A DNA stretch of 64,000 bases from NCBI GenBank assembly GCA_963556145.1, contig OY744465.1:310001-374000 (forward strand). Reading direction: 5' to 3'. Made by a program: the position numbers and the translations under genes. Below, piece after piece: positions 1 to 64,000 of the stretch (positions are counted from its first letter, which is position 1; every line of letters starts with the position of its first letter). Origin of the DNA: Hygrocybe punicea (lineage: Eukaryota > Basidiomycota > Agaricomycetes > Agaricales > Hygrophoraceae). Under the pieces are notes generated by a model, which saw only the letters and a list, made by a program, of their open reading frames with translations, was not told where the DNA came from and ran no database searches.

Positions 1-51
1 TTCGCGAGAAAAAAGAGGAAGACGCAGAGAAGAAGAGATCCGTGGGTCGAA

Positions 52-68
52 GGTAACTCTCATCACCA
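52..68 (-). promoter_or_regulatory. Primer-binding site of the LTR-158 element
   Basis: Read on the minus strand, TGGTGATGAGAGTTACC follows the LTR after a 3-base spacer. A PBS starting TGG is complementary to the CCA end of a tRNA. The first 11 bases are the same as in the TRIM-like element at 47470, so both families probably use the same primer tRNA. I did not identify that tRNA. Confidence 0.65.
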
Positions 69-71
69 CAT

Positions 72-229
72 TGGAGTGGTACCGAGGTACCACTCCGGGG
101 GCTCACGCAGGACTCGAGGGAAAGGTCGACTGGATAGGAAGGATGGACTGACTACTACATCTGGAAGGCTACTAACTAGGTCAAACCGTGGAAACCTGAT
201 CACGTGACTGACCAGGCACAACTACTACA
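72..229 (-). mobile_element. 5' LTR of a 158-bp LTR family (LTR-158), body lies left of the window
   Basis: On the minus strand this begins TGTAGTAGTTGTGCCTGG and ends CTCCA. It matches the solo copy at 4632-4789 in length and layout, and resembles 1317-1464 and the split copy at 36909-43345. Three bases beyond its end comes a primer-binding site, so this is the 5' LTR of a minus-strand retroelement running off the left edge. A perfect 11-bp hairpin (73-96) sits at the LTR end. No target duplication can be tested because the far end is missing. Confidence 0.75.
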
Positions 230-1316
230 CCGCGACCCCGCATTTTCGTGAGCCAACGCCCCATACCTACGCCAGACTCCCCCCAGCAATGCTCGACCCA
301 CGGGAACCCCACGCCCACCTCCCATTGCTCCAAACGAGCCCCCGCAACCATTTTTAGCCACCCCAGTGACACGCCACGTCGCCATCGCGTACCCCCATTT
401 TGCCAGCATACCCGGCCCCACACCTGCTCGTAAAGGCTCGCCGCGCCCCCATCTAACACCCAGCCCCCTTTGGCATCCCGCAAGACCCAACCCCTGCCAT
501 TTTGGACCCCGAACACCATCCCACGTGGCCACCTCGCGAATCCCCACGCCAGCGTTACCACCCCCCCCACATACGCCCGTTAGGACCCCCGACCTTGTTC
601 CCTGGCCCTCGCGACGCCTCGCGACCGTTTCCCAGAGCCCACGCGAAGAGATCCCTCGACGCCGGCGCCAGCTCTAGCGCCCAAGTACATAGCTTTCCCC
701 TCTATTTCCTTCTCTGTTTCCTGTCCCCAATTCCTTTTCCTTCCTCTCTATTTCCTTTCCCTCAGTTTCCTTTCCCTCGTTTCCTCTGTCTCTGTCTCTG
801 TTTCCCCCACAATTCAGTTTCATTATTTTTACTACGCCCTTGATCTGTCACCTGGATACCAGTCACTACCCAACCGCCCCACCCACCGAGCCAGAACTAA
901 ACGAGCCCCCCGAACACCTTTTGCACCTTCGAGAACCCCAGATACAAGAACCTGCGACACAAGAACTATGAACCGAGAACTGCGAACCGAGAACCTGTGA
1001 TATGAGAACCGCGAGACATCAGTTTGGTCATCTACCACCACCGTTTTCGATGGACGATATGGTCCCGCTCCACGAGATGGAGGACTGGGAGTCGTGACTG
1101 AGGAGTTTTGGAGAGCTGAGAGAGAGTGTCTAGTTTGGTCATCTGCCACCACCGATCTTCGATGGACGATAGGGTCCCACTCCACATGATGGAGGACTGG
1201 GAGTCGTGACTGGAGAGTGATGTTGAGAGATTTTGGAGAGATTTTTTGGTCAGTTCAGTCTTGTTTTTTGGTTTTCTGCTAGCGACGAGGGCGTCGCTAC
1301 AGAGAAGGGGGGCACT
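230..1316. other. GC-rich interval with CT-rich stretch and a tandem duplication
   Basis: No gene recognised; several overlapping ORFs here have biased proline/arginine composition and no domain. 700-830 is pyrimidine-rich with CTGTCTCTGTCTCTG-like runs. Two copies of an 80-bp unit (1021-1099 and 1132-1211) both begin AGTTTGGTCATCT and end at GGAGTCGTGACTG. A purine tract (about 1300-1312) directly precedes the LTR at 1317. The stretch may be the remnant interior of a non-autonomous LTR element. Confidence 0.5.
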
Positions 1317-1464
1317 TGTAGTGGTTGTGCCTGACAGATCACGTGACCAGTCCCTTAGTCAGTAGCCCTTCCGGATGTAGTAGTCAGTTCATCTTCCTAT
1401 CCCATCCAGACCTTTCCCATCGAGTCCTGCGTGAGCCCCGGAGAGGTCCCTCGGGACCTCTCCA
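1317..1464 (+). mobile_element. LTR-158 family copy in plus orientation, probably a 3' LTR
   Basis: Starts TGTAGTGGTTGTGCCTGA, carries the shared ATCACGTGACC motif and ends CTCTCCA. A purine tract (AGAGAAGGGGGG) lies 4 bases upstream, as expected for a polypurine tract at a 3' LTR. It is opposite in orientation to the copy at 72-229, so the two form a 1.4-kb inverted pair but need not belong to one element. A perfect hairpin occupies 1440-1463. Confidence 0.65.
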
Positions 1465-4250
1465 ACGGGAGTGGATTTTTCGCCATCATTATTACAGCAG
1501 TTTGCATAAAGCATGACAGTAACTGGGCTTTTTTGAATCAATTGAGAAATGTGGACTTGGTAGAATTTTCAATTGATTGCAGAGACAGTGATCAAGTTCA
1601 GGATCATTTTGAAAAAAAAATGGTGTTGCCACCTGAATTTATAATCCTATTATGGTATTTATTCAAGCAAACAAACAAACAATGACTCATTGGTCTTAAG
1701 GACAGGTTATCCCACCCAAATTCAAAGGCAATGACTGAAAAATGGCCTGGTCCAAAGGTGAGCACCTTCTTATGCCCCAAAACACATTTATTGACTGAGT
1801 AATTGTGAAATTTAGTGATCCTGAAGAGTAGGTATCCTAAAATGTCAATTTAGGAGGTATCATTGACATTTGTCCTTAGAGCAACCACCAATGAAATTGC
1901 TTTGGGAACTGCCTTCTTACCTGGTAGGAGTTCATTCTTTACTAAAAATACTAGCCTGAACTGTCAAACAGCAATGTTGTTTACATTACGTTTATGACAC
2001 CACAACTAGCCACCGAAGTCCTGGAAGTCCCAATCACAAACACCGCCAATATCTTGACATCGACACCCACACCGCTGATTTTTGCAGAGCCACTTCCCTC
2101 TCCAACTGAATCACCAAGCCGGCCCATTGCGGGGCCCTCCAATCTTGGGGTGGGATTGCCCATTGCTGGAATATAAGGCTTTGTCATATTAACATTGTTT
2201 CCCTGATGATTGTTAACAGGTGGGCATGTGACTAAGTGTAAAACAAAGTTTGAAAATGATCAAATTTGTCTGATATGTGGAATGGGCGGAGTTGCTGTGG
2301 CAATAAGGATTTCAGATGAAGTTGAAGCTTTGATGTCATGGTTGAAGCTTTGATGAAGAGGCACTGGAGTGCATGAGCAGCCATCAAAAGTGCAAATTGC
2401 CCCACTCGCCATCAGAACTGATGGAATCTGCTGCTACTCGCCGCAAAGTTGAGATGGCTCCAACTCTCACTCTCATCCCTGATGACCTTGATAATGACAC
2501 TCATGCTTGCCTGGATGCAGTGGTTGTCTCTAAGTGTACCGAACTTTCCAACACTGATTTCACTGCCTATCTTTTGGTGAAAATTATTAGTAATTCCAAG
2601 CAAAAACTCAATCAATTGTACAAACACCTGGACAATGCGGAGGATTTACTAGCAAAGTGCCTGGAGTTGATAAAAATGCTGAAAGCAGCATGGGCAAAGA
2701 AATCTTTTAAAGATATTCGAAGACTAGGTGCAATTTCTGTGGTTTTGGCTCAATTGAATAGCAAATGACGATTGTGACAGAAATTCTCCATCCTCTAGGT
2801 CCACTCATCTTCAGGACACCTATGGAACATGAAGAAATAATCAGTCAATGTAAAGGTGTGAGATCCAGAATTTACCTCACATCACTCACTCAACCGAAAG
2901 GCAGCCATTGAGCAATCGTGGGAGTGTGAGTTTGTGGGCGATGCAGCTGACGCCTTATGGGAACACATCAAGTGACATTACAACTCCAAAGATGTCAACA
3001 AAGTTTACACCCATTTCACTGCTGTTGTTCAATCCTCTGGTATGGGAAAGTCAAGAATGGTAGATGAACTATCAAAAAGGTGCTTTACCATACCAATGAA
3101 TCTCTGAGAGTCCACATCAACAGGTCCACACCATGCAGACTTTTCCAACTATATGTTTGATAAAATTTTAGGGCAATTCTAGGCTATCCCCTGGCTGATC
3201 ATGAAGTATGAGACTTTCTGGCTACAGATCTCCCTCAGAACTACATTTATCTGCACATGTGTGCTTTTCTCGAGGCACTTTTCGGACATGCTGCTGAAAC
3301 CATCAGGAATGAACTCTGTTATGCCGATTTTGACCAAATTGCCTTACAGTTCAGGAAGAAGATGATGGAAGGACAGGCTTTCAAATCACCCAACCCTTTC
3401 CAGCAAAATTTTTATCATGAAGTAATTAAGAAGGCGGAAGGGATATTTCATGTTACTAAGGTACCTCAGACATTGTTTCACCTTAGTCTAGCTAATAGTA
3501 GTGATAGGAACATGCAATGCAGGCCGAGACCCCAGTCTATACCTCACCCAGCAAATGGAACAAACAGTACAACTTCCCACCAGCACGAACATGCGAAGAC
3601 CTGGTTGCTATCCTGCATGGGGAACGTCAAGGACCTCCTACACCAGGCAGCACTGCTGATGGCGATGAAGGTCCCCATGTCCTCCTTGCTATTGATGAAG
3701 GGCACACAATCGCAGTCGCAAAGATGAGCAAGGGTATGCAAACTTCCTGGTCCAACTTCATGGAGCTGTGACATGCAATGCATGCTTTACACCATTTACC
3801 AATTTTTTCCCTCCTCATGTCGACAATGGGCAAAATCTCCCAATTAACCCCCACCCCAGGCAATGACAATTTGAAGAGAATCTATTTATGCAAATTAATC
3901 CTGATTCAACTGTTCACTGTCGTGGGTTTTGACACCTTTGCAAAGAGGGTGTCTGTCAATGGCAAGTGGACTTTGGAAGACCTTACTAGTAACGCTCATA
4001 TTGTTTACCTCGGTTGTCCTATGTGAGCATTCTTCTATGTGCAGTCGCTCTACCTGTTTTCCTGACTCTTGCCCCCACAAGGTTCCCAGCCATGGTGGGA
4101 TGCTGGTGACAAAGCTATCCAAAAGGACATTATTTTACTCGCAAGAGTGAAGCTGATCAACCCCGACCCGCTTGGGGTTGAAAACCTGAACAATGATCAG
4201 AAGTTAGCCTGCTTATCTCAGCAACTCCTGATCGAATTCATATAAAAAGT
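1465..4250 (+). pseudogene. Decayed P-loop NTPase-like gene of the type common in agaricomycetes
   Basis: Coding fragments on the plus strand can be followed through stops and frameshifts. From about 3015 the reading TAVVQSSGMGKSRMVDEL contains a Walker A motif (GMGKS). Near 3680 the fragment HVLLAIDEGHT gives a Walker B (hhhhDE). Downstream readings near 3755-4010 (NFMELRHAMHALHHLPIF, LEDLTSNAHIVYLG) and 4095-4240 (WWDAGDKAIQKDIILLARV) continue the same protein. A 131-codon open stretch (2373-2768) may be its N-terminal part. I recall similar large P-loop proteins as a multicopy family in mushroom genomes, but name no function. 1465-2370 shows no clear coding sequence except a short Pro-rich stretch near 1994-2176. 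Confidence 0.55.
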
Positions 4251-4631
4251 GTACTCATGTTCATCAGTAAATTTACACTTGTCTACCAACCATGACAAAA
4301 ACAACACCATGACAAAAACAACAAAACAATATGAAGAAAATCCCCTTCTGCAAGAACTCGTATCAGGTAATGGAGACAATGATTTAGATTCACAACACCA
4401 TTGTGAATTTCAAGTGATGGCATGTGTCAGTGATCATAGGCTGTAGTGAGGATGCTGTTGATCGGATTACTCACCACCACTCCTACATCCTCAAACCTCC
4501 AAGCTGCAGGTTAGCTCTTGTTCCCCACCTTCCTACCTTCTTGCTCACTGAAGTTCCTTCTCATGCACACTTTGTTGTTGGCACAAATTCATGATCACTA
4601 CCTGTGCAATGGGTACCATCAGGAAGAATGT

Positions 4632-4789
4632 TGTAGTAGTGGTGCCTGGGCTGTCACGTGACCCAGGTCCCACGGTTGGGTTCCCTTAGGTAGCCATTTC
4701 CTGTCTGAGTCTTAGTCTATCTTACGATATCCTATCCGATTCCGTTGTCACTTCCCCTTTCGTGTGTGAGCAGCCTCGGACCCACTCCA
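4632..4789 (+). mobile_element. Solo LTR of the LTR-158 family
   Basis: 158 bp, TGTAGTAGTGGTGCCTGG to CACTCCA, with the family's TCACGTGACC core. It is flanked by the 4-bp direct repeat ATGT (4628-4631 and 4790-4793), and has no polypurine tract or PBS beside it. It therefore looks like a solo LTR left by LTR-LTR recombination downstream of the P-loop gene relic. Confidence 0.75.
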
Positions 4790-4959
4790 ATGTAAAGTGG
4801 ATTAACTGTACATGTATACATACTAGTATGAACAAATGATGAAAGGACTACTAGTATTTGCTGTACTCGTTCAGACAACCTGGGGGGATTGAGACTTATA
4901 TCGATCTGGTGAATGAGTGGAAGTAAGCACACCTTACAGCATATCTTTTCCACAAGACA

Positions 4960-5735
4960 TGGCTCAGCCGAGAGGGACAATTCCCACTCTGAGTGGGCCA
5001 GCCAATCTCGGCCGACCAATATCTTTCTCCAGGGCATATGGCTTGGCCGAGGGGTCTATGTTCTGAGGGACATGAGTTGGCCGAAGCAGGGGGATATATT
5101 GGCCAACCGGTCTGGATATTTTGGCTGGCCATGGGAGATGGATTGGCTGACCGGTCTGGGTATCTTGGACGGCCATGGAACATGGATTGGCCGACTTCCC
5201 TGGGTGTGTCGGCTGGCCATGGAACATGGATTGGCCGATGGGGCTGGGTATTTTGGTTGTCCATGGAACATGGATTGGCCGACCGGTCTGGGTATTTCGG
5301 CTGGCCATGAAAGATGGATTGGCCGACCAGGCTGGGTATTTCAGCTGGCCATGGAATATGGATTGGCCGACTGGTCTGGGTGTTTCGGCTGGCCATGAAA
5401 CATGGATTGGCTGACCACAAGGGGTATTCAGCTGGACATGGAACATGGATTGGCTGACCTCTGTGCGTTTATTGGCTAGCCATGAGACATGGATTGGCTG
5501 ACTGTACTGGGTGTAGTCATGGAACATGGGTTGGCCAAAGCTCCAGTTACATTGGGATGGCCACAGCTCTAATTACATCAGCTGTCAATATGATATGCAT
5601 TGGCCAAGACTCAGAATACATTGGCTAGTCATAACACATGGGTTGGCTGTTCCTAATGGGTCTTTGGCTGGTTGTGGGCCATGGATTGGCCAGTGCCAGA
5701 GATATAATGGCCAGCCATGATACGGCTGACCTTGT
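4960..5735. repeat. 44-bp minisatellite
   Basis: About 15 tandem copies of a 44-bp unit built on GGCCATGGAACATGGATTGG followed by CCGACCGGTCTGGGTATTTCGGCT. Copies are most alike at 5100-5400 and degrade toward both ends. Because 44 is not a multiple of three and stops are rare in the unit, long ORFs appear in several frames on both strands; their Trp/Gly/Pro-rich peptides are by-products of the repeat, not genes. Confidence 0.9.
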
Positions 5736-6334
5736 GACATAGGGTTAGGGTTTACACCGATAAAATGCAATAAATTCCTTCTAAGACATTGAAAGCTTAA
5801 CATTACAACAAGTACCCCTACTGTGAATTCACAAACGCCTCTGAAAAGATAACCAGCAAGACCAATGCCATTCAGTCTTGATCTCAAAGGAGGAGCTCTT
5901 CTCCTTCTTGATCAAGACTGACTGACAAAGAAAATACTAACAAAAGTTTTTCGAACAAATAACCAAAAATGGATACTGAAATCAACCAAACTAACAATAT
6001 TTCCTGGTCTCAATGTCACTAAAGGGAGGCTTAAAAGTAATAATGAGACTTACCTAGTCAACTTTCAATGATGCCACCAGGCCCACTACAAGTAGGTTGC
6101 CCGGCAAGGAAATCAGGGGGATTCACCTGCCCTTTTATTTCTGAAGACCTGTACAGTGACAAGCACTCATTTCTGAGGACCAGACACCAACAGTTGGCAT
6201 GCAGAGATGCCACAATGTTCATTCAAGTTGAACAGATAACTTCAACAAAAGATACTGTCAGTAATGGGGTAATACAAATTAATCACTCATCTAGATGCAA
6301 ACATACCAAAGAAGATACCTGCCGGTGAATAGGC
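5736..6334. other. Intergenic stretch with one strong hairpin
   Basis: AT-rich, no gene seen. A hairpin at 5873-5920 pairs CAGTCTTGATC with GATCAAGACTG and has a second inner stem (AAGGAG/CTCCTT). Two telomere-like GGGTTA units near 5743 are too few to mean much. Confidence 0.5.
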
Positions 6335-9300
6335 TAGAGCACGGGTAATACAAACCCGCACGGGTAGTGAGTACGGGTATGTGTGGGTAAGAGTACGGGT
6401 ACATAAAACAGAACCCGTGACCTTCATATATACCTGTCATTACATCTAACACCAATAGAGAATATAGCTACTTTGTGGCACACTCGTGGACACACAACTA
6501 CTACATATAAATAGGGGCTCAAACTTCACCCACTCCATCATGCCTCCCCCAAAAAAATCCATGCCTCCTCCCAAAAAATCCTGCTCCCAGGCCAAATCCA
6601 GGCCTTCCCAGCCTCAACCATCCACCCAAATGTCCAGCAGCCAGCCTCGTAATGGCCAAAAGTGACCTGCTACTGAAGAACCAGTGGCATCCTCCAAGCG
6701 GCATAGGTCGTCGACTGCAGACTCATCCACAGCGTCACTGTCTCAGTCACAGACCTTGCAGCAGCCTGCCGTCACCCCTGCCATGCAGGTCAGGCCGGCG
6801 CCAACGGTCACCACCATCATCGACACTGACGATGATGAAGACCATGTCCACAGCTCGGTAGCGCCAGGATCCAAGAGTGCACGCGATGATGATGAGGAGG
6901 GAGAAGAGCCTGTCAATTCCGAGGATGAACTCGGTCAGCCAATATTCTATGGTGCCATCCAGATTAAATCACTTACCTTGATGTACAGAGCACCTGCGAA
7001 AGGACTGGGTTTCGTCAGTTTATGCATTTTACCATCCTATTCCTGATATCGGGTACGACGACAAGGGGCGCCGGTTCCATACTTTCTGCTGTGCAGCTCG
7101 GGGTTGCCGAAAGGGAATTCGCCGTTTCCTCGATAAGGGCGACGCTAAATCCACAAGCAACCTTTTAAAACATGCACGAACGTGCTGGGGAGTCCAGACT
7201 GTCGACAGCGCGTGTGGCCTCACAGCCACACAGACTCGTGAGGGTCTTGTAGAGGCCGTGGATGGGTCTATAACGGCGCACTTTGAGCGTCAGGCAAAAG
7301 GCAAGGTAACTTACTCACATCGACCACACACCAAGATGGAGACCAAGGCAGAGATCGTCCGCTGGGTTGCTGAGAATTGTCGGCCATTTAAGATCGTGGA
7401 GGATTGTGGCTTCCGGTCGTTGATGAAAACGGGCCGACCAGAGCATTACATACCTTTGCGCCACACCGTCTCTCAGGACATCAAGCAGGTCTTCGCTCGT
7501 ACAAGGAACCGGATCGCCAAGATGCTTAACGAGTATGAGGGGCGCATCAGTTTTGCAACTGATGCTTGGACTTCGCCGAACCACAAAGCATATGTTGCTG
7601 TGACAGTGCACCTGGAATGCAAGGGACAGCCCTTGTGCCTCATCCTCGACGTCGTCGAGGTCGCGAAGGTATGTCACTCACTATGTTTTCACATCATGAC
7701 TGATCCGATGATCCCAGTCACACTCAGGCATTAATCTCGCAGCCACGTTCATAAACATATTGCGAGAGTTCCAGATCGAGCATAAGGTGGGCGCAAATCG
7801 TCAGTCATGCGTCTGCAGCTAAATCAGACGTACCAGATGTTGAGTGTCACATGCGACAATGCGTCATGCAATGACACGATGGTCAATGAGATGGCTGTGG
7901 AGATTGATAACTTTTCCGAGGTCAATCGAACTCGGTGTTTTCTGCACATTGTGAATCTTGTAGCCAAGTCCCTGCTGAAGCCATTTGAGACCATAAAGAA
8001 GGGGTTACAAGATGACGCGCTGCAGCGTGAACTGGATGAGATGGCAGAGGACTTGGAACTCGAAGAAGTTGCCACACAAGCATTTGGAAACGGTGTATGT
8101 GATGATGATGAGTCCACTGAAGATGACATTGATGGGTTGGTGGATGAGATGGAAGACCTCTCTGAAGAGGAGCGCACAGAGATACGGGCTCAGATCCGTC
8201 CTGTAATGCTTGTTCTCGCCAAGGTTAGTGAACATTGCACGAGTAATGGCGCGACTCATCAGGACCTCGTTATGCAGCTCCGGAAACTAGCGTTCAAGAC
8301 GATACACTCCACCACGATCCTGTTGCCTGCTTGGGACTCGTGCTTCAAGGAAATCGACGAAGCTCTTCGACGAATGCCGCGCGATGTTCGGACTCGTTGG
8401 AACTCAACCTATGACATGCTGGCCTTTGCTCTGAAATACAGAAATGTCATTGAGAACTACACAGCGGATCGAAAGAACAACTTACGTCCATATGAGCTGT
8501 CAGAAAAAGATTGGGATATCATTCAGCAGCTGTGCGACATCTTGAAGGCATGTGCTGTGCACTTTCCCTAAATAGAAATGACTCAACTGGCACAAACATG
8601 CAGATTCTCAAAGACGCAACTCTGTTCTTCTCTCGTGCAACCCCAAATCTCGCTGTCATCATCCCGGCAATGGACGAGATTGACCAGCGCTTCAATGATA
8701 TACTCAAAAAATCGACCATCGATAAGTCCATCAAATCCGCAGTCCACCTCGCACTCGCAACGTTGAATCGGTACTATTCACTCACAGACACTTCAGAGGT
8801 CTACCGGATCACGATGAGTACATTAACATCTATTTTTTCGGTTGAATCTCGAGCTTACCAGAACGCTAGTCCTGCATCCCCATCACAAATTGGCTTATTT
8901 CAAGACTCAGCAATGGGAGCCGGATTGGATCGCAACTGCAGAGGAACTCCTTCAGACTGAATACAATCGTCACTATGCGTCGGGAACCGAGTGTGTAGAC
9001 GTTGCGGCTAGTACTGGTGAAAATACAGCCGCTCAGGTGCGTATATGCATTTTTTTGAGTTTTTTTGTATTGTACTCACAACGCTGCCTGGTCAGGAATC
9101 TTCCGCCAACATTTTCGATACTATTCCCGCCCTCGCTGCACCCAAGCTGTCAGAGTTGCGAGACGAGATCACTGTCTACTTAAGCACGGACCTGGAGATG
9201 GTCCCAGACGTCATTGCGTGGTGGATCGACAAGCGGGTGGTCTTCCCGACGCTATACCGAATGGCGCTGGACTACCTGACGATTCCAGGTATGTATCCAG

Positions 9301-9655
9301 ACTCTTCATATATGTCCTGATCTAATATATTTGTGCAGCCACCTCTGTTGATGTCGAACGAACATTCAGTCGAGGACGTCTCTTACTCTCTCATGTCTGA
9401 AGCCGGCTCTCAGTCCAGTCCACGCGTGCTTTATTGTGTCTGGGTTCCTGGAGCCTATTGGGTCTCGTGAAGGATGAGGATGTGTTGAAGGCTACAACAC
9501 AGCCAGATCTGCAGGAAGATGAGCCTGAGTTGGCATGGAACTGCCATGGCTGCCCCTGTCTCCATTGGCATCATTGTTGTCATTTGGTGACTGTCATTGT
9601 CATCTTCAACGTCGCAATGGACATGGACGGCGGTCTGCAAATGAAAAGTCAGTAA
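6335..9655 (+). mobile_element. hAT transposon, 5' end visible, 3' end not found
   Basis: The presumed 5' end TAGAGCACGGGTAATAC at 6335 is followed by repeated ACCCGT/ACGGGT motifs (6343-6415), a layout typical of hAT subterminal regions. The transposase gene lies directly downstream. I searched for the inverted TIR and for a second copy of the flanking octamer GAATAGGC downstream and saw neither, so the 3' end is probably deleted or diverged. Confidence 0.7.
6540..9655 (+). pseudogene. hAT-family transposase, nine exons, two premature stops
   Basis: Exons fit 6540-6933, 6989-7668, 7718-7786, 7837-8223, 8278-8547, 8604-8817, 8870-9036, 9096-9288 and 9339-9655, about 896 codons. The introns are 49-59 bp, GT..AG except a GC..AG one at 8548, and every junction keeps phase. 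The N-terminus is Pro/Lys/Ser-rich. A BED-type zinc finger (FCCAARGC...NLLKHARTC) lies near 7085-7200. The RNase H-like core starts at ATDAWTSPNHKAY and continues through SVTCDNASCND. The C-terminal dimerisation segment reads TSVDVERTFSRGRLLLSHV then SRLSVQSTRALL. TGA codons at 6663-6665 and 9398-9400 break it where an Arg is expected; both fit CGA to TGA. A transposase of this class cuts and rejoins DNA at its TIRs, but this copy should be inactive. Confidence 0.9.
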
Positions 9656-12600
9656 ATATAAACTATAAGATGTAAGACACTTACCTTGAGCAGAGACCAG
9701 GTCTATTTCCCTGACCTCTGCTCATTTGCGTTGGGATGTCGAACCGTGACATGATGTGGTGCACTTTGTTGACCACACAAAGGGAGAGGCGGGGATCACC
9801 ACATCGGGACATAGTGACAACCTAGAGAGTGCATGAGGTGAATGTAATCAACTGAAGACCTCCGAAACATAGTCTGACAGTGGCTAAGAAAAAATGGCCA
9901 GAGTACATGGCCAACGCAAGCCCAAACAGTGGGTGCGGTCCTCAACAGACTGGGTGCAAGGGAAGCATCAGGGGGAAGAACAGGAGGGATCGCACAAGGG
10001 CATGTTGTGGGGGTAATCAACATATCTTGACGTTTTGTGGCAGTGAAAACAAACAACCATCACGTGTTTGGTTTATTTAGGGGAGGTCTCAATTGACTTG
10101 CGTCGCTCATGAATATTGCATGAATGTTTGAACATTTATTTAATTTGGATGGTGGCCGCTCCCATGTCACTTCTGCTTCACTTGGTTTCAGGGGCATGGT
10201 ATTTGTTCACATGGCAAGAATGGAATGCTTTGGATGTATTTTAAAATATGAACTTTTTTGAACTTATGACATAATTTCTCATTGAGAAAAGGTGGATGAT
10301 AAGTTAGCAGAAGTAAGGCAAAAAAAGCTAAAGCTGATGGTCAAAAGTGGAAGTGGCTGATAAGTCCAAAAAAGGAATGTGTAGATTTTCTGATGAAGGA
10401 TAAGATAGCAGACACTATTGCTGGAGTTGAGAGATTTTACAGTGACCAAAGTCAGGGATTATTTACACCGCTATTGCTGGAGTCGAGGTCAGCTCCGATC
10501 CCAGCCTTACAAAGCGTGTCGCATTGGTCATCCATCCAGCTTTATAAGCATTGTATAGTGTGCAGGTGACGCTGAGTCCGGACAAGTCAAGCAACCAAGT
10601 TCCAAGTCCTAAATTTATTTAGGCTCGGTCTTAATGCGGATTTGGACCTGAGGCACAATTTCGACCATCCATCTATTCTCGCGGCAATTGCCGAGTTTGG
10701 TCGTAGTTATATACAAACTCTAATTCACGCAAGTATCTGGCATCCTCTTCACCTCTAATCGATAGTTTTTCCCCACACGTATGGCACTTCGGGACAGGTT
10801 CCACTAGTATTCACATTCCCGATTTTCGTTCTAAATCTCTCTCTGCTGTGAGGTGCAAGCTTGCTCAACGACATCCAGATTCCAGATGACAACATTGCTT
10901 CCTCATATGGCACTTTCATAAATAGCTGAGTGCATAACTTTACCTTCAGTGTTGACTACGAGAAGCAGTTAGATTGCATGGGTGAGTTGGATGGAGCACC
11001 AGATGACAACAAAATGGGCAGCTGGAGTACTCCGCTGCCCATCAATTTTTTAAATCTCTTTTATTCAATACTCACTGTTAATTCATAGATTAATCAACTC
11101 CATCCACCACAACCACAACCACAACCACCATCACAACAATCAACGCCACCACTGCCGCCATTACCACCACCATCACTCCAATAACACTCCTACTGACATG
11201 TCCAAACCCCGTTTCAAACGCAGCCAAACATTCAAGCATGCAAACGAGTGGGAACGGAGCGGTAAATGGAGCAGAATGTGCAGCGAGGGTGGTGCTTCCA
11301 CCCCCACTGGTCAGAAGTATGTTTTATTATATTTTTTATTATTCATCTTCTAACAGAAACTTGAAGTGGTGCCACTACCAACACCATCACCACATGTGTC
11401 CCCACCCCGATCCATTGCGTACGAGGTGCCTGGCACCTGAAGTGAGACACTACGCAATCTGACTGCGTACAGTGCCAGCAAATGCCAGCACTCAACACCA
11501 CCCCCCAGGAAGGAACCAAGACCAAATGCCCACGCAAAACATGTGCATTCTGCCAGAGGAGGGCATGGCAGACCATCTACACCCCCATTACACCTCGTGA
11601 TGACACTAGCCACATTAATTGATGTGTGCAGGGCTCTCGCGAGGTTAGATGGTGGTAGGGCTCACACGAGCCCAAATGGCCCAACTATAACCATAGGAGA
11701 CCCGTGCCGAGCCGCAAGACATGCACGCAGAATCACGCACTTGCCCAGACTGGCCCACACACCCCACAGCCATTGCCGATTTAGAAACAGGTTACAGATC
11801 CCCATCGCTGTGAGGGAGGATGGGTTGAGATAGAGGGCTGTATTCAACAAACAAGTGGGCGGCACCTGATGAGCGAGAGAGTGGGACAGACATGCAGATG
11901 TAGAGTTGCTGAGAGAAGACAGAATGAATAGAAAAACATGTATAGTAATGGTAGCGGGACGTGTGTGTGTTATCGTGTGCAGCACAAAAATGTATATTCA
12001 CATAAGTGATACATCATTATTCTACATCTGTTCGGTTGAGCCTTGCCTCTTTGCCGCATTCCAACTGTCAAGCTTTCCATTGGGAAATTGGTGGTGGAAT
12101 TGGGAATAGGTATCTTTTGCAGCTTTCAAAGGTGGTTGTGGTTGTCACTGGCTGGAGCTGTCTCACACGTGTCACTTCTTCATGCAACACTTCGAACTCT
12201 CAGCACAAAATACGACCGTTTTGTTTTCTATGGATTATTCCATTCTTGACAGTCATCCTCACTGTGTCTGATCTCATCCTTACTTATACGCTGGGCCATG
12301 TGTGGATACATCCCGGTCAACTCAGAACTTCGGAGGTATTTTCACTCTTTGCTTATGGTTTGCACTGATGTTGATTCTGCAGGCTTGATGTTCCTACCTG
12401 TTGGCCTGACTGGTCTATGCATCCGTATGTTTTTGTTTGCCTTCGATGCCTGTTGTTTTATCTTGTCTTCGCTAGAAACATGTCTTCTTTTGTTGGGACA
12501 TGTTCCCAATTATTGTTTCGAGACATTCCTTGTCCCCCCGGCACATTGCTTATGTGAGTTTTCCTATATTATCATTTATATGCATTTAAATTCCTGATAA

Positions 12601-12784
12601 GTGACAGTGAAAATGTGCCATCGCTAGGTGGTAATCACACGCTCTGCTCATTGGGGGGCACTCAGTTACGACAATCTTACTTTAATGCATTGGTCAGTCA
12701 ACTAGTTTTACATGGATTTGCTCAGATTTCTCACCTATTTATCAGACAATCCATACTGTTCAGAGGTATTTTCCTGATAGTTAC
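9656..12784. other. Gene-poor AT-rich interval
   Basis: No gene I can support. It holds a GAGCAGAG..CTCTGCTC hairpin near 9690-9726, a dispersed 70-bp repeat at 10594-10663, a near-perfect palindrome at 11016-11040 centred on GGAGTACTCC, and a CCACCACAAC-type stretch at 11100-11180. Short ORFs at 11240-12600 have no recognisable features. The part nearest 12784 may be the upstream region of the Helitron. Confidence 0.5.
10594..10663 (+). repeat. Dispersed 70-bp repeat, copy 1
   Basis: Contains TCCTAAATTTATTTAGGC followed by TCGGTCTTAATG. The same segment occurs inverted at 29048-29113, with similarity trailing into a CTGAGGCACAATTTC-like part. A 15-base remnant is near 32842. Its class is unknown; the CCTAAAT..ATTTAGG core is nearly palindromic. 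Confidence 0.55.
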
Positions 12785-13840
12785 ATGTCCTTGTTTGTGA
12801 TGTACATATCATTTACTCCCCATGGGTGTCTGTCAACCATCCATATATCCACTGTCGTACACATGTCCCCTGTCACACACATGTCCCCTGTCATACACAT
12901 GTCCACTGTCAAACACATCTCTGCCATAGTTGAGATGTACAATGTCTTTGTCTTGACTGCAGTGTCACATTTAAAAACTAATGTGTATGATCTTCATTTT
13001 ACTTTGAAGCCTGTTGCATATAATGTATATTCTTCATTATGTGACTTAACTTCTTACCTAGTATTTCACTTTTGTGATATTATGCATAATTTTTTGTGTT
13101 GGGCACTTAACTTGGTTCATTACTTTGTGTACTGTCTCACCAACATTGAACACAAATTGCCATGGGTGTATAATATAATTATAGAGGTACAACTTTGGTT
13201 AGTTCAGTTTTATGCCATGCCCAAGCACAATATTGCTGTCATATGTCATACTTTGTCTCATCATATATGTCGCAATCAGATGTTACGTCATGATTTCTAT
13301 GCATTGATTGCAAATTTAAACCAACCATCAAGGATTTCAAGGTTGCACAAGTGTATCAAGAAACATGCTATGCTCACTTCAACTTTGATTCATTTCCATA
13401 TCATTGGTGTTCAACTTCCTGATTCTTTGAATCTGTACTGGTTATTCATTACTTATAATTTATTTTCTGTTCTGAGTTGTTTGTTACCACAGAAGATTAT
13501 TTATCAATACAGTTACTGGCCATCATATTCAAAGTCAAAAGTACATTCTCAATACTCCCCTACCACCACATTTATGCAGGCTGAAATACATGGACATAAC
13601 ACTAAGGCTATGAAGCTAATAGGTGGCGGAAGATCTCACATATTTCCAGCCAATTATATACTTTTATATATAGAAAATGGGGATTTTTCCATGGATACCA
13701 AATCATCATATATTTTTGTTGATTATGTAAAAAAGGACAATGTTCTGTCTTATCCTATTAATAAATTTGTTCATGCAAGGATCCCATTTGCTGAAATCAT
13801 TCCCCACATACCTGGTCATATAGTGCATAAAATTGCATAA
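12785..13840 (+). CDS. Open frame upstream of the Helitron Rep gene, unknown
   Basis: An unbroken 351-codon frame rich in His, Tyr, Leu and Ile. Near its start is a short tandem array of CACATGTCCCCTGT-like units (about 12850-12920), giving HMSP-type peptide repeats. I see no domain. Its position just before the Cys-rich Helitron N-terminus suggests it belongs to the element, but it could be chance openness in AT-rich DNA. Confidence 0.35.
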   Translation: MSLFVMYISFTPHGCLSTIHISTVVHMSPVTHMSPVIHMSTVKHISAIVEMYNVFVLTAVSHLKTNVYDLHFTLKPVAYNVYSSLCDLTSYLVFHFCDIMHNFLCWALNLVHYFVYCLTNIEHKLPWVYNIIIEVQLWLVQFYAMPKHNIAVICHTLSHHICRNQMLRHDFYALIANLNQPSRISRLHKCIKKHAMLTSTLIHFHIIGVQLPDSLNLYWLFITYNLFSVLSCLLPQKIIYQYSYWPSYSKSKVHSQYSPTTTFMQAEIHGHNTKAMKLIGGGRSHIFPANYILLYIENGDFSMDTKSSYIFVDYVKKDNVLSYPINKFVHARIPFAEIIPHIPGHIVHKIA

Positions 13841-13855
13841 GTTCACAGCATTTCC

Positions 13856-15992
13856 ATGGGCTCTCATGTACTCAAAAAAGACATGTTGGCTTACTTTGAA
13901 AATCATGAATGTGTTAATTGTGGTGAATATGTCAGCATATTTTTAGTTATATTGAGTCATACAACAAATAAACAAAAGCACAAGCCTGCTCCATTGACAG
14001 ATACTCAGTTGCTTAATCGGCGTAAAAAGAGACGTGACAATTATGCAGCAAAAAAAATTAAACAGCGTGGCTCAAATAAAAATCAACACTGTGACCCAAA
14101 AAAAATGCAACAGTGTGGTCCAAAAGAAACTCAACAGTGTGGTCCCCAAATATCTCAACAGTGTGAACCTAAAAAGTCTCCACAGTTCACATCTAAAAAG
14201 TCTGAACAATGCGCTTCAAATATTTATGAGCATTCTTCAAAATTATCTCATGCATGTGTTTTTCCCCCTCCTCCTTTATCTCCAGATTTGGCTCATACTG
14301 TTATCTCAGACTTCTGCAGAGATTCAATACCTAGTACATTTGAGGAATCAGGGTGTGCTGTGTGTGGTGAGTTAACTCCATTAACCAACTTAAGTAGATT
14401 AAAAAGTATAAAAGGCATGCTTGGTATTCTTGAAGCACCAGGTGTAACAAGAGTTGAATGAAATAACTCAAAAGACAAAATTCGGGAATTTAAGGCCCCT
14501 GTTTTGGACTATCAATGTGATAAGATATGTAATGAGTGTCGAAGTTGTATAAGAAAAGGTAAAACTCCTCCACTTGCTTTATCAGGAGGCCTTTGGCTGG
14601 GTGCTGTACCAAAGGAGCTTGCTGAGCTTCGGTTTGTGGAAAAGTTGCTTGTATCCCGCATACGTCACAATTGTTGCTTTGTGTGTCTTGCTTCAGGAAT
14701 GAGGAAGATGACCTCACATGTAGTTGCTTTTCAGTCACCTGTTCCAAAGGTGTATCAGGCACTACCACCACCAGTTGATGAACTTGATGATGTTTTAGCC
14801 ATTCTATTCACTGGACCTTGTAAGCCAACAGAAAAAGATTTTGAAAGAACACCCTTGTTAGTGAGGAGGACCCATGTTGCAAGAGCACTTGAGTGGCTGA
14901 AGCTTAATCACTCTGATTACAATGATTTAGATATATCTTATGATAATCTTGCTGGATATCCTGAAGATGGCCCACCTGTATCTGTTGAATATCGTCAAAG
15001 AGAGACAAACAAAGTGTCAGAGGGGACAAGTGTATTTGATAATGAACTTGAGGATGGTACAGAACATGGAGATTGTCCTTTTGTTGTTCATGGGCTGTCA
15101 GGTGAGGACATGGACACTAAGACAATTAACTCACTGAAAGGGATTGCACTTAGACATCTCAATAGTGAAGGTAAGATGTTGGCAATTGGCCATTCATCTG
15201 AAGTTGAATCCATTTACAAGAACCCTGCTCTTTATCCACAAATGTTTCCTTGGCTATTTCCATATGGATTGGGTGGTATAGGTTCTACTTCATTGTCTGA
15301 TGCTGAACACAAATGGCATCTCCTGATGTATCATGATAAACGCTTTCAGATAGACATCTACTTTCCATTTGTTGCTTTCAGTCATGCTCAAGTAAAGGCA
15401 AGTACAACTGGTGGATATCTATTAGCAGATAAGGCCAAATTCGATGATATAACCAATCGTCTATTGGGTGTTGACCAAAATGTGTTATCTTCATTAGCTA
15501 AAAGGCTCTCAGAAGGTGAAGTTGTTAAACCTGTTAGCCAAGAAGAGACAGATTGTTACCAATTAGTGCGAGACCTTGATCATGTAGGAGCCAAAGTAAG
15601 TGGATCCACTACTAGCAAAAAGTTTATGAGAAATGAAATTTGGTCTTTGATTTCATATTGTGGTGCTCCTTCTTGGTATATCACTTTATCCCCAGCACCC
15701 AATTTGTTTGTATTTTGCTGATACAAAAGAAAGATTTGAGCCAAAAATTAGATCAAGTGATGAGAGAATACGTCTTATTGCTAGAAATCCAGTTGCTAGT
15801 GCCCGTTTCTTCCATTTTATGGTTAGTCTATTCATAAAGCATGTGTTGGGTGTAAATACAGATCATCCAGGAATATATGGAGACACATCTGCTTATTATG
15901 GCACAGTTGAGCAGCAGGGTCACCTCACTTTGCATCTTCACATATTAATTTGGATTTGTGGATGTCTTACCCCACAGGAGATTCGCAAGTAA
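13856..15992 (+). pseudogene. Helitron N-terminal and Rep (HUH) region
   Basis: From 13856 the frame carries Cys pairs (HECVNCGEY, CAVCGE, ICNECRSC, CCFVC) typical of Helitron N-termini and a Lys/Gln-rich linker with repeated QQCGPK-like units. After a TGA at 14459-14461, with a family Arg expected there, it continues through YPQMFPWLFPYGLGG and HKWHLLMYHDKRF, which match the Helitron-like N domain. A frameshift near 15700 interrupts ITLSPA before HPICLYFADTKERF. The HUH motif is LTLHLHILIW (about 15930-15960). A TAA at 15990-15992 follows EIRK. The HUH nuclease normally nicks DNA to start rolling-circle transposition. Confidence 0.85.
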
Positions 15993-16676
15993 ATCATGGA
16001 TCCCTCCTCAGATTTCCAAATGAATTTAGTCAAGTATTTGGAAAGTACACATGTTGGTGAATTTCTTACTGGAACTCAGGATCAAGTACTCAAAAACATC
16101 AATAAGGCCTCTCAGTTAGAAAGTTATATAGATCCAACACAGGCTTTACCTGAAGCACCTCCTAAGCTTTGTGCTACAATGTGTGGGAGTTGTCAACTAT
16201 GTTGTGATTGGAGCTTATGGCAGGCTAACTATGAGACAGTGGTAGATGATCTTTTGGCAAAATCCAACATACATCATTGTTCTAGCAACATAAATAAAGA
16301 TGGTTCTAAAAATAAAACACGTCAATATGTTGGGTGCTTGGATAACAAGTGGGGAAAATGTAAAGCAAGGTTCCCACATCCTGTATTTATGCAAACAGAA
16401 GTAGACACTGAAACTGGTGCCCTTAACATGCAAAAGACTGAGCCTATGATTAACACAGTGACTCCTCTTCTTACTTACTTGATTCGCTCTAATACAGATG
16501 TAACATCCCTAAAATCAGGAACTGCAATCAAAGGAGTTATTCTTTATGTATCTGACTACATTACCAAATTTTCTTTGAAAACACATGTTATATTTGACAC
16601 TATTCGATCAATGTTTCAAAAGAATAGTGAGATGATTGGTGGTAGTGAAACTCAAAAGGAGAAAGGATGAAAACTC
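15993..16676 (+). pseudogene. Helitron Rep C-terminal part with catalytic-tyrosine region
   Basis: This continues the same protein after the TAA. MDPSSDFQ is followed by a Cys-rich stretch (CGSCQLCCDW), then GVILYVSDYITKF, which corresponds to the Rep motif with paired tyrosines that forms the covalent DNA link. A TGA at 16668-16670 ends the open frame, but coding clearly resumes seven bases later (MTKIVNNLSAKMEIG). Expected residue at the stop is Arg, so this is again compatible with CGA to TGA. Confidence 0.82.
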
Positions 16677-19600
16677 ATGACTAAGATTGTGAATAATCTC
16701 AGTGCTAAGATGGAAATTGGTTCACCAATGGCCTGTATGTACCTTTTGCAAAATCCTGATCATTACACAAATCATCACTTTGCTCCCTTTTATTGGCAGA
16801 GCTATATTCATGAGGCAAGACAGATCTGGGATTCTAATGACAAGAAAGAGCATGTTGAGAAGGTAGCCTTGATCAAACGCAGAGGTTGTATTACTGGATT
16901 ATCCCCTATTTATGATTATATATATTGCCCTGTTGAGCTAGCAAATATGTGTTTATATGATTGGGTAAGTCGGTGTTCTCAAGAGAAGCTTCCTCAGTCT
17001 AAGTTGAAAGAAAAAGACTTTGGTGAAGATCTTGCTAGTATTGTGGATGAGACTGATACATTTGAGACATCTTTCATATATCAAGATGATACACTTGTAT
17101 CTGATAATGACAATCATTGCATTGACAATTCTGTATCCAGTGATAACTTAAAATTTGAGGGTCCAGACAATCGGCCACTTCCAGGTACAGAGCTCCAAAA
17201 TGCATCTTCTCCTGTTGGGTTGTTCACATTTCTTGACCTTCATCCACTCCATAAATCACATGGTACACGTTGTGTAAAAGAAGATTGTGAAAGAATTCCT
17301 ACTTTTATAGGAGCCACTTTACCTCGATGTGATCAAGGTGATCGTGAATATTATTGCTCAACCATGCTGGCATTGTTTAGACCTTGGCACTCTGGGCATG
17401 ACTTGAAAACAAAAGATCAATCCTGGGATGAGTCTTTTTTATCATATGACTTTACTTTGAGACAAAGAGAACTTATGAACAACTTCAATATAAAGTATGA
17501 ATGTCTTGATGCTCGTGATGACTTTCATGCCCAGTTACGTAAAGGATCTGTTGCCTTGCCAAGTTGGATGGATGGGTCTGATCATACTTTTGATTATGGT
17601 GATGATTTGGATCAAGTAGATAGTGATCACATATTTGAAAATGCCTCTGCAATGTTAAATCAAGAGCATGACATTGAATTCAAGGAAATTGGGAAGAGGG
17701 AGAAGAAACGTCAATTTGATATGGCTACCATGCGATCTATAATGTCTTACACAGGTTGGACAGATCCTTTACATACAGAGACATTAGTTGACCTGCCATG
17801 TCCACCAGAGATTATCCAATCTGGGAGTCAGTGGAAAGCTGTTGTGCAGAAGAGAAGACAAGAAATACTTGAACAACGGACAGAAAATCTGCCAAGCCAT
17901 ATTAACAACAATTATCTAACACGTCCTCCAAGCCATAACCAAGTGAAAATTGTTGATAGATCATACCTTGAAAAAAATTCACATTCTAGTAAATATTTGA
18001 CAGCACTAGAGAGCATTATGGATGACTTCAGTTTAAATGAAGAACAAAAAAGGGCATTTTACATAGTTGCACATCATGCATCCAATGAAAATTCTGACCA
18101 ATTGAAAATGTATATTGGTGGTATGGGAGGGACCGGTAAAACACAGGTTTTGAAGGCATTAGTAAAGTTTTTCAAGTCAAGGAATGAAGCTCATCGTTTT
18201 GTTATTGTGGCACCTACTGGGTCAGCTGCAGCTCTGTTAGCAGGATCTACATATCACTATATGTTTGGTTTAAATGAGAATACTGATGAGCATATATCAA
18301 ATAAACAGCTTGCCCAATTATTAATAAGATCACAACTTTTGGGTGTTAATTATATATTTTTTGATAAAGTTTCAATGTTGTCCTGTCGAGATATGTACAG
18401 GATTAGTGCTAGAATGGCTAAGATTTTCAATCAAACTGAATTGTCTTGGGGTGGATTAAACATAATATTTGCAGGAGATTTTGCACAGTTTCCACCTGCA
18501 ATTGGGCATGAAAATGCTTCTCTTTACAGCAGAACTGTTGGAGCTTCTCCTACCAGCCACCAAGATCAAGAAGCTGCCATTGGAAAGTCATTGTGGCACC
18601 AGGTTACAACTGTAGTAATACTATGAGAAAACATGAGGCAAAGAATTCAAACACAGGCAGATGCACAACTAAGACAGACTCTTACAAATATGCGATATAA
18701 AGCTTGTACTGCTGAAGATATTGTATTTCTGCGTTCATGTATATCAAGTAATTTACCTGGTTGTCCATCAGTGAAACATGAATACTTTAGACAAGTGTCA
18801 ATCATTACTGCTTTAAATATTCACAAAGATGAGATCAATTACTTGGGGTCATTGAGATTTTCTAAAGAGACTGGTCAACCTCTGGTTGACTTCTATTCTG
18901 ATGATTCAGTCATTTCCAAAGACAGGAAAAACAGCAAGGATCTATGTAAAAATGCAACTCGTAAGCACCACACCTTGACAGATAAAGTGTGTCAAGTTTT
19001 ATGGAATCAACCTCACAGTTCAAACTCAAAGTGCATACCTGGAAAGCTTTCATTGTGTGTTGGGATGCCTGTTATGATGGTGCAACTGAGCTATGCATTA
19101 CCCGGGGCCAAGAAGGCATAATTTATAGTTGGCAGTCAGCAAAGGGTAAGCAAGGCCAGAGAGTATTGGATACATTATTTGTGACACTACTTAATCCTCC
19201 ACAAAATGTGAAATTAAATGGTCTTCCTGATAATGTTGTAAAAACAAGTGTTACTATAGACTGTGCTTTACCAGATGATTCTTCTATTACAATATCACGT
19301 ACTCAAGTAGAGGTATTTCCTAATTTTTCAATGACAGATTATTCTTCACAAGGAAAGACAAGACCAAAAAATCCAGTTGATCTAAATAATAGCCGATCCC
19401 ATCAATCATATTACACTGCACTATCACGCAGTGCTTCAGCACAGGGCACTGTCATTTTGCAAGGGTTTGATGCAAGAAAGATAACAGGTGGTGCATCTGG
19501 TGCATTACATCAGGAATTCCGTGAGCTAGAAATTTTAGATGAAATTGTCAAATTGAGGTATAAAGGCAAGCTACCAAGTTCTGTTACTGGTGATCGCAGA

Positions 19601-19879
19601 AATTCTCTGATTGATTCCTTTAGATCTTGGAAAGGCAAGCATTATGTTCCAGAAAATGTGCACAAGGCAATTCGGTGGAACAAGTCAGATCCATATATCC
19701 CAGGTGAAGAAGATAAAATTCTATGGAAAGTTCTGAATAAAAAACAAAAAATTCAAAAAGATGTTTCTTCCAAGTCAACATATGTTTCTGCCCAGGGGAG
19801 TACACCAGCATTGGTTTGTCAAAATTCTGCTAATAAGAGGAAAATAAGTCTTGGATTGCACCTCAGAGAAAGAAATTGA
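16677..19879 (+). pseudogene. Helitron PIF1-type DNA helicase
   Basis: A 649-codon stretch leads into the helicase. Walker A is GGMGGTGKTQV (near 18120). Motif II reads YIFFDKVSML, with Lys where helicases have Glu. Motif III is FAGDFAQFPPA. A TGA at 18624-18626 splits VVIL from ENMRQ. A frameshift near 19078 separates CVGMPVMM from ATELCITRGQEG. The last helicase motif region reads DYSSQGKTRP then HQSYYTALSRSAS. The helicase would unwind the donor strand during transposition. The D-K change alone should abolish ATP hydrolysis. Confidence 0.88.
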
Positions 19880-20715
19880 AAACAAACCATACTATTAATG
19901 ACACTCTATTTACTTCTATGAGAACTCCTATTGGCACCATCTGGAGTAACAACAGCTGTGCATATGACTCTGTAATATCTATCTTATATGACATTTGGAA
20001 CAATAATGAACTTGTTTGGTCTACTGCTTTCAAAAATTTAAATTCTCAGTTTCTTGGAGTCTTAGCAGATGGATTTTCAAGATATTCTGAAGGTGAATGC
20101 TCTTTAGAAGCAGTGCATGATTATCTAAGGCACTCTCTGGATCGGTATTCACATAATGAATTCCCATGGGGTGTGAATACTAGTGTCAACAATTTATTGA
20201 ATACATTGCTACAAAATAATATTCCTGTTCTTTCCTCTCATATTTCTTGTCCTCAACATCATCCTGTGCCCAGACAGAGGGAAGCAGCACATAGTTGCCA
20301 TATAGAGGTTGGAAGAATTGACTTTGAATCTATTCAGGATGAACTTGATCTCTTTGTAATTTCCCTTGCTTCAAAGTGTACAGTCTGCAATGACTTCCTA
20401 CTTCGAAAATTCACTTTTGTAAATGCCCCTCAGTTACTTGCATTTGCTACATCTGCTTCTACAACCACTGTAGATCATAATTTGGTAGTCACAGTTAAAG
20501 GGGAAACAGATCCAAAAAAATATTGTCTCAGAGGTGTCATATATCATGGAAGTGATCACTTCACATCTCGTATTATGAGTGTGACAGGTCAGGTTTGGTT
20601 TCATGATGGTATCACTACAGGGAGATCTACAGAGTATGAAGGAATGTTGGAAGATATTGTTTTAAATATCTGCAGGTCCAAAAGGCCTTGTCTTTTGATA
20701 TATGTTCTTATATAG
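19876..20715 (+). CDS. Cysteine-peptidase-like ORF at the Helitron 3' end
   Basis: A 279-codon frame overlaps the end of the helicase frame by four bases. Near the N-terminus IGTIWSNNSCAYDS resembles the Cys box of ubiquitin-specific (C19-type) proteases, with Cys28 as candidate nucleophile. The segment YHGSDHFTSRI puts His228 in a His-box-like context, and VWFHDG supplies Asp244. CTVCNDF may be half of a zinc site. By position it is either the C-terminal domain of the Helitron polyprotein or a separate cistron. Other Helitrons are known to carry OTU-type proteases. The substrate is unknown; an alternative is an unrelated papain-like fold. Confidence 0.55.
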   Translation: MKTNHTINDTLFTSMRTPIGTIWSNNSCAYDSVISILYDIWNNNELVWSTAFKNLNSQFLGVLADGFSRYSEGECSLEAVHDYLRHSLDRYSHNEFPWGVNTSVNNLLNTLLQNNIPVLSSHISCPQHHPVPRQREAAHSCHIEVGRIDFESIQDELDLFVISLASKCTVCNDFLLRKFTFVNAPQLLAFATSASTTTVDHNLVVTVKGETDPKKYCLRGVIYHGSDHFTSRIMSVTGQVWFHDGITTGRSTEYEGMLEDIVLNICRSKRPCLLIYVLI

Positions 20716-20758
20716 GTGATTCATAGGCCCACTTGTAATAATTACTTTTCCTTCATTA

Positions 20759-21443
20759 CAGCGATTTCGGAAACTAATGTTCGCGCCACTTTTTTTTATT
20801 TTTTTTTGAGGCGCTTACAAAGGCTCGGTCAGTGCTGTGCCATTGTGGCTGAGAAACAAGAAATATGGTTTTATATGTCATTCATGCCAGCTATCCGTAA
20901 TGCAGCTCTACCTTAAGCCTAAATAAACCTATCTACACCTTACAGCACCTTGAAATACCATCCTAACTGAAGGAAGTACAAAATAACTGAATTTCCTTTT
21001 TGGTCACGAGATATTGGCTTGTTTTGGAAAGTTGGCTTGTTTTGGAAAGTCTTAAAATCACATCATTTGCAACGTGATTCCTCCCAAGCCAGAGCTTGTA
21101 GCAACATGATAAAACAATGAATTTTCATTATTGTATTTGGTTCTGATATTCCCCATTTTTTTGATAAGATTTCAGCCAAAATAGCACTAATTAGCCTAAG
21201 CTAACTTAGCTAAGCTATAAAGTCAGTTGGTCACTAAAAGCTCATTATAATAATACAAAAATGAACTTAGAAGGTTCAGATTTATTTATTTAGGCCTAGA
21301 ATAGAGCTGCAATAGGAGTATGTAGCATAAATCTCATATTTCTTGTTTCTCAGCCACAATGGCACGGCACTGACCGAGCCTTTGTAAGCGCCTCAAAAAA
21401 AAATAAAAAAAAGTGGCGCGGACATTAGTTTCCGAAATCGCTG
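20759..21443. mobile_element. Tc1/mariner-type MITE with 105-bp inverted repeats
   Basis: The ends are near-perfect inverted repeats of about 105 bp, starting CAGCGATTTCGGAAAC on each strand and running through a T-rich tract and AAGGCTCGGTCAGTGC. TA dinucleotides flank both ends (20757-20758 and 21444-21445), the hallmark of Tc1/mariner target duplication. The roughly 470-bp interior has no ORF, so the element depends on a transposase made elsewhere. Confidence 0.88.
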
Positions 21444-21975
21444 TAAATGTAGAAATACTCTCACATCAGGACTTTCAACATTTAGTCGGGATCTAAAGTT
21501 ATTTCTAAAGTTAGCAGAAAAATATAATCTTTAGATTTTAATTTAGGCCAAGTCTAAATATTGAATTTAAGTCATGAATAAATAAATGTCCAAATCAATT
21601 ATTTTCTCTTGCCTTTAAATCACTCCTGCAATCAAAATAATTATCAGTGCTAAATTGTAGAGGGAAAGTATAATTTAGATTCGAGTTTACACAGGTTTGC
21701 TAGTCCAAATTTAGGCATCACCTCAAGACAAGCTGAAATTTATAATTTTGACAGGATGAGAATATTTAATTTAATGGATATCAAAATGTACCATTTTGGT
21801 AGTTGTCAAAATTTAAGATTCCGTCTGGACTAAAGTGATTGTACGCTCCTATCGCCCACCCGGCCCACTCGCTGCCCACTCACTGCCCACGTGCACGTTA
21901 TCGGGCACGCTCATCGCCCACCCATCCTCTCACTCACTTCGGCGGGTTTCCAGATCGAGGGGTTCAGTCACAAAT

Positions 21976-22100
21976 CACAACAACAACAAACAACACGACG
22001 ACGAAGGGACAACGACAACAACGACAACGACAGCGACAATAACGACAATGACAGCAACGGCGACAACGACAATGGAAATGACGGTGACCATCAGCGAGGC
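21976..22100 (+). repeat. ACGACA/ACAACG simple repeat
   Basis: Impure array of CAACGACAA and GACAACGAC units in the core of the long-TIR element. It produces Thr- or Asn/Asp-runs in translated frames; these are not genes. Confidence 0.8.
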
Positions 22101-22619
22101 CGGAGGAGTTGTGCACCAACTCTCCGGCCAAGGTACGTCTCTATCGCCTGACACTTCTCGTCGCCCGCTGACTACTTCGTCAGACACCATCGGCTGATCG
22201 TCCACCCATTGCCCACCACACCTTCCACCCACCGTCCATCATCAATCCAACGGCGGCAACAATGAGGGCCAAATGGTCCCCACTATGGCCACGAGGGGAC
22301 GATGGCAGCGGCAGGCACTCACCACCCGCTGCCAACCATCACCCCATTGCAACCGCTGAACAGCTGCAGGACGATGGTGACGACGACCTCCACTTCCAAC
22401 TGGCAGTGGCAGGGCAACGGCGGTGACAATGGCGGCGGAATGGGGATCACAGCGCACAATGATGTGCGCTATTGCCCCCCAAAGTGGCCGATCGGAGCGG
22501 ACGACGATGCAGGGAGGACGGCAACAAGACGACGGCCGCGGCCGCTACCATCGTCATCATCACAAATGACAGGAGGATGGCGACGGCCCCACGGAACGAC
22601 GAGATCTCCACCACACAGC

Positions 22620-23130
22620 AACGTCCCTCGTCCTCGTCGCCATCTCTCCTCACATTCGCCATCTCCCACACCCATGCCACACCTCGTCGCCCACGCCACG
22701 CCCTCGTCGCCCACGCCACGCTCTCGTCGCCCGCTCTCGTCGCCCACGCCATCTCCCCACCCTCACATCCCATCATCTCCCCCTGCCCACGCCATCTCCC
22801 TCGTCCACACCGACGCCATCTCCCTCACCCATGCCCACGCCATCTCCTCACCCTCCCACTCCCTCGTTGCCCACACCATCTCTCCAACATAATCCCTGCC
22901 CACACCATCTCCCTCGCCACGCCATCTCCCTCACCACACCATCTCCCACTCCCTAGTTGCCCACCCTCCCATCCCATCGTGCCATGCCCACGCCATCTCC
23001 CACACCTCATCGCCCACACCCTCGTTGCCCTCCCATCCTATCGTGCCCCATCTCCCTGCCCTCATCCTGTCGTGCCCCTGCCCTGCCATCTCCCCCGCCT
23101 GCCTCTCCCCCTACCTCTGTCATCACCTCA
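22620..23130 (+). repeat. CCCACGCCATCTCCCTC-type minisatellite
   Basis: Irregular tandem units built from CCCACGCCATCTCCCTC, CTCGTCGCCCACGCC and variants fill the right half of the long-TIR core. Unit length varies, so frames shift often and the Pro/His/Ser-rich ORFs have no coding signature. Confidence 0.75.
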
Positions 23131-23985
23131 CGAACCCCACCACCACGTCAATTGACGTCGGAGCTGGGCTCATGAGGTCATATGATTGGGAGGTGGGCAG
23201 GCAATGGGTGGATGGCAAGTGGGTGATGGGCGGGTGCATCAATTAACATTGGTGAGTAGTGGGGCACCCTCAAAGCCTGCAGGAAATGACAATGGCACCA
23301 ACTGCACAGCAGTGTGATGGCTGGGTGGCGGGTGGGCGATGGGCGGGCGACAGGCGGGCGACGAGTGGGCGATGGCGCGGGCAATAGCTTTAGATCTAAC
23401 AACAACCTTTGGATTTAAATAGCTGCTGCAATCTTACATTTTGATAACTATTAAATTTATTATTTTAATGCTACCGAAAGTTTTAATTTTGGCCTGCCTC
23501 TAAGTGATGCCTAAATTTGGACTAGAAATTTGAGTAAACTTGAAACTAAATTATACTTTCCCCTTACAATTTAGATCTGATAATTATTTTGATTGCAAGA
23601 ATAACCTAAAGATGAAAATAAATAAATAATTTAGATATACATTTATTTGTGACTTAAATTCAATATTTAGGCTAGGCCTAAATGTAAATCTAAAGATTAT
23701 ATTTTGGTGCTAACTTTAGAAATCACTTTAGATCCCGACTAAATGTGGAAAGTCCTGATGTGTCTTATGGTTTCTTAGTCAATATATTTAAATCAAGCTA
23801 AGGGCAGTTGTTGTAAATACTGACAAAGTCTGTATACATTAATATTCATTTGATTTGAGAGGACGAGGATATGCCGTGCAAAGCAACGGCCCTCTAGCAC
23901 AAGTCTGTAATGATAAGGCCCTGGGCATCACAAAGAGTACGACTGAGGATCGATATATAGCAGTAGTTCTCCGCGTACAGAGAAT

Positions 23986-26900
23986 TCAATGCCTCGGAAG
24001 CGCAGCCGGAGCAATATCCAGAATGATGACACGACCAGTGCCAATAACCAACTTGTTTCCCCGACATGCCTGTGTCATACTTCGATATTGATCAGGGACC
24101 CAACAAATTTTCGCACCGCCTTCACCTACAATCCACTCGTCCTCTAGTCGATACGATCCGTGGCTGTCCAGGTGAGGAAAATCTGGTGTCACATCCAGTA
24201 ACGCACCAGTCACCAGATCATGGGTCAGCTCAGACGCTGATCTGGATGTAACACACAAACCGTCAAGTGAGAATCTGACGGACTTGACGGAATGATGATG
24301 TCCCTCCAGCCTTTTCAACTCGGTGCCCGTCGTTGCATCCCAGATCCGCACAGCTTTATCGTCAGAACCAGATGCGATACGCGTGCCATCAGGTGAAAAT
24401 GTGACAGAGTTGACCACACCCTGATGCTCCCCAAGCCTTTTCAACTCGGTGCCCGTCGTTGCATCCCAGATTCGCACAGTTCTATCACTAGACCCAAATG
24501 CGATACGCATACCGTCAGGTGAGAATGTGACAGATCGGACAAAATGCCAACGTCGCTCCAGCCTTTTCAACTCGGTGCCCGTTGTTGCATCCCAGATCCG
24601 GACAGTTTGATCGTCAGAACCAGATGCGATACGCGTACCGTCAGGTGAGAATGTGACAGATCGGACATGATGCCAATGTCCCTCCAGCCTTTTCAACTCG
24701 GTGCCCGTTGTCGCATTCCAGATCCGGACAGTTTCATCGTCAGAACCAGATGCGATACGCGTGCCGTCAAGTGAGAATCTGACTGACTTGACGGAATGAT
24801 GATGTCCCTCCAGCCTTTTCAACTCGGTGTCCGTTGTTGCATCCCAGATCCGCACAGTTTTATCGTCAGAACCAGATGCGATACGCATACCGTCAGGTGA
24901 GAATGTGACAGATCGGACAAAATGCCAATGTCCCTTCAGCCTTTTCAACTCGGTGCCCGTTGTTGCATCCCAGATCCGGACAGTTTGATCGTCAGAACCA
25001 GATGCGATACGCTTGCCGTCAGGTGAAAATGTGACAGAGTTGACATCCTGATGCCCCCCAAGCCTTTTCAACTCGGTGCCCGTTGTTGCATCCCAGATCC
25101 GGACAGTTTTATCGTCAGAACCAGATGCGATACGCTTGCCGTCAGGTGAAAATGTGACAGAGTTGACCACACCCTGATGCCCCCCAAGCCTTTTCAACTC
25201 GGTGCCCGTCGTTGCATCCCAGATTCGCACAGTTTTATCGTCAGAACAAGATGCGATACGCGTAGCGTCAGGTGAGAAAGCAACACTCTCGACTACACCG
25301 TCATGACCAGTCAGCGTTGTCAATGAACCCCACTCAGCGTCCAAACCCTGGAGCACTCGTATAACCGCATGCGACGCTTCGGGGTTCCAACATTGCCGAA
25401 GCACTGAAGCCGTTGGTGCAAAGGCGAGGCACGCAAATATGTGATGCGGGTGGTGCTTGATGACGTGGTAAAATGTCAAAATGAAGCATTCCACGTCGGC
25501 AAGCAGCCTCAGGCTATGGGCAGTGCGTGCAGGGGAAGTCGCCTAATCGTGGGGATAAGTATCATTGGCTAATGGTTAGACACCAAGAGTGCACTCACAG
25601 GAAACCATGTCCGTCCTAAACGCTGAAGAATAGAGATAGCGCTCTTGATGCCTCCGGATAAAGTTAAGGTCGTAGTGAGCCAGTAATGGAGATGCTTGGA
25701 AAGAAACACATCCATAGCAGCAACAAGCGTTAGTTCACCAGCTGGTGACCGGGAGAGGTGCGTGACCCAATGCAGGCAGGCATATCGGATGTCCATGTGT
25801 ACGTCTGGCAATCCAACACCGACCTCAACGTGAGAGGTCGTCGAAGACCAGCTCTGGTCCAGAGTTCCTCGTTCCATGCGTTTGAAGCAAGCCAGAGCTA
25901 GTTCAATTTGCGGAACTCCCGGATGAATGACGAGATCTTGATTGGTACACAACTTGCTATCCATCACATACTCCAGGAAGGATGGATGCAGAGGTTCGAT
26001 TGGGTCATCGTCGCTTAAGGGGACAACAGTAAGCGAGTGGAGCTTGCTGAGAACCCGAGTGACCTCGCCACTTTCAAGGTTTAGCAATCTGTCCAATGTG
26101 CGAGGAGAACAGGGCTCCTCCAAAATTGGGATTGCGCCTATAATCCGATGGAAGCTTTGAACGAGATTTGCCTCTGAAATAGCGTGGCTGAGAGTGTCCG
26201 TGATGAACCCAAGTGCTGTTCGATGTGCATTTTTCAGTGCCGTCGCTACATCTTGGGAGTAGTTATCATGACTCTGAGAAAACACAATGATATTCAAAGA
26301 TTGGGTGGTGAATGAAAGGAGGTACTGACTTCGAGCCATGCCAAGGCGCCATTCAGTTCACGTATAGCATCGGCAACCCGCCCTAGGCGACCCAGCACTG
26401 AAAGCCACGTCATGACTTGTTCCGTGCTGAATCGCTCGAGAACCAACATATTATCGTTGAGTTCAGCGTGAGCCACATGTGACAGCCAATAACGCGCTGC
26501 ATACTCCAAGTCGCTGGGAATGACTTCCTGTTGCGAGGATTGGTCTGTGTCTGATCTTTCAATCCTCTCGAAGCACACAATGGCCAAGCTACTGTGTTGT
26601 CTGGCAGGGTCAATGAAGAAGCGAGAATCTCGACAGGCATCTGCAGAGACGAGAAAATCGTGCCAGGATGGATGGAACGCTCGAACTGTGCCGTCATCTT
26701 CATCAGGGATTAATAGAACAGAATGGAGTTCCACGAGGATGAAGCGAACATCACCAATCTCCATTTTCAAGAGAGATGCCAACTCAGAAACAGTGAGGCG
26801 ATCGAAAATCAGAATAATGGATCCCAGGATGTTGCGTAGTTGAGTATACTGTTCTTCCGGGGAGTTGGGCGGTATCGAGGTATCCAGGATTTGCTGGTAA

Positions 26901-28610
26901 ATCTTGTTGAGACCTTCCAGAGGGGCCGCTGCTGACGTACTCTGGTCAAGGAGGAGTTCCAGTCGCTTCTGTGGGTTATGGTGATAATCTCCGATGAATT
27001 TGCAAGCTGTGGCAGCATAAATGAACAGCCCCTTGGATTGATCGACAAGCGCATCCACTTGAATGGTACTCGGCCAGTCCGTCAATGCGATCTGTTTCGC
27101 AATTCGTGATAAGTCATGTTCCAAATAAGCCTTGATGTCCGCTTGCACGAGACCAGGGTCGACTTCGTGCAGGATTAATTTCCCAGGGGTCTCGCGCCAG
27201 CTGTCGAGTTGGAATGCCGTTCGAATGTTTTTCCGGGCGACTAGTGATAAAGAATTTGAGAGGAATGTTGTGGATCGACTCAGAAAACATCCCAAGCATG
27301 CGATGGGCTGCGTAAGTGTCCCTGCACTCATCGAATGCGTCGATGACGACGACGACAGAAGAAAATATCTTCTTATGGGGGTGTTTACCCAAAGGTCTTG
27401 CGACTAGCTCCCGAAGCTGGCCTTGGAGGTTCAAATGGCCAACATCAACATTTTGAGTGAGCAGCGTGATGAGTTCGAGTCGCAAGGACGCGTCAAACAA
27501 GCCGAGTTGATATGCGATTGTAGGAAGTATAATCGCCAGGTTGCTTCGGTCGCTCTGATCGCGGGAGCAGAAGACGCTGGCACCTAACCGATCCTTTTCA
27601 GCCAACATCCGGGCCAGTGTGAGAGCGATGGTCGTCTTGCCACTGCCAGCAACTCCAGTCAACCAGAACACTCCGCCGCCAGGATGCTCCAGCCAGTCTG
27701 AGATGTCCGCCAAAACTCCCTCACGAGTGCCTATCAGACACGTTGACATGTTGTCCATCCCGGTGGAATCCCAGGCAGATTGTTTTGATCTTGGCAACTT
27801 GTCAAGGAGAAGAACGTTGACTGTCGCGTTGTTCATCAGATGCGGGATGAATGGCACAACAGATGATGCACACCTTTGGAAAGGAGCTCCTGGAAAGTTG
27901 AAAGTTAGAGAACATTATTTTGACACGCATTGGTGCTTACGATTACGCCCATCTCAATTTGAATCATACCTTCGAGCTAGAAAGACCATGAGATGACATT
28001 AAAGTCCCACCGCAGAACGTGCATACCATAAAGATATTGATGGAATGATTAATCCGACGGATACAGCTTACTACGGTCTGTGCATCGTCGGACGAGTCAA
28101 TGATTCGACGAAACGTTCCATGCTCCATGACTCTCTTGATATCTTGCGACATCTTCATCAGGTCTCTGTTGGTGTCAAATGAGAAAGAACGGATATGAGA
28201 AGTGACAGGATTGCATACTCAGCAAGCCGATGGATACGTTCGCGCAATGCCCACGGTATGTCGGATGGTTGGTGCTTACAGACCGGTTGCAACGCTCTTC
28301 GCAGTCGACTTAGGCAGTCATTCAATTCGACAAAATCTTCGTGATTTTGCTTCGCTTTCTGATCAACGCATCCACATTACAGCCTGAATGCTGAAAACTG
28401 AGTACGAGTAGTGGTGCGTACCTGCAACTGCCCAACAACTGCTAAAAGGCTTCCCACAGCGACCTTGACTCCTGGGACTGGGACATGCTCAGCGGTTTTT
28501 TCGAAAAGTTGAAGAGTGAGCACGACAGTGTTGAGAATGGCCTGCGGTTGAAAGACTGAGAGGAACATTCCCTTCACTTTGGATTTTGCTTTTCGCGCAC
28601 AACTTGCCAT
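23986..28610 (-). CDS. NACHT-WD40 (NLR-type) protein with one frameshift
   Basis: Eight exons fit on the minus strand: 28422-28610, 28219-28358, 28027-28165, 27941-27976, 27874-27889, 26330-27820, 25599-26273 and 23986-25542, joined in phase (about 1,414 codons). The N-terminal helical region is followed by NACHT, with Walker A GVAGSGKTTIA and Walker B VVVIDAFDECRD. Next come two successive copies of the post-NACHT winged-helix-like module, one in each of the next exons. Eight complete WD40 repeats and a degenerate ninth follow (unit GHxxxVxSVTFSPDG to VRIWDATTGTELKRL), then a unique tail. One extra A in a run of five (27228-27232) shifts frame just after ITSRPE; total exon length is 3n+1, consistent with a single-base insertion. 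Such STAND proteins sense non-self via the WD40 face and signal through the N-terminus. It could be functional if the A-run is a sequencing error. Confidence 0.9.
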
Positions 28611-29230
28611 ATTGTCGGTGAATGGATGAACGACTTGGCCGTCTCGTCGAACGAAAGGGCAGGTAACACAGCCTCGGGCGCTAAACCTTCAGATATCGCC
28701 TTGTGGCCTCTAAAAATGCAAGGACTCGGAGGTCAGGGAGCGAGTGCTCGAGTTTAGGCCCGATAGTGCGTTGGATTCGTTTGTCGTGTACCTCCATTGT
28801 ATGGTTTGCTCTGTCCGTAGGATCGTCCATGACTTTATCTGATCAATAATGTTTTTTACGTGCGCTCTCACCACCCTCGCCAACCTTCCCTAACATCGGC
28901 GAGTCAGCTCCACTTCTCCAACGACTTTCTCAGCCTCCCTCAGACTTGGACTAAGACAGCATTGGAGTGGCTACAGAGGATGTCAGTAACGACGACTGGA
29001 GTGGAGTTTCGCATCCTCCTACGCCATTTTTCGCTTGTCTTCCTCTGAGGTTAGAATTTTGCCTCCAGGTCACATTAAGACCGAGCCTAAATAAATTTAG
29101 GACTCGGAACAGTCACAAAGATGGGAAAGACAGTCTACAGTTAAACACGGATACGTCCAATCCGCAGCCACCGTCGCCACAAACACCGTGCCGTTACATC
29201 AAGAGCTAGAGGACATCACTACGCTGCACT
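28611..29230. other. Upstream region of the NLR gene
   Basis: No gene recognised. The dispersed repeat at 29048-29113 lies here. The first 150 bases should include the NLR promoter, but I see no clear TATA box; CT-rich runs at 28860-28930 are on the plus strand. Confidence 0.4.
29048..29113 (-). repeat. Dispersed 70-bp repeat, copy 2
   Basis: Inverted copy of the repeat at 10594-10663, sharing CCTAAATAAATTTAGGAC and the CATTAAGACCGAGCC part. Confidence 0.55.
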
Positions 29231-30110
29231 ATGTCGACGGACCACCCGTCACCGGCGGCTGAGGTGGGTCCAGGCCGTGGTGGATTCTTGGTAGCTCGAA
29301 ATCAATTCATCAACCGACAGTGGAATCAATCTGTGCGTACTTTCTTTCCCCTACGGGCGGAACTGAACGATTTCCACCGTATACTCAGATCAACCATCTT
29401 GAACGCGTTCCCGAATTTCACCCTAAAAATATCAACCGCTCAAGTTCGCCATTTGTTCAGGTAACGAACTAATAATCTTACCTCACCCCCACCCCCCACC
29501 TTCTTTGATGCAAACGAGAAACAATCCATTGAACGAGCTTGTTCTGTCTGTACCCCTTAAGTTTCGTATCCCCTCACAAGGAGATATGGCATCACCGATC
29601 ACCTCCCTACTTTACACAGTAACATTCTCTGATTTCTCATCAGCCAACCCCCCTCTCTGTCGATGACAATGATTTTATCGTCCCCGCTACGCAACCATCG
29701 AGTTGCAAACAAGTGCAAGAAGTCCTTACTGACCCGACACAGTGAAGGTATGTAGTTTTTCTTTGTCTGCATTCAGTTCTCTGACAACACGATTCACTCG
29801 AAGTGCAGGTCACTCCATACCAGTCCGAGCGACCTAGCCAAAGTTCTTTAGAGACGTCACCCTGATTGCTATCCGCAACCGACAGCGTGGAGACCCATAA
29901 TGGAAGACAGCGAAGGACTACTCATTTGTTGGAGATAATTCAGATGAGCAACTTTAATTTCAATGTGTTCCCCTTAAAATATGTTACGCGATATCTACAT
30001 GTCATTGATCACCCCCTACCAACTGACGACGGGCATGAACGCGTTACCACCCAGTAAGCTTCCGTAATCACTGGGGAAATTTTACTCTGCTTCGCAGGGT
30101 GTTACAAAAA
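29231..30110 (+). pseudogene. Unrecognised gene relic on the plus strand
   Basis: Protein-like fragments follow one another: MSTDHPSPAAEVGPG from 29231, then a shift near 29382 to TQINHLERVPEFHPKNIN; PPLSVDDNDFIVPATQ near 29648; and SNFNFNVFPLKYVTRYLH near 29945. Candidate introns of the usual size lie between them (for example after 29459 and near 29748). I do not recognise the family. Spacing suggests a decayed multi-exon gene rather than chance. Confidence 0.3.
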
Positions 30111-30496
30111 GTCACGATGATGCCTGATGGAGGATGTGGTGGTTGCCCTGGATGCCACACTTGCTGCGGTTTGCTCTCTTGCCAACGTTGAACGACCTGG
30201 TCCTGGAGGTGGATGGGATCAAATAGTTTGCCGTAGGACTGCCGACGCTCACGTTTTCTGGAAAAGATACTAGTAGAAGCTATCCGGCTACGGAGTGTTG
30301 CGATGTCATTATTGTATCAAATGCTCTTCGCAATTCAGAATACAGCAACATTTAGGACAATACATTTCTTATACATGAAAACAATACAACTAGCAATCGT
30401 TTGACTCAGTAAGCCAAATTTTTCTCAAAAAAAGTATAAAATGTGCTATTTCACTGGAAGTTTGCTGCGCAGACAGCAACTGAAAAGTAATAATAG
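30111..30496. other. Short intergenic stretch
   Basis: Lies between the 3' ends of the plus-strand relic and the minus-strand hexokinase-like gene. A Cys/Gly-rich reading (GGCGGCPGCHTCC) near 30130 could be the tail of the relic. Otherwise nothing. Confidence 0.35.
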
Positions 30497-32449
30497 TTAA
30501 TGCATAGACCACGGATAAGCTCGAGCAATCATACCTCCAATAGAACCTTCACCGATTACGATGTCAAACTCCACCTTCTCTTCGACTTCCTTGCCCACAA
30601 TAGCATTCAAAGCTTGCCGTAGGTGGGTCTGGAATCGGGGATAAGATCGAATCATGCTTGGAAGAAAAAAAAGAATGATCATGAGACCGATCCGACGAAA
30701 GAGGAAAAGGGGAACAACAGCTTACTTGCCCTCTGCAGCTATTACGAGTTTGCTTGCTCCACCAGAAGAGCCACCTCTCAATGTCGCATGACCGGAATGG
30801 ATTAGAACAGCGGCGACAGCACAAGCGTAGAGTTTTGCCGCACGAATCGCAACTTGCTCACACACCAATCGCACGAAGGCGGCATCCTGATCAGACACGT
30901 CCGTCGGCTTAAAACCGAGCGTGTCCACAAGCACACGTTTAATATCTTCAAGTGAGGAAGCCCCCTCGATCATGGCCATGTGCTGCGTAATAAACTCAAA
31001 GTGCCCGTGGAAAGCGGAGGAGGCCACGCCATTGAATAACAGGGACGGAGAGTGAACAATCAGAGGAGCAATGATGTGTCGAACGATTTCGCCGAGGTAT
31101 AACTCGGCTACCATTTTCTCGAACTGGTGGACGCCCGGGTTGCAGTCCTGATCAACTTCACTATCATAGGGAGTGGTTGGCAAGACCTTCAACGAATCAC
31201 GAAGGTCAACAAACATGCATTAAAAACGAACGCCTAAGCGCTAACCTTGTCGCCGAATGCACCCCACTCTGTGTTGATGACCATCTTGCCACCCGATGCG
31301 GCAGATTGAGTTCTCGCCATCTTGGTTATTTTCGCGACGTCCTCGACATAGACGCAATTTGTTCCCACCCCAAATATCACACCTGGGAGTGGGTTCAGTT
31401 AGCTTGCCAGTTTTCGGACATTTAGCAACAGCAGGAAACGCGCACCAAGCACGCAAGGGCCGGCTGTATAATAACAGAGTTGCAACAGTCTATCATGGAC
31501 AGGTATGTCAATGATACGTTGTACATTGTTGTCTCCAAGTCCAAGATGGAAAAACTTACATCGTTTAACTGCACAATGCATTTGACCTTCAAATGTTTGC
31601 GGTTGAAAGCGTCTTGAAGGAGCTGCAACACGTCCTTGCCCACGGCGTTTTTGACGGCGTTTTTGACGTCGTAGCCTTTGGTCCAGGCCAGGAGCTTTCC
31701 AGCGTTCAAGGCTGTCTGGGAAGCCCAAGTCGACGCCAAGTTCAAGTGATTCGTTTTGGAGCCGTTGTTCCTCCAAGAACGAATTAACGAAATTGGCAAC
31801 GTATTCTGTAAAGCGCTCGTCAGAGAAAGGTGAGAAGTGTGTACAGCACATCGCACGAACCAAAGAATTCAGTAGCATCTGCAAGCTTGATCTCGGCAGG
31901 CACCTCCTCTGTCTTTAACTCGCGAGTATATTTCCTGTTGCCGCTTAGCTTGATCCTGGAAATGCCACTGAAAAAAAATAACTTGTGTTTACGATAATCC
32001 GCGAAAGAGTGAAAAAAGCGTGGTAGTTACATCATAGGCCCCTTCAGCTCGAGGACAAGAAAAGTTCTTTAGGACTAAATGTCATTCCAACGTTGCCACT
32101 CATCGTGAAATGGATCTTATCCTTTCTCAGTCCCATCTGGGAACCGAGTAACATATGTCGGTCTACATCCTGCGTCAGAACACGATGAATACTAAAAACA
32201 ATCAGCAAAACCCACTGACATCATGGCTACTGGATGTGACGGTTCTCGCAACCCGAGGCTGAAAGCTTCGGTGAGGCACTGGGTGATTTGCACCAGACGA
32301 TCGTCTGGCAGTTGGAACTTTGCCGTGATACCATCGAGTGCTTGTTGAGCACCAGCAGAAATATTCTGGAGAAATTGAGAAGCCATGCTGATCTGAGAAG
32401 TCGTGTTAATTTGGGGGTTGGTGAATCCATCTCCCAGTGAGCAGTCCAT
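30497..32449 (-). pseudogene. Hexokinase-like pseudogene
   Basis: Multi-exon minus-strand gene with clear hexokinase colinearity. It begins MDCSLGDGFTNPQ, followed by LPDDRLVQITQCLTEAF, PTYVTRFPDGTEKG, YVANFVNSFLEE, TALNAGKLLAWTKGYD, LLQDAFNRKHLKVKC, QLND (catalytic Asp kept), IFGVGTNCVYVE, INTEWGAFGD, VLPTTPYDSEVDQD, VRLVCEQVAIRAAKL and a C-terminal YPRFQTHLRQAL. Family enzymes phosphorylate hexoses with ATP. Here the DLGGTN phosphate-binding motif is missing: after GTEKG come about 56 unrelated bases with stops, then TFLVLELKGPMM. A frameshift near 31730 breaks VDLGFP from QTALN, and a 12-bp duplication gives KNAVKNAV. It is most likely dead; fungi also have non-catalytic hexokinase-like regulators, but the stops argue against that here. 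Confidence 0.85.
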
Positions 32450-33070
32450 TATTTATAACTCTGGAGCCTCCCATTTCCAGCGATGAAGAACTTTTTCTTG
32501 TCAAAGTGAGCAACAGTCAGAACGACAGGGACCAGAACGAGCGCCAAATGCAGAGACGGTACTAGTAGCCTGACAGTGAGCGTCTAGTGGAGCAACTCTG
32601 GAGAGAGAAAGAGACCGTTTACGCTCAGAGGTTGATCGACACCGGAAGGCGATTATCATCTTCAAGATTGTCGTAGCCCAAGTCCCATTGGAGACGGTAT
32701 AAAATGTCCAGCGATAAAACTATTCCTGGCAAGAGGACCCAACAATATCCCCTTCTTACAAGTTCTCAAGCGCAATATGAACTTTCAGGACGGCCTTGAT
32801 CAACACCCGAAGCCTAAGGTGGAGCAATTCGCAGAAGCGTTCCGAGTCCTAAATTGAACAGTCTTTGTTCAGCATAAAAATGGTTTTGGGTGCCCTAGTG
32901 CATTGAGCCGAAGGCCAAAATGACGGAGGAATAACAGTCTGATAAAAATTACAAAGTAAAGATGTCATCCAAATTCTGCATACCAATAGATCAAAAACGG
33001 ATATGTAGGGGGGAGATCACGCCTCTCAAATCGACTCACTAAGGGCTCCAGGCTCGACAACTTTGCCAAT
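32450..33070. other. Interval with no clear gene
   Basis: Short ORFs only. 32839-32865 carries a GTTCCGAGTCCTAAATT fragment of the dispersed repeat. Confidence 0.35.
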
Positions 33071-33119
33071 AGGCAGAATGCATGTCAGCTTTCGGATTAT
33101 CAGTGTGTAAGCTCACTGC

Positions 33120-33790
33120 TCACCGTTGCATTCTGGAAGTTTTCCATCTCCAAATCGGAAAGATGCTGCAGTAACGGGTGGGACTCTGCTTGCATTTCTA
33201 AGAAATTTTTTCGCGGTCCCACTCGGTGTAACAGCAGAGACATGCGATGGAGCTCGTGGCTATAAAGGATGTCGAAGAAACAAGTGAGCCAGAGTGGATG
33301 ATCGGCTAGACGCCTAACTTTAAAAGCGTCATCAATTCTCTGAGTGATGGGTGGGGGTCGCTTTCTAGGGAGTGAACGGGTTCAAAGCGGAAATAACTGG
33401 AACAGAATGACCTACTGAGAATCCTCACTAGGGCCTGGCATGAGGGATTTTTTTCATCAACGACTAGACTCTACGCGAACGTGCTCAGTTGACACACCAT
33501 CGTTATTGACTCTCCACCACTGATCCAAATAGTCTCGTTGTCTTGAGGAGCCGAAAGACACAACTGGCAAAAAATTATAACAGAAACAAGAGGCCGGGTT
33601 TAAATGGCCAGGAGAAAACACACCACATAAGGCTTTTCCTTGGTGGACCTCCATCGGAGGCGACACCAACCGTCGCAAAAGAGTGACAGGGGAGATTCGC
33701 ACCAAGGTGTGAGCACGCCAAGCCCTTCTGTTTGTATCGTGCTCAAGGCTGAACTTTCTAATGAGGAACCAGGTGTCAATTCCATGGATT
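33120..33790 (-). pseudogene. Unrecognised gene relic on the minus strand
   Basis: A convincing exon reads, on the minus strand, IDDAFKVRRLADHPLWL, then CFFDILYSHELHRMSLLLH, then RVGPRKNFLEMQAES and LSDLEMENFQNAT. It ends at a GTGAGC donor near 33125. Upstream pieces near 33500-33780 (FLPVVSFGSSRQRDYLDQW, LRRLVSPPMEVHQGK) probably belong to the same gene but lie in shifted frames. I do not recognise the family and assign no function. Confidence 0.4.
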
Positions 33791-35887
33791 TGGTGGTGTA
33801 GCCCTCGGCGGAGGCTTGGAGAAGTCAGAAGCGGAGAAAGCGAGTCACGGAGCCTAACTCACGCAATGCGTCTCGGCGAACTAAAATTAGACGATGAGGT
33901 TGACCCACGACACGAAAATAAAAGGGACACCGACCAATTTGGTTCCGCAACGGATCCGCGCTGCGCATCGCCTTATTCAGCCAGGGAACCCAAACACTGT
34001 TACAGCGATAGTGTTCGAGATCTACGACACAGAAGTGAACAAGTCAAATGAGATTGATTCTTTTACAATAAGTGAGCCAAACACACCAAGAAGTGACACA
34101 GAGAAAGACGTATCAAATATTGCCTATAAAGGATGTGAGATGGTTTGAAATAGTGTGAGGATGCGAGAGCGAGGGCGGACAATGAGATTGCTTCCCGAGG
34201 GGAGGTTATCAACCAGAATTCTCCTGAGTTCCTAATTAAAAGAGAAGTTAGGTGTTAAAGAGGGATCTCATCCCAACAGCATCTCGTACATCATCCATGA
34301 TCATCCCCTCATCAACCGGCACGATAGCTGACTACAGATTAGATAAAATAAAATATACCAGATATTTCACGCACCTTCGTCCATTCCGTCCTCTTCCGTT
34401 CCATCACTATTCGGCCGCTGCATGGAATTGCCGGAGACTGCACTGAGTTGTCAACACCGTGCAAGCAGATATTCAAGAAATCGCTCACAATGAAAAACGA
34501 ACATATCTCCTGATTGAGCAGCATGAACCAACCTTTTCCCTTCTTTGATCTATTCGCGATTAGTCACATCCATCAGTGTGGCCATGTGGACTTTACAATA
34601 TTAGCCCGCGTCGGTTGGAGGCTCTCGTTGCCTATCCCATCGAACATGACCACGATGTCCTTCTCACGGTAATGGTAACGTGCTGTAAGAATGGTCAGAG
34701 AGGTGGTTTTTGGAGAATCGCATCCAAGTGGCGGTGGAAAAGCGGCCTACATAAGAGCATCTCTTTCATCTCCAATACGTGTAAGTGGGGGTAGTGTAAA
34801 GTCTGCGCACGGTCGTTGAACTTTTCATAGCTGACACCAATCAGAAGCGCCTTCTTTGAATTCTGAAAATCCTCTTGGAAATGGAGGTCATGTAGCTACA
34901 ACTTGCCAACTGACCTTTCTCCTGCGCAAGTCTGGAGGTATCATAGCCTCTGCCACGCCAGTAGCTTGCCCTGCTATGTCAGGGTCATCGCCTGCGCGAA
35001 GTTCGCAACATCCGACTTCTTCATCTTCATGTCGTTTGTGCCTGAGTGTGCCGCATGAATAGGTAACGTGTAGCAACTGCGGACAGCTCACTAAAACACC
35101 CACCGTGCGGCAACACACAAAGCCCCTATCGTATGTAATAGACCCATTCCCACTGACGGTAGATGCTTCTCAAAGTACCATTCCGTCCTTGGGTCGTGTT
35201 TAGCTCTGTATTCGCCTAGCCAATAGAAGCTTTGTTCCAACATTATTAACCCACTTGGATATCCCAGAACAAGGCACGAACTCACGAAAGAGCTATGAAG
35301 ACGCCATACACAAGATCCAGGGCGTTAGGCACGACAGACTTGCCTTGGATGGCTAAAATTGCTTTAGGCATCAGTAAACCGATTGAGAGGATGGTGAAAA
35401 GGGTATTGTGTGCTGTGAAAATGGAGATGTTCGGCATATCAGTATCTGCTGGTAAAGCAACAGCTTAAAATATGCAGGTGCTCCTCTTCGCGTTCATCAG
35501 GAAATCGGGGAGGCGCCGGTATATCCAGGCGGAGTTGATAATTGATAAGCAATTTCTTATCTGGCCAAATAAATGATTTCAAGCACAATATAATTATTGC
35601 GATGGTTGCTGTATATAAGGGCTACCATATACACCTAATTATTCCTCTGCAATCCCATTTTTTCACGGTCCATCAGCAAAACAACTGTCAATGATACAGG
35701 TCTTGCACAGGCTGTGCAGATGTCTATAGAGCCATAGAGTCATAGACTACTTCTTTATATGTCTAAATCTGTATGGTAGCCTAATCACCCTGCATAGATC
35801 ACTATAGAGTGCTACATTGGCTGTATAGAGTGACACAGACTGGGCTGTTGACTATCCTGTCTCTCCTAGTTGTGTCCAGGACTATAC
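33791..35887. other. Long interval with scattered short ORFs
   Basis: No gene I can defend. Minus-strand readings near 34890-35285 (YSCGTLRHKRHEDEEVG, EYRAKHDPRTEWYFEKH) look mildly protein-like and may be relics of one more decayed gene. The segment 35640-35880 is AT-rich. Confidence 0.35.
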
Positions 35888-36608
35888 TAGTGATGGTAAG
35901 GTTCAGTTCAGTTCGGTTCAGGTGAAAGAAATCTGAACCTTGAACTGAACCTGAGCATATGCTGAACCTTGAACCAAACCTTTGGTTCAGGTTCAGCCTG
36001 GCCTGAACCTGAACTGAACCTGTGAAAATACAAGTATACTAGCTAATCAATTTTCTCAATCCAAATTTTTCCTTTATTTCCTACCACTCTACATTGTTGT
36101 TGTGCTAATGGTTTGACTCTTCAATTACATGTACTGTGTCCATGTTCACTGTGAATGAATCAATAGAATCTTGTGTGAGATGTGTCTGAAGCACAGTAAG
36201 CATGAAATATCCTGGACAACTGTTCAGATGGTCATTGCAAATGTTTTGCAGTACTTTAACAGGAAGGAAAGACCTTGCAATCAATATAACTGAATCAGAC
36301 AACATGGCATCCTAGGCTGAATTTCAACTTTACATTTTAAAATATATTTAAGTTTGCAGATATTCCTGTTACAGAAGTATGAATTGCAACAGTATAAACT
36401 CTAACTAATCTAGATTCTGTTATTAATAGTGCTGAAATCTCATGTCAGTAAATAGTTGGACCAAAACTAAGTCTCCACTCAGCAGAAATTAGACCAATAT
36501 ATGAAAGGTTTGGTTCAGGCATTACCCTGAACCTTGAACTGAACTTAGGTTTGGTTCATGTAGGTTCAGGTTCGAACCCAGGTTCAGAACCGAACTGTAC
36601 CATCACTA
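35888..36608. mobile_element. hAT MITE with GTTCAG-rich ends
   Basis: TIRs start TAGTGATGGTA on each strand. Subterminal zones of about 110 bp are packed with GGTTCAGGTTCAGTTC-like motifs at both ends. The 8-bp flanks are GACTATAC (35880-35887) and GACTGTAC (36609-36616), a target duplication with one transition. At 721 bp with an AT-rich, non-coding interior it is a non-autonomous hAT element. Confidence 0.85.
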
Positions 36609-36833
36609 GACTGTACAAACCACAACTAATTTCAAATTCTGTGCAAAGCTGTCTAAGTCTAGGTGGCTAATGAGTTTCTGTAAGTTTAATTTTTCAGAAT
36701 GGGTATTATCATGGCACAAAATTATTATTATTCAAACTGAAACAATCATCATAAAGTTCATAATGAGTCATAAATCATTAAAAGGTCGTGAAGAAGGATG
36801 ATGATGTCTGCTTCTATTTGTCATGAGAGGTCT

Positions 36834-36897
36834 TCAGTCAAGTTCCACCTGGAGTCCGAAATCCTGAGTTCTATTGTCCTCCTTGCCATACTGCATC
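36834..36897 (-). pseudogene. Last exon of the split DUF6532-like gene
   Basis: On the minus strand an acceptor CTCCCAG is followed by GATGCAGTATGGCAAGG and an open frame of 20 codons (MQYGKEDNRTQDFG...) to TGA. If the solo LTR between them is removed, the joined intron reads GTAAGT...TTCTAAC...CTCCCAG, with donor, branch site and acceptor all good and phase kept with the exon at 43378. The assignment to that gene is inference but fits well. Confidence 0.6.
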
Positions 36898-36938
36898 CTG
36901 GGAGCCATTGTAGTAGTTGTGCCTGGCATGTCACATGA

Positions 36939-37347
36939 TGTAATGCGACAGAATAAGCCGGAGGTTTTACTTCACAAGACGGTTTAGAGAAAAGGGCTTA
37001 GGTTCTGAAGGCAGTCAATCTTAGGATAAGAGGAAGCGATTGAGTAGCAAGTGATACAAAATTTAAAGTCTACAGTACAAGCTGAAAGTAGACTATTTAT
37101 ATAGCGCAAGGAAGTGGCTATGTTACTAGGAAAGGGTTCATGGCTATGCGCCAGAGCATATTGTGTAAAGGGATGAAACGCATAGGAAAGGAGATAACAT
37201 ACAGCATTTGTTGAATGATACGACTAAGCGGAGGGCAATGGCAGCGCATATGTGAAAGGAATGACTAAGTAAGTAGAAGAGGAGAGGAAAGAAGAAAAGG
37301 AAAGAAAAGGAGAGAAGGTAAGCACGTCTTAGTAAGAAATCATAACA
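36939..37347 (-). repeat. gypsy1 3' LTR (409 bp)
   Basis: Left copy of the LTR pair. On the minus strand it runs TGTTATGATTTCTTACTAAG to CTGTCGCATTACA. Its first eight bases supply the stop codon of the upstream extra ORF. Confidence 0.93.
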
Positions 37348-38718
37348 CTCTACTGGCCGGAGAAATATATGTCCACATATTACCCTTCAGTGTCCAACTG
37401 AGAAACTGCTCACAGTCGCGGAGGAGAGAGGAAGGGAGCCTATCCTCGCGATGAAGTTCGAAAATCCGATCGAAGGTCGATAGTTCTAATGCGTAGCGGC
37501 ATAGTCGGTCACTGTCATCGCGTCGGAAGCATTTAAAGCAGTGTGTAGGAGAACGCGGACAGGAACGAGAACGAGAACGACCTCGAGAGGGAAAGGGGGC
37601 GATCGGAAGGGACGGGAGGGGAGCAGGGGTATTCAACCAGGTATCGAAGTCTCCTTCTAGGGGAATGTAGAAGGTAGAAGGTGGCAGAGAAGAAGGAGAG
37701 GGAGGAGAGGGAAAGACTAGGTGAGCGGTAGCGACGAACTCAGCAAAAGTGTCATCATTGTCCACGCATGACTCGATGTAGTCTTCGTCTCCGTTGGCGA
37801 TCTCCATATCTTCTAACATATCTAGCTCCTCGGTTACGCATCCATCGTTGATACGGAGTGACAGGGGGCGTGAGGAGGAAATTTCCATTGCAGGCCTGAA
37901 CACATCGGTATAAGACCTCATTGTCTGCGAAGCCGAGGGGACGGGTGAAATTATGATGCCAGAATTCGCCAGGGAGGGCGACCTTGATACAGTGGTGAGG
38001 GAAATGAAGGTCGAGAGTGGACTGGAAAGAGGCCAAGAGATTGATGATATAAATGACTTTACGATAGCTCCAAGGAAGGAAAAAGGCGCGTTGGAGCAAA
38101 TGTTGGACATATTGGAGATGTGCGGCACTAGGGGCAGCTGAATGGAAGATGCGAAGGAAAACGCATGAATCCCACTGGGCTAACACAAAGAAAAGAGGTG
38201 GACGGATGGGCCAAGCGGAAGGATCTTGCCAAAGATGTTCGGGTGGCCAATCGTATTCACGATCAGTGGCACGGTACATATACCGTGGGATGACCAGCCG
38301 AGGAGGGGTGGGACGAGGATCGTCATTGAGACAGTCAAGGTGAATAGAGAACTGGAAGCGACGATATTTGGCAAGGATACGCCGATGTAGAGACATCTAT
38401 ATCTCTGGGTACGTATTCACTCATTTTACTATATTTCCTATTTGTTCTATTCGTATGTAGTGGCTGTTGTAAATAGTCACAAACAAAAAAGAGTTTTGGG
38501 TTTTTACCCCACTGACAACGGACTTACACAACGAATCCACGCCTACCCAGGCAGCGTTCACCACACCGAGAATGGTGAAGGGGTAAGCCCAGGTCAAGGT
38601 GACGAAAGTGAGGAACGATGTTGTGTGCACGGATCGAAATGATGGGCAGAAGGCAAAAGAGCGAAGAAGACGGAAAAAAGATGTCAGAGTTTATATAGGA
38701 AATTGGTAATGACATCAT
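37340..38718 (-). pseudogene. gypsy1 extra ORF downstream of pol, split by a solo LTR and a frameshift
   Basis: The first ATG (38716-38718) overlaps the pol stop as ATGA. The first 51 codons (to LGLPLHHSR) lead into the solo LTR at 38386-38565. Removing it joins in frame to RILAKYRRFQFSIHLDCLN. A shift near 37910 then moves coding to the frame with ELDMLEDMEIANGDEDY and the C-terminal SRDCEQ-like region (LPSSLLRDCEQFLSWTLKG), which stops with TGA inside the 3' LTR. A TATATAAAC box lies at about 38690. Total about 400 residues, an acidic middle and an Arg/Ser-rich segment; no transmembrane helix is obvious. I do not recognise the family. Confidence 0.55.
38386..38565 (-). mobile_element. Solo LTR of the LTR-182 family inside gypsy1
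   Basis: About 180 bp, inverted relative to the copies at 44722 and 61428: TGTAGAGACATCTATATCTC to CGTTCACCACA on the plus strand. CCGA flanks both sides (38382-38385 and 38566-38569), a clean 4-bp target duplication. It postdates gypsy1, whose own LTRs are only about 1% apart. Confidence 0.88.
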
Positions 38719-41486
38719 GTGGTGTTTCTTCGATCTTCATATTCTAGAATTGCATCACGTGCATGGCGCAAATTGGAAAGAGGTTCCCAAGTATTTTCAT
38801 CGGCGGAGTAGCCTTTCCATTTCACAAGGTACTCCTTCTTGCGGCGGCGATAACGATGATCGATGACGGTCTCAACTTCGTATTCCTCATGTTCGTCAAT
38901 GATGTCGGGAGGAGGACGTAAGTTGTCATCTGTCACAGGAGGATGTAACTGTTCGTCAACAATAGCCGGTCGCAATAGTCCTGTAGGGCGTGAACGTAGT
39001 ATCTTAGTACGTTGACAATCAGGACAGGAGGCAATAAAATTAGAAACATCTCGATGAAGTGATTCCCAGACATAATCGTGAGAGATAAGGTCGCATGTCT
39101 TATCTATTCCAGGATGCCCAGCATGAGGTGGTGAATGAGCCGAACGAATAATCTCATTGCGCAGAGAAACAACCTCAGGCACAACTATATGTTCTCTAGC
39201 ATCGCGGACCAATCCATCTATGAGGGACCATCGGGAAGAGGAATCGGAGATTTTAGACGAGATGTAAGGTGGCAATGGGGATGGGAAACGAAGTCGATTA
39301 AGGAATCTAGGAGAGGATAAATTAATGATCGCATTGATGAAGTGAGATTCCGAAAGTAGAGCTCTATCCAAGTTATCGGGACCTTCAGGGAAATAATCGG
39401 GGTGGCGAGATAAGCCATCAGCACGGTTACGTGTTCCAGGGATATGTTCTATACAGAAATCGAAGCGACTGAGAAATTCGGACCATCTAGCTTGGCGATG
39501 AGAGAGGGAGCAATTTGTCATAAAGTACTTGAGGGCTTGATTGTCGGATCTAATGACAATGGTATGATTAGCTCCTTTGAGTAGATGACGCCAGTGTGAT
39601 AGCGATTTAACGATAGCTAGAAGTTCTTGATCGGGAGTCGAATAGTTTCGTTCTGCAGGAGATAGTAAAGCGGAATAATAACCAATAGGATGAAGCTTAT
39701 CATCATGTTTTTGCATAAGGACAGCACCGATTGCGAAGCCGGAGGAGTCGGTTTCGAGGATATAAGGAAGATCGAGTCGGGGAGCTTTAAGGATGGGTTC
39801 GGAAGTAATGGATTGTTTAAGGGAATTGAATGCAAATTGACAGTTGGAAGTCCAAGCGAATTTATTATCTTTTCTTGTAAGATTGTGAAGAGGTCGGGCG
39901 ATAGAAGAGAAATCTTTGATGAATCTGCGCCAAAAGTTCATGGTGCCAAGGAATGATTGAACATCTCGAACATGTTTAGGAATGGACCAATCAGAAATAG
40001 AATGTATCTTGGCAGGATTAATAGCGATTTTGCCATGAGAAATAATTTGACCAAGATACTTAACGGAGTCTTTTTCAAATTGACATTTGACGGGTTTGCA
40101 AGAGAGATTATTCTTGCGCATGATGTCGAGTACGCGGTGAGTATTCGTTTCAAGTTCTTCATGGGTATCTCCGAGAATAATGATGTCGTCCATGTAAATG
40201 AATACACATCCGGAGGTAAGAACATCATGAAAGCGAATATTCATCATTCGTTGAAAGGTGACGGGGGCATTGCAGAGTCCAAAGAACATAATGGTAGGTT
40301 CAAAGAGACCACGATTCGTGATAAAGGCAGCCTTCCATACGTCTTCTTCCTTAATCCGAATATTATTGTATCCCCAGCGAATATCGATAACGGTAAAATG
40401 TTTCGCTGTTTGGAATTTTGGTTGTTGGAGGATTTCGGAAAGAAGTGAGGGAGGATAATGATCGTGAATGGTGTGGGCATTAAGATATTGATAATCCTGA
40501 ACAGGACGGAGTCCAGGATCTGAACCTAGAGCGTTAATTTCTTCACCTTTGTTCACAAAGAAAAAGGGGGCGGCTTGGGGGGATTTTGAGGGGCGAATAC
40601 GTCCTGTCGAAAGATTTTCGTCCAAGAATTTATCGAGTTCGACTTGCTCTCGAGGAGATAGCGAATACAACTTGCCCTGTTGGGGTTTGAAGGAATCTTT
40701 GAGGTTGATGGCGTGATCGAATTCGGAATGGGGAGGAAGTTGGTCGAAATGTTGTTTGAGAAAAACATCTGAATAGTTCCAATACTTCTCCGGTATAAAT
40801 GGCTTCATATCTTCTTCAACAGTAGTAGGATGAGAGGTATCTCCGAGGGAAATGCCGTTAATGGTCTGTAGAATTTGATCTCGGGAAAAGGAAAAGTAAT
40901 TCGAATTGGAGGTGAGATCAAGTGAAGCGATATATTCTTCATAAGGATCCGATTGCGAGTCGATCCTGTTTTCATACATCGAATCCACGGTCAGGGATGT
41001 CGAGGGAATTCCGGTTTGAAAGATTTCAAGGGTTTTCTCTATAACACCGGTGTATGGATTGTGTTTTCGAATCCAAGGAAAGCCGAGAATGACGTCGAAA
41101 TCGCCTAGCGAGGAAATCTCAAGTGTAAGGCATTCATGGTAAGATGGTGGCGCATAAAGAATGACGTCGCAGGATTTATCAATAGGCCCATCTCGGTTAG
41201 GCGTCCTATCGATATTACGTATGGGTATTGGTTCTTCCAAATACGAGAAGGAAAGGGAGTTGTTTTCCACGAAATGGCAGTTGATGAAACAGCCAGAAGC
41301 GCCAGTATCAATTAAAATGTGAACAGGGAATTGTTCTCCAGTATCAGTGGCTTCGAGCCATAGATTGACGATTAACGTTTCGTCGGAAGAGCATAGAGAA
41401 CCAAGGCAATGATAGAATTGTTCGTCATTATGTTTACAAAGATCCAGAGTAGTCGAAGAATCCGAATCTGAAATATCTAATATCCC
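38715..41486 (-). CDS. pol: gypsy1 pol: protease, RT, RNase H, truncated integrase, chromodomain
   Basis: An open frame runs from just after the gag stop to TGA at 38715-38717. Aspartic protease active site ILIDTGASGCF lies near 41300. RT contains the catalytic FIYMDDIIILG motif, and RNase H starts LETDSSGFAIGAVLMQ. The integrase zinc site reads HAGHPGIDKT...CPDC. Directly after RSRPTGLLRP, where the D-D-E core should follow, the frame jumps to the linker EYEVETVIDHRYRRRKKEY and the chromodomain LVKWKGYSADENTWEP. The frame is -1 to gag and has no ATG before the protease, so expression would need frameshifting or a lost base. Without the integrase core, new copies would depend on an integrase from another element. 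Confidence 0.92.
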   Translation of the reverse strand, partial: GILDISDSDSSTTLDLCKHNDEQFYHCLGSLCSSDETLIVNLWLEATDTGEQFPVHILIDTGASGCFINCHFVENNSLSFSYLEEPIPIRNIDRTPNRDGPIDKSCDVILYAPPSYHECLTLEISSLGDFDVILGFPWIRKHNPYTGVIEKTLEIFQTGIPSTSLTVDSMYENRIDSQSDPYEEYIASLDLTSNSNYFSFSRDQILQTINGISLGDTSHPTTVEEDMKPFIPEKYWNYSDVFLKQHFDQLPPHSEFDHAINLKDSFKPQQGKLYSLSPREQVELDKFLDENLSTGRIRPSKSPQAAPFFFVNKGEEINALGSDPGLRPVQDYQYLNAHTIHDHYPPSLLSEILQQPKFQTAKHFTVIDIRWGYNNIRIKEEDVWKAAFITNRGLFEPTIMFFGLCNAPVTFQRMMNIRFHDVLTSGCVFIYMDDIIILGDTHEELETNTHRVLDIMRKNNLSCKPVKCQFEKDSVKYLGQIISHGKIAINPAKIHSISDWSIPKHVRDVQSFLGTMNFWRRFIKDFSSIARPLHNLTRKDNKFAWTSNCQFAFNSLKQSITSEPILKAPRLDLPYILETDSSGFAIGAVLMQKHDDKLHPIGYYSALLSPAERNYSTPDQELLAIVKSLSHWRHLLKGANHTIVIRSDNQALKYFMTNCSLSHRQARWSEFLSRFDFCIEHIPGTRNRADGLSRHPDYFPEGPDNLDRALLSESHFINAIINLSSPRFLNRLRFPSPLPPYISSKISDSSSRWSLIDGLVRDAREHIVVPEVVSLRNEIIRSAHSPPHAGHPGIDKTCDLISHDYVWESLHRDVSNFIASCPDCQRTKILRSRPTGLLRPAIVDEQLHPPVTDDNLRPPPDIIDEHEEYEVETVIDHRYRRRKKEYLVKWKGYSADENTWEPLSNLRHARDAILEYEDRRNTT

Positions 41487-42790
41487 TCATGTACAAGTTT
41501 GTTAGAGAGGGCCGTCTTTTCTGCAGAGCTCATGTTAGACACACCCAATGTGACATAAATATTGTCCTTGTCCTTTGCCGAAGAAGTTCCCGAAGTTCCT
41601 TGTTCTCCATCCCTGGTTACTGCTCGAATATTGTGAGAACGTTTGCCTCGACCATGAGAGGAGCGGTTGTTGTTGCGTGACGATGAAGCGGTGGTGGAGG
41701 AAGATGCACGAGTAGGACAATTGTTAGCCCAATGTTCTTTTGAGCCACAAACAATACATTGTCCTGCAGCTTTCCTCTGTGCGGCAATAACAGGGTCAAC
41801 CGATTCCGATTTAATACGTGTAGAAGTCGAAGACGAAGTGGTGGGATTATGGGTTTTCGAAGCAGTAGAGGGAGAGGCGGAAGCTTTAGGAGTTTCCTTT
41901 ATTTGACCAGTAGACTTCGAGGAAGGAGAAATGGTTGCGAGATATTCGCGATATTGTTGATCGAATCGACTAGCGTATTGTTTCCATTCTCGAAGGGTGG
42001 TAGGCATATTTGCAAGGGCGAATATTTTCGAAATGATCACTTGATTTAATCCATCTTTAAAACATCCAATGAGGGCTTGATCGTTAAAGCCAGTGAGTGT
42101 CTCGTATTCTTCGAAATGAACGATATATTCATCGACGGTAGCCTTGCCTTGTTTAACCTCTTTGATCTTCAAGTGAGCCATTGCTTCTCGATCAACATTT
42201 CCAAAGGCGGAACGAATATCCGCTTCAAAGTTTGCCCAAGTGTAGGCGGCGAAAGCGAGACTCTGAACCTTGTTTTCAGCCCAAGGTAGAGCACTACCAG
42301 ACTTCATGTACGATAGAAACCCAAAAGAACCTTTTGTTCGTCTGCGTATGCTTGTGCACAAAGGAAGACACTGCATTGGTGAAGGAACTTTTCGACGTTT
42401 TCAGGTTTACCATTGAAGTCATCTGGTTTCGCGATTTTCACGGTAAGGGCAGCGGGAGGTGGAGGTGGAGGAGGTGGAGGAGGAACAGCAGCAGCATGAA
42501 GAGCAGCAATTTCGGCGTTGGCGGTTGCAAGGTCATTGTCGAGAGTATTGACGCGATGGAGTAGTTGTTGAAGTTGTGCTTGGAGATCAGCCGTAGGTGA
42601 TGGAGACGGGGGAGGTGGGGTTAATGGAGAAGGAGGGGAAGGAGGTGAGGGCGGAGGTGGAGGTGGTTGTCTCCGAAAGGGTTGGAAGCGAGAAGTGGAT
42701 GGAAGAGGATCTGGAAAGCGAGGAGAAGAAGAGCCAAAGCCTGCAGACGTAGCAGCGGATTGGGATCGAGTGCGAGGAGGTATGTTGGGC
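41477..42790 (-). pseudogene. gypsy1 gag, one frameshift
   Basis: The N-terminal half runs from near 42790 through a Pro-rich segment to IAKPDDFNGKPENVEKFLHQ, a typical gag start of the matrix/capsid-like domain. A frameshift near 42330 then moves coding into the 299-codon frame (SYMKSGSALPWAENK through FALANMPTTLREWKQYASRF). A CCHC zinc knuckle, CIVCGSKEHWANNC, is followed by a basic Ser/Arg-rich tail. The frame ends with TAG at 41477-41479. Gag coats the RNA and forms the particle. The start codon is not certain. Confidence 0.85.
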
Positions 42791-42805
42791 GAGCAGAAGT
42801 GAAGG

Positions 42806-42816
42806 AGACTTTAAAT
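42806..42816 (-). promoter_or_regulatory. Self-priming primer-binding site of gypsy1
   Basis: One base inside the 5' LTR end, the minus strand reads ATTTAAAGTCT, the exact complement of AGACTTTAAAT at 42950-42940 in the LTR. It does not begin with TGG as a tRNA-type site would. Tf1-group elements are known to prime with 11 bases at their own mRNA 5' end, so the same mechanism is inferred here. Confidence 0.75.
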
Positions 42817-42817
42817 C

Positions 42818-43226
42818 TGTAATGCGACAGAATAAACTGGAGGTTTTACTTCACAAGACGGTTTAGAGAAAAGGGCTTAGGTTCTGAAGGCAGTCAATCT
42901 TAGGATAAGAGGAAGCGATTGAGTAGCAAGTGATACGAAATTTAAAGTCTACAGTACAAGCTGAAAGTAGACTATTTATATAGCGCAAGGAAGTGGCTAT
43001 GTTACTAGGAAAGGGTTCATGGCTATGCGCCAGAGCATATGGTGTAAAGGGATGAAACGCATAGGAAAGGAGATAACATACAGCATTTGTTGAATGATAC
43101 GACTAAGCGGAGGGCAATGGCAGCGCATATGTGAAAGGAACGACTAAGTAAGTAGAAGAGGAGAGGAAAGAAGAAAAGGAAAGAAAAGGAGAGAAGGTAA
43201 GCACGTCTTAGTAAGAAATCATAACA
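42818..43226 (-). repeat. gypsy1 5' LTR (409 bp)
   Basis: Right copy of the LTR pair and, for this minus-strand element, the promoter-bearing one. It contains the TATA box and predicted transcript start described separately. Confidence 0.93.
42973..42982 (-). promoter_or_regulatory. TATA box of gypsy1
   Basis: TATATAAATA on the minus strand lies 32 bp upstream of AGACTTTAAAT (first base 42950), the same 11 bases that are complementary to the primer-binding site. This spacing is normal for TATA-to-start and supports 42950 as the transcript start. Confidence 0.7.
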
Positions 43227-43377
43227 CGTGACTTGACCCTTAGTCAGTAGCAGTTCCAGATGTGGTAGTCAGTCCATTATCCCATCCATCTTGACCTTTC
43301 CACTTGATTCCATCCTTGATTCCGTGAGGTCCCTCGGACACTCCACCGTGTAGTTAGAATAGACAAGTGAAACTTAC

Positions 43378-43727
43378 CAGCCTTCCCATGCCCATGCACA
43401 TAGCATTTTCCTCAGTTTCTTGCCAAGATAAGGATGCACAGCAACACTGTTGAAGAGAACCAGCAAGGATTCAAAAACACCTTTGAATGCGGCACCATGG
43501 AAAGGCACATCTTCTAGGAAGCCTGAGAGCCATTCTTGGAGGCAGCAATGAAGCTTTCAAACAATTCTCAACAGCAAATATGACAATTAGGAAAGTGGAC
43601 TTTACCACTGTTCCACATAGCACAACAGCTTTGCCAAAAAGCTCCTCAAATTCCTCAGGAAAAACATTGCCGAGTGAGTCTACCGTTGAAAAATAAAATA
43701 TTATGACAAGCTCTCGGAGTGCATGAC
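43378..43727 (-). pseudogene. Middle exons of the split DUF6532-like gene
   Basis: The exon 43606-43727 reads, on the minus strand, ASHALRELVIIFYFS, then VDSLGNVFPEEFEELFG and KAVVLCGTV. A 52-bp intron (43554-43605, GTAAAG..AAAG with CTAAT) follows. Exon 43378-43553 reads LHCCLQEWLSGFLEDV, PFHGAAFKGVFESLL and KMLCAWAWEG up to a GTAAGT donor. Order and motifs (FFY..D.LGNVFPEEFE, then CL.EW) recall the C-terminal half of DUF6532 proteins, whose function is unknown. The first bases are the target duplication of the hAT composite, across which the frame joins 62564-62543. Confidence 0.7.
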
Positions 43728-43880
43728 TAGCGAATGACATGGGTCTATCACAGGTATTTTCCCATGACCCATACCCATACTCACTAGTAACCCATACCTG
43801 CCAGGTTGGGTAAAACCACAGGTTTACCCATGGGTCCTGGAATCACTGATGGGTTGTGGGTACGACATGTACCCACAATG

Positions 43881-44721
43881 AAATGGTAGCACTGGGCACC
43901 ACCTTCCTCCTGGATACCTTGTGGATACAGTGCCAGCATCCATTGATGTGATGGTGCAGGTCCACGAGGTGAGTGGGGAGGGGGCTGTTGGCCATGTGCC
44001 CTCACTGTTCTTCCAAAGGGCAAGGTTGTAAGCAAACATAATATAAAAAAGAGACAGACATGTGTATGAATGCCTGCCCACCCCATCTGTACCCTGCCTG
44101 ACTACCATGGTCCTCACCATCTGTCTGTTCACGTTAGTTGGCATGTACATGAATGCCTGCCTGCTGGACTAGTGGGTTGTGGCCACTAGTCCAGTGATCA
44201 CGTGGCCTTCCCACAGTTTGAGCCAGTAGATAGCCCTGTTTAGTAGTCAGTAGAGATCCAGATTTAGCTTTAGTCTCAGAGCCTAGCAATAGCTCAAGGA
44301 CTCTCTTTGTGTCCCCTGCCCCATCCATACCCTGATAACTCACGGTTGCAACACTGACATCAATTGACGTTGTGGTATGCTTCCACAAGGTGTTTGGGTG
44401 TGGCCAGCTGTGATCTGAGGGTGTTGGTGGGGTGTTTGGTGTGGTGGTGGTGAGAGGGGAGTGTTGGTGTGGCCATGGGTGATGGTGTTGGCATGGGCAT
44501 TGGTGATGGCGTGCATGTGGATGTGGCCATTGTTGTTGTTGGCATGGACATTGATGCCGTTGTGGATGTCGGCATTGGTGTTGATGTGTTGGGTTTACCT
44601 GTTAGTAAAATGAATGAACTGAGTAAAAACTTACTGATAGCAGCAGGAGTGGGCGCACCGCTCCCTGCTGCATCTTTTCCATTGTGGTTGCATCAATATT
44701 GTCCTTGTTGTGTTGTCACGC
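43881..44721. other. Left arm of the hAT composite, no gene
   Basis: Holds a perfect hairpin at 44166-44192 (GGACTAGTGG/CCACTAGTCC), followed by GATCACGTGG and an LTR-like stretch to about 44350 that is faintly similar to LTR-158. A GTTGGTGTGGTGGTG-type simple region covers 44400-44600. Translated frames are Gly/Val/Thr repeats without coding signal. Confidence 0.5.
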
Positions 44722-44903
44722 TGTGGTGAACACGGCCTGGGTAGGCACGGATTTGATGTGCGAGTTTGTTGTCAATGGGATAGAAACCCAAAACTCTTCT
44801 TGTTTGTGACTATTTACAACAGCCACTACATACAAATAATAGAACAAATAGGGAATATAGTAAAATGAGTGAATACATACCCAGAGATATAGATGTCTCT
44901 ACA
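44722..44903 (-). repeat. LTR-X left LTR (3' LTR), 182 bp
   Basis: TGTGGTGAACACGGCCTGGG to TAGATGTCTCTACA on the plus strand. About 93-95% like 61428-61609 by eye. No purine-rich tract is evident on its inner side, a weak point for calling it a 3' LTR. Confidence 0.8.
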
Positions 44904-45048
44904 TCCAGTAGGGACACAAATAGAGACTGTTTCCAGTCTCACACAAGGCAAGGGAGAAAGAAATAGGAAAAAGAAAAAGAAAAATGGGGAGGGAGGTAAG
45001 GGACAACACTGAAAAGAAAAAAAAGAAAAGAAAAAGAATCCAAACAAA

Positions 45049-45549
45049 TCAACAATAATCTTCCAACACATAATCTTCCAACTTCTCTAACCGATCCACC
45101 AACTTTACCAACTTTTGCTCCAAAACCTTGAGGGCCTTAAGGGATAACAATGCTGACTCGAGCGCAAGCAAAGTCGAAGCGGGTATGTCATCAGTGGCAA
45201 ACGTGGATGTTGGCAGCATGCCCTGGCCTGCTTCTGGGGATAACGACAAGGGTGTAGTGGGTATGAAGTCATGGAGCGGCAGTGCATGGGCGTAGCAGGA
45301 CGGGGTCGAGCGCGGGGTCGTGGTATGGGCTACTGAATGGGCCTGCAAGGCTCCATGGGGTGTATCGTGGGCGTGTGGGGTTGACTGGGGTAGCGGGTGA
45401 CGTGGTGTGTTGGGGGCATCGAAGAAGGACAGGGCCGGACTCGTTTGGGATGGGAGGGGGCCATACAGAGGTGCTGGGGCGTGAACGTGGGCGTAGGGGC
45501 TGGTCCGTGGGTCTGGCGTTGGTCCTGGATGATGGAACGCAGGGGCCAA
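45049..45549 (-). CDS. Pro/His-rich protein with C-terminal leucine-rich coil, LTR-X interior
   Basis: A 166-codon frame. The first 120 residues are Pro/His/Ala/Thr-rich. The last 45 (LLALESALLSLKALKVLEQ, KLVKLVDRLEKLEDYV) show leucines at heptad spacing and should form a coiled coil. No enzyme motif. It may be a gag-like product of LTR-X, whose upstream part is now separated by nested elements: a Pro/Phe/Tyr-rich frame at 61051-61314 on the same strand starts MPYSAAFQASPVAQQ. Assignment is tentative. Confidence 0.4.
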   Translation of the reverse strand: MAPAFHHPGPTPDPRTSPYAHVHAPAPLYGPLPSQTSPALSFFDAPNTPRHPLPQSTPHAHDTPHGALQAHSVAHTTTPRSTPSCYAHALPLHDFIPTTPLSLSPEAGQGMLPTSTFATDDIPASTLLALESALLSLKALKVLEQKLVKLVDRLEKLEDYVLEDYC

Positions 45550-45687
45550 TGGTGGGGCGATGTGGGACGGCGTTGGGGGCTCGAACGCAGCGGGGGCGGC
45601 TTGTATGGCATCACGGAGGGCGATATGGGGGTCCTGGCAGTGGTACGCGGCTGCCAGGGGTCAAAATGAGAGCGGAACGGGGGCGGA

Positions 45688-46634
45688 TAGGGCACAGCAT
45701 GGGTACGGGTTTACCCGCGGTTATTCCAAAACGGGTAATTCGGGTTCGGGTACGGTGTTTCGGTTTGCACACCTTGTCAAAACCGTACCCGTTATCCGCG
45801 GGTGATGGGTTTTCATGGGTCTGTCAACCCAAGCCCCAGGTAGGTTTTTTCTTTGTTATTTACTTTATTTTCACATTAATTTCTTTACTTTTGCTAAGTT
45901 CGCGTGATATTTGCTACCACAACCGTGACAAGCGCAAACACAACAACAATGACAACAAGAAAACCTACGAACGACAATGACAACGACAACCACGACAACC
46001 CCGCACGCCAAAAATGAACCACCAAAGTCGTGACGGCGACAACAACGATAGAAAGGAAAGCTGGGAGGGTGGTGCGCCCACTTACTGGCCCAGGTACGTC
46101 CCCCAAATCCAGTCCCAATGACATCGGCTAACGAGGGGAATGGACGAGGCAAGGACGAAGACAGACACAGCAACAACGGTCCCACCTCGCGAACATGCTC
46201 CGGCCGCGTCAATTGACGTGCGGACGCCCATGGAAAGTCCCCAGCCCCATCCAACCTCGCAAAAACAGTCGGAGCGCGTCAATTGACGCGTCCCCGTTGT
46301 TCACGAGGTAGTTAGCATGTGCGGACGCCCATGGAAAGTCCCTGGCCCCATCCAACCTCGCGAAAATGGTCCCACCTCGCGAAAACGCCCTGGCCACGTC
46401 AATAGACGTGCGGACGCCCATGGAAAGTGCCCGGCCCCATCCAACCTCGCGAAAACAGACGGAGCACGTCAATTGACATGCTCCCATTGTTCGCGAGGTA
46501 GTTAGGATGGAACACGGCGGGTACCCGCAGATAATGGGTACGGGTTGTACCCGTCATTGGAGCGGGTACGGTTTCCGCGGGTACGGGTGCGGTGTCGGGA
46601 ATTCTGACCTGTGGTATACCCGTGCCGTGCCTTA
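45688..46634. mobile_element. hAT MITE with ACCCGT-rich ends
   Basis: TIRs TAGGGCACAGCATGGGTA (left) and TAAGGCACGGCACGGGTA (right, complement). GGGGCGGA flanks both ends (45680-45687 and 46635-46642), a perfect 8-bp duplication. Subterminal ACCCGT/ACGGGT clusters fill 45700-45830 and 46510-46625. The interior repeats a unit of about 110 bp around ACGTCAATTGACGT and TGGAAAGTCCC. Non-coding. Confidence 0.88.
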
Positions 46635-46639
46635 GGGGC

Positions 46640-47303
46640 GGAAACGGTGGAATACATCGAAAACAGCGTATGTTTGGGGCTGGCGTGGGTTTCTGGGGAC
46701 GGTAAGGGCTCAGACGGTGGGGGCATGTCACGGATGGCCTCTGGGGATGACGGCAAGGGTGGAGACGTGGACGGCTGGCGACACAAGGGTGAAACGAGGG
46801 CAGATACGTTGGGACAGGTCGAAAATGGCATCCGTTGAGTGTCGGCACGGTTTTCTGGAGACGGCGCGGGCTCAAATGGTAGTGGCGTGCCGATACTTGC
46901 TGCCAGGGACGACGGAGAGGGCGCAGAGGGGGTCGGCGGGCGAGTCGAGATGGAAACGGGGGCGGAGGCATCGATACGCGTGTCATCCTCGCGTTGGAGG
47001 AGGTGGACGCGTTTTCCTGGTGACGGCTTGGGGTCAAACGGCGGGGACGCGTGATGGATCACTGCTGGGGACGACGGCGAGGGCGTAGGCGCAAGTGGTG
47101 GGCAAAACGAGACGGAAACGGGGGCGGATGCGTTGATACGCGTTGAAGATGGCGTCTGTTGGGTGTAGGTGGGGCTTTCTGGTGACGGCGCGGGGACAGA
47201 CGGTGGGAGCGTGTCATGGTTCACTTCTGGGGACGACGGCGTGGCTGTAGACGTGAACGTGGGGCAAAACGGGGGCAAAACGGAGGCAGACACGCTGAGA
47301 CAC
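46640..47303 (-). repeat. About 160-bp tandem repeat inside a minus-strand Pro/Ser-rich frame
   Basis: Four diverged units, each giving on the minus strand SASV/SAPV, then TPSPSSP-like, then a PPFxPxPSP block of about 53 residues. The open frame (46502-47293) runs through them but carries no other domain. The repeat resumes at 49633-49868, on the other side of the TRIM-like element, so that element inserted into the array. The array belongs to the LTR-X interior. Confidence 0.7.
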
Positions 47304-47469
47304 TGCAGCAGTAGCTGCTAGCCCCTAGGACCCTGGAGACCCTTAGCTGGTAGATTCCCTTTCCTGTAGTAGCTTAGTCATCCATCTTTGGGTTTTCCTC
47401 AGCTTTCCCCTCCCAGCCGCGGCTCCCTCTGAGCTCTTCCCCTGAGGTCCGGAGAGTCATTCTCCAACA

Positions 47470-47502
47470 TGGTGATGAGAAGGATTCGAGCCACGCGACT
47501 GT
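47470..47502 (+). promoter_or_regulatory. Extended primer-binding site of the TRIM-like element
   Basis: Starting at the LTR end, TGGTGATGAGAAGG then ATTCGAGCC. Its complement ends in CCA and contains GGCTCGAATCC, which looks like a T arm, then a 7-base acceptor strand and discriminator A. The match to tRNA structure therefore extends far beyond the usual 12-18 bases. The tRNA identity was not determined. Confidence 0.65.
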
Positions 47503-47770
47503 AGGACCAGATCTCGAAAGGATCAACACACGAAATTTCGAACACAGAAGGAAACTTGTCAGGAAATCGACAGGACGCGCAAACGAAGCGCAAAACGCAA
47601 CAGAATCAACACCATTCACCCACCCATCTCATTTACATCAGTTTTTGTTTCTTATTATTCCATCCTGTTTTTCTCGCATTCAAATTTGGTTCAACTTCTT
47701 CACACGCTCGAATTACCCATTTCCGACTATTTCTCTGTTCATACAACTCACCCGACTACGGAACTATGCT

Positions 47771-47947
47771 ATGGCACCAAGAAAACGCGACCCAAAGGTC
47801 ATGAAGACTGAAAAAGAACTCCATGCGGAACGCGACGCACAAATTCTGGAGCTGCAAAAACGGCTAGCAGCAGAACGCGAGGAGAAAGAGAAAAACGCGG
47901 AGAAAAAGATGAAGGAAAAGATGCGACAGAAAGAAAAGACGGCGTGA
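47771..47947 (+). CDS. Short coiled-coil ORF of the TRIM-like element
   Basis: 58 codons starting MAPRKRDPKVMKTEKELHAE and continuing as an almost pure Lys/Glu helix (LQKRLAAEREEKEKNAEKK). It ends with TGA at 47945. The composition predicts a charged coiled coil. A following intron (GTACGC near 47973 to CACCACAG near 48010) might link it to the downstream Pro-rich frame, but the TGA lies before that donor. Confidence 0.4.
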   Translation: MAPRKRDPKVMKTEKELHAERDAQILELQKRLAAEREEKEKNAEKKMKEKMRQKEKTA

Positions 47948-48112
47948 CAAGTCCTCTGTCATGCAACGGAAGGTACGCACCTCGAATCGACGGCCCAGGA
48001 CTCACCACAGGCAGAAAACACGCGGCTAACAACGGCCGCAAAACCATTCGCACCCCCCAAGCTACCAACTGCCTCACAAGTCCCCGCAACATCCACGGCA
48101 CCCCCGTCTGCC

Positions 48113-49409
48113 ATGTCTCAAGCCCCAAAGCCGTCCACACGCACGTCCAACACGCCGCCATCGTACAACGCGCCCGCCACGTCACCACTTGCCCAAACGC
48201 CGCTGCTGCCGCGTATGCAACCAACGGCACCCCAAAACGCAACAGAGATACCCAGACTTCAACACCAACTCCCAGCCCCATCCCCATCGACTCAGAAACG
48301 GCCAATGCCAATGCTGGCACGCCCAAACGAGACCCAGCCCAGCCCAGCCGCTACTGCCACGTCACCAGCCCCCACGCGTCGAGAAACGCCCCACGTCCCA
48401 ACATCGACCACTGACATGTCGATACCGGCCAGACCACGGCCCCACGCAGCCGTCCAACGCATCGATACCAGCCCAAATGCCGCCGCCTTTGTCTGCACCA
48501 CCAGGGACACCCCAGAACACATCAAGCACGCCCCAAAATGACACGCGTACGCGAACGCAAACACAGACGCCCCATACCCATTACGCGCCCCGAGACACGT
48601 CGCGAATGGCCTCACGGACACCGGGTACCCCGCAGACGCCCCAAAACACGTCGCGAACGCGAACAGAGACACCCCAGGCCTCCTACACGCCCCAAAACGC
48701 GCCGCGAGTGGCCCCACAGACGCCCCAAGCCTCCTACACACCCCAAAACGCGCTGCAAATGGCCCCACAGACGCCCCGTACCCGAACGGAGCCCCAGGAC
48801 ATGCACCCCGAAGAGCCACAGCGTGATATACCCCCCCCAGTACCGCCGTTAACCCCTGTTTTTGTCCCACAGCTCTATAGCATATATAAATGCGATTTTT
48901 CTGACCTATGTACAGGTGCTCGACCATGGAGCAGCACATGCCGCCACAACCGTCGCCTGTTACCCCAATGCCATGCCCGTCACCCATTTTCCAACCCAGC
49001 CGTACAGCAACCTTGCCAACTAGCCCCCACCGAAGTTATCCCACCGATCGCACCGCCCCCACGACTCGTTGACACAGGTACTCAGACTATGGAAGATGAA
49101 CGGCCGACAATCTTCCCCATATCAACATCGTATGGTCCTGTCCACTCATCGATAGCACTTGCCCTTGGTGTGGCCATCCCGTTTGTGATTGATCGATCAT
49201 GGGCTATAGCCGAGCTTGCATGGGGCCCAGGAATCGACTCACGGTACACCCTCTTAGAGCTTCTTCCCCCAGATGTGAACATTATGCTACATGTTCTCAT
49301 GGAGATTGTACACCCTCAGCATGGCAACCACGACCCGCTCTTAGGACCCCTCTTAGCACCGGTGATAGTGAGGATAGTAGATGAGTGGGTGGAGTTTCAG
49401 GGAGGATGA
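48113..49409 (+). CDS. Pro/Thr/Gln-rich protein of the TRIM-like element
   Basis: Two overlapping frames cover this span. The first (48113-48541) reads MSQAPKPSTRTSNTPPSYN. The second is open to 49409. In its middle it has 15-20-residue repeats (TPQASYTPQNA, APQTP). Its C-terminal 110 residues are less biased and look globular (FPISTSYGPVHSSIALALG, LLELLPPDVNIMLHVLMEI, APVIVRIVDEWVEF). A frameshift probably lies between the frames near 48500. No known domain. Position suggests a product specific to this non-autonomous family. Confidence 0.4.
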
Positions 49410-49632
49410 GATTTTCAGAGGCAGGAGATGTGTGCGAGGGCGCACACCATTGTGGAGGGGGGTACCTGCAGCAGTAGCTGCTAGCCCCTAGGACCCTGGA
49501 GACCCTTAGCTGGTAGATTCCCTTTCCTGTAGTAGCTTAGTCATCCATCTTTGGGTTTTCCTCAGCTTTCCCCTCCCAGCCACGGCTCCCTCTGAGCTCT
49601 TCCCCTGAGGTCCGGAAAGTCGTTCTCCGACG

Positions 49633-49868
49633 TGTGGAACATGGCCTTGGGCGCGCGGGGACGTGTTTTCCTGGGGATGGCGTGAGTGCAGACGGTGGGC
49701 ATAGGTCGTGACTTGCATCTGGGGATGACGGCGAGTCCATAGATGTGAACGGGGGGTGATTTGAGCCAGAAACGAGGGGGGACGCGTCGATATGGGTGTT
49801 AACGTTGCGTTGGCATGCGCGGACGCGTTTTCCTGCACGGGAACCACGGGGACGGCGAGGACGGGCGT
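49633..49868 (-). repeat. Continuation of the LTR-X tandem repeat
   Basis: Further units of the array at 46640-47303, recognised by GACGTGTTTTCCTGGGGAT and CTGGGGATGACGGCG, between the TRIM-like element and the gypsy2 left LTR. Confidence 0.6.
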
Positions 49869-50662
49869 TGAAAAGGCGAGGTCAGGGTGGCTGCGGAATA
49901 GTAATCCTAAGCCTGTGGGGGTCAGCGTAGAAGTGACTAGGAATAGTCTAACAAGCTTCAGTAAAATGATAGGATATAAATGGTAAGAAGCCGCCGAGTA
50001 AACTACTGAAATCTATTGAGACCGGTCGAAGCCAACGAAGCCGACGATGTCGGGTACGGCAGGTCGGGTGTCGGGTGACGAGGGATGTAGAGATAAAGGC
50101 GGTAGAACGACGGGGAGAGCGTCGAGGAATCCGACGAGCAATGTGTGCGATGGATTTTACTGAGAGACTAATTCTCAGAGAGAGGAAATGGGGGAACTGG
50201 TTTCTTATTCAGAGACGGCGCTTGGGCACCGTTTTTATACTACAAATTTCTGTACCTAGATTCGGACGAGAGTCCTCGGCCGATGAGAGAAAACAAAGGA
50301 GAATAAAAATGGAAAAGTAGGAAGGGGGTTGTGAGGCGACCATGACAGGGAAAATGGGTGGAAGATATAAAAACCGTAAAAGATGTAATATACTTTACTA
50401 TATCTCCATAAGGGAGACACTAGGCGCGAATAAGGCAAGTCCGACGTCGGGATTCCAGTCCGATGAGATCTATCTTTGATATTTGAAGTTCTGTGAGTTT
50501 AGGAGATGGACCGACCAGGTACGTGAGCGGCCGTGCTAGTCGGTATGCATCGGGTTGCGTCGGGTTGCGTCAGGTTTGAGCGTAGATTGTTAGAGACGTT
50601 GGGTTTGAGCGGATTTGCGAGATATCGATGTTACGGCCTCAGAGGGTCGAGGACCCTCTACA
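49869..50662 (-). repeat. gypsy2 3' LTR (794 bp)
   Basis: Left copy. Minus-strand sequence starts TGTAGAGGGTCCTCGACCCT; its other end reads TTTTCA where the right copy has TTTACA. It lies directly upstream of the antisense gene and may supply that gene's promoter. Confidence 0.93.
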
Positions 50663-50832
50663 TCTCCTTGGGTCTTCTAATAGAGACCATCCATGGTCGA
50701 GAATATGGGGTCTCCAAATGCGGGTCGCGAATGTGGCCAATCACGTGAGCGGCCAAACAATGGCAAAGTAAAGAAAATAAAAAAAATCTCTTTGTTGATC
50801 CGACCTTTCCTCTACACCATCACACGCCCACC
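50663..50832 (+). promoter_or_regulatory. Leader region of the antisense gene
   Basis: 170 bp between the 3' LTR and the ATG. It contains AATAAAAAAAATCTC and then a pyrimidine-rich run (CTTTCCTCTACACCATC) directly before the start, the kind of initiator region common in basidiomycete genes. No TATA box seen. Confidence 0.4.
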
Positions 50833-52037
50833 ATGTCCCAAACCTACGACAACTTCCTCGCCTTCGTCAAAAGCATCGAACCTGATGTCCAGGCGGACTA
50901 CGAAGAGGCCGTTAACGCAGTCACCGTGTTTCACAGCGACGACCTCGTTACGATGGTAGACGGCAATGAGGGGATGGCCCAGCGATGGGTAAGCGGCCAC
51001 AAGAAAGCGCTAGTGAGTTTCCCGATTGATTACGCGTGTCCTAAGATAGCTCATGTCGTCCCACTAGCGTGCTTATCATGGAATCGTCGCAGAACTCCGA
51101 GCTAGTGGTACGGGGCCAGTAACGCCACCGCTATGGGCCGACTGCCAATCATACGCTAACGATGTCGAAGAGTGGCTGAAAGAAGCGGTGGACCGAGAGA
51201 GGCAGGAAAAGGAAGAAGCTAGATGGTGGGCGGACGAGGAAGTCGCTACGCAGGAAGAGGAGGCCAGACGGTTGGCAGAGGCAAAGGCACGAGCGGAGGC
51301 GGAGAAAAGGCGAAAGGCGGCAGAGGAAAGGTGGGAGCGGCTTAGAATAGAACAGCACAAGCAGCACTGGACTCAAGAAGCAGACCAGGTTGAAAAGGAT
51401 GGAGCCACGTATCGGCGGCAGCTCAGCGAGGAACGGCGAGCTGAAGAAAACGCGTCGGTCGCGGGTGAACCAGGGACTGGGTCGATTCTGGAAGGCGAAG
51501 TCGCAGTTGAGCCAGAGGAAGGCCCCGTCGACCCGGCACCAGAGACACCGGCCGATGTAGAAGATGTAGATATGCCGGGCGTAGAGATCGGAGATTTGGC
51601 TGGTACGACGGTGAGTTCCTGTGTTGGTTCATTTGTTCTTTAGTCACTGATCCTGGTAACAGTTCACCGGGCTGTTTCCTCTACAAGCCTGCACCAACTG
51701 CGTCAAGGCTCAAGAGGCGTGTCGAGGCATCACGGGCTACGTGTGCGAACGATGCCGGAGGCTGAAGAAAAGATGTACTAACGCTACACACCGGACGGGT
51801 GGGGGTCGGCGCAAGGTGGATACCGGAAAGGGCAAAGAGGTCGCGGTTGGCATGAGGAAGCCATTGTCGTTCACGACAAAGCCGATCCGCAGTAGGCCTG
51901 CCCGGGCCTCAACGAGCAAACCGCGGGTCGAGGATGTGGAATCGGTTGAGGACAATGACTTGACGAGGAAGAGTCGGAGGAAGAGCGGCCGACGAAAAGG
52001 CTTAGGGCGGCCTCAGCAGCAAACCCGTTTGTTTTGA
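50833..52037 (+). CDS. Antisense cargo gene of gypsy2: coiled-coil Zn2Cys6 protein
   Basis: Three exons (50833-51012, 51068-51610, 51663-52037) with 55- and 52-bp introns bounded by GTGAGT and AG, all in phase 0, give 365 residues. The ATG is in CCCACCATGT. Residues 1-100 start MSQTYDNFLAFVKSIEPDV and look globular. Residues 101-170 are a charged helix (EAKARAEAEKRRKAAEERW). Cys251, 254, 261, 269, 272 and 279 fit C-x2-C-x6-C-x7-C-x2-C-x6-C, exactly the fungal binuclear zinc cluster. A basic Arg/Lys-rich tail follows. Zn2Cys6 proteins bind DNA as transcription regulators. Lying antisense, its introns survive in the element's RNA. The role in the element is unknown. Confidence 0.8.
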
Positions 52038-52039
52038 CA

Positions 52040-52228
52040 ATGGAAAATTACGAGCAGGTGTCGGCGCGGCTGGCGGTCCTTACGGAGGAGCTGGGAGCCC
52101 TGGGCACCAACATCAACCATCACCTCGTCCACTTCGTTCAAGAGTTCCAGCGGCTCCGCATCGATCTCGAACGGTCGACCTCAAGGTTGGCGATGTTGAA
52201 GCGGGACTACGAGACCGGCCGCCTGTAA
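52040..52228 (+). CDS. Small helical ORF following the antisense Zn2Cys6 gene
   Basis: 62 codons, MENYEQVSARLAVLTEELGA onward, a probable coiled coil (LVHFVQEFQRLRIDLERST). Its ATG lies 2 bases after the TGA of the preceding frame, in a different frame. It may be a true C-terminal part cut off by an indel, or a second product of the same transcript. No intron that would join them was found. Confidence 0.5.
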   Translation: MENYEQVSARLAVLTEELGALGTNINHHLVHFVQEFQRLRIDLERSTSRLAMLKRDYETGRL

Positions 52229-52435
52229 AATAGAAAAAAATAACGAGCCCGTTGTATATATATAAAAAAATATATCGTGTACATAAAAGACGTGTCAGCT
52301 TGTTCACCCAGCTAAGGAAAGCCGATCGGCTCCCAAAGACATAGGACTATTCGCATCATTCGACATATCGTTTAGAAAACTAAGAGGAACTAAATGAAAT
52401 GGGGGTATAACGTGGACAGAATATAAATGAAATGC

Positions 52436-53319
52436 TTAATCGTCGTCGGGTGAGGAGTCTATGGAGGGCGGGTACGTCGGATCATCAAGATCGTTTGAAT
52501 CGGTATCGTCGGCATCGGGGTATTGTAAGAAATCGTCCAACGGTATCGATATTTTTGAGCGGGCGTGGTAGGGTATGACTCGGAAAGCGGCAAATCGGGA
52601 TCTAGAAACCGCACCGTCGAGTTCAGCGAGTATGTAGGATCCACCTTCCGTTTTCCTGACGACAACCATGGGTCCAAAGTACCGCGGCTTAGCTTTACGA
52701 TCGAGAGACATTTCGATACGTGAATTTCGGACGAGAACAAGGTTACCGGGTTCGAAGTTGAAAACTTTGATCGTGTTGGCATATTTCTGCTCAAATTGCC
52801 GGGCGGACGCGAGCTGAAATTTGGTAAGCTTTTCTTTGACCCGATCGAGGTCGGCTTCTCGTTTACAAAGTTGTCGGGCGCGGATGACTATGAGGTTGGT
52901 CGTAGACATCGTATCTTGCGTTGGAACCATGTACGTAGCTTTGGCAAAATCAAATGGAAAAAGCGGTTCTACTCCGTGTGTGATGTAGTAGGACGAGTAT
53001 CCGAGGCTTTTGTGTGTAGTGACCCGTTCGGCCCAAAATACGGAGTGGGTTACAGTATGCCATTTCTTTTCATCTCCGTCACAACTTTTCATAATGGCCT
53101 CCCGGACATCAAGATGTTGACGCTCAACGGGTCCGTTCGCTTGTGAGTTATAGGGCGAAATGCGGATGTGCCGGATACCGTAGCGGGAGGTGAGATAGTC
53201 GAGCGCTTCTACGAACGGCTTGCCGTTGTCAGTAACGATTTCTTCGAGAGCGCCCCAACGGCATAAGATATCCTCGAACAAGAACGTGCCGATGGTGGAG
53301 CCGGTCTCGCGGCGTAACA
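52436..53319 (-). pseudogene. pol: gypsy2 integrase C-terminal half
   Basis: 294 codons in the frame after the deletion. The second core Asp lies in EEIVTDNGKPF and the Glu in NGPVERQHLDVRE, so the D-D-E triad is present across the frameshift. A GPF-type segment (KPRYFGPMVVVRKTEGGSY) is followed by an acidic tail with no chromodomain. The 3' end converges on the antisense gene, 207 bp away. Confidence 0.87.
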
Positions 53320-54723
53320 TGCGAACTCAGGGTAGGCGGACAGGGAGCAACGGGCTTGGACAATGTATCGATAGCCGCCGGATTGTGGCATAAACATTGT
53401 GTCGACATACGCTTTACGAAATAGTGAGGCCAGTGTAGCGACGGTGGGCGGAATGTGGTGATAACGCATTTGGCGTACTTGGCACTGATGACAAGACTGG
53501 ACGTACCACTTAACGTTGTGGTCGAGGTGCGGCCACCAGAAACGATTGAGCAGCCAGGTGCGGACGGAAAATATGCCTTTATGGCCAAGAGAGTCGTGAG
53601 CGTCTTTGAGTAAATGAAGCCAGCAGTCGGGCGGTATGACGAGTTTGTGTTTTCCGTGACGGTCTTTACGCCAAAGCTTGTTATCGGTGACGAAGAATTC
53701 AAGGGCGTATCGTAAGAACAGATGGTATTCTTCATCCGTGAAGTTCGCGGGTCGGGTTAGATCTCGTAACCAGGTCTCGACGAGGGCAAGACGAGCGTCG
53801 GCCGCGCGGGCTTTATCGGATCGCAGTATGTCAGAAACGGCTTCCTGATTTGTGTAGACGAGGACGGCGGGTAACTCGTGGAGTCGGTCGGCTGTGGCAC
53901 AGCAGCGGCTGCATACGGCAATCGGCTTAGACAGCGTGGGGACGGGTCGGTAGTTAACGACTTCCATAAAAAAACCGTAAGAGTGGTCGAGCCAATCGTC
54001 GGAGTCGTTGATCTCCTTGGGGTCTTCTGCAGCGCGGGGACGTCTGGAGAGTCCGTCAGGTGCACCGTGTGTGGAAGCGGGTACGTGAACGAGTCTAAAA
54101 TCAAATAAGAGCATGCCAGCTATCCATCGGTTGATTGTAGCATTGGGCTGAATGTCGGGGTTGTTGAGCATCCCTTTTATGTACTTCGCATCGACTTCGA
54201 CGGTGAGGTTGCGGACGCTGATAATGAAAATCCGGTAGGTGTGGAGGGCCCTGAAGAGACTGTAAAGCTCGAGCTTGGACTGGGAGTATCGGGCTTTGCG
54301 CTCGTTCCATGATATTGAACCGAATCGATTCGGATAGCGCTTTCCGTCGGCGCGGATTTGCATAAGAACGAAGCCGACTCCAAGAATGGATGAATCGACG
54401 GCGAGAATGACCTCCCATTCACGTGTGTAATCGATAGCGCGCAGCGCTGGCGATGAAATGATGGCATTTTTGAGGTAGTCGACGGCGGTCTCTTCTTCTT
54501 CACCAAATTCGAAGGGTATACCTTTGCGGGTAAGACGGACGAGGGGTCGGGAGTGGAGCGAGAAGTCTTTGATAAAAATACGCAAGACGCCGCAGATACC
54601 GAGAAAGGCGCGAACTTCGGTAAGGTTGGTCGGCAGTGGCCAATCGCGAATCTTCTGTACTTTGGAGTCGTCGGCTACTCTTCCTTCGTATGTGCATCGG
54701 TGGCCAACAACGATGACTGAGGG
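53320..54723 (-). pseudogene. pol: gypsy2 RNase H and integrase N-terminal half
   Basis: From the TGA the frame passes the RT thumb/connection (LRIFIKDFSLHSRPLVRL) into RNase H (ILAVDSSILGVGFVLMQ, SKLELYSLFRALH, VEVDAKYIKGML). Next is the integrase zinc site (HDSLGHKGIFSV...CHQCQ) and the first core Asp in AYVDTMFMP. A one-base deletion near 53320 (EF then MLRRETGSTIG in the next frame) ends it. Confidence 0.87.
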
Positions 54724-55536
54724 TCAACACAACTCGAGTTTCTTGCCGTTAAAGGTACTGCCGACATAGCGGAAATGCTGGATGACGCGGTTGACACCTT
54801 GGAAGTGCTCCCAAATGAAACGTCGAATTGCCGGGTTCTCGGGTATGGTCTCGTAGGTACCGTCGGGTTGCTCGTAATGGGTTGGAGGTCCTTTGACGGG
54901 AATATCGTCCATATACGGAACCGCAAGATGAGGGATTTCATCATGGAGGATGTACGTGGAGTCACCGTGTAGGATCTGCGGGGAATTTGTGTATCCCATA
55001 GCGATCCGCGTAAGTCGAAGCGTTCCGAGTGGAGACTGAAAGGTCATATAGTCCCGAGATGAGGGGTGGACGAGGGGTTGGTCAAAAGAGACGAAGAGGT
55101 CGAAGGAAGCGTAGCAAGAGTGGCTGCCAAAGGCCTCGGCCAAGTGCTCGGTCATGGGTGGTACGGCGGGATCGCGGATAGTGACGGCGTTAAGCAGCTG
55201 TAGATCATGAACAATTCGAAGGGACTTCCCATCCTTTTTCAAAACGCAGAACCAACGGGAGCGGTATGATGAATTCGAGGGTTCATAGGTACCGGCGTTA
55301 ATTTTATCTTTGATGATGCCGATGACTTCGTTAAGGATACCGGGTGGGATTGGGATATTGCGATGGACCCACGGGTCATGCGGTATGGTGGGAATGTGGA
55401 TCGGCGGGAAGTAGTCCGTGTTGAATTGCCCTTTTTCGGATTCGTTCCAGGCAAAAGCGGCTTCTTGCGTTTTGATGATATGGTGGCCAAGTTTCTCTTC
55501 CTCAGGCCAAAGGAAACCATCCGGGTTCATCGGCAT
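54724..55536 (-). pseudogene. pol: gypsy2 reverse transcriptase
   Basis: 270 codons. Recognisable RT blocks are WFCVLKKDGKSLRIVHDLQ, CYASFDLFVSFDQ (first catalytic Asp), TRIAMGYTNSPQ and the catalytic VPYMDDIPVKGP. It ends in KKLELC and an in-frame TGA at 54724-54726. Translation beyond the stop continues the same protein (PSVIVVGHRCTYEGRV, WPLPTNLTEVRAFLGICG). Confidence 0.88.
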
Positions 55537-55545
55537 CGCGTCGTG

Positions 55546-55848
55546 TCATTCCTGGGTATAGCGGGTGCCGGGTGTAAAGTCAGGCGGGTGAGTCGGGAGC
55601 GTGGGTAAGTCGGCTAGCGGGTCGCCGGTGATCTCGCGTATTATCCGGTATTCGTCGGGAAGAGTGGTAGAAATTGGGCGGATACGATCGGCTACCTTCT
55701 TATACTTTTTCTTGGTGACGACTCCTTTTAGGTCCCTGGTAGGGGGGGTGGTATACGAGATATAAGTAGCGTGTTCAGTAGGGGCTTTGTTACAAGTTTT
55801 CGAAGAAGAAGAAATAGGTGACGCGGGAGCGGAGACGGAACAAGACAA
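55546..55848 (-). pseudogene. pol: gypsy2 pol N-terminal fragment, ended by a premature TGA
   Basis: 100 codons leading to YRIIREITGDPLADLP and TPGTRYTQE, then TGA at 55546-55548. The frame simply continues on the other side of the stop with HDAMPMNPDGFLWPEE. In related elements I recall Arg at this point, so a CGA to TGA change is likely. Confidence 0.8.
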
Positions 55849-56087
55849 AGGAAGGGTATCGGTAGTACGTATCTGATTTTATACATCGGTCAACAATGAA
55901 ATGTACTGGGCGGCAGTCTGAGGCTGAGACGAAGAGAAATCTAAATCGATAGAAAAACATAAGTCCTCTTCTAGGGGAAACGGCAAAAGGGAAGCATAGT
56001 TCGTGGTATAGGTGTGGTCGCTTTCGAGTGGCGGCTTCTCATCTCCTGGTGCGTCCTTCCCGAGAGGTATCTCCGGGTCCTCGACTT

Positions 56088-57233
56088 CTAAAAATCCGGC
56101 TTTCCGGTGTCGGACCGCTCTCGTCGGTTCTTTTGGTTGTGCTCAATGGTGGGCAAGGTGACGACGGCGCTGGTGTTTGGATCCGTGATCGTGACTTGTT
56201 GCTCTCCGTTTTTATAATCCTTCGTAAGGGCCTCGGAAAGCGTGAAGAACAGGCGGCCGATGAGGATCTCGTAGGGGGCGTCGTCGACAACTTGGACTTG
56301 GAGGAAAAGATCGACGTCGCCAAAAGTGAATTTTAGGTTGGCGATCCGGCCGAGGGTGTCGTTGTCGCTTTTATTTGCCGACTGCATCCGCATCTTCATA
56401 TTTTGGAGGCCGTAACCGAGTTTTTCCCAGATGTCATGTCGCATGCCGATGATCATAGAGCCGTTGTCGAGGACGCATTCGAATACGAACTTGCCGTTGA
56501 TGAGCGGGTAGACCGCACGAAGAGGGACTGAGTCCCGGCCGACGATGAGTGGGATGTTTTCCTGACAATGTTGGCAGGCGCAGGTAGGGATTTCGGGTGC
56601 GTGGAAATGGAAGACCTCGACGTTGTTACTCTCGGCGGTGACCTTTTTCGAAATGGTGAGGTCCTTCATGTGACGGCGGGCGTCGGAGGACATGGCTAAA
56701 AGTTCTCGTTGCGAAATGCAGACCTGAGAATCGAGCGCGCGGTCGATGATGGATTTGGCGATACCAGGATCTTCGATGGGGGCCTGGTAGTGGTATTGGG
56801 GGTGCGACGCGGGAAGGTTCTGGGGAGTGCGCGGCACGAAGGCGGTCGGCTCGGTCGGCTGCGTGTTCGAAGGGGGGACTATGGTGATCGGCTGCTCGTT
56901 GACAGGTCTGGTAGACGTTTTCTCAGCCGGTTTCGTGACGGGTACGGATGTAGAGGCGGCAGGCGGATTGGGATACGTCTCTCTAGACTTGCCTTTTGCT
57001 TTAGAGGGGTTCTCTACGCCGTTGAATCTAACCCGTTTACGAAGCCGCTGCACTTCGGCTTCCAGAACCTTGATTTGTTCGTTGTCGTTGTCGATGTCGG
57101 ACGTCGTGGACTGAAAGATGTCGGTGTACTTGGTGGTGACCTCAGGTTCATAAGTGGGTACTTCGACGGCGAAGACAAAGTTAGTTTTGACATGAGGCGG
57201 CGGGTCGCGTTGGAATGGTTCTGTGGGGTTGTG
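56088..57233 (-). CDS. gypsy2 gag-protease linker and aspartic protease
   Basis: After the MITE the frame continues AHNPTEPFQRDPPPH, then a short leucine-rich coil (IKVLEAEVQRLRKRVRF) and a Pro/Thr-rich linker. The segment CACQHC may bind zinc. The retropepsin-like domain starts near VFECVLDNGSMIIG, with D-N-G-S in place of the usual D-T/S-G-A, and ends at APYEILIGRLFF, the conserved C-terminal strand. It stops at 56088 after GKPDF. The pol frame begins separately 200 bp further on, so a frameshift or internal start would be needed to make RT. Confidence 0.8.
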   Translation of the reverse strand, partial: HNPTEPFQRDPPPHVKTNFVFAVEVPTYEPEVTTKYTDIFQSTTSDIDNDNEQIKVLEAEVQRLRKRVRFNGVENPSKAKGKSRETYPNPPAASTSVPVTKPAEKTSTRPVNEQPITIVPPSNTQPTEPTAFVPRTPQNLPASHPQYHYQAPIEDPGIAKSIIDRALDSQVCISQRELLAMSSDARRHMKDLTISKKVTAESNNVEVFHFHAPEIPTCACQHCQENIPLIVGRDSVPLRAVYPLINGKFVFECVLDNGSMIIGMRHDIWEKLGYGLQNMKMRMQSANKSDNDTLGRIANLKFTFGDVDLFLQVQVVDDAPYEILIGRLFFTLSEALTKDYKNGEQQVTITDPNTSAVVTLPTIEHNQKNRRERSDTGKPDF

Positions 57234-57241
57234 GGCAGGGG

Positions 57242-58439
57242 TAGTGTTGGGGAAGTTCGGTCTCAGACCGACCCAAACCCGGTTTAGACCGAACCGAAAC
57301 CGCCGGTTTCGGTTTCGGTTTGGGAAATTTCGGCTGAGACCGAACCGTTCAGTCTCCGGTTTGGAGATTTGGCCGCGGGCCGAAACGGTTTCAAACTCAG
57401 TTTGAACCGCAAACCGACAGTCCAAAGTCGGCTACATGGCTGACTTCGAAAGTCACCCAAAGTCACCAACCCCACCAACAACACCCCCGATATACGCCAA
57501 ACGAAGACGATGGAGCACCCGAGGTCGACAAAACGGGCGGCGGGGTACCCCCTGCCGCCCGCGTATGTTTTTTATTTTTATTTATTCGAACTTAACTAAC
57601 GCATTTACAAATTACAGGTTGATGCACCACGGCCACCACCACCACCACCACCACCACCACGACAACGACCACGACAACGGCAACGACAACGGCGACGGTT
57701 ACAACCACCGTCAACGCCACGCCGGACGCGCCCACAGCAACGCCCACGGCCCACCCCCAGCGCCACGCCAAACGCGTTCAAAACGCGCGCCAAACGTACG
57801 TGAATGGGGTGGAGTCAACAAGGTGGAAGAGCAGCAGGGGTGGTGCATCCACCCCGCTCCTTCGTGGTATGTACCTTTATTCATTTTTTCACTGATTTAT
57901 TCGTCCATTATAGAACGCGGCACCGTACCACCACCACCACGCAACACTAACACCACCGAGGAAGGCCAACGCGGGGTCAACCCGGCCGTCGTCGCGTGCA
58001 CAACGCGTATGACGCGTGGGGCACCACCACCACCACCACCACCACCACCGTCACGCGTCCACCGAAAACGGCCAACGCGGTCAACCCACATCGCATGTAC
58101 AACGTGTGTGACGCGTCGGGACACCCATGGAGAAGCCCGCGTGCGGCTCAATGCCGGCGCAGGGTGTGCCAGCACCCCAGCACCCCAATCTCACCTCGCA
58201 AACAGGCTGGCCACGTCAATTGACGTGCGCAGCACTGTTGCGAGGTCAGAATGGTGCAGGGGCACTGAGCACTAGCGGTCCGCGGTTCAGACCGCGTTTG
58301 GACCGAAACCGAACCGATGCAAACCGTTTGCATTGGTTTCGGTCTGGTTTGGGGACTTTGGGTGGAAAACCGGACCATTCGGTTTCCGGTTTGGGCAAAA
58401 AGGCCCCAAACCGGACCAAACCGAACTTCCCCAACACTA
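57242..58439. mobile_element. hAT MITE inserted in gypsy2 gag-protease
   Basis: Perfect 20-bp TIRs (TAGTGTTGGGGAAGTTCGGT) and a perfect 8-bp target duplication GGCAGGGG (57234-57241 and 58440-58447). The subterminal zones are rich in CGGTTT/AAACCG motifs. The 1,198-bp interior has CCACCACCAC and GACAACGAC simple repeats and no transposase. Confidence 0.95.
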
Positions 58440-59648
58440 GGCAGGGGGAGCGCGGTTGCCGGGGTTCTGTGTGTGCCATGCGTCAAAGTGATCCTTCATA
58501 TTTTTGCCAATGATAGCCTTTGGAAGATACATTCCGTTAGGCAATACGATGCGGCCGTGCTCGTTCTTGCGGCATATCCCGTCTCGAGTGTACTGCTCGC
58601 AAATAGGACAATCGCGTATATGATGGAACGGGTCATCGCAAAAGAGGCAGTTGAAATTGGTGAAACCCTGTCCCGCGGTGGTCGGCTCGGCCCTATTTTC
58701 ACACGGCTTTGGGGGGTTGTTACGTTCGGTGAGGGCTTGCGTGAGGACGGCGAGTTGTTGCGAAACGAGACGAAAGAGGTTGGATACGTTAGGTTCGACC
58801 GGTTCTGCTTTAGGAATGACCGGGTCATAGCGAGCGGGTGGCGGGTAGCGGGTGGCAGGTTCTATTGGAGTCGAGTACCAGATGGTGGCAGGCGACGTTG
58901 ACGATAGACGAGAGACGGTGGACGGTTCGGCCATGGTTCCGGCCAGCAGGAAGTGGGCGCAGTTGTGGAAGTCCTGAAAGTCGTAAGGGTCGCTATGGAA
59001 ATGGTTCGGCTTTTGGTACTGCAGACAGGTTTTGATGTCCTTTTTAAGCTCGACATGGAAGCCGTTCTCGTACGCGATGTTGCGTTCTCGGGGAGAGATC
59101 CGACCCTTGTCTAGAAGAAACCCTGAGATCCAGATGAACTCGTGGTAATATTTGCCAAGTTCGGCGTGGGTACGGATACCATAAGCGGTTTGGGTGTGTG
59201 TAAGACAGTCGAGATCCGCCATAGTGTACCGGTGATCGTCTTCCGTGCCCGGGTATAGCACGAGTACGCTCCTTTTGAATGCGGCATAATCGACGCCGGT
59301 CGCGCTAGGTAAACTCGCCCAAAGCTTGTAGTCGCTAAGCGATGCGTAGCGCAGACTATGCTTGATGTGTCCTGCGTCGTCGAGAGCGGCATCGGCAGCA
59401 AGTATCTCGACTTCTTCGAAGAAGCGGTTTAAATTGAGCGGGTTCCCGTCAAAGGTCGGGGCCGTGGAGTGACCGCGAGTGGGCATTTGTCGTGGAGTAA
59501 CATGGGGAGCGGTAACATGGGGAGCGGTCGAAGATCCAGAGGTCGAAGTCATTGTGGGTGGAAGGAGCTGAGATGTCGATGAAGCGGTTGTCGGGTGTAC
59601 GATGAGCGGGTCGGGTAACGTGGACGATGATGGCGTAGGCGAAGACAA
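58437..59648 (-). CDS. gag: gypsy2 gag
   Basis: 403 codons from an in-frame ATG. A Ser/Thr/Pro-rich start is followed by the capsid-like region (APTFDGNPLNLNRFFEEVE, YAAFKRSVLVLYPGTEDDH, FIWISGFLLDKGRISPRER). A CCHC knuckle CLFCDDPFHHIRDC is followed by a second Cys pair (CEQYTRDGIC). The frame ends at TAG, which is the first codon of the inserted MITE. Without the MITE the protein would continue in frame into the protease ORF (RAPPA then HNPTEPFQRD). The true start could lie upstream in the Asp/Ser-rich region before 59648. Confidence 0.85.
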   Translation of the reverse strand: MSSPTPSSSTLPDPLIVHPTTASSTSQLLPPTMTSTSGSSTAPHVTAPHVTPRQMPTRGHSTAPTFDGNPLNLNRFFEEVEILAADAALDDAGHIKHSLRYASLSDYKLWASLPSATGVDYAAFKRSVLVLYPGTEDDHRYTMADLDCLTHTQTAYGIRTHAELGKYYHEFIWISGFLLDKGRISPRERNIAYENGFHVELKKDIKTCLQYQKPNHFHSDPYDFQDFHNCAHFLLAGTMAEPSTVSRLSSTSPATIWYSTPIEPATRYPPPARYDPVIPKAEPVEPNVSNLFRLVSQQLAVLTQALTERNNPPKPCENRAEPTTAGQGFTNFNCLFCDDPFHHIRDCPICEQYTRDGICRKNEHGRIVLPNGMYLPKAIIGKNMKDHFDAWHTQNPGNRAPPA

Positions 59649-60067
59649 AGACGGGGACGATGACGGCGTAGGCGAAGACGATGACGGGGACGATGACGAT
59701 GATGGATTTTTTGATGTCGAGAGTGAAGACGTAGATGGGGGTTCTAACGAGGTCGAAGTCGGGGACGTAGGCGATGCGGGTGTCGAACTGAGATCGGATG
59801 AGTCGGGTGTTATTGTAATAATCGGTATATCGACCGATTCGAGACTGTCGGATGAAAGATATAGGGGGGTGTTTGACCCTGAGATGAGCGGGAGATTGTT
59901 ATGTCGAGCGAGGTGGTCGGGTACTAGCTGGAAGAAGTCGTCATCGATTGTCAGATCGAAGGCGGCTAAAGAGAGTTCTTGTTGAAGAGTTCTTCGAGGA
60001 AGATCTCGACGACGATGGTCAGAGGGAGGGATATGGGAAGAGGAAGCTATTGTGGTGCTAGACTATT

Positions 60068-60084
60068 CCTTGCGGTGGGCTCCA
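60068..60084 (-). promoter_or_regulatory. tRNA-type primer-binding site of gypsy2
   Basis: Minus strand TGGAGCCCACCGCAAGG begins two bases inside the 5' LTR. The same site with two changes (TGGAGCCCACTGCGAGG) lies two bases inside the LTR-X 5' LTR at 61409-61425. Confidence 0.75.
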
Positions 60085-60086
60085 GA

Positions 60087-60880
60087 TGTAAAGGCGAGGT
60101 CGGGGTGGCTGTGGAATAGTAATCCTAAGCCTGTGGGGGTCAGCGTAGAAGTGACTAGGAATAGTCTAACAAGCTTCAGTAAAATGATAGGATATAAATG
60201 GTAAGAAGCCGCCGAGTAAACTACTGAAATCTATTGAGACCGGTCGAAGCTGACGAAGCCGACGATGTCAGGTACGGCGGGTCGGGTGTCGGGTGACGAG
60301 GGACGTAGAGATAAAGGCGGTAGAACGACGGGGAGAGCGTCGAGGAATCCGACGAGCAATGTGTGCGATGGATTTTACTGAGAGACTAATTCTCAGAGAG
60401 AGGAAATGGGGGAACTGGTTTCTTATTCAGAGACGGCGCTTGGGCACCGTTTTTATACTACAAATTTCTGTACCTAGATTCGGACGAGAGTCCTCGGCCG
60501 ATGAGAGAAAACAAAGGAGAATAAAAATGGAAAAGTAGGAAGGGGGTTGTGAGGCGACCATGACAGGGAAAATGGGTGGAAGATATAAAAACCGTAAAAG
60601 ATGTAATATACTTTACTATATCTCCATAAGGGAGACACTAGGCGCGAATAAGGCAAGTCCGACGTCGGGATTCCAGTCCGATGAGATCTATCTTTGATAT
60701 TTGAAGTTCTGTGAGTTTAGGAGATGGACCGACCAGGTACGTGAGCGGCCGTGCTAGTCGGTATGCATCGGGTTGCATCGGGTTGCATCGGGTTTGAGCG
60801 TAGATTGCTAGAGACGTTGGGTTCGAGCGGATTTGCGAGATATCGATGTTACGGCCTCAGAGGGTCGAGGACCCTCTACA
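60087..60880 (-). repeat. gypsy2 5' LTR (794 bp)
   Basis: Right copy, carrying the element's own promoter. The inner 60087 end is separated from the PBS by two bases. Confidence 0.93.
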
Positions 60881-61427
60881 GCGTACCTGGGACTGCACAT
60901 GCAACAGCCGTTGCAATGCGCGCGCTTTCCTTCGACTACCGGGTCTCCATTTTGTGTTCGACACGTGGGTGGCACTCCATGTTGGATGGGCTCGTTGGGG
61001 CCGTTCTTGGGCTTTCCGGGCACGGCTTTTCAAGCGGGATCTGTGGGGCGTCATCTTCCGAGTCCGTTGGTGGTGTTGAAACGCGTGTGGGGGGCAGGAC
61101 TAGTGTCATAAAATGGAAATGCGAAGGGGTGGGCATGTTGAACACCGTGTGACGTGGCCGTGACGCCGTGACAAAAAGGCCAAAAGGCCGAGTGCTGCAG
61201 CCCTGGAGGCACGACTGGTATGAAATAACCATACGTAGGTGTTGGAATCATTGGAAATGGGCCTAGGAGTTGCTGAGCGACTGGAGAGGCTTGAAATGCT
61301 GCCGAATATGGCACACTGTTGGCTATGGCATACTGTTGCTGCCAGAAAGAGGGAAAGGTGCCAAAATGGCAAAGTCAAAGAGAGATAAGTGAAGAAGAGC
61401 TTGACAGTCCTCGCAGTGGGCTCCAGA
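60881..61427 (-). other. Right-hand interior of LTR-X
   Basis: Between gypsy2 and the LTR-X PBS. The minus-strand frame 61051-61314 (MPYSAAFQASPVAQQ, then PTPTYGYFIPVVPPGLQ) looks protein-like and could be the N-terminal part of the LTR-X product. Overlapping frames are shadows. Confidence 0.4.
61409..61425 (-). promoter_or_regulatory. Primer-binding site of LTR-X
   Basis: Fifteen of seventeen bases match the gypsy2 site, and the two-base TC spacer is the same. It shows that 61428-61609 is a 5' LTR on the minus strand. Confidence 0.75.
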
Positions 61428-61609
61428 TGTGGTGAACGCGGCTTGGGTAGGCGCGGATTCAATGTGCGAGTTCGTTGTCAATGGGATAGAAACCCAAAAC
61501 TCTTCTTGTTTGTGACTATTTACAACAGCCACTACATACAAGTAATAGAACAAATAGGGAATATAGTAAAATGAGTGAATACGTACCCAGAGATATAGAT
61601 GTCTCTACA
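61428..61609 (-). repeat. LTR-X right LTR (5' LTR), 182 bp
   Basis: TGTGGTGAACGCGGCTTGGG to TAGATGTCTCTACA on the plus strand. The PBS on its inner side defines the orientation. Confidence 0.85.
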
Positions 61610-62534
61610 GCGCTGATACGCTATATGTAGCTATAAGAGGGGAATCCTACAACTACTAAAGGTGAAAAGGTGCAAGGAAGCTTCAGAAAGCCTACACTAG
61701 TATAGGAAAGGAAAGAGAATGAATAGAAGTGTATGAGAAACTCAATAGAAGTGCTGCGATCAAAATCCAAGTGGTGCAATAAAAATCAAAGAGTTGTGAT
61801 AAAATCAAAAGTCACAGTGAGATCGAAGGGTTGGACAGTGAGAGAATGTGATAGAATTGGAAGAGAATGGAACTAGGATGAAGAGGAAGCTCTGAGATGA
61901 AGGGGGAATGACGGTCTGTCTTGATTCTCTGGGTTTTTTTTTTGTCTAGTGGCTCATACAGGCAGGTATATAAGCTGTAAGGACAAGGGAAGAGAGATGA
62001 AAGGATGATACTAAAAGGAGATATGTGAGATAAAGGGCATATAGAAGAAAGGATAGGTAGAGAGAATGGTAAATGAATATAGAGAACAAAGAGAACAAAG
62101 GAAATACTTCGAAGTGCAATAACTAAATATCTCTGAAGTTGCAGAAGATTGCAATAGTTGCGATGTGATCAGAAGGTCGAAGAGTGATAAGTCGCATCAA
62201 ATTGCAAGGAATTGCAAAATATATAAAATCAGAGCTCAGGATGGCTGAGTGCGTATCAGCATGTGTGTTTTGATGTGTTGTGGTTCCAGGTTTGGTTGCA
62301 TTGCAATTGTGGTTGTAGCTAAAATAAAGAAGTGGAAATAGATAAGTAGTGAAAAAAAGGAGTACTTACCTTGTTTCCATGGGTTGTTGGGGGTCAGTTT
62401 TACCCGCCAGTGACCCATTTAACCTGTGTGCAGGTATGGGTATGGCCCAGGTCCAAATATGGCAACCTGTACCCATACCCATGGTACCTGCGGGTCCAAA
62501 CCTGCATGGGTTTAAAAACCCATGTCATTTACTA
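61610..62534. other. Right arm of the hAT composite, no gene
   Basis: Purine-rich, AT-rich DNA with many GATCAAAAGT/GTGATAAAATC-like short repeats (61760-61840, 62150-62220), then the subterminal ACCCATAC/CCCATGGTACC cluster near the TIR. No coding sequence seen. Confidence 0.5.
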
Positions 62535-63996
62535 TGCATGACTAGCAAAATTGTTAGTGTGACCCTGATTGTTGTGTATCAGGAATACAGGTATGGTGAA
62601 AAATAAAACACAGACATACCTGTTCATCTTTCCCACCTTGTAGATACCATCCACTGTCTAATAATTTTTTTGCTTTTGCCCCAACAACCTCCACATATTC
62701 TGCTTGATCCTGGGTAATATCTTGTTCACCATGCAGGTTATAGTAAGGCTCGGTGATTGAACAGGCAATGCATTTGAGCTTTCCACGGAATGTTGAACCT
62801 TCCTCAAATTATCTGAAATCTGTTGGCAGGTTGTTTATGATGGGAATTATGAACATGTACCAGAATGGACATTTGTCTTTTATATTGTGGAAAGTAGCCT
62901 GTGGAAGAATAATTTGTTTATGCAGTTCTGGAAGTTTGGATGAAACCACCTGGCTCAACTCCACAGCCCTTGCCATGGTACTCTGACAATGATTCAGTGA
63001 GGCAGTCTGTCAACTCAGGAAGATGTTTCTCACATTCAGGAAACGGTCTCAACTTGACTAGGTGAAATTGTTTTGCTTTCTTGGCCATTTCCAGAACTTC
63101 CTTCCAATGGGGTGGGAAAATTTGCATTTGTGTAGGCTTTCCTTTCTTTTCTCCATTGTATAGTGTCTTTGAGTGCCGCTTGGCACATTTCGGAGGTTGA
63201 TCCATGTTGGAATCACTATCAGCAACAGAATCTTCAATGTTATCCAAATCAACACTTTCATTATCGGAGGCAACACTCTCATCTTGTGCAGCTAATTCCT
63301 GGAGGTGATTCACATCAGGAGCTTTTGGACTGCGGTTCTTTTCTGGTGAGCTCCGAGAATGTCATATGTACACTTGGATGTGGCCTCAGAAAACTAGAAT
63401 GTGTAATATTATTAATAATATTACACCATGTGAGTGCAGGAACTTATACCATATCCTGCTCCTGATGCCCAGTATTGGGAGCCGCTTTGTCCCTGGTACT
63501 TCTGGAAGCTTATATATTGAAGGTCAGTTACTCAACAGCACAAAAAATCTTGAGTTGATGCACCCTTATGCTTGCATTTTTTCCCTGTGATAGTCTTCTG
63601 CTTATCTTGAAGATTTGCAACAGCAATCTGCTCATATTCATCAGGTGAGTATTCATCAAACTCTGATGAAGTTGAATATGAGAATCCACAAAGTCATAAT
63701 GTAGAAAAGAAAGAAAGACCATGAGGAACTCCAGGTGTGGGTTGAGGTGGGTCATTGGAGTCATTGAAAGTCGTAAAAGAGTCGTTACATTGTTCGGCTT
63801 GGCTATTGTCATCTTCATCGCTACTACACCCAGTCTCACTGTCATCCTTGTCACTACTGCTGTCAGACTCTGAGTTGGCATCATCCTGTCCATTGGTCTG
63901 ACACTGAGCAGGTCTTGGGGAATTTTGGTTTGCGAGGGGTCCCTGTATCATCTCAGGTGGCCATTGTAGTGGTGGTTGCATCACTGTCCTTGCCAT
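62535..63996 (-). pseudogene. 5' exons of the split DUF6532-like gene
   Basis: On the minus strand an ATG at 63996 opens an acidic, Ser/Asp-rich region (SESDSSSDKDDSETGC), followed by DEYSPDEYEQIAVANLQDK near 63620. A long frame then reads FPPHWKEVLEMAKKAKQFH and LPELTDCLTESLSEYH. The next stretch is ELHKQIILPQATFHNIKDK, FRGKLKCIACSITEPYYNL and AEYVEVVGAKAKKLLDSGW. An intron (62565-62619, GTATGT..CAG) precedes the exon cut by the hAT insertion. The layout (acidic N-terminus, then a helical domain before an FFY..FPEEF block) resembles DUF6532 proteins of basidiomycetes. A TAA-containing spot near 62812 and small frame changes suggest decay after disruption. The gene may start beyond the window. 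Confidence 0.65.
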
Positions 63997-64000
63997 CTTG

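What the first reader, a model, noticed from the sequence alone, without database searches (positions are those of the whole stretch)
50833..52228. An LTR retrotransposon that carries an antisense, intron-containing Zn2Cys6 gene
Between integrase and the 3' LTR of gypsy2, on the opposite strand, three exons with strong GTGAGT donors and in-phase junctions encode a 365-residue protein with a perfect binuclear zinc-cluster spacing and a long coiled coil. Because it is antisense, its introns cannot be spliced from the element's genomic RNA and so survive transposition, as seen here. This looks like a maintained cargo gene. A DNA-binding regulator could act on the LTR, on host silencing genes, or as an antisense regulator of pol. 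This is my best candidate for an undescribed system.
Basis: partly seen in the sequence, partly recalled or inferred. Interest (0 to 1): 0.88.

Follow-up and report, generated by a model that had tools for sequence, protein, structure and literature searches.

The report
Antisense zinc-cluster gene in retrotransposons
A family of jumping elements in a fungal genome carries, on the strand opposite its replication genes, a spliced gene for a zinc-cluster-like protein that natural selection has kept, so it looks like a built-in regulator rather than a chance passenger.

Summary
At 50833-52228 (+) three exons lie antisense between integrase and the 3' LTR of an 11.0-kb Ty3/gypsy element (49869-60880). 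The window copy is frame-shifted in exon 3 (365 aa). Of 34 copies read, 9 are fully open at 426-429 aa, among them 5 of 6 near-identical copies picked for intact pol.

The gene belongs to the element. Of 112 gene loci, 62 have an integrase hit within 6 kb in a capped list; all 62 are antisense and convergent. Intron 2 keeps GT-AG in 34 of 34 copies, intron 1 in 32 of 34. dN/dS between diverged types is 0.09-0.33, similar to pol. All six cysteines are invariant in five divergent copies, yet Pfam Zn_clus scores below its cut-off.

Unexpectedly, the gene diverges more than its element: some elements with gag-pol dS 0.2-0.5 differ by dS 1.5-2.3 in the gene, and exons 1-2 and exon 3 change separately.

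Antisense accessory genes are known in plant elements and Botrytis Boty. I call this a new variant of that kind, most likely an LTR autoregulator. Transcription, splicing and binding are untested.

The parts
49869..50662 (-). 3' LTR of the minus-strand element (794 bp); 98.4% identical to the 5' LTR
49865..49868 (.). GCGT target-site repeat, left (right copy 60881-60884)
50050..50076 (+). three TCGGGT (50050, 50064, 50071), inner cluster in the LTR
50546..50576 (+). 10-bp tandem TGCGTCGGGT x3.1 near the U3 edge; third unit altered in this copy
50737..50747 (+). CCAATCACGTG block 96 bp before the ATG, candidate promoter element of the antisense gene; CACGTG in 26 of 31 copies that keep the region
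   Evidence: sequence; promoter role inferred
50833..51012 (+). exon 1 of the antisense gene
51013..51067 (+). intron 1 (55 nt, GTGAGT...TAG)
51068..51610 (+). exon 2, charged, probably helical
   Evidence: helix by eye
51611..51662 (+). intron 2 (52 nt, GTGAGT...CAG)
51663..52228 (+). exon 3; in this copy the frame shifts and stops at 52037, in open copies it runs to the position of 52228
51690..51776 (+). six-cysteine zinc-cluster-like motif
52436..53320 (-). integrase, C-terminal part
   Evidence: rve below its cut-off on this piece
53209..54585 (-). RNase H and integrase zinc-binding part
54724..55536 (-). reverse transcriptase piece (label from sequence and position; no Pfam hit on this piece)
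56088..57241 (-). protease region (DUF4100, weak Asp_protease_2)
58440..59648 (-). gag (label by position; no gag hit in Pfam)
60068..60084 (-). primer-binding-site-like TGGAGCCCACCGCAAGG next to the 5' LTR
   Evidence: read; role inferred
60087..60880 (-). 5' LTR

Best explanation
A Ty3/gypsy family carries its own regulatory gene on the opposite strand. SHOWN from sequence: the gene is a regular part of the element in this genome, keeps two GT-AG introns, is under purifying selection between types, and is open in most of the youngest copies read. INFERRED: it is transcribed from its own promoter between the 3' LTR and the ATG, spliced, and makes a nuclear zinc-cluster-like protein. INFERRED, weaker: the protein pairs through its charged helix, binds iterated GTCGGGT sites in the element's LTRs (each holds the CGG triplet that zinc-cluster proteins commonly read; recalled) and adjusts gag-pol transcription; by analogy with HTLV HBZ, feedback restraint is the likeliest sign. 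The introns persist because the RNA that is reverse transcribed is the other strand, where they are not recognised.
For: 62 of 62 gene-integrase pairs antisense and convergent, most about 1.37 kb apart. Opposite-strand gag/pol beside the gene in 18 of 20 loci. Gene present in 6 of 6 young pol-intact copies, open in 5. Introns kept. dN/dS 0.17-0.33 for exons 1-2 and 0.09-0.21 for exon 3 in pairs with dS above 1; annotated frame lowest or tied in 21 of 21 tests. Six invariant cysteines and an invariant KRxR stretch. CACGTG upstream in 26 of 31 copies. TCGGGT at 6.3 per kb in the window 3' LTR against 1.2 in the internal part and 0.2 in window 1-49000, on one strand in 23 of 23 LTRs.
Against: No RNA, protein or binding data. 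Pfam Zn_clus below cut-off, no zinc-cluster structure among three weak PDB matches. The basic stretch lies in the second half of the motif, whereas I recall it in the first half for Gal4-type clusters. The hexamer excess is not significant in 8 of 23 LTRs, both window LTRs among them, and the young LTRs are near-copies of each other. TCGGGT was first picked after I had seen it. 25 of 34 copies are not fully open.
Confidence: 0.5

Rival explanations
1. Anti-silencing factor: the protein binds repeats in its own LTRs and relieves host methylation or heterochromatin, as VANC of Arabidopsis VANDAL elements does (recalled).
For: Excess C>T/G>A at CpG in 16 of 16 compared copies suggests methylation of the element; repeated sites lie in the LTR; the gene diverges more than its element.
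Against: No methylation data; no test of the sign of any effect.
Confidence: 0.2
2. The antisense transcript matters, not the protein: it pairs with gag-pol RNA and feeds or blocks silencing.
For: Antisense, convergent arrangement; such roles are discussed for plant elements (PMC7264820, parts 1-2).
Against: dN/dS well below 1 and constraint on amino acids including six cysteines speak for a protein. It may act in addition.
Confidence: 0.1
3. The protein helps integration or nuclear entry, for example by choosing target chromatin, and does not regulate transcription.
For: Basic and acidic stretches with a KRxR motif; no chromodomain was listed among the Pfam hits of the integrase pieces, while the other gypsy pol in the window has one.
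Against: Expression from the opposite strand with introns is an odd way to supply a packaged factor. No direct test.
Confidence: 0.1
4. A passively captured host gene without function for the element.
For: 25 of 34 copies are not fully open.
Against: Selection signal between types; every gene-integrase pair in one arrangement; the 18 PF00172 places of the genome do not coincide with gene loci (compared by eye).
Confidence: 0.04

Closest known systems
[quoted passage not shown] PMC7264820, PMC11963269
   Same: Same place and orientation, present in most copies, nuclear or predicted DNA-binding product, own promoter reported for Grande, function unknown
   Different: Fungal host; product zinc-cluster-like rather than TRP28 or SMC; two conserved introns (not mentioned in the passages I read; the word intron does not occur in PMC11963269); separate divergence of two gene halves
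Botrytis cinerea Boty antisense gene brtn (Zhao et al. 2011, not held; known through PMC7264820, PMC8365987, PMC4227169)
   Same: Fungal gypsy element with an additional antisense gene
   Different: Boty gag-pol is described with a CHROMO domain (PMC4227169, passage), of which no hit appeared here. I could not compare the proteins, as the sequence was not at hand
HTLV-1 HBZ (named in PMC11963269, passage)
   Same: Antisense gene at the 3' end for a nuclear regulatory protein; that it is spliced, starts in the 3' LTR and has a bZIP is recalled
   Different: Retrovirus; unrelated protein type; action of the present protein unknown
Fungal Zn2Cys6 regulators (Pfam PF00172)
   Same: Cysteine spacing and a basic stretch between cysteines
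   Different: Below the Pfam cut-off; basic stretch in the second half; motif about 250 residues from the N-terminus

Membership tests
Ty3/gypsy LTR retrotransposon (the carrier) | Paired LTRs with target-site repeats; RT-RNase H before integrase | tested here: met
   LTRs 98.4% identical, GCGT flanks; RNase H and integrase zinc-binding domains above cut-off, rve below cut-off on a piece, RT labelled by sequence; order in 10-kb loci
Antisense accessory gene between pol and 3' LTR (aORF-3R) | Open frame antisense to gag-pol between integrase and 3' LTR in most copies of a family | tested here: met
   lists are capped, so 'most copies' means of those examined
Antisense accessory gene between pol and 3' LTR (aORF-3R) | Transcribed from its own antisense promoter | not testable with these tools
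   no RNA data; conserved upstream block only
Fungal Zn2Cys6 cluster (PF00172) | CX2CX6CX5-12CX2CX6-8C (pattern recalled) | tested here: met
   CX2CX6CX7CX2CX6C, all six Cys invariant in five divergent copies
Fungal Zn2Cys6 cluster (PF00172) | Score above Pfam's curated cut-off | tested here: not met
   14 bits against 21; 4 of 5 members match only weakly; not listed for the 365-aa protein. I therefore say zinc-cluster-like
Fungal Zn2Cys6 cluster (PF00172) | Two-zinc fold | tested here: inconclusive
   single-sequence model of exon 3, pLDDT 58.5
HBZ-like autoregulator or VANC-like anti-silencer | Shown action on own LTR or own repeats | not testable with these tools
   analogy only; repeated sites in the LTR

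The most novel reading that the evidence does not exclude
The antisense gene is an exchangeable identity or immunity module of the retrotransposon, comparable to phage immunity regions. Elements that are much alike elsewhere carry anciently diverged yet constrained forms of exons 1-2 and of exon 3, joined near the zinc cluster. A different form would let an element escape repression or silencing set up by resident copies, so selection keeps several old forms moving between elements.
Probability: 0.2. Interest if true: 0.86.

Novelty: new variant of a known kind. Interest (0 to 1): 0.62.

Why it matters
Antisense genes next to the 3' LTR have been reported from retroviruses, plant elements and an ascomycete element, while their function in retrotransposons is described as unknown (PMC7264820, PMC11963269). 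This family offers many copies, young open ones, a domain of DNA-binding type, a candidate site in the LTR and a clear selection signal, so the question whether such genes regulate their own LTR becomes directly testable. The kept introns show that an intron-bearing gene can ride an RNA-copied element if it lies on the other strand. If the separate divergence of the two gene halves is confirmed in an unbiased sample, it would point to an arms race or immunity-like system inside a retrotransposon family.

Tried and rejected
Outside relatives: the 365-aa protein found none at E 0.001; the exon 2 profile none at 0.01; IMG/VR none confirmed. The exon 3 profile found one protein, P0001, 133 aa, E 4.8e-55, 64% identical over 71% of the query, from a JGI contig of 1.8 kb. 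It begins after the cysteine motif, so it supports the C-terminal part of exon 3 only, and I could not fetch its surroundings. I take these collections to be largely prokaryotic and viral; absence there says little about fungi.

Host origin: PF00172 in the own genome gave 18 places (58 candidates, all scored), none at a gene locus by eye. The PDB profile search gave three weak matches, none a zinc cluster. Structure: the single-sequence model (pLDDT 58.5) is too poor to compare, so I ran no fold search.

L030 looked as if the gene sat in a foreign element; it is a copy cut by a nested element with its own 579-bp repeats. The bacterial-type promoter and terminator scan gave nothing above shuffles. 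ARAGORN found no tRNA in the window.

Limits of the samples: L001-L008 are the best DNA matches; L013-L032 I picked from the protein list to span different forms of the gene; L033-L038 are six of the 12 integrase rows that share 644.3 bits. How often gene halves are exchanged is therefore unknown. Results against my reading: close pairs of decayed copies have higher dN/dS (L025/L027 0.53 and L018/L027 0.60 in exons 1-2; L029/L031 0.76 and 0.59), as dead copies would. In one search the frame -2 comes close behind the annotated frame, one test ties (L003/L034 exon 2, upper limit 1.08), and codons with stops were dropped in the annotated frame only. NG86/JC values near saturation are rough, and two of the 90 values had no defined dS. 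The step in divergence at the gene is sharp for L023 and L024 but less so for L029, whose flanks differ by 0.17-0.31.

Literature: ten searches were answered over open PMC papers. In their listings, and in the four papers opened, I saw no spliced antisense zinc-cluster gene of an LTR element; the papers on brtn and on Grande gene23 are not held.

Full report
WHAT IS THERE. The element runs from 49869 to 60880 on the minus strand, with 794-bp LTRs 98.4% identical (13 mismatches, no gaps) and GCGT on both sides. On the plus strand, 170 bp beyond the inner edge of the 3' LTR, begins a three-exon gene that ends about 200 bp before the integrase frame. Junctions are in phase and both introns (55 and 52 nt) have GTGAGT donors. 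The window copy reads 365 aa because it leaves the family frame in exon 3. Of 34 copies compared, 9 are open throughout, for 426 or 429 aa.

IT BELONGS TO THE ELEMENT. The own genome (92.2 Mb, unnamed) gave 40 scored DNA copies at 92-100% identity out of 264 candidates and 125 protein matches, merged by eye to 112 loci. In 20 loci of 10 kb, exons 2 and 3 are found in 20 of 20. In 18 the element's gag/pol matches lie on the opposite strand; L031 is rearranged, with pieces on both strands, and in L030 the only pol match belongs to a nested element. A related LTR, whole or partial, lies upstream in 17 of 20; L027, L028 and L030 lack it. Of the 112 loci, 62 have one of the 133 scored integrase places within 6 kb, all antisense and convergent; 50 have none in that capped list. 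The converse check starts from integrase: six of the 12 rows that share 644.3 bits were fetched. All six carry the gene and five are open; L035 has one stop.

INTRONS. Intron 2 is GT-AG in 34 of 34 copies and intron 1 in 32 of 34; L027 and L030 have lost the exon 1 region. None of the 34 is intron-less. Between the most distant types compared, introns differ by 37-51% yet keep similar length and splice sites.

SELECTION. Among ten copies, in pairs with dS above 1, dN/dS is 0.17-0.33 for exons 1-2 and 0.09-0.21 for exon 3. For eight elements, integrase, RNase H, RT and gag give 0.10-0.52. In 21 frame tests (7 pairs, 3 exons) the annotated frame has the lowest ratio, tied once; its bootstrap upper limit is below 1 in 20 of 21. 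No frame of 120 codons or more lies on the minus strand of the window gene. In 16 of 16 comparisons C>T or G>A at CpG exceeds the rate of any change elsewhere, which suggests methylation and explains much of the decay of old copies.

TWO HALVES. Divergence from L014 rises inside the gene in three patterns: exons 1-2 only (L023), mainly exon 3 (L024), or both (L029). For L014/L023 dS is 1.55 in exons 1-2, 0.31 in exon 3 and 0.17-0.51 in gag-pol. For L014/L024 it is 0.46, 1.85 and 0.37-0.49. For L014/L029 it is 1.56, 2.27 and 0.23-0.50 (the gag value of the last pair rests on 52 codons). The steps fall near the zinc cluster at the start of exon 3. Elements thus seem to exchange old, still constrained halves of this gene. 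I picked these loci for their gene, so the frequency is unknown; neutral template switching remains possible.

PROTEIN. Five divergent exon 3 sequences share all six cysteines and a KRxR stretch after an acidic run. Pfam Zn_clus is reached only below its cut-off and no zinc-cluster structure matches by sequence, so I say zinc-cluster-like. One relative outside the genome exists in a metagenome and covers the part after the cysteines.

CANDIDATE SITES. TCGGGT occurs 5 times in each window LTR and 6-7 times in the six young LTRs, on one strand in 23 of 23 LTRs, with a 10-bp period near the U3 edge. It stands at 6.3 per kb in the window 3' LTR, 1.2 in the internal part and 0.2 in window 1-49000. 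Asked without choosing a word, the commonest hexamer exceeds shuffles (at most 9 of 200 reach it) in 15 of 23 LTRs and not in 8, which include both window LTRs. CGG is the usual half-site of zinc-cluster proteins (recalled), so binding is a natural but untested guess. Upstream of the gene CACGTG is kept in 26 of 31 copies; the other five show CATGTG or CACATG.

MECHANISM AND RIVALS. Best guess: an autogenous DNA-binding regulator of the LTR. Rivals: anti-silencing factor, effect of the antisense RNA, help in integration, passive capture. Only the last is contradicted by data here.

KNOWN RELATIVES. [quoted passage not shown] PMC11963269, abstract and passages), with HTLV as the retroviral parallel. 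Botrytis Boty has brtn, which I know only from citing papers (PMC7264820; PMC8365987 and PMC4227169, passages). I therefore file this as a new variant: a fungal, spliced, zinc-cluster-like form whose halves diverge separately. That the host is a basidiomycete is a guess from gene content and intron size.

Noticed in passing
window 57242-58439: A 1.2-kb insertion with perfect 20-bp terminal inverted repeats (TAGTGTTGGGGAAGTTCGGT) and GGCAGGGG on both sides splits the element between protease and gag; copy L014 lacks it. It looks hAT-like (recalled).
   Followed up: partly
own genome, integrase rows: Twelve integrase rows share the same score (644.3 bits), 11 with a 1257-codon open frame and one with 1356: a very recent burst of this family.
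   Followed up: partly
window 47303-47471 and 49466-49634: A 169-bp direct repeat, 97% identical, 2.2 kb apart, just outside the element.
   Followed up: no
window 46690-47301 and 49668-49793: Four 126-nt units at 162-bp spacing, with a fifth copy 2.5 kb away next to the element.
   Followed up: no
window 38715-42376 (-): A second gypsy element: gag (Retrotrans_gag) and pol with a chromodomain; no plus-strand frame of 120 codons lies just downstream of its pol.
   Followed up: partly
window 14504-19121 (+): Helitron-like frames: DUF6570 with Helitron_like_N, and a PIF1-like helicase.
   Followed up: no
window 23986-27857 (-): NACHT-type ATPase and WD40-repeat frames, a NACHT-WD40 gene or remnant.
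   Followed up: no
L030 2783-9997 (oriented with the gene on +): An element with 579-bp repeats at 98% identity is nested beside an antisense-gene copy.
   Followed up: partly
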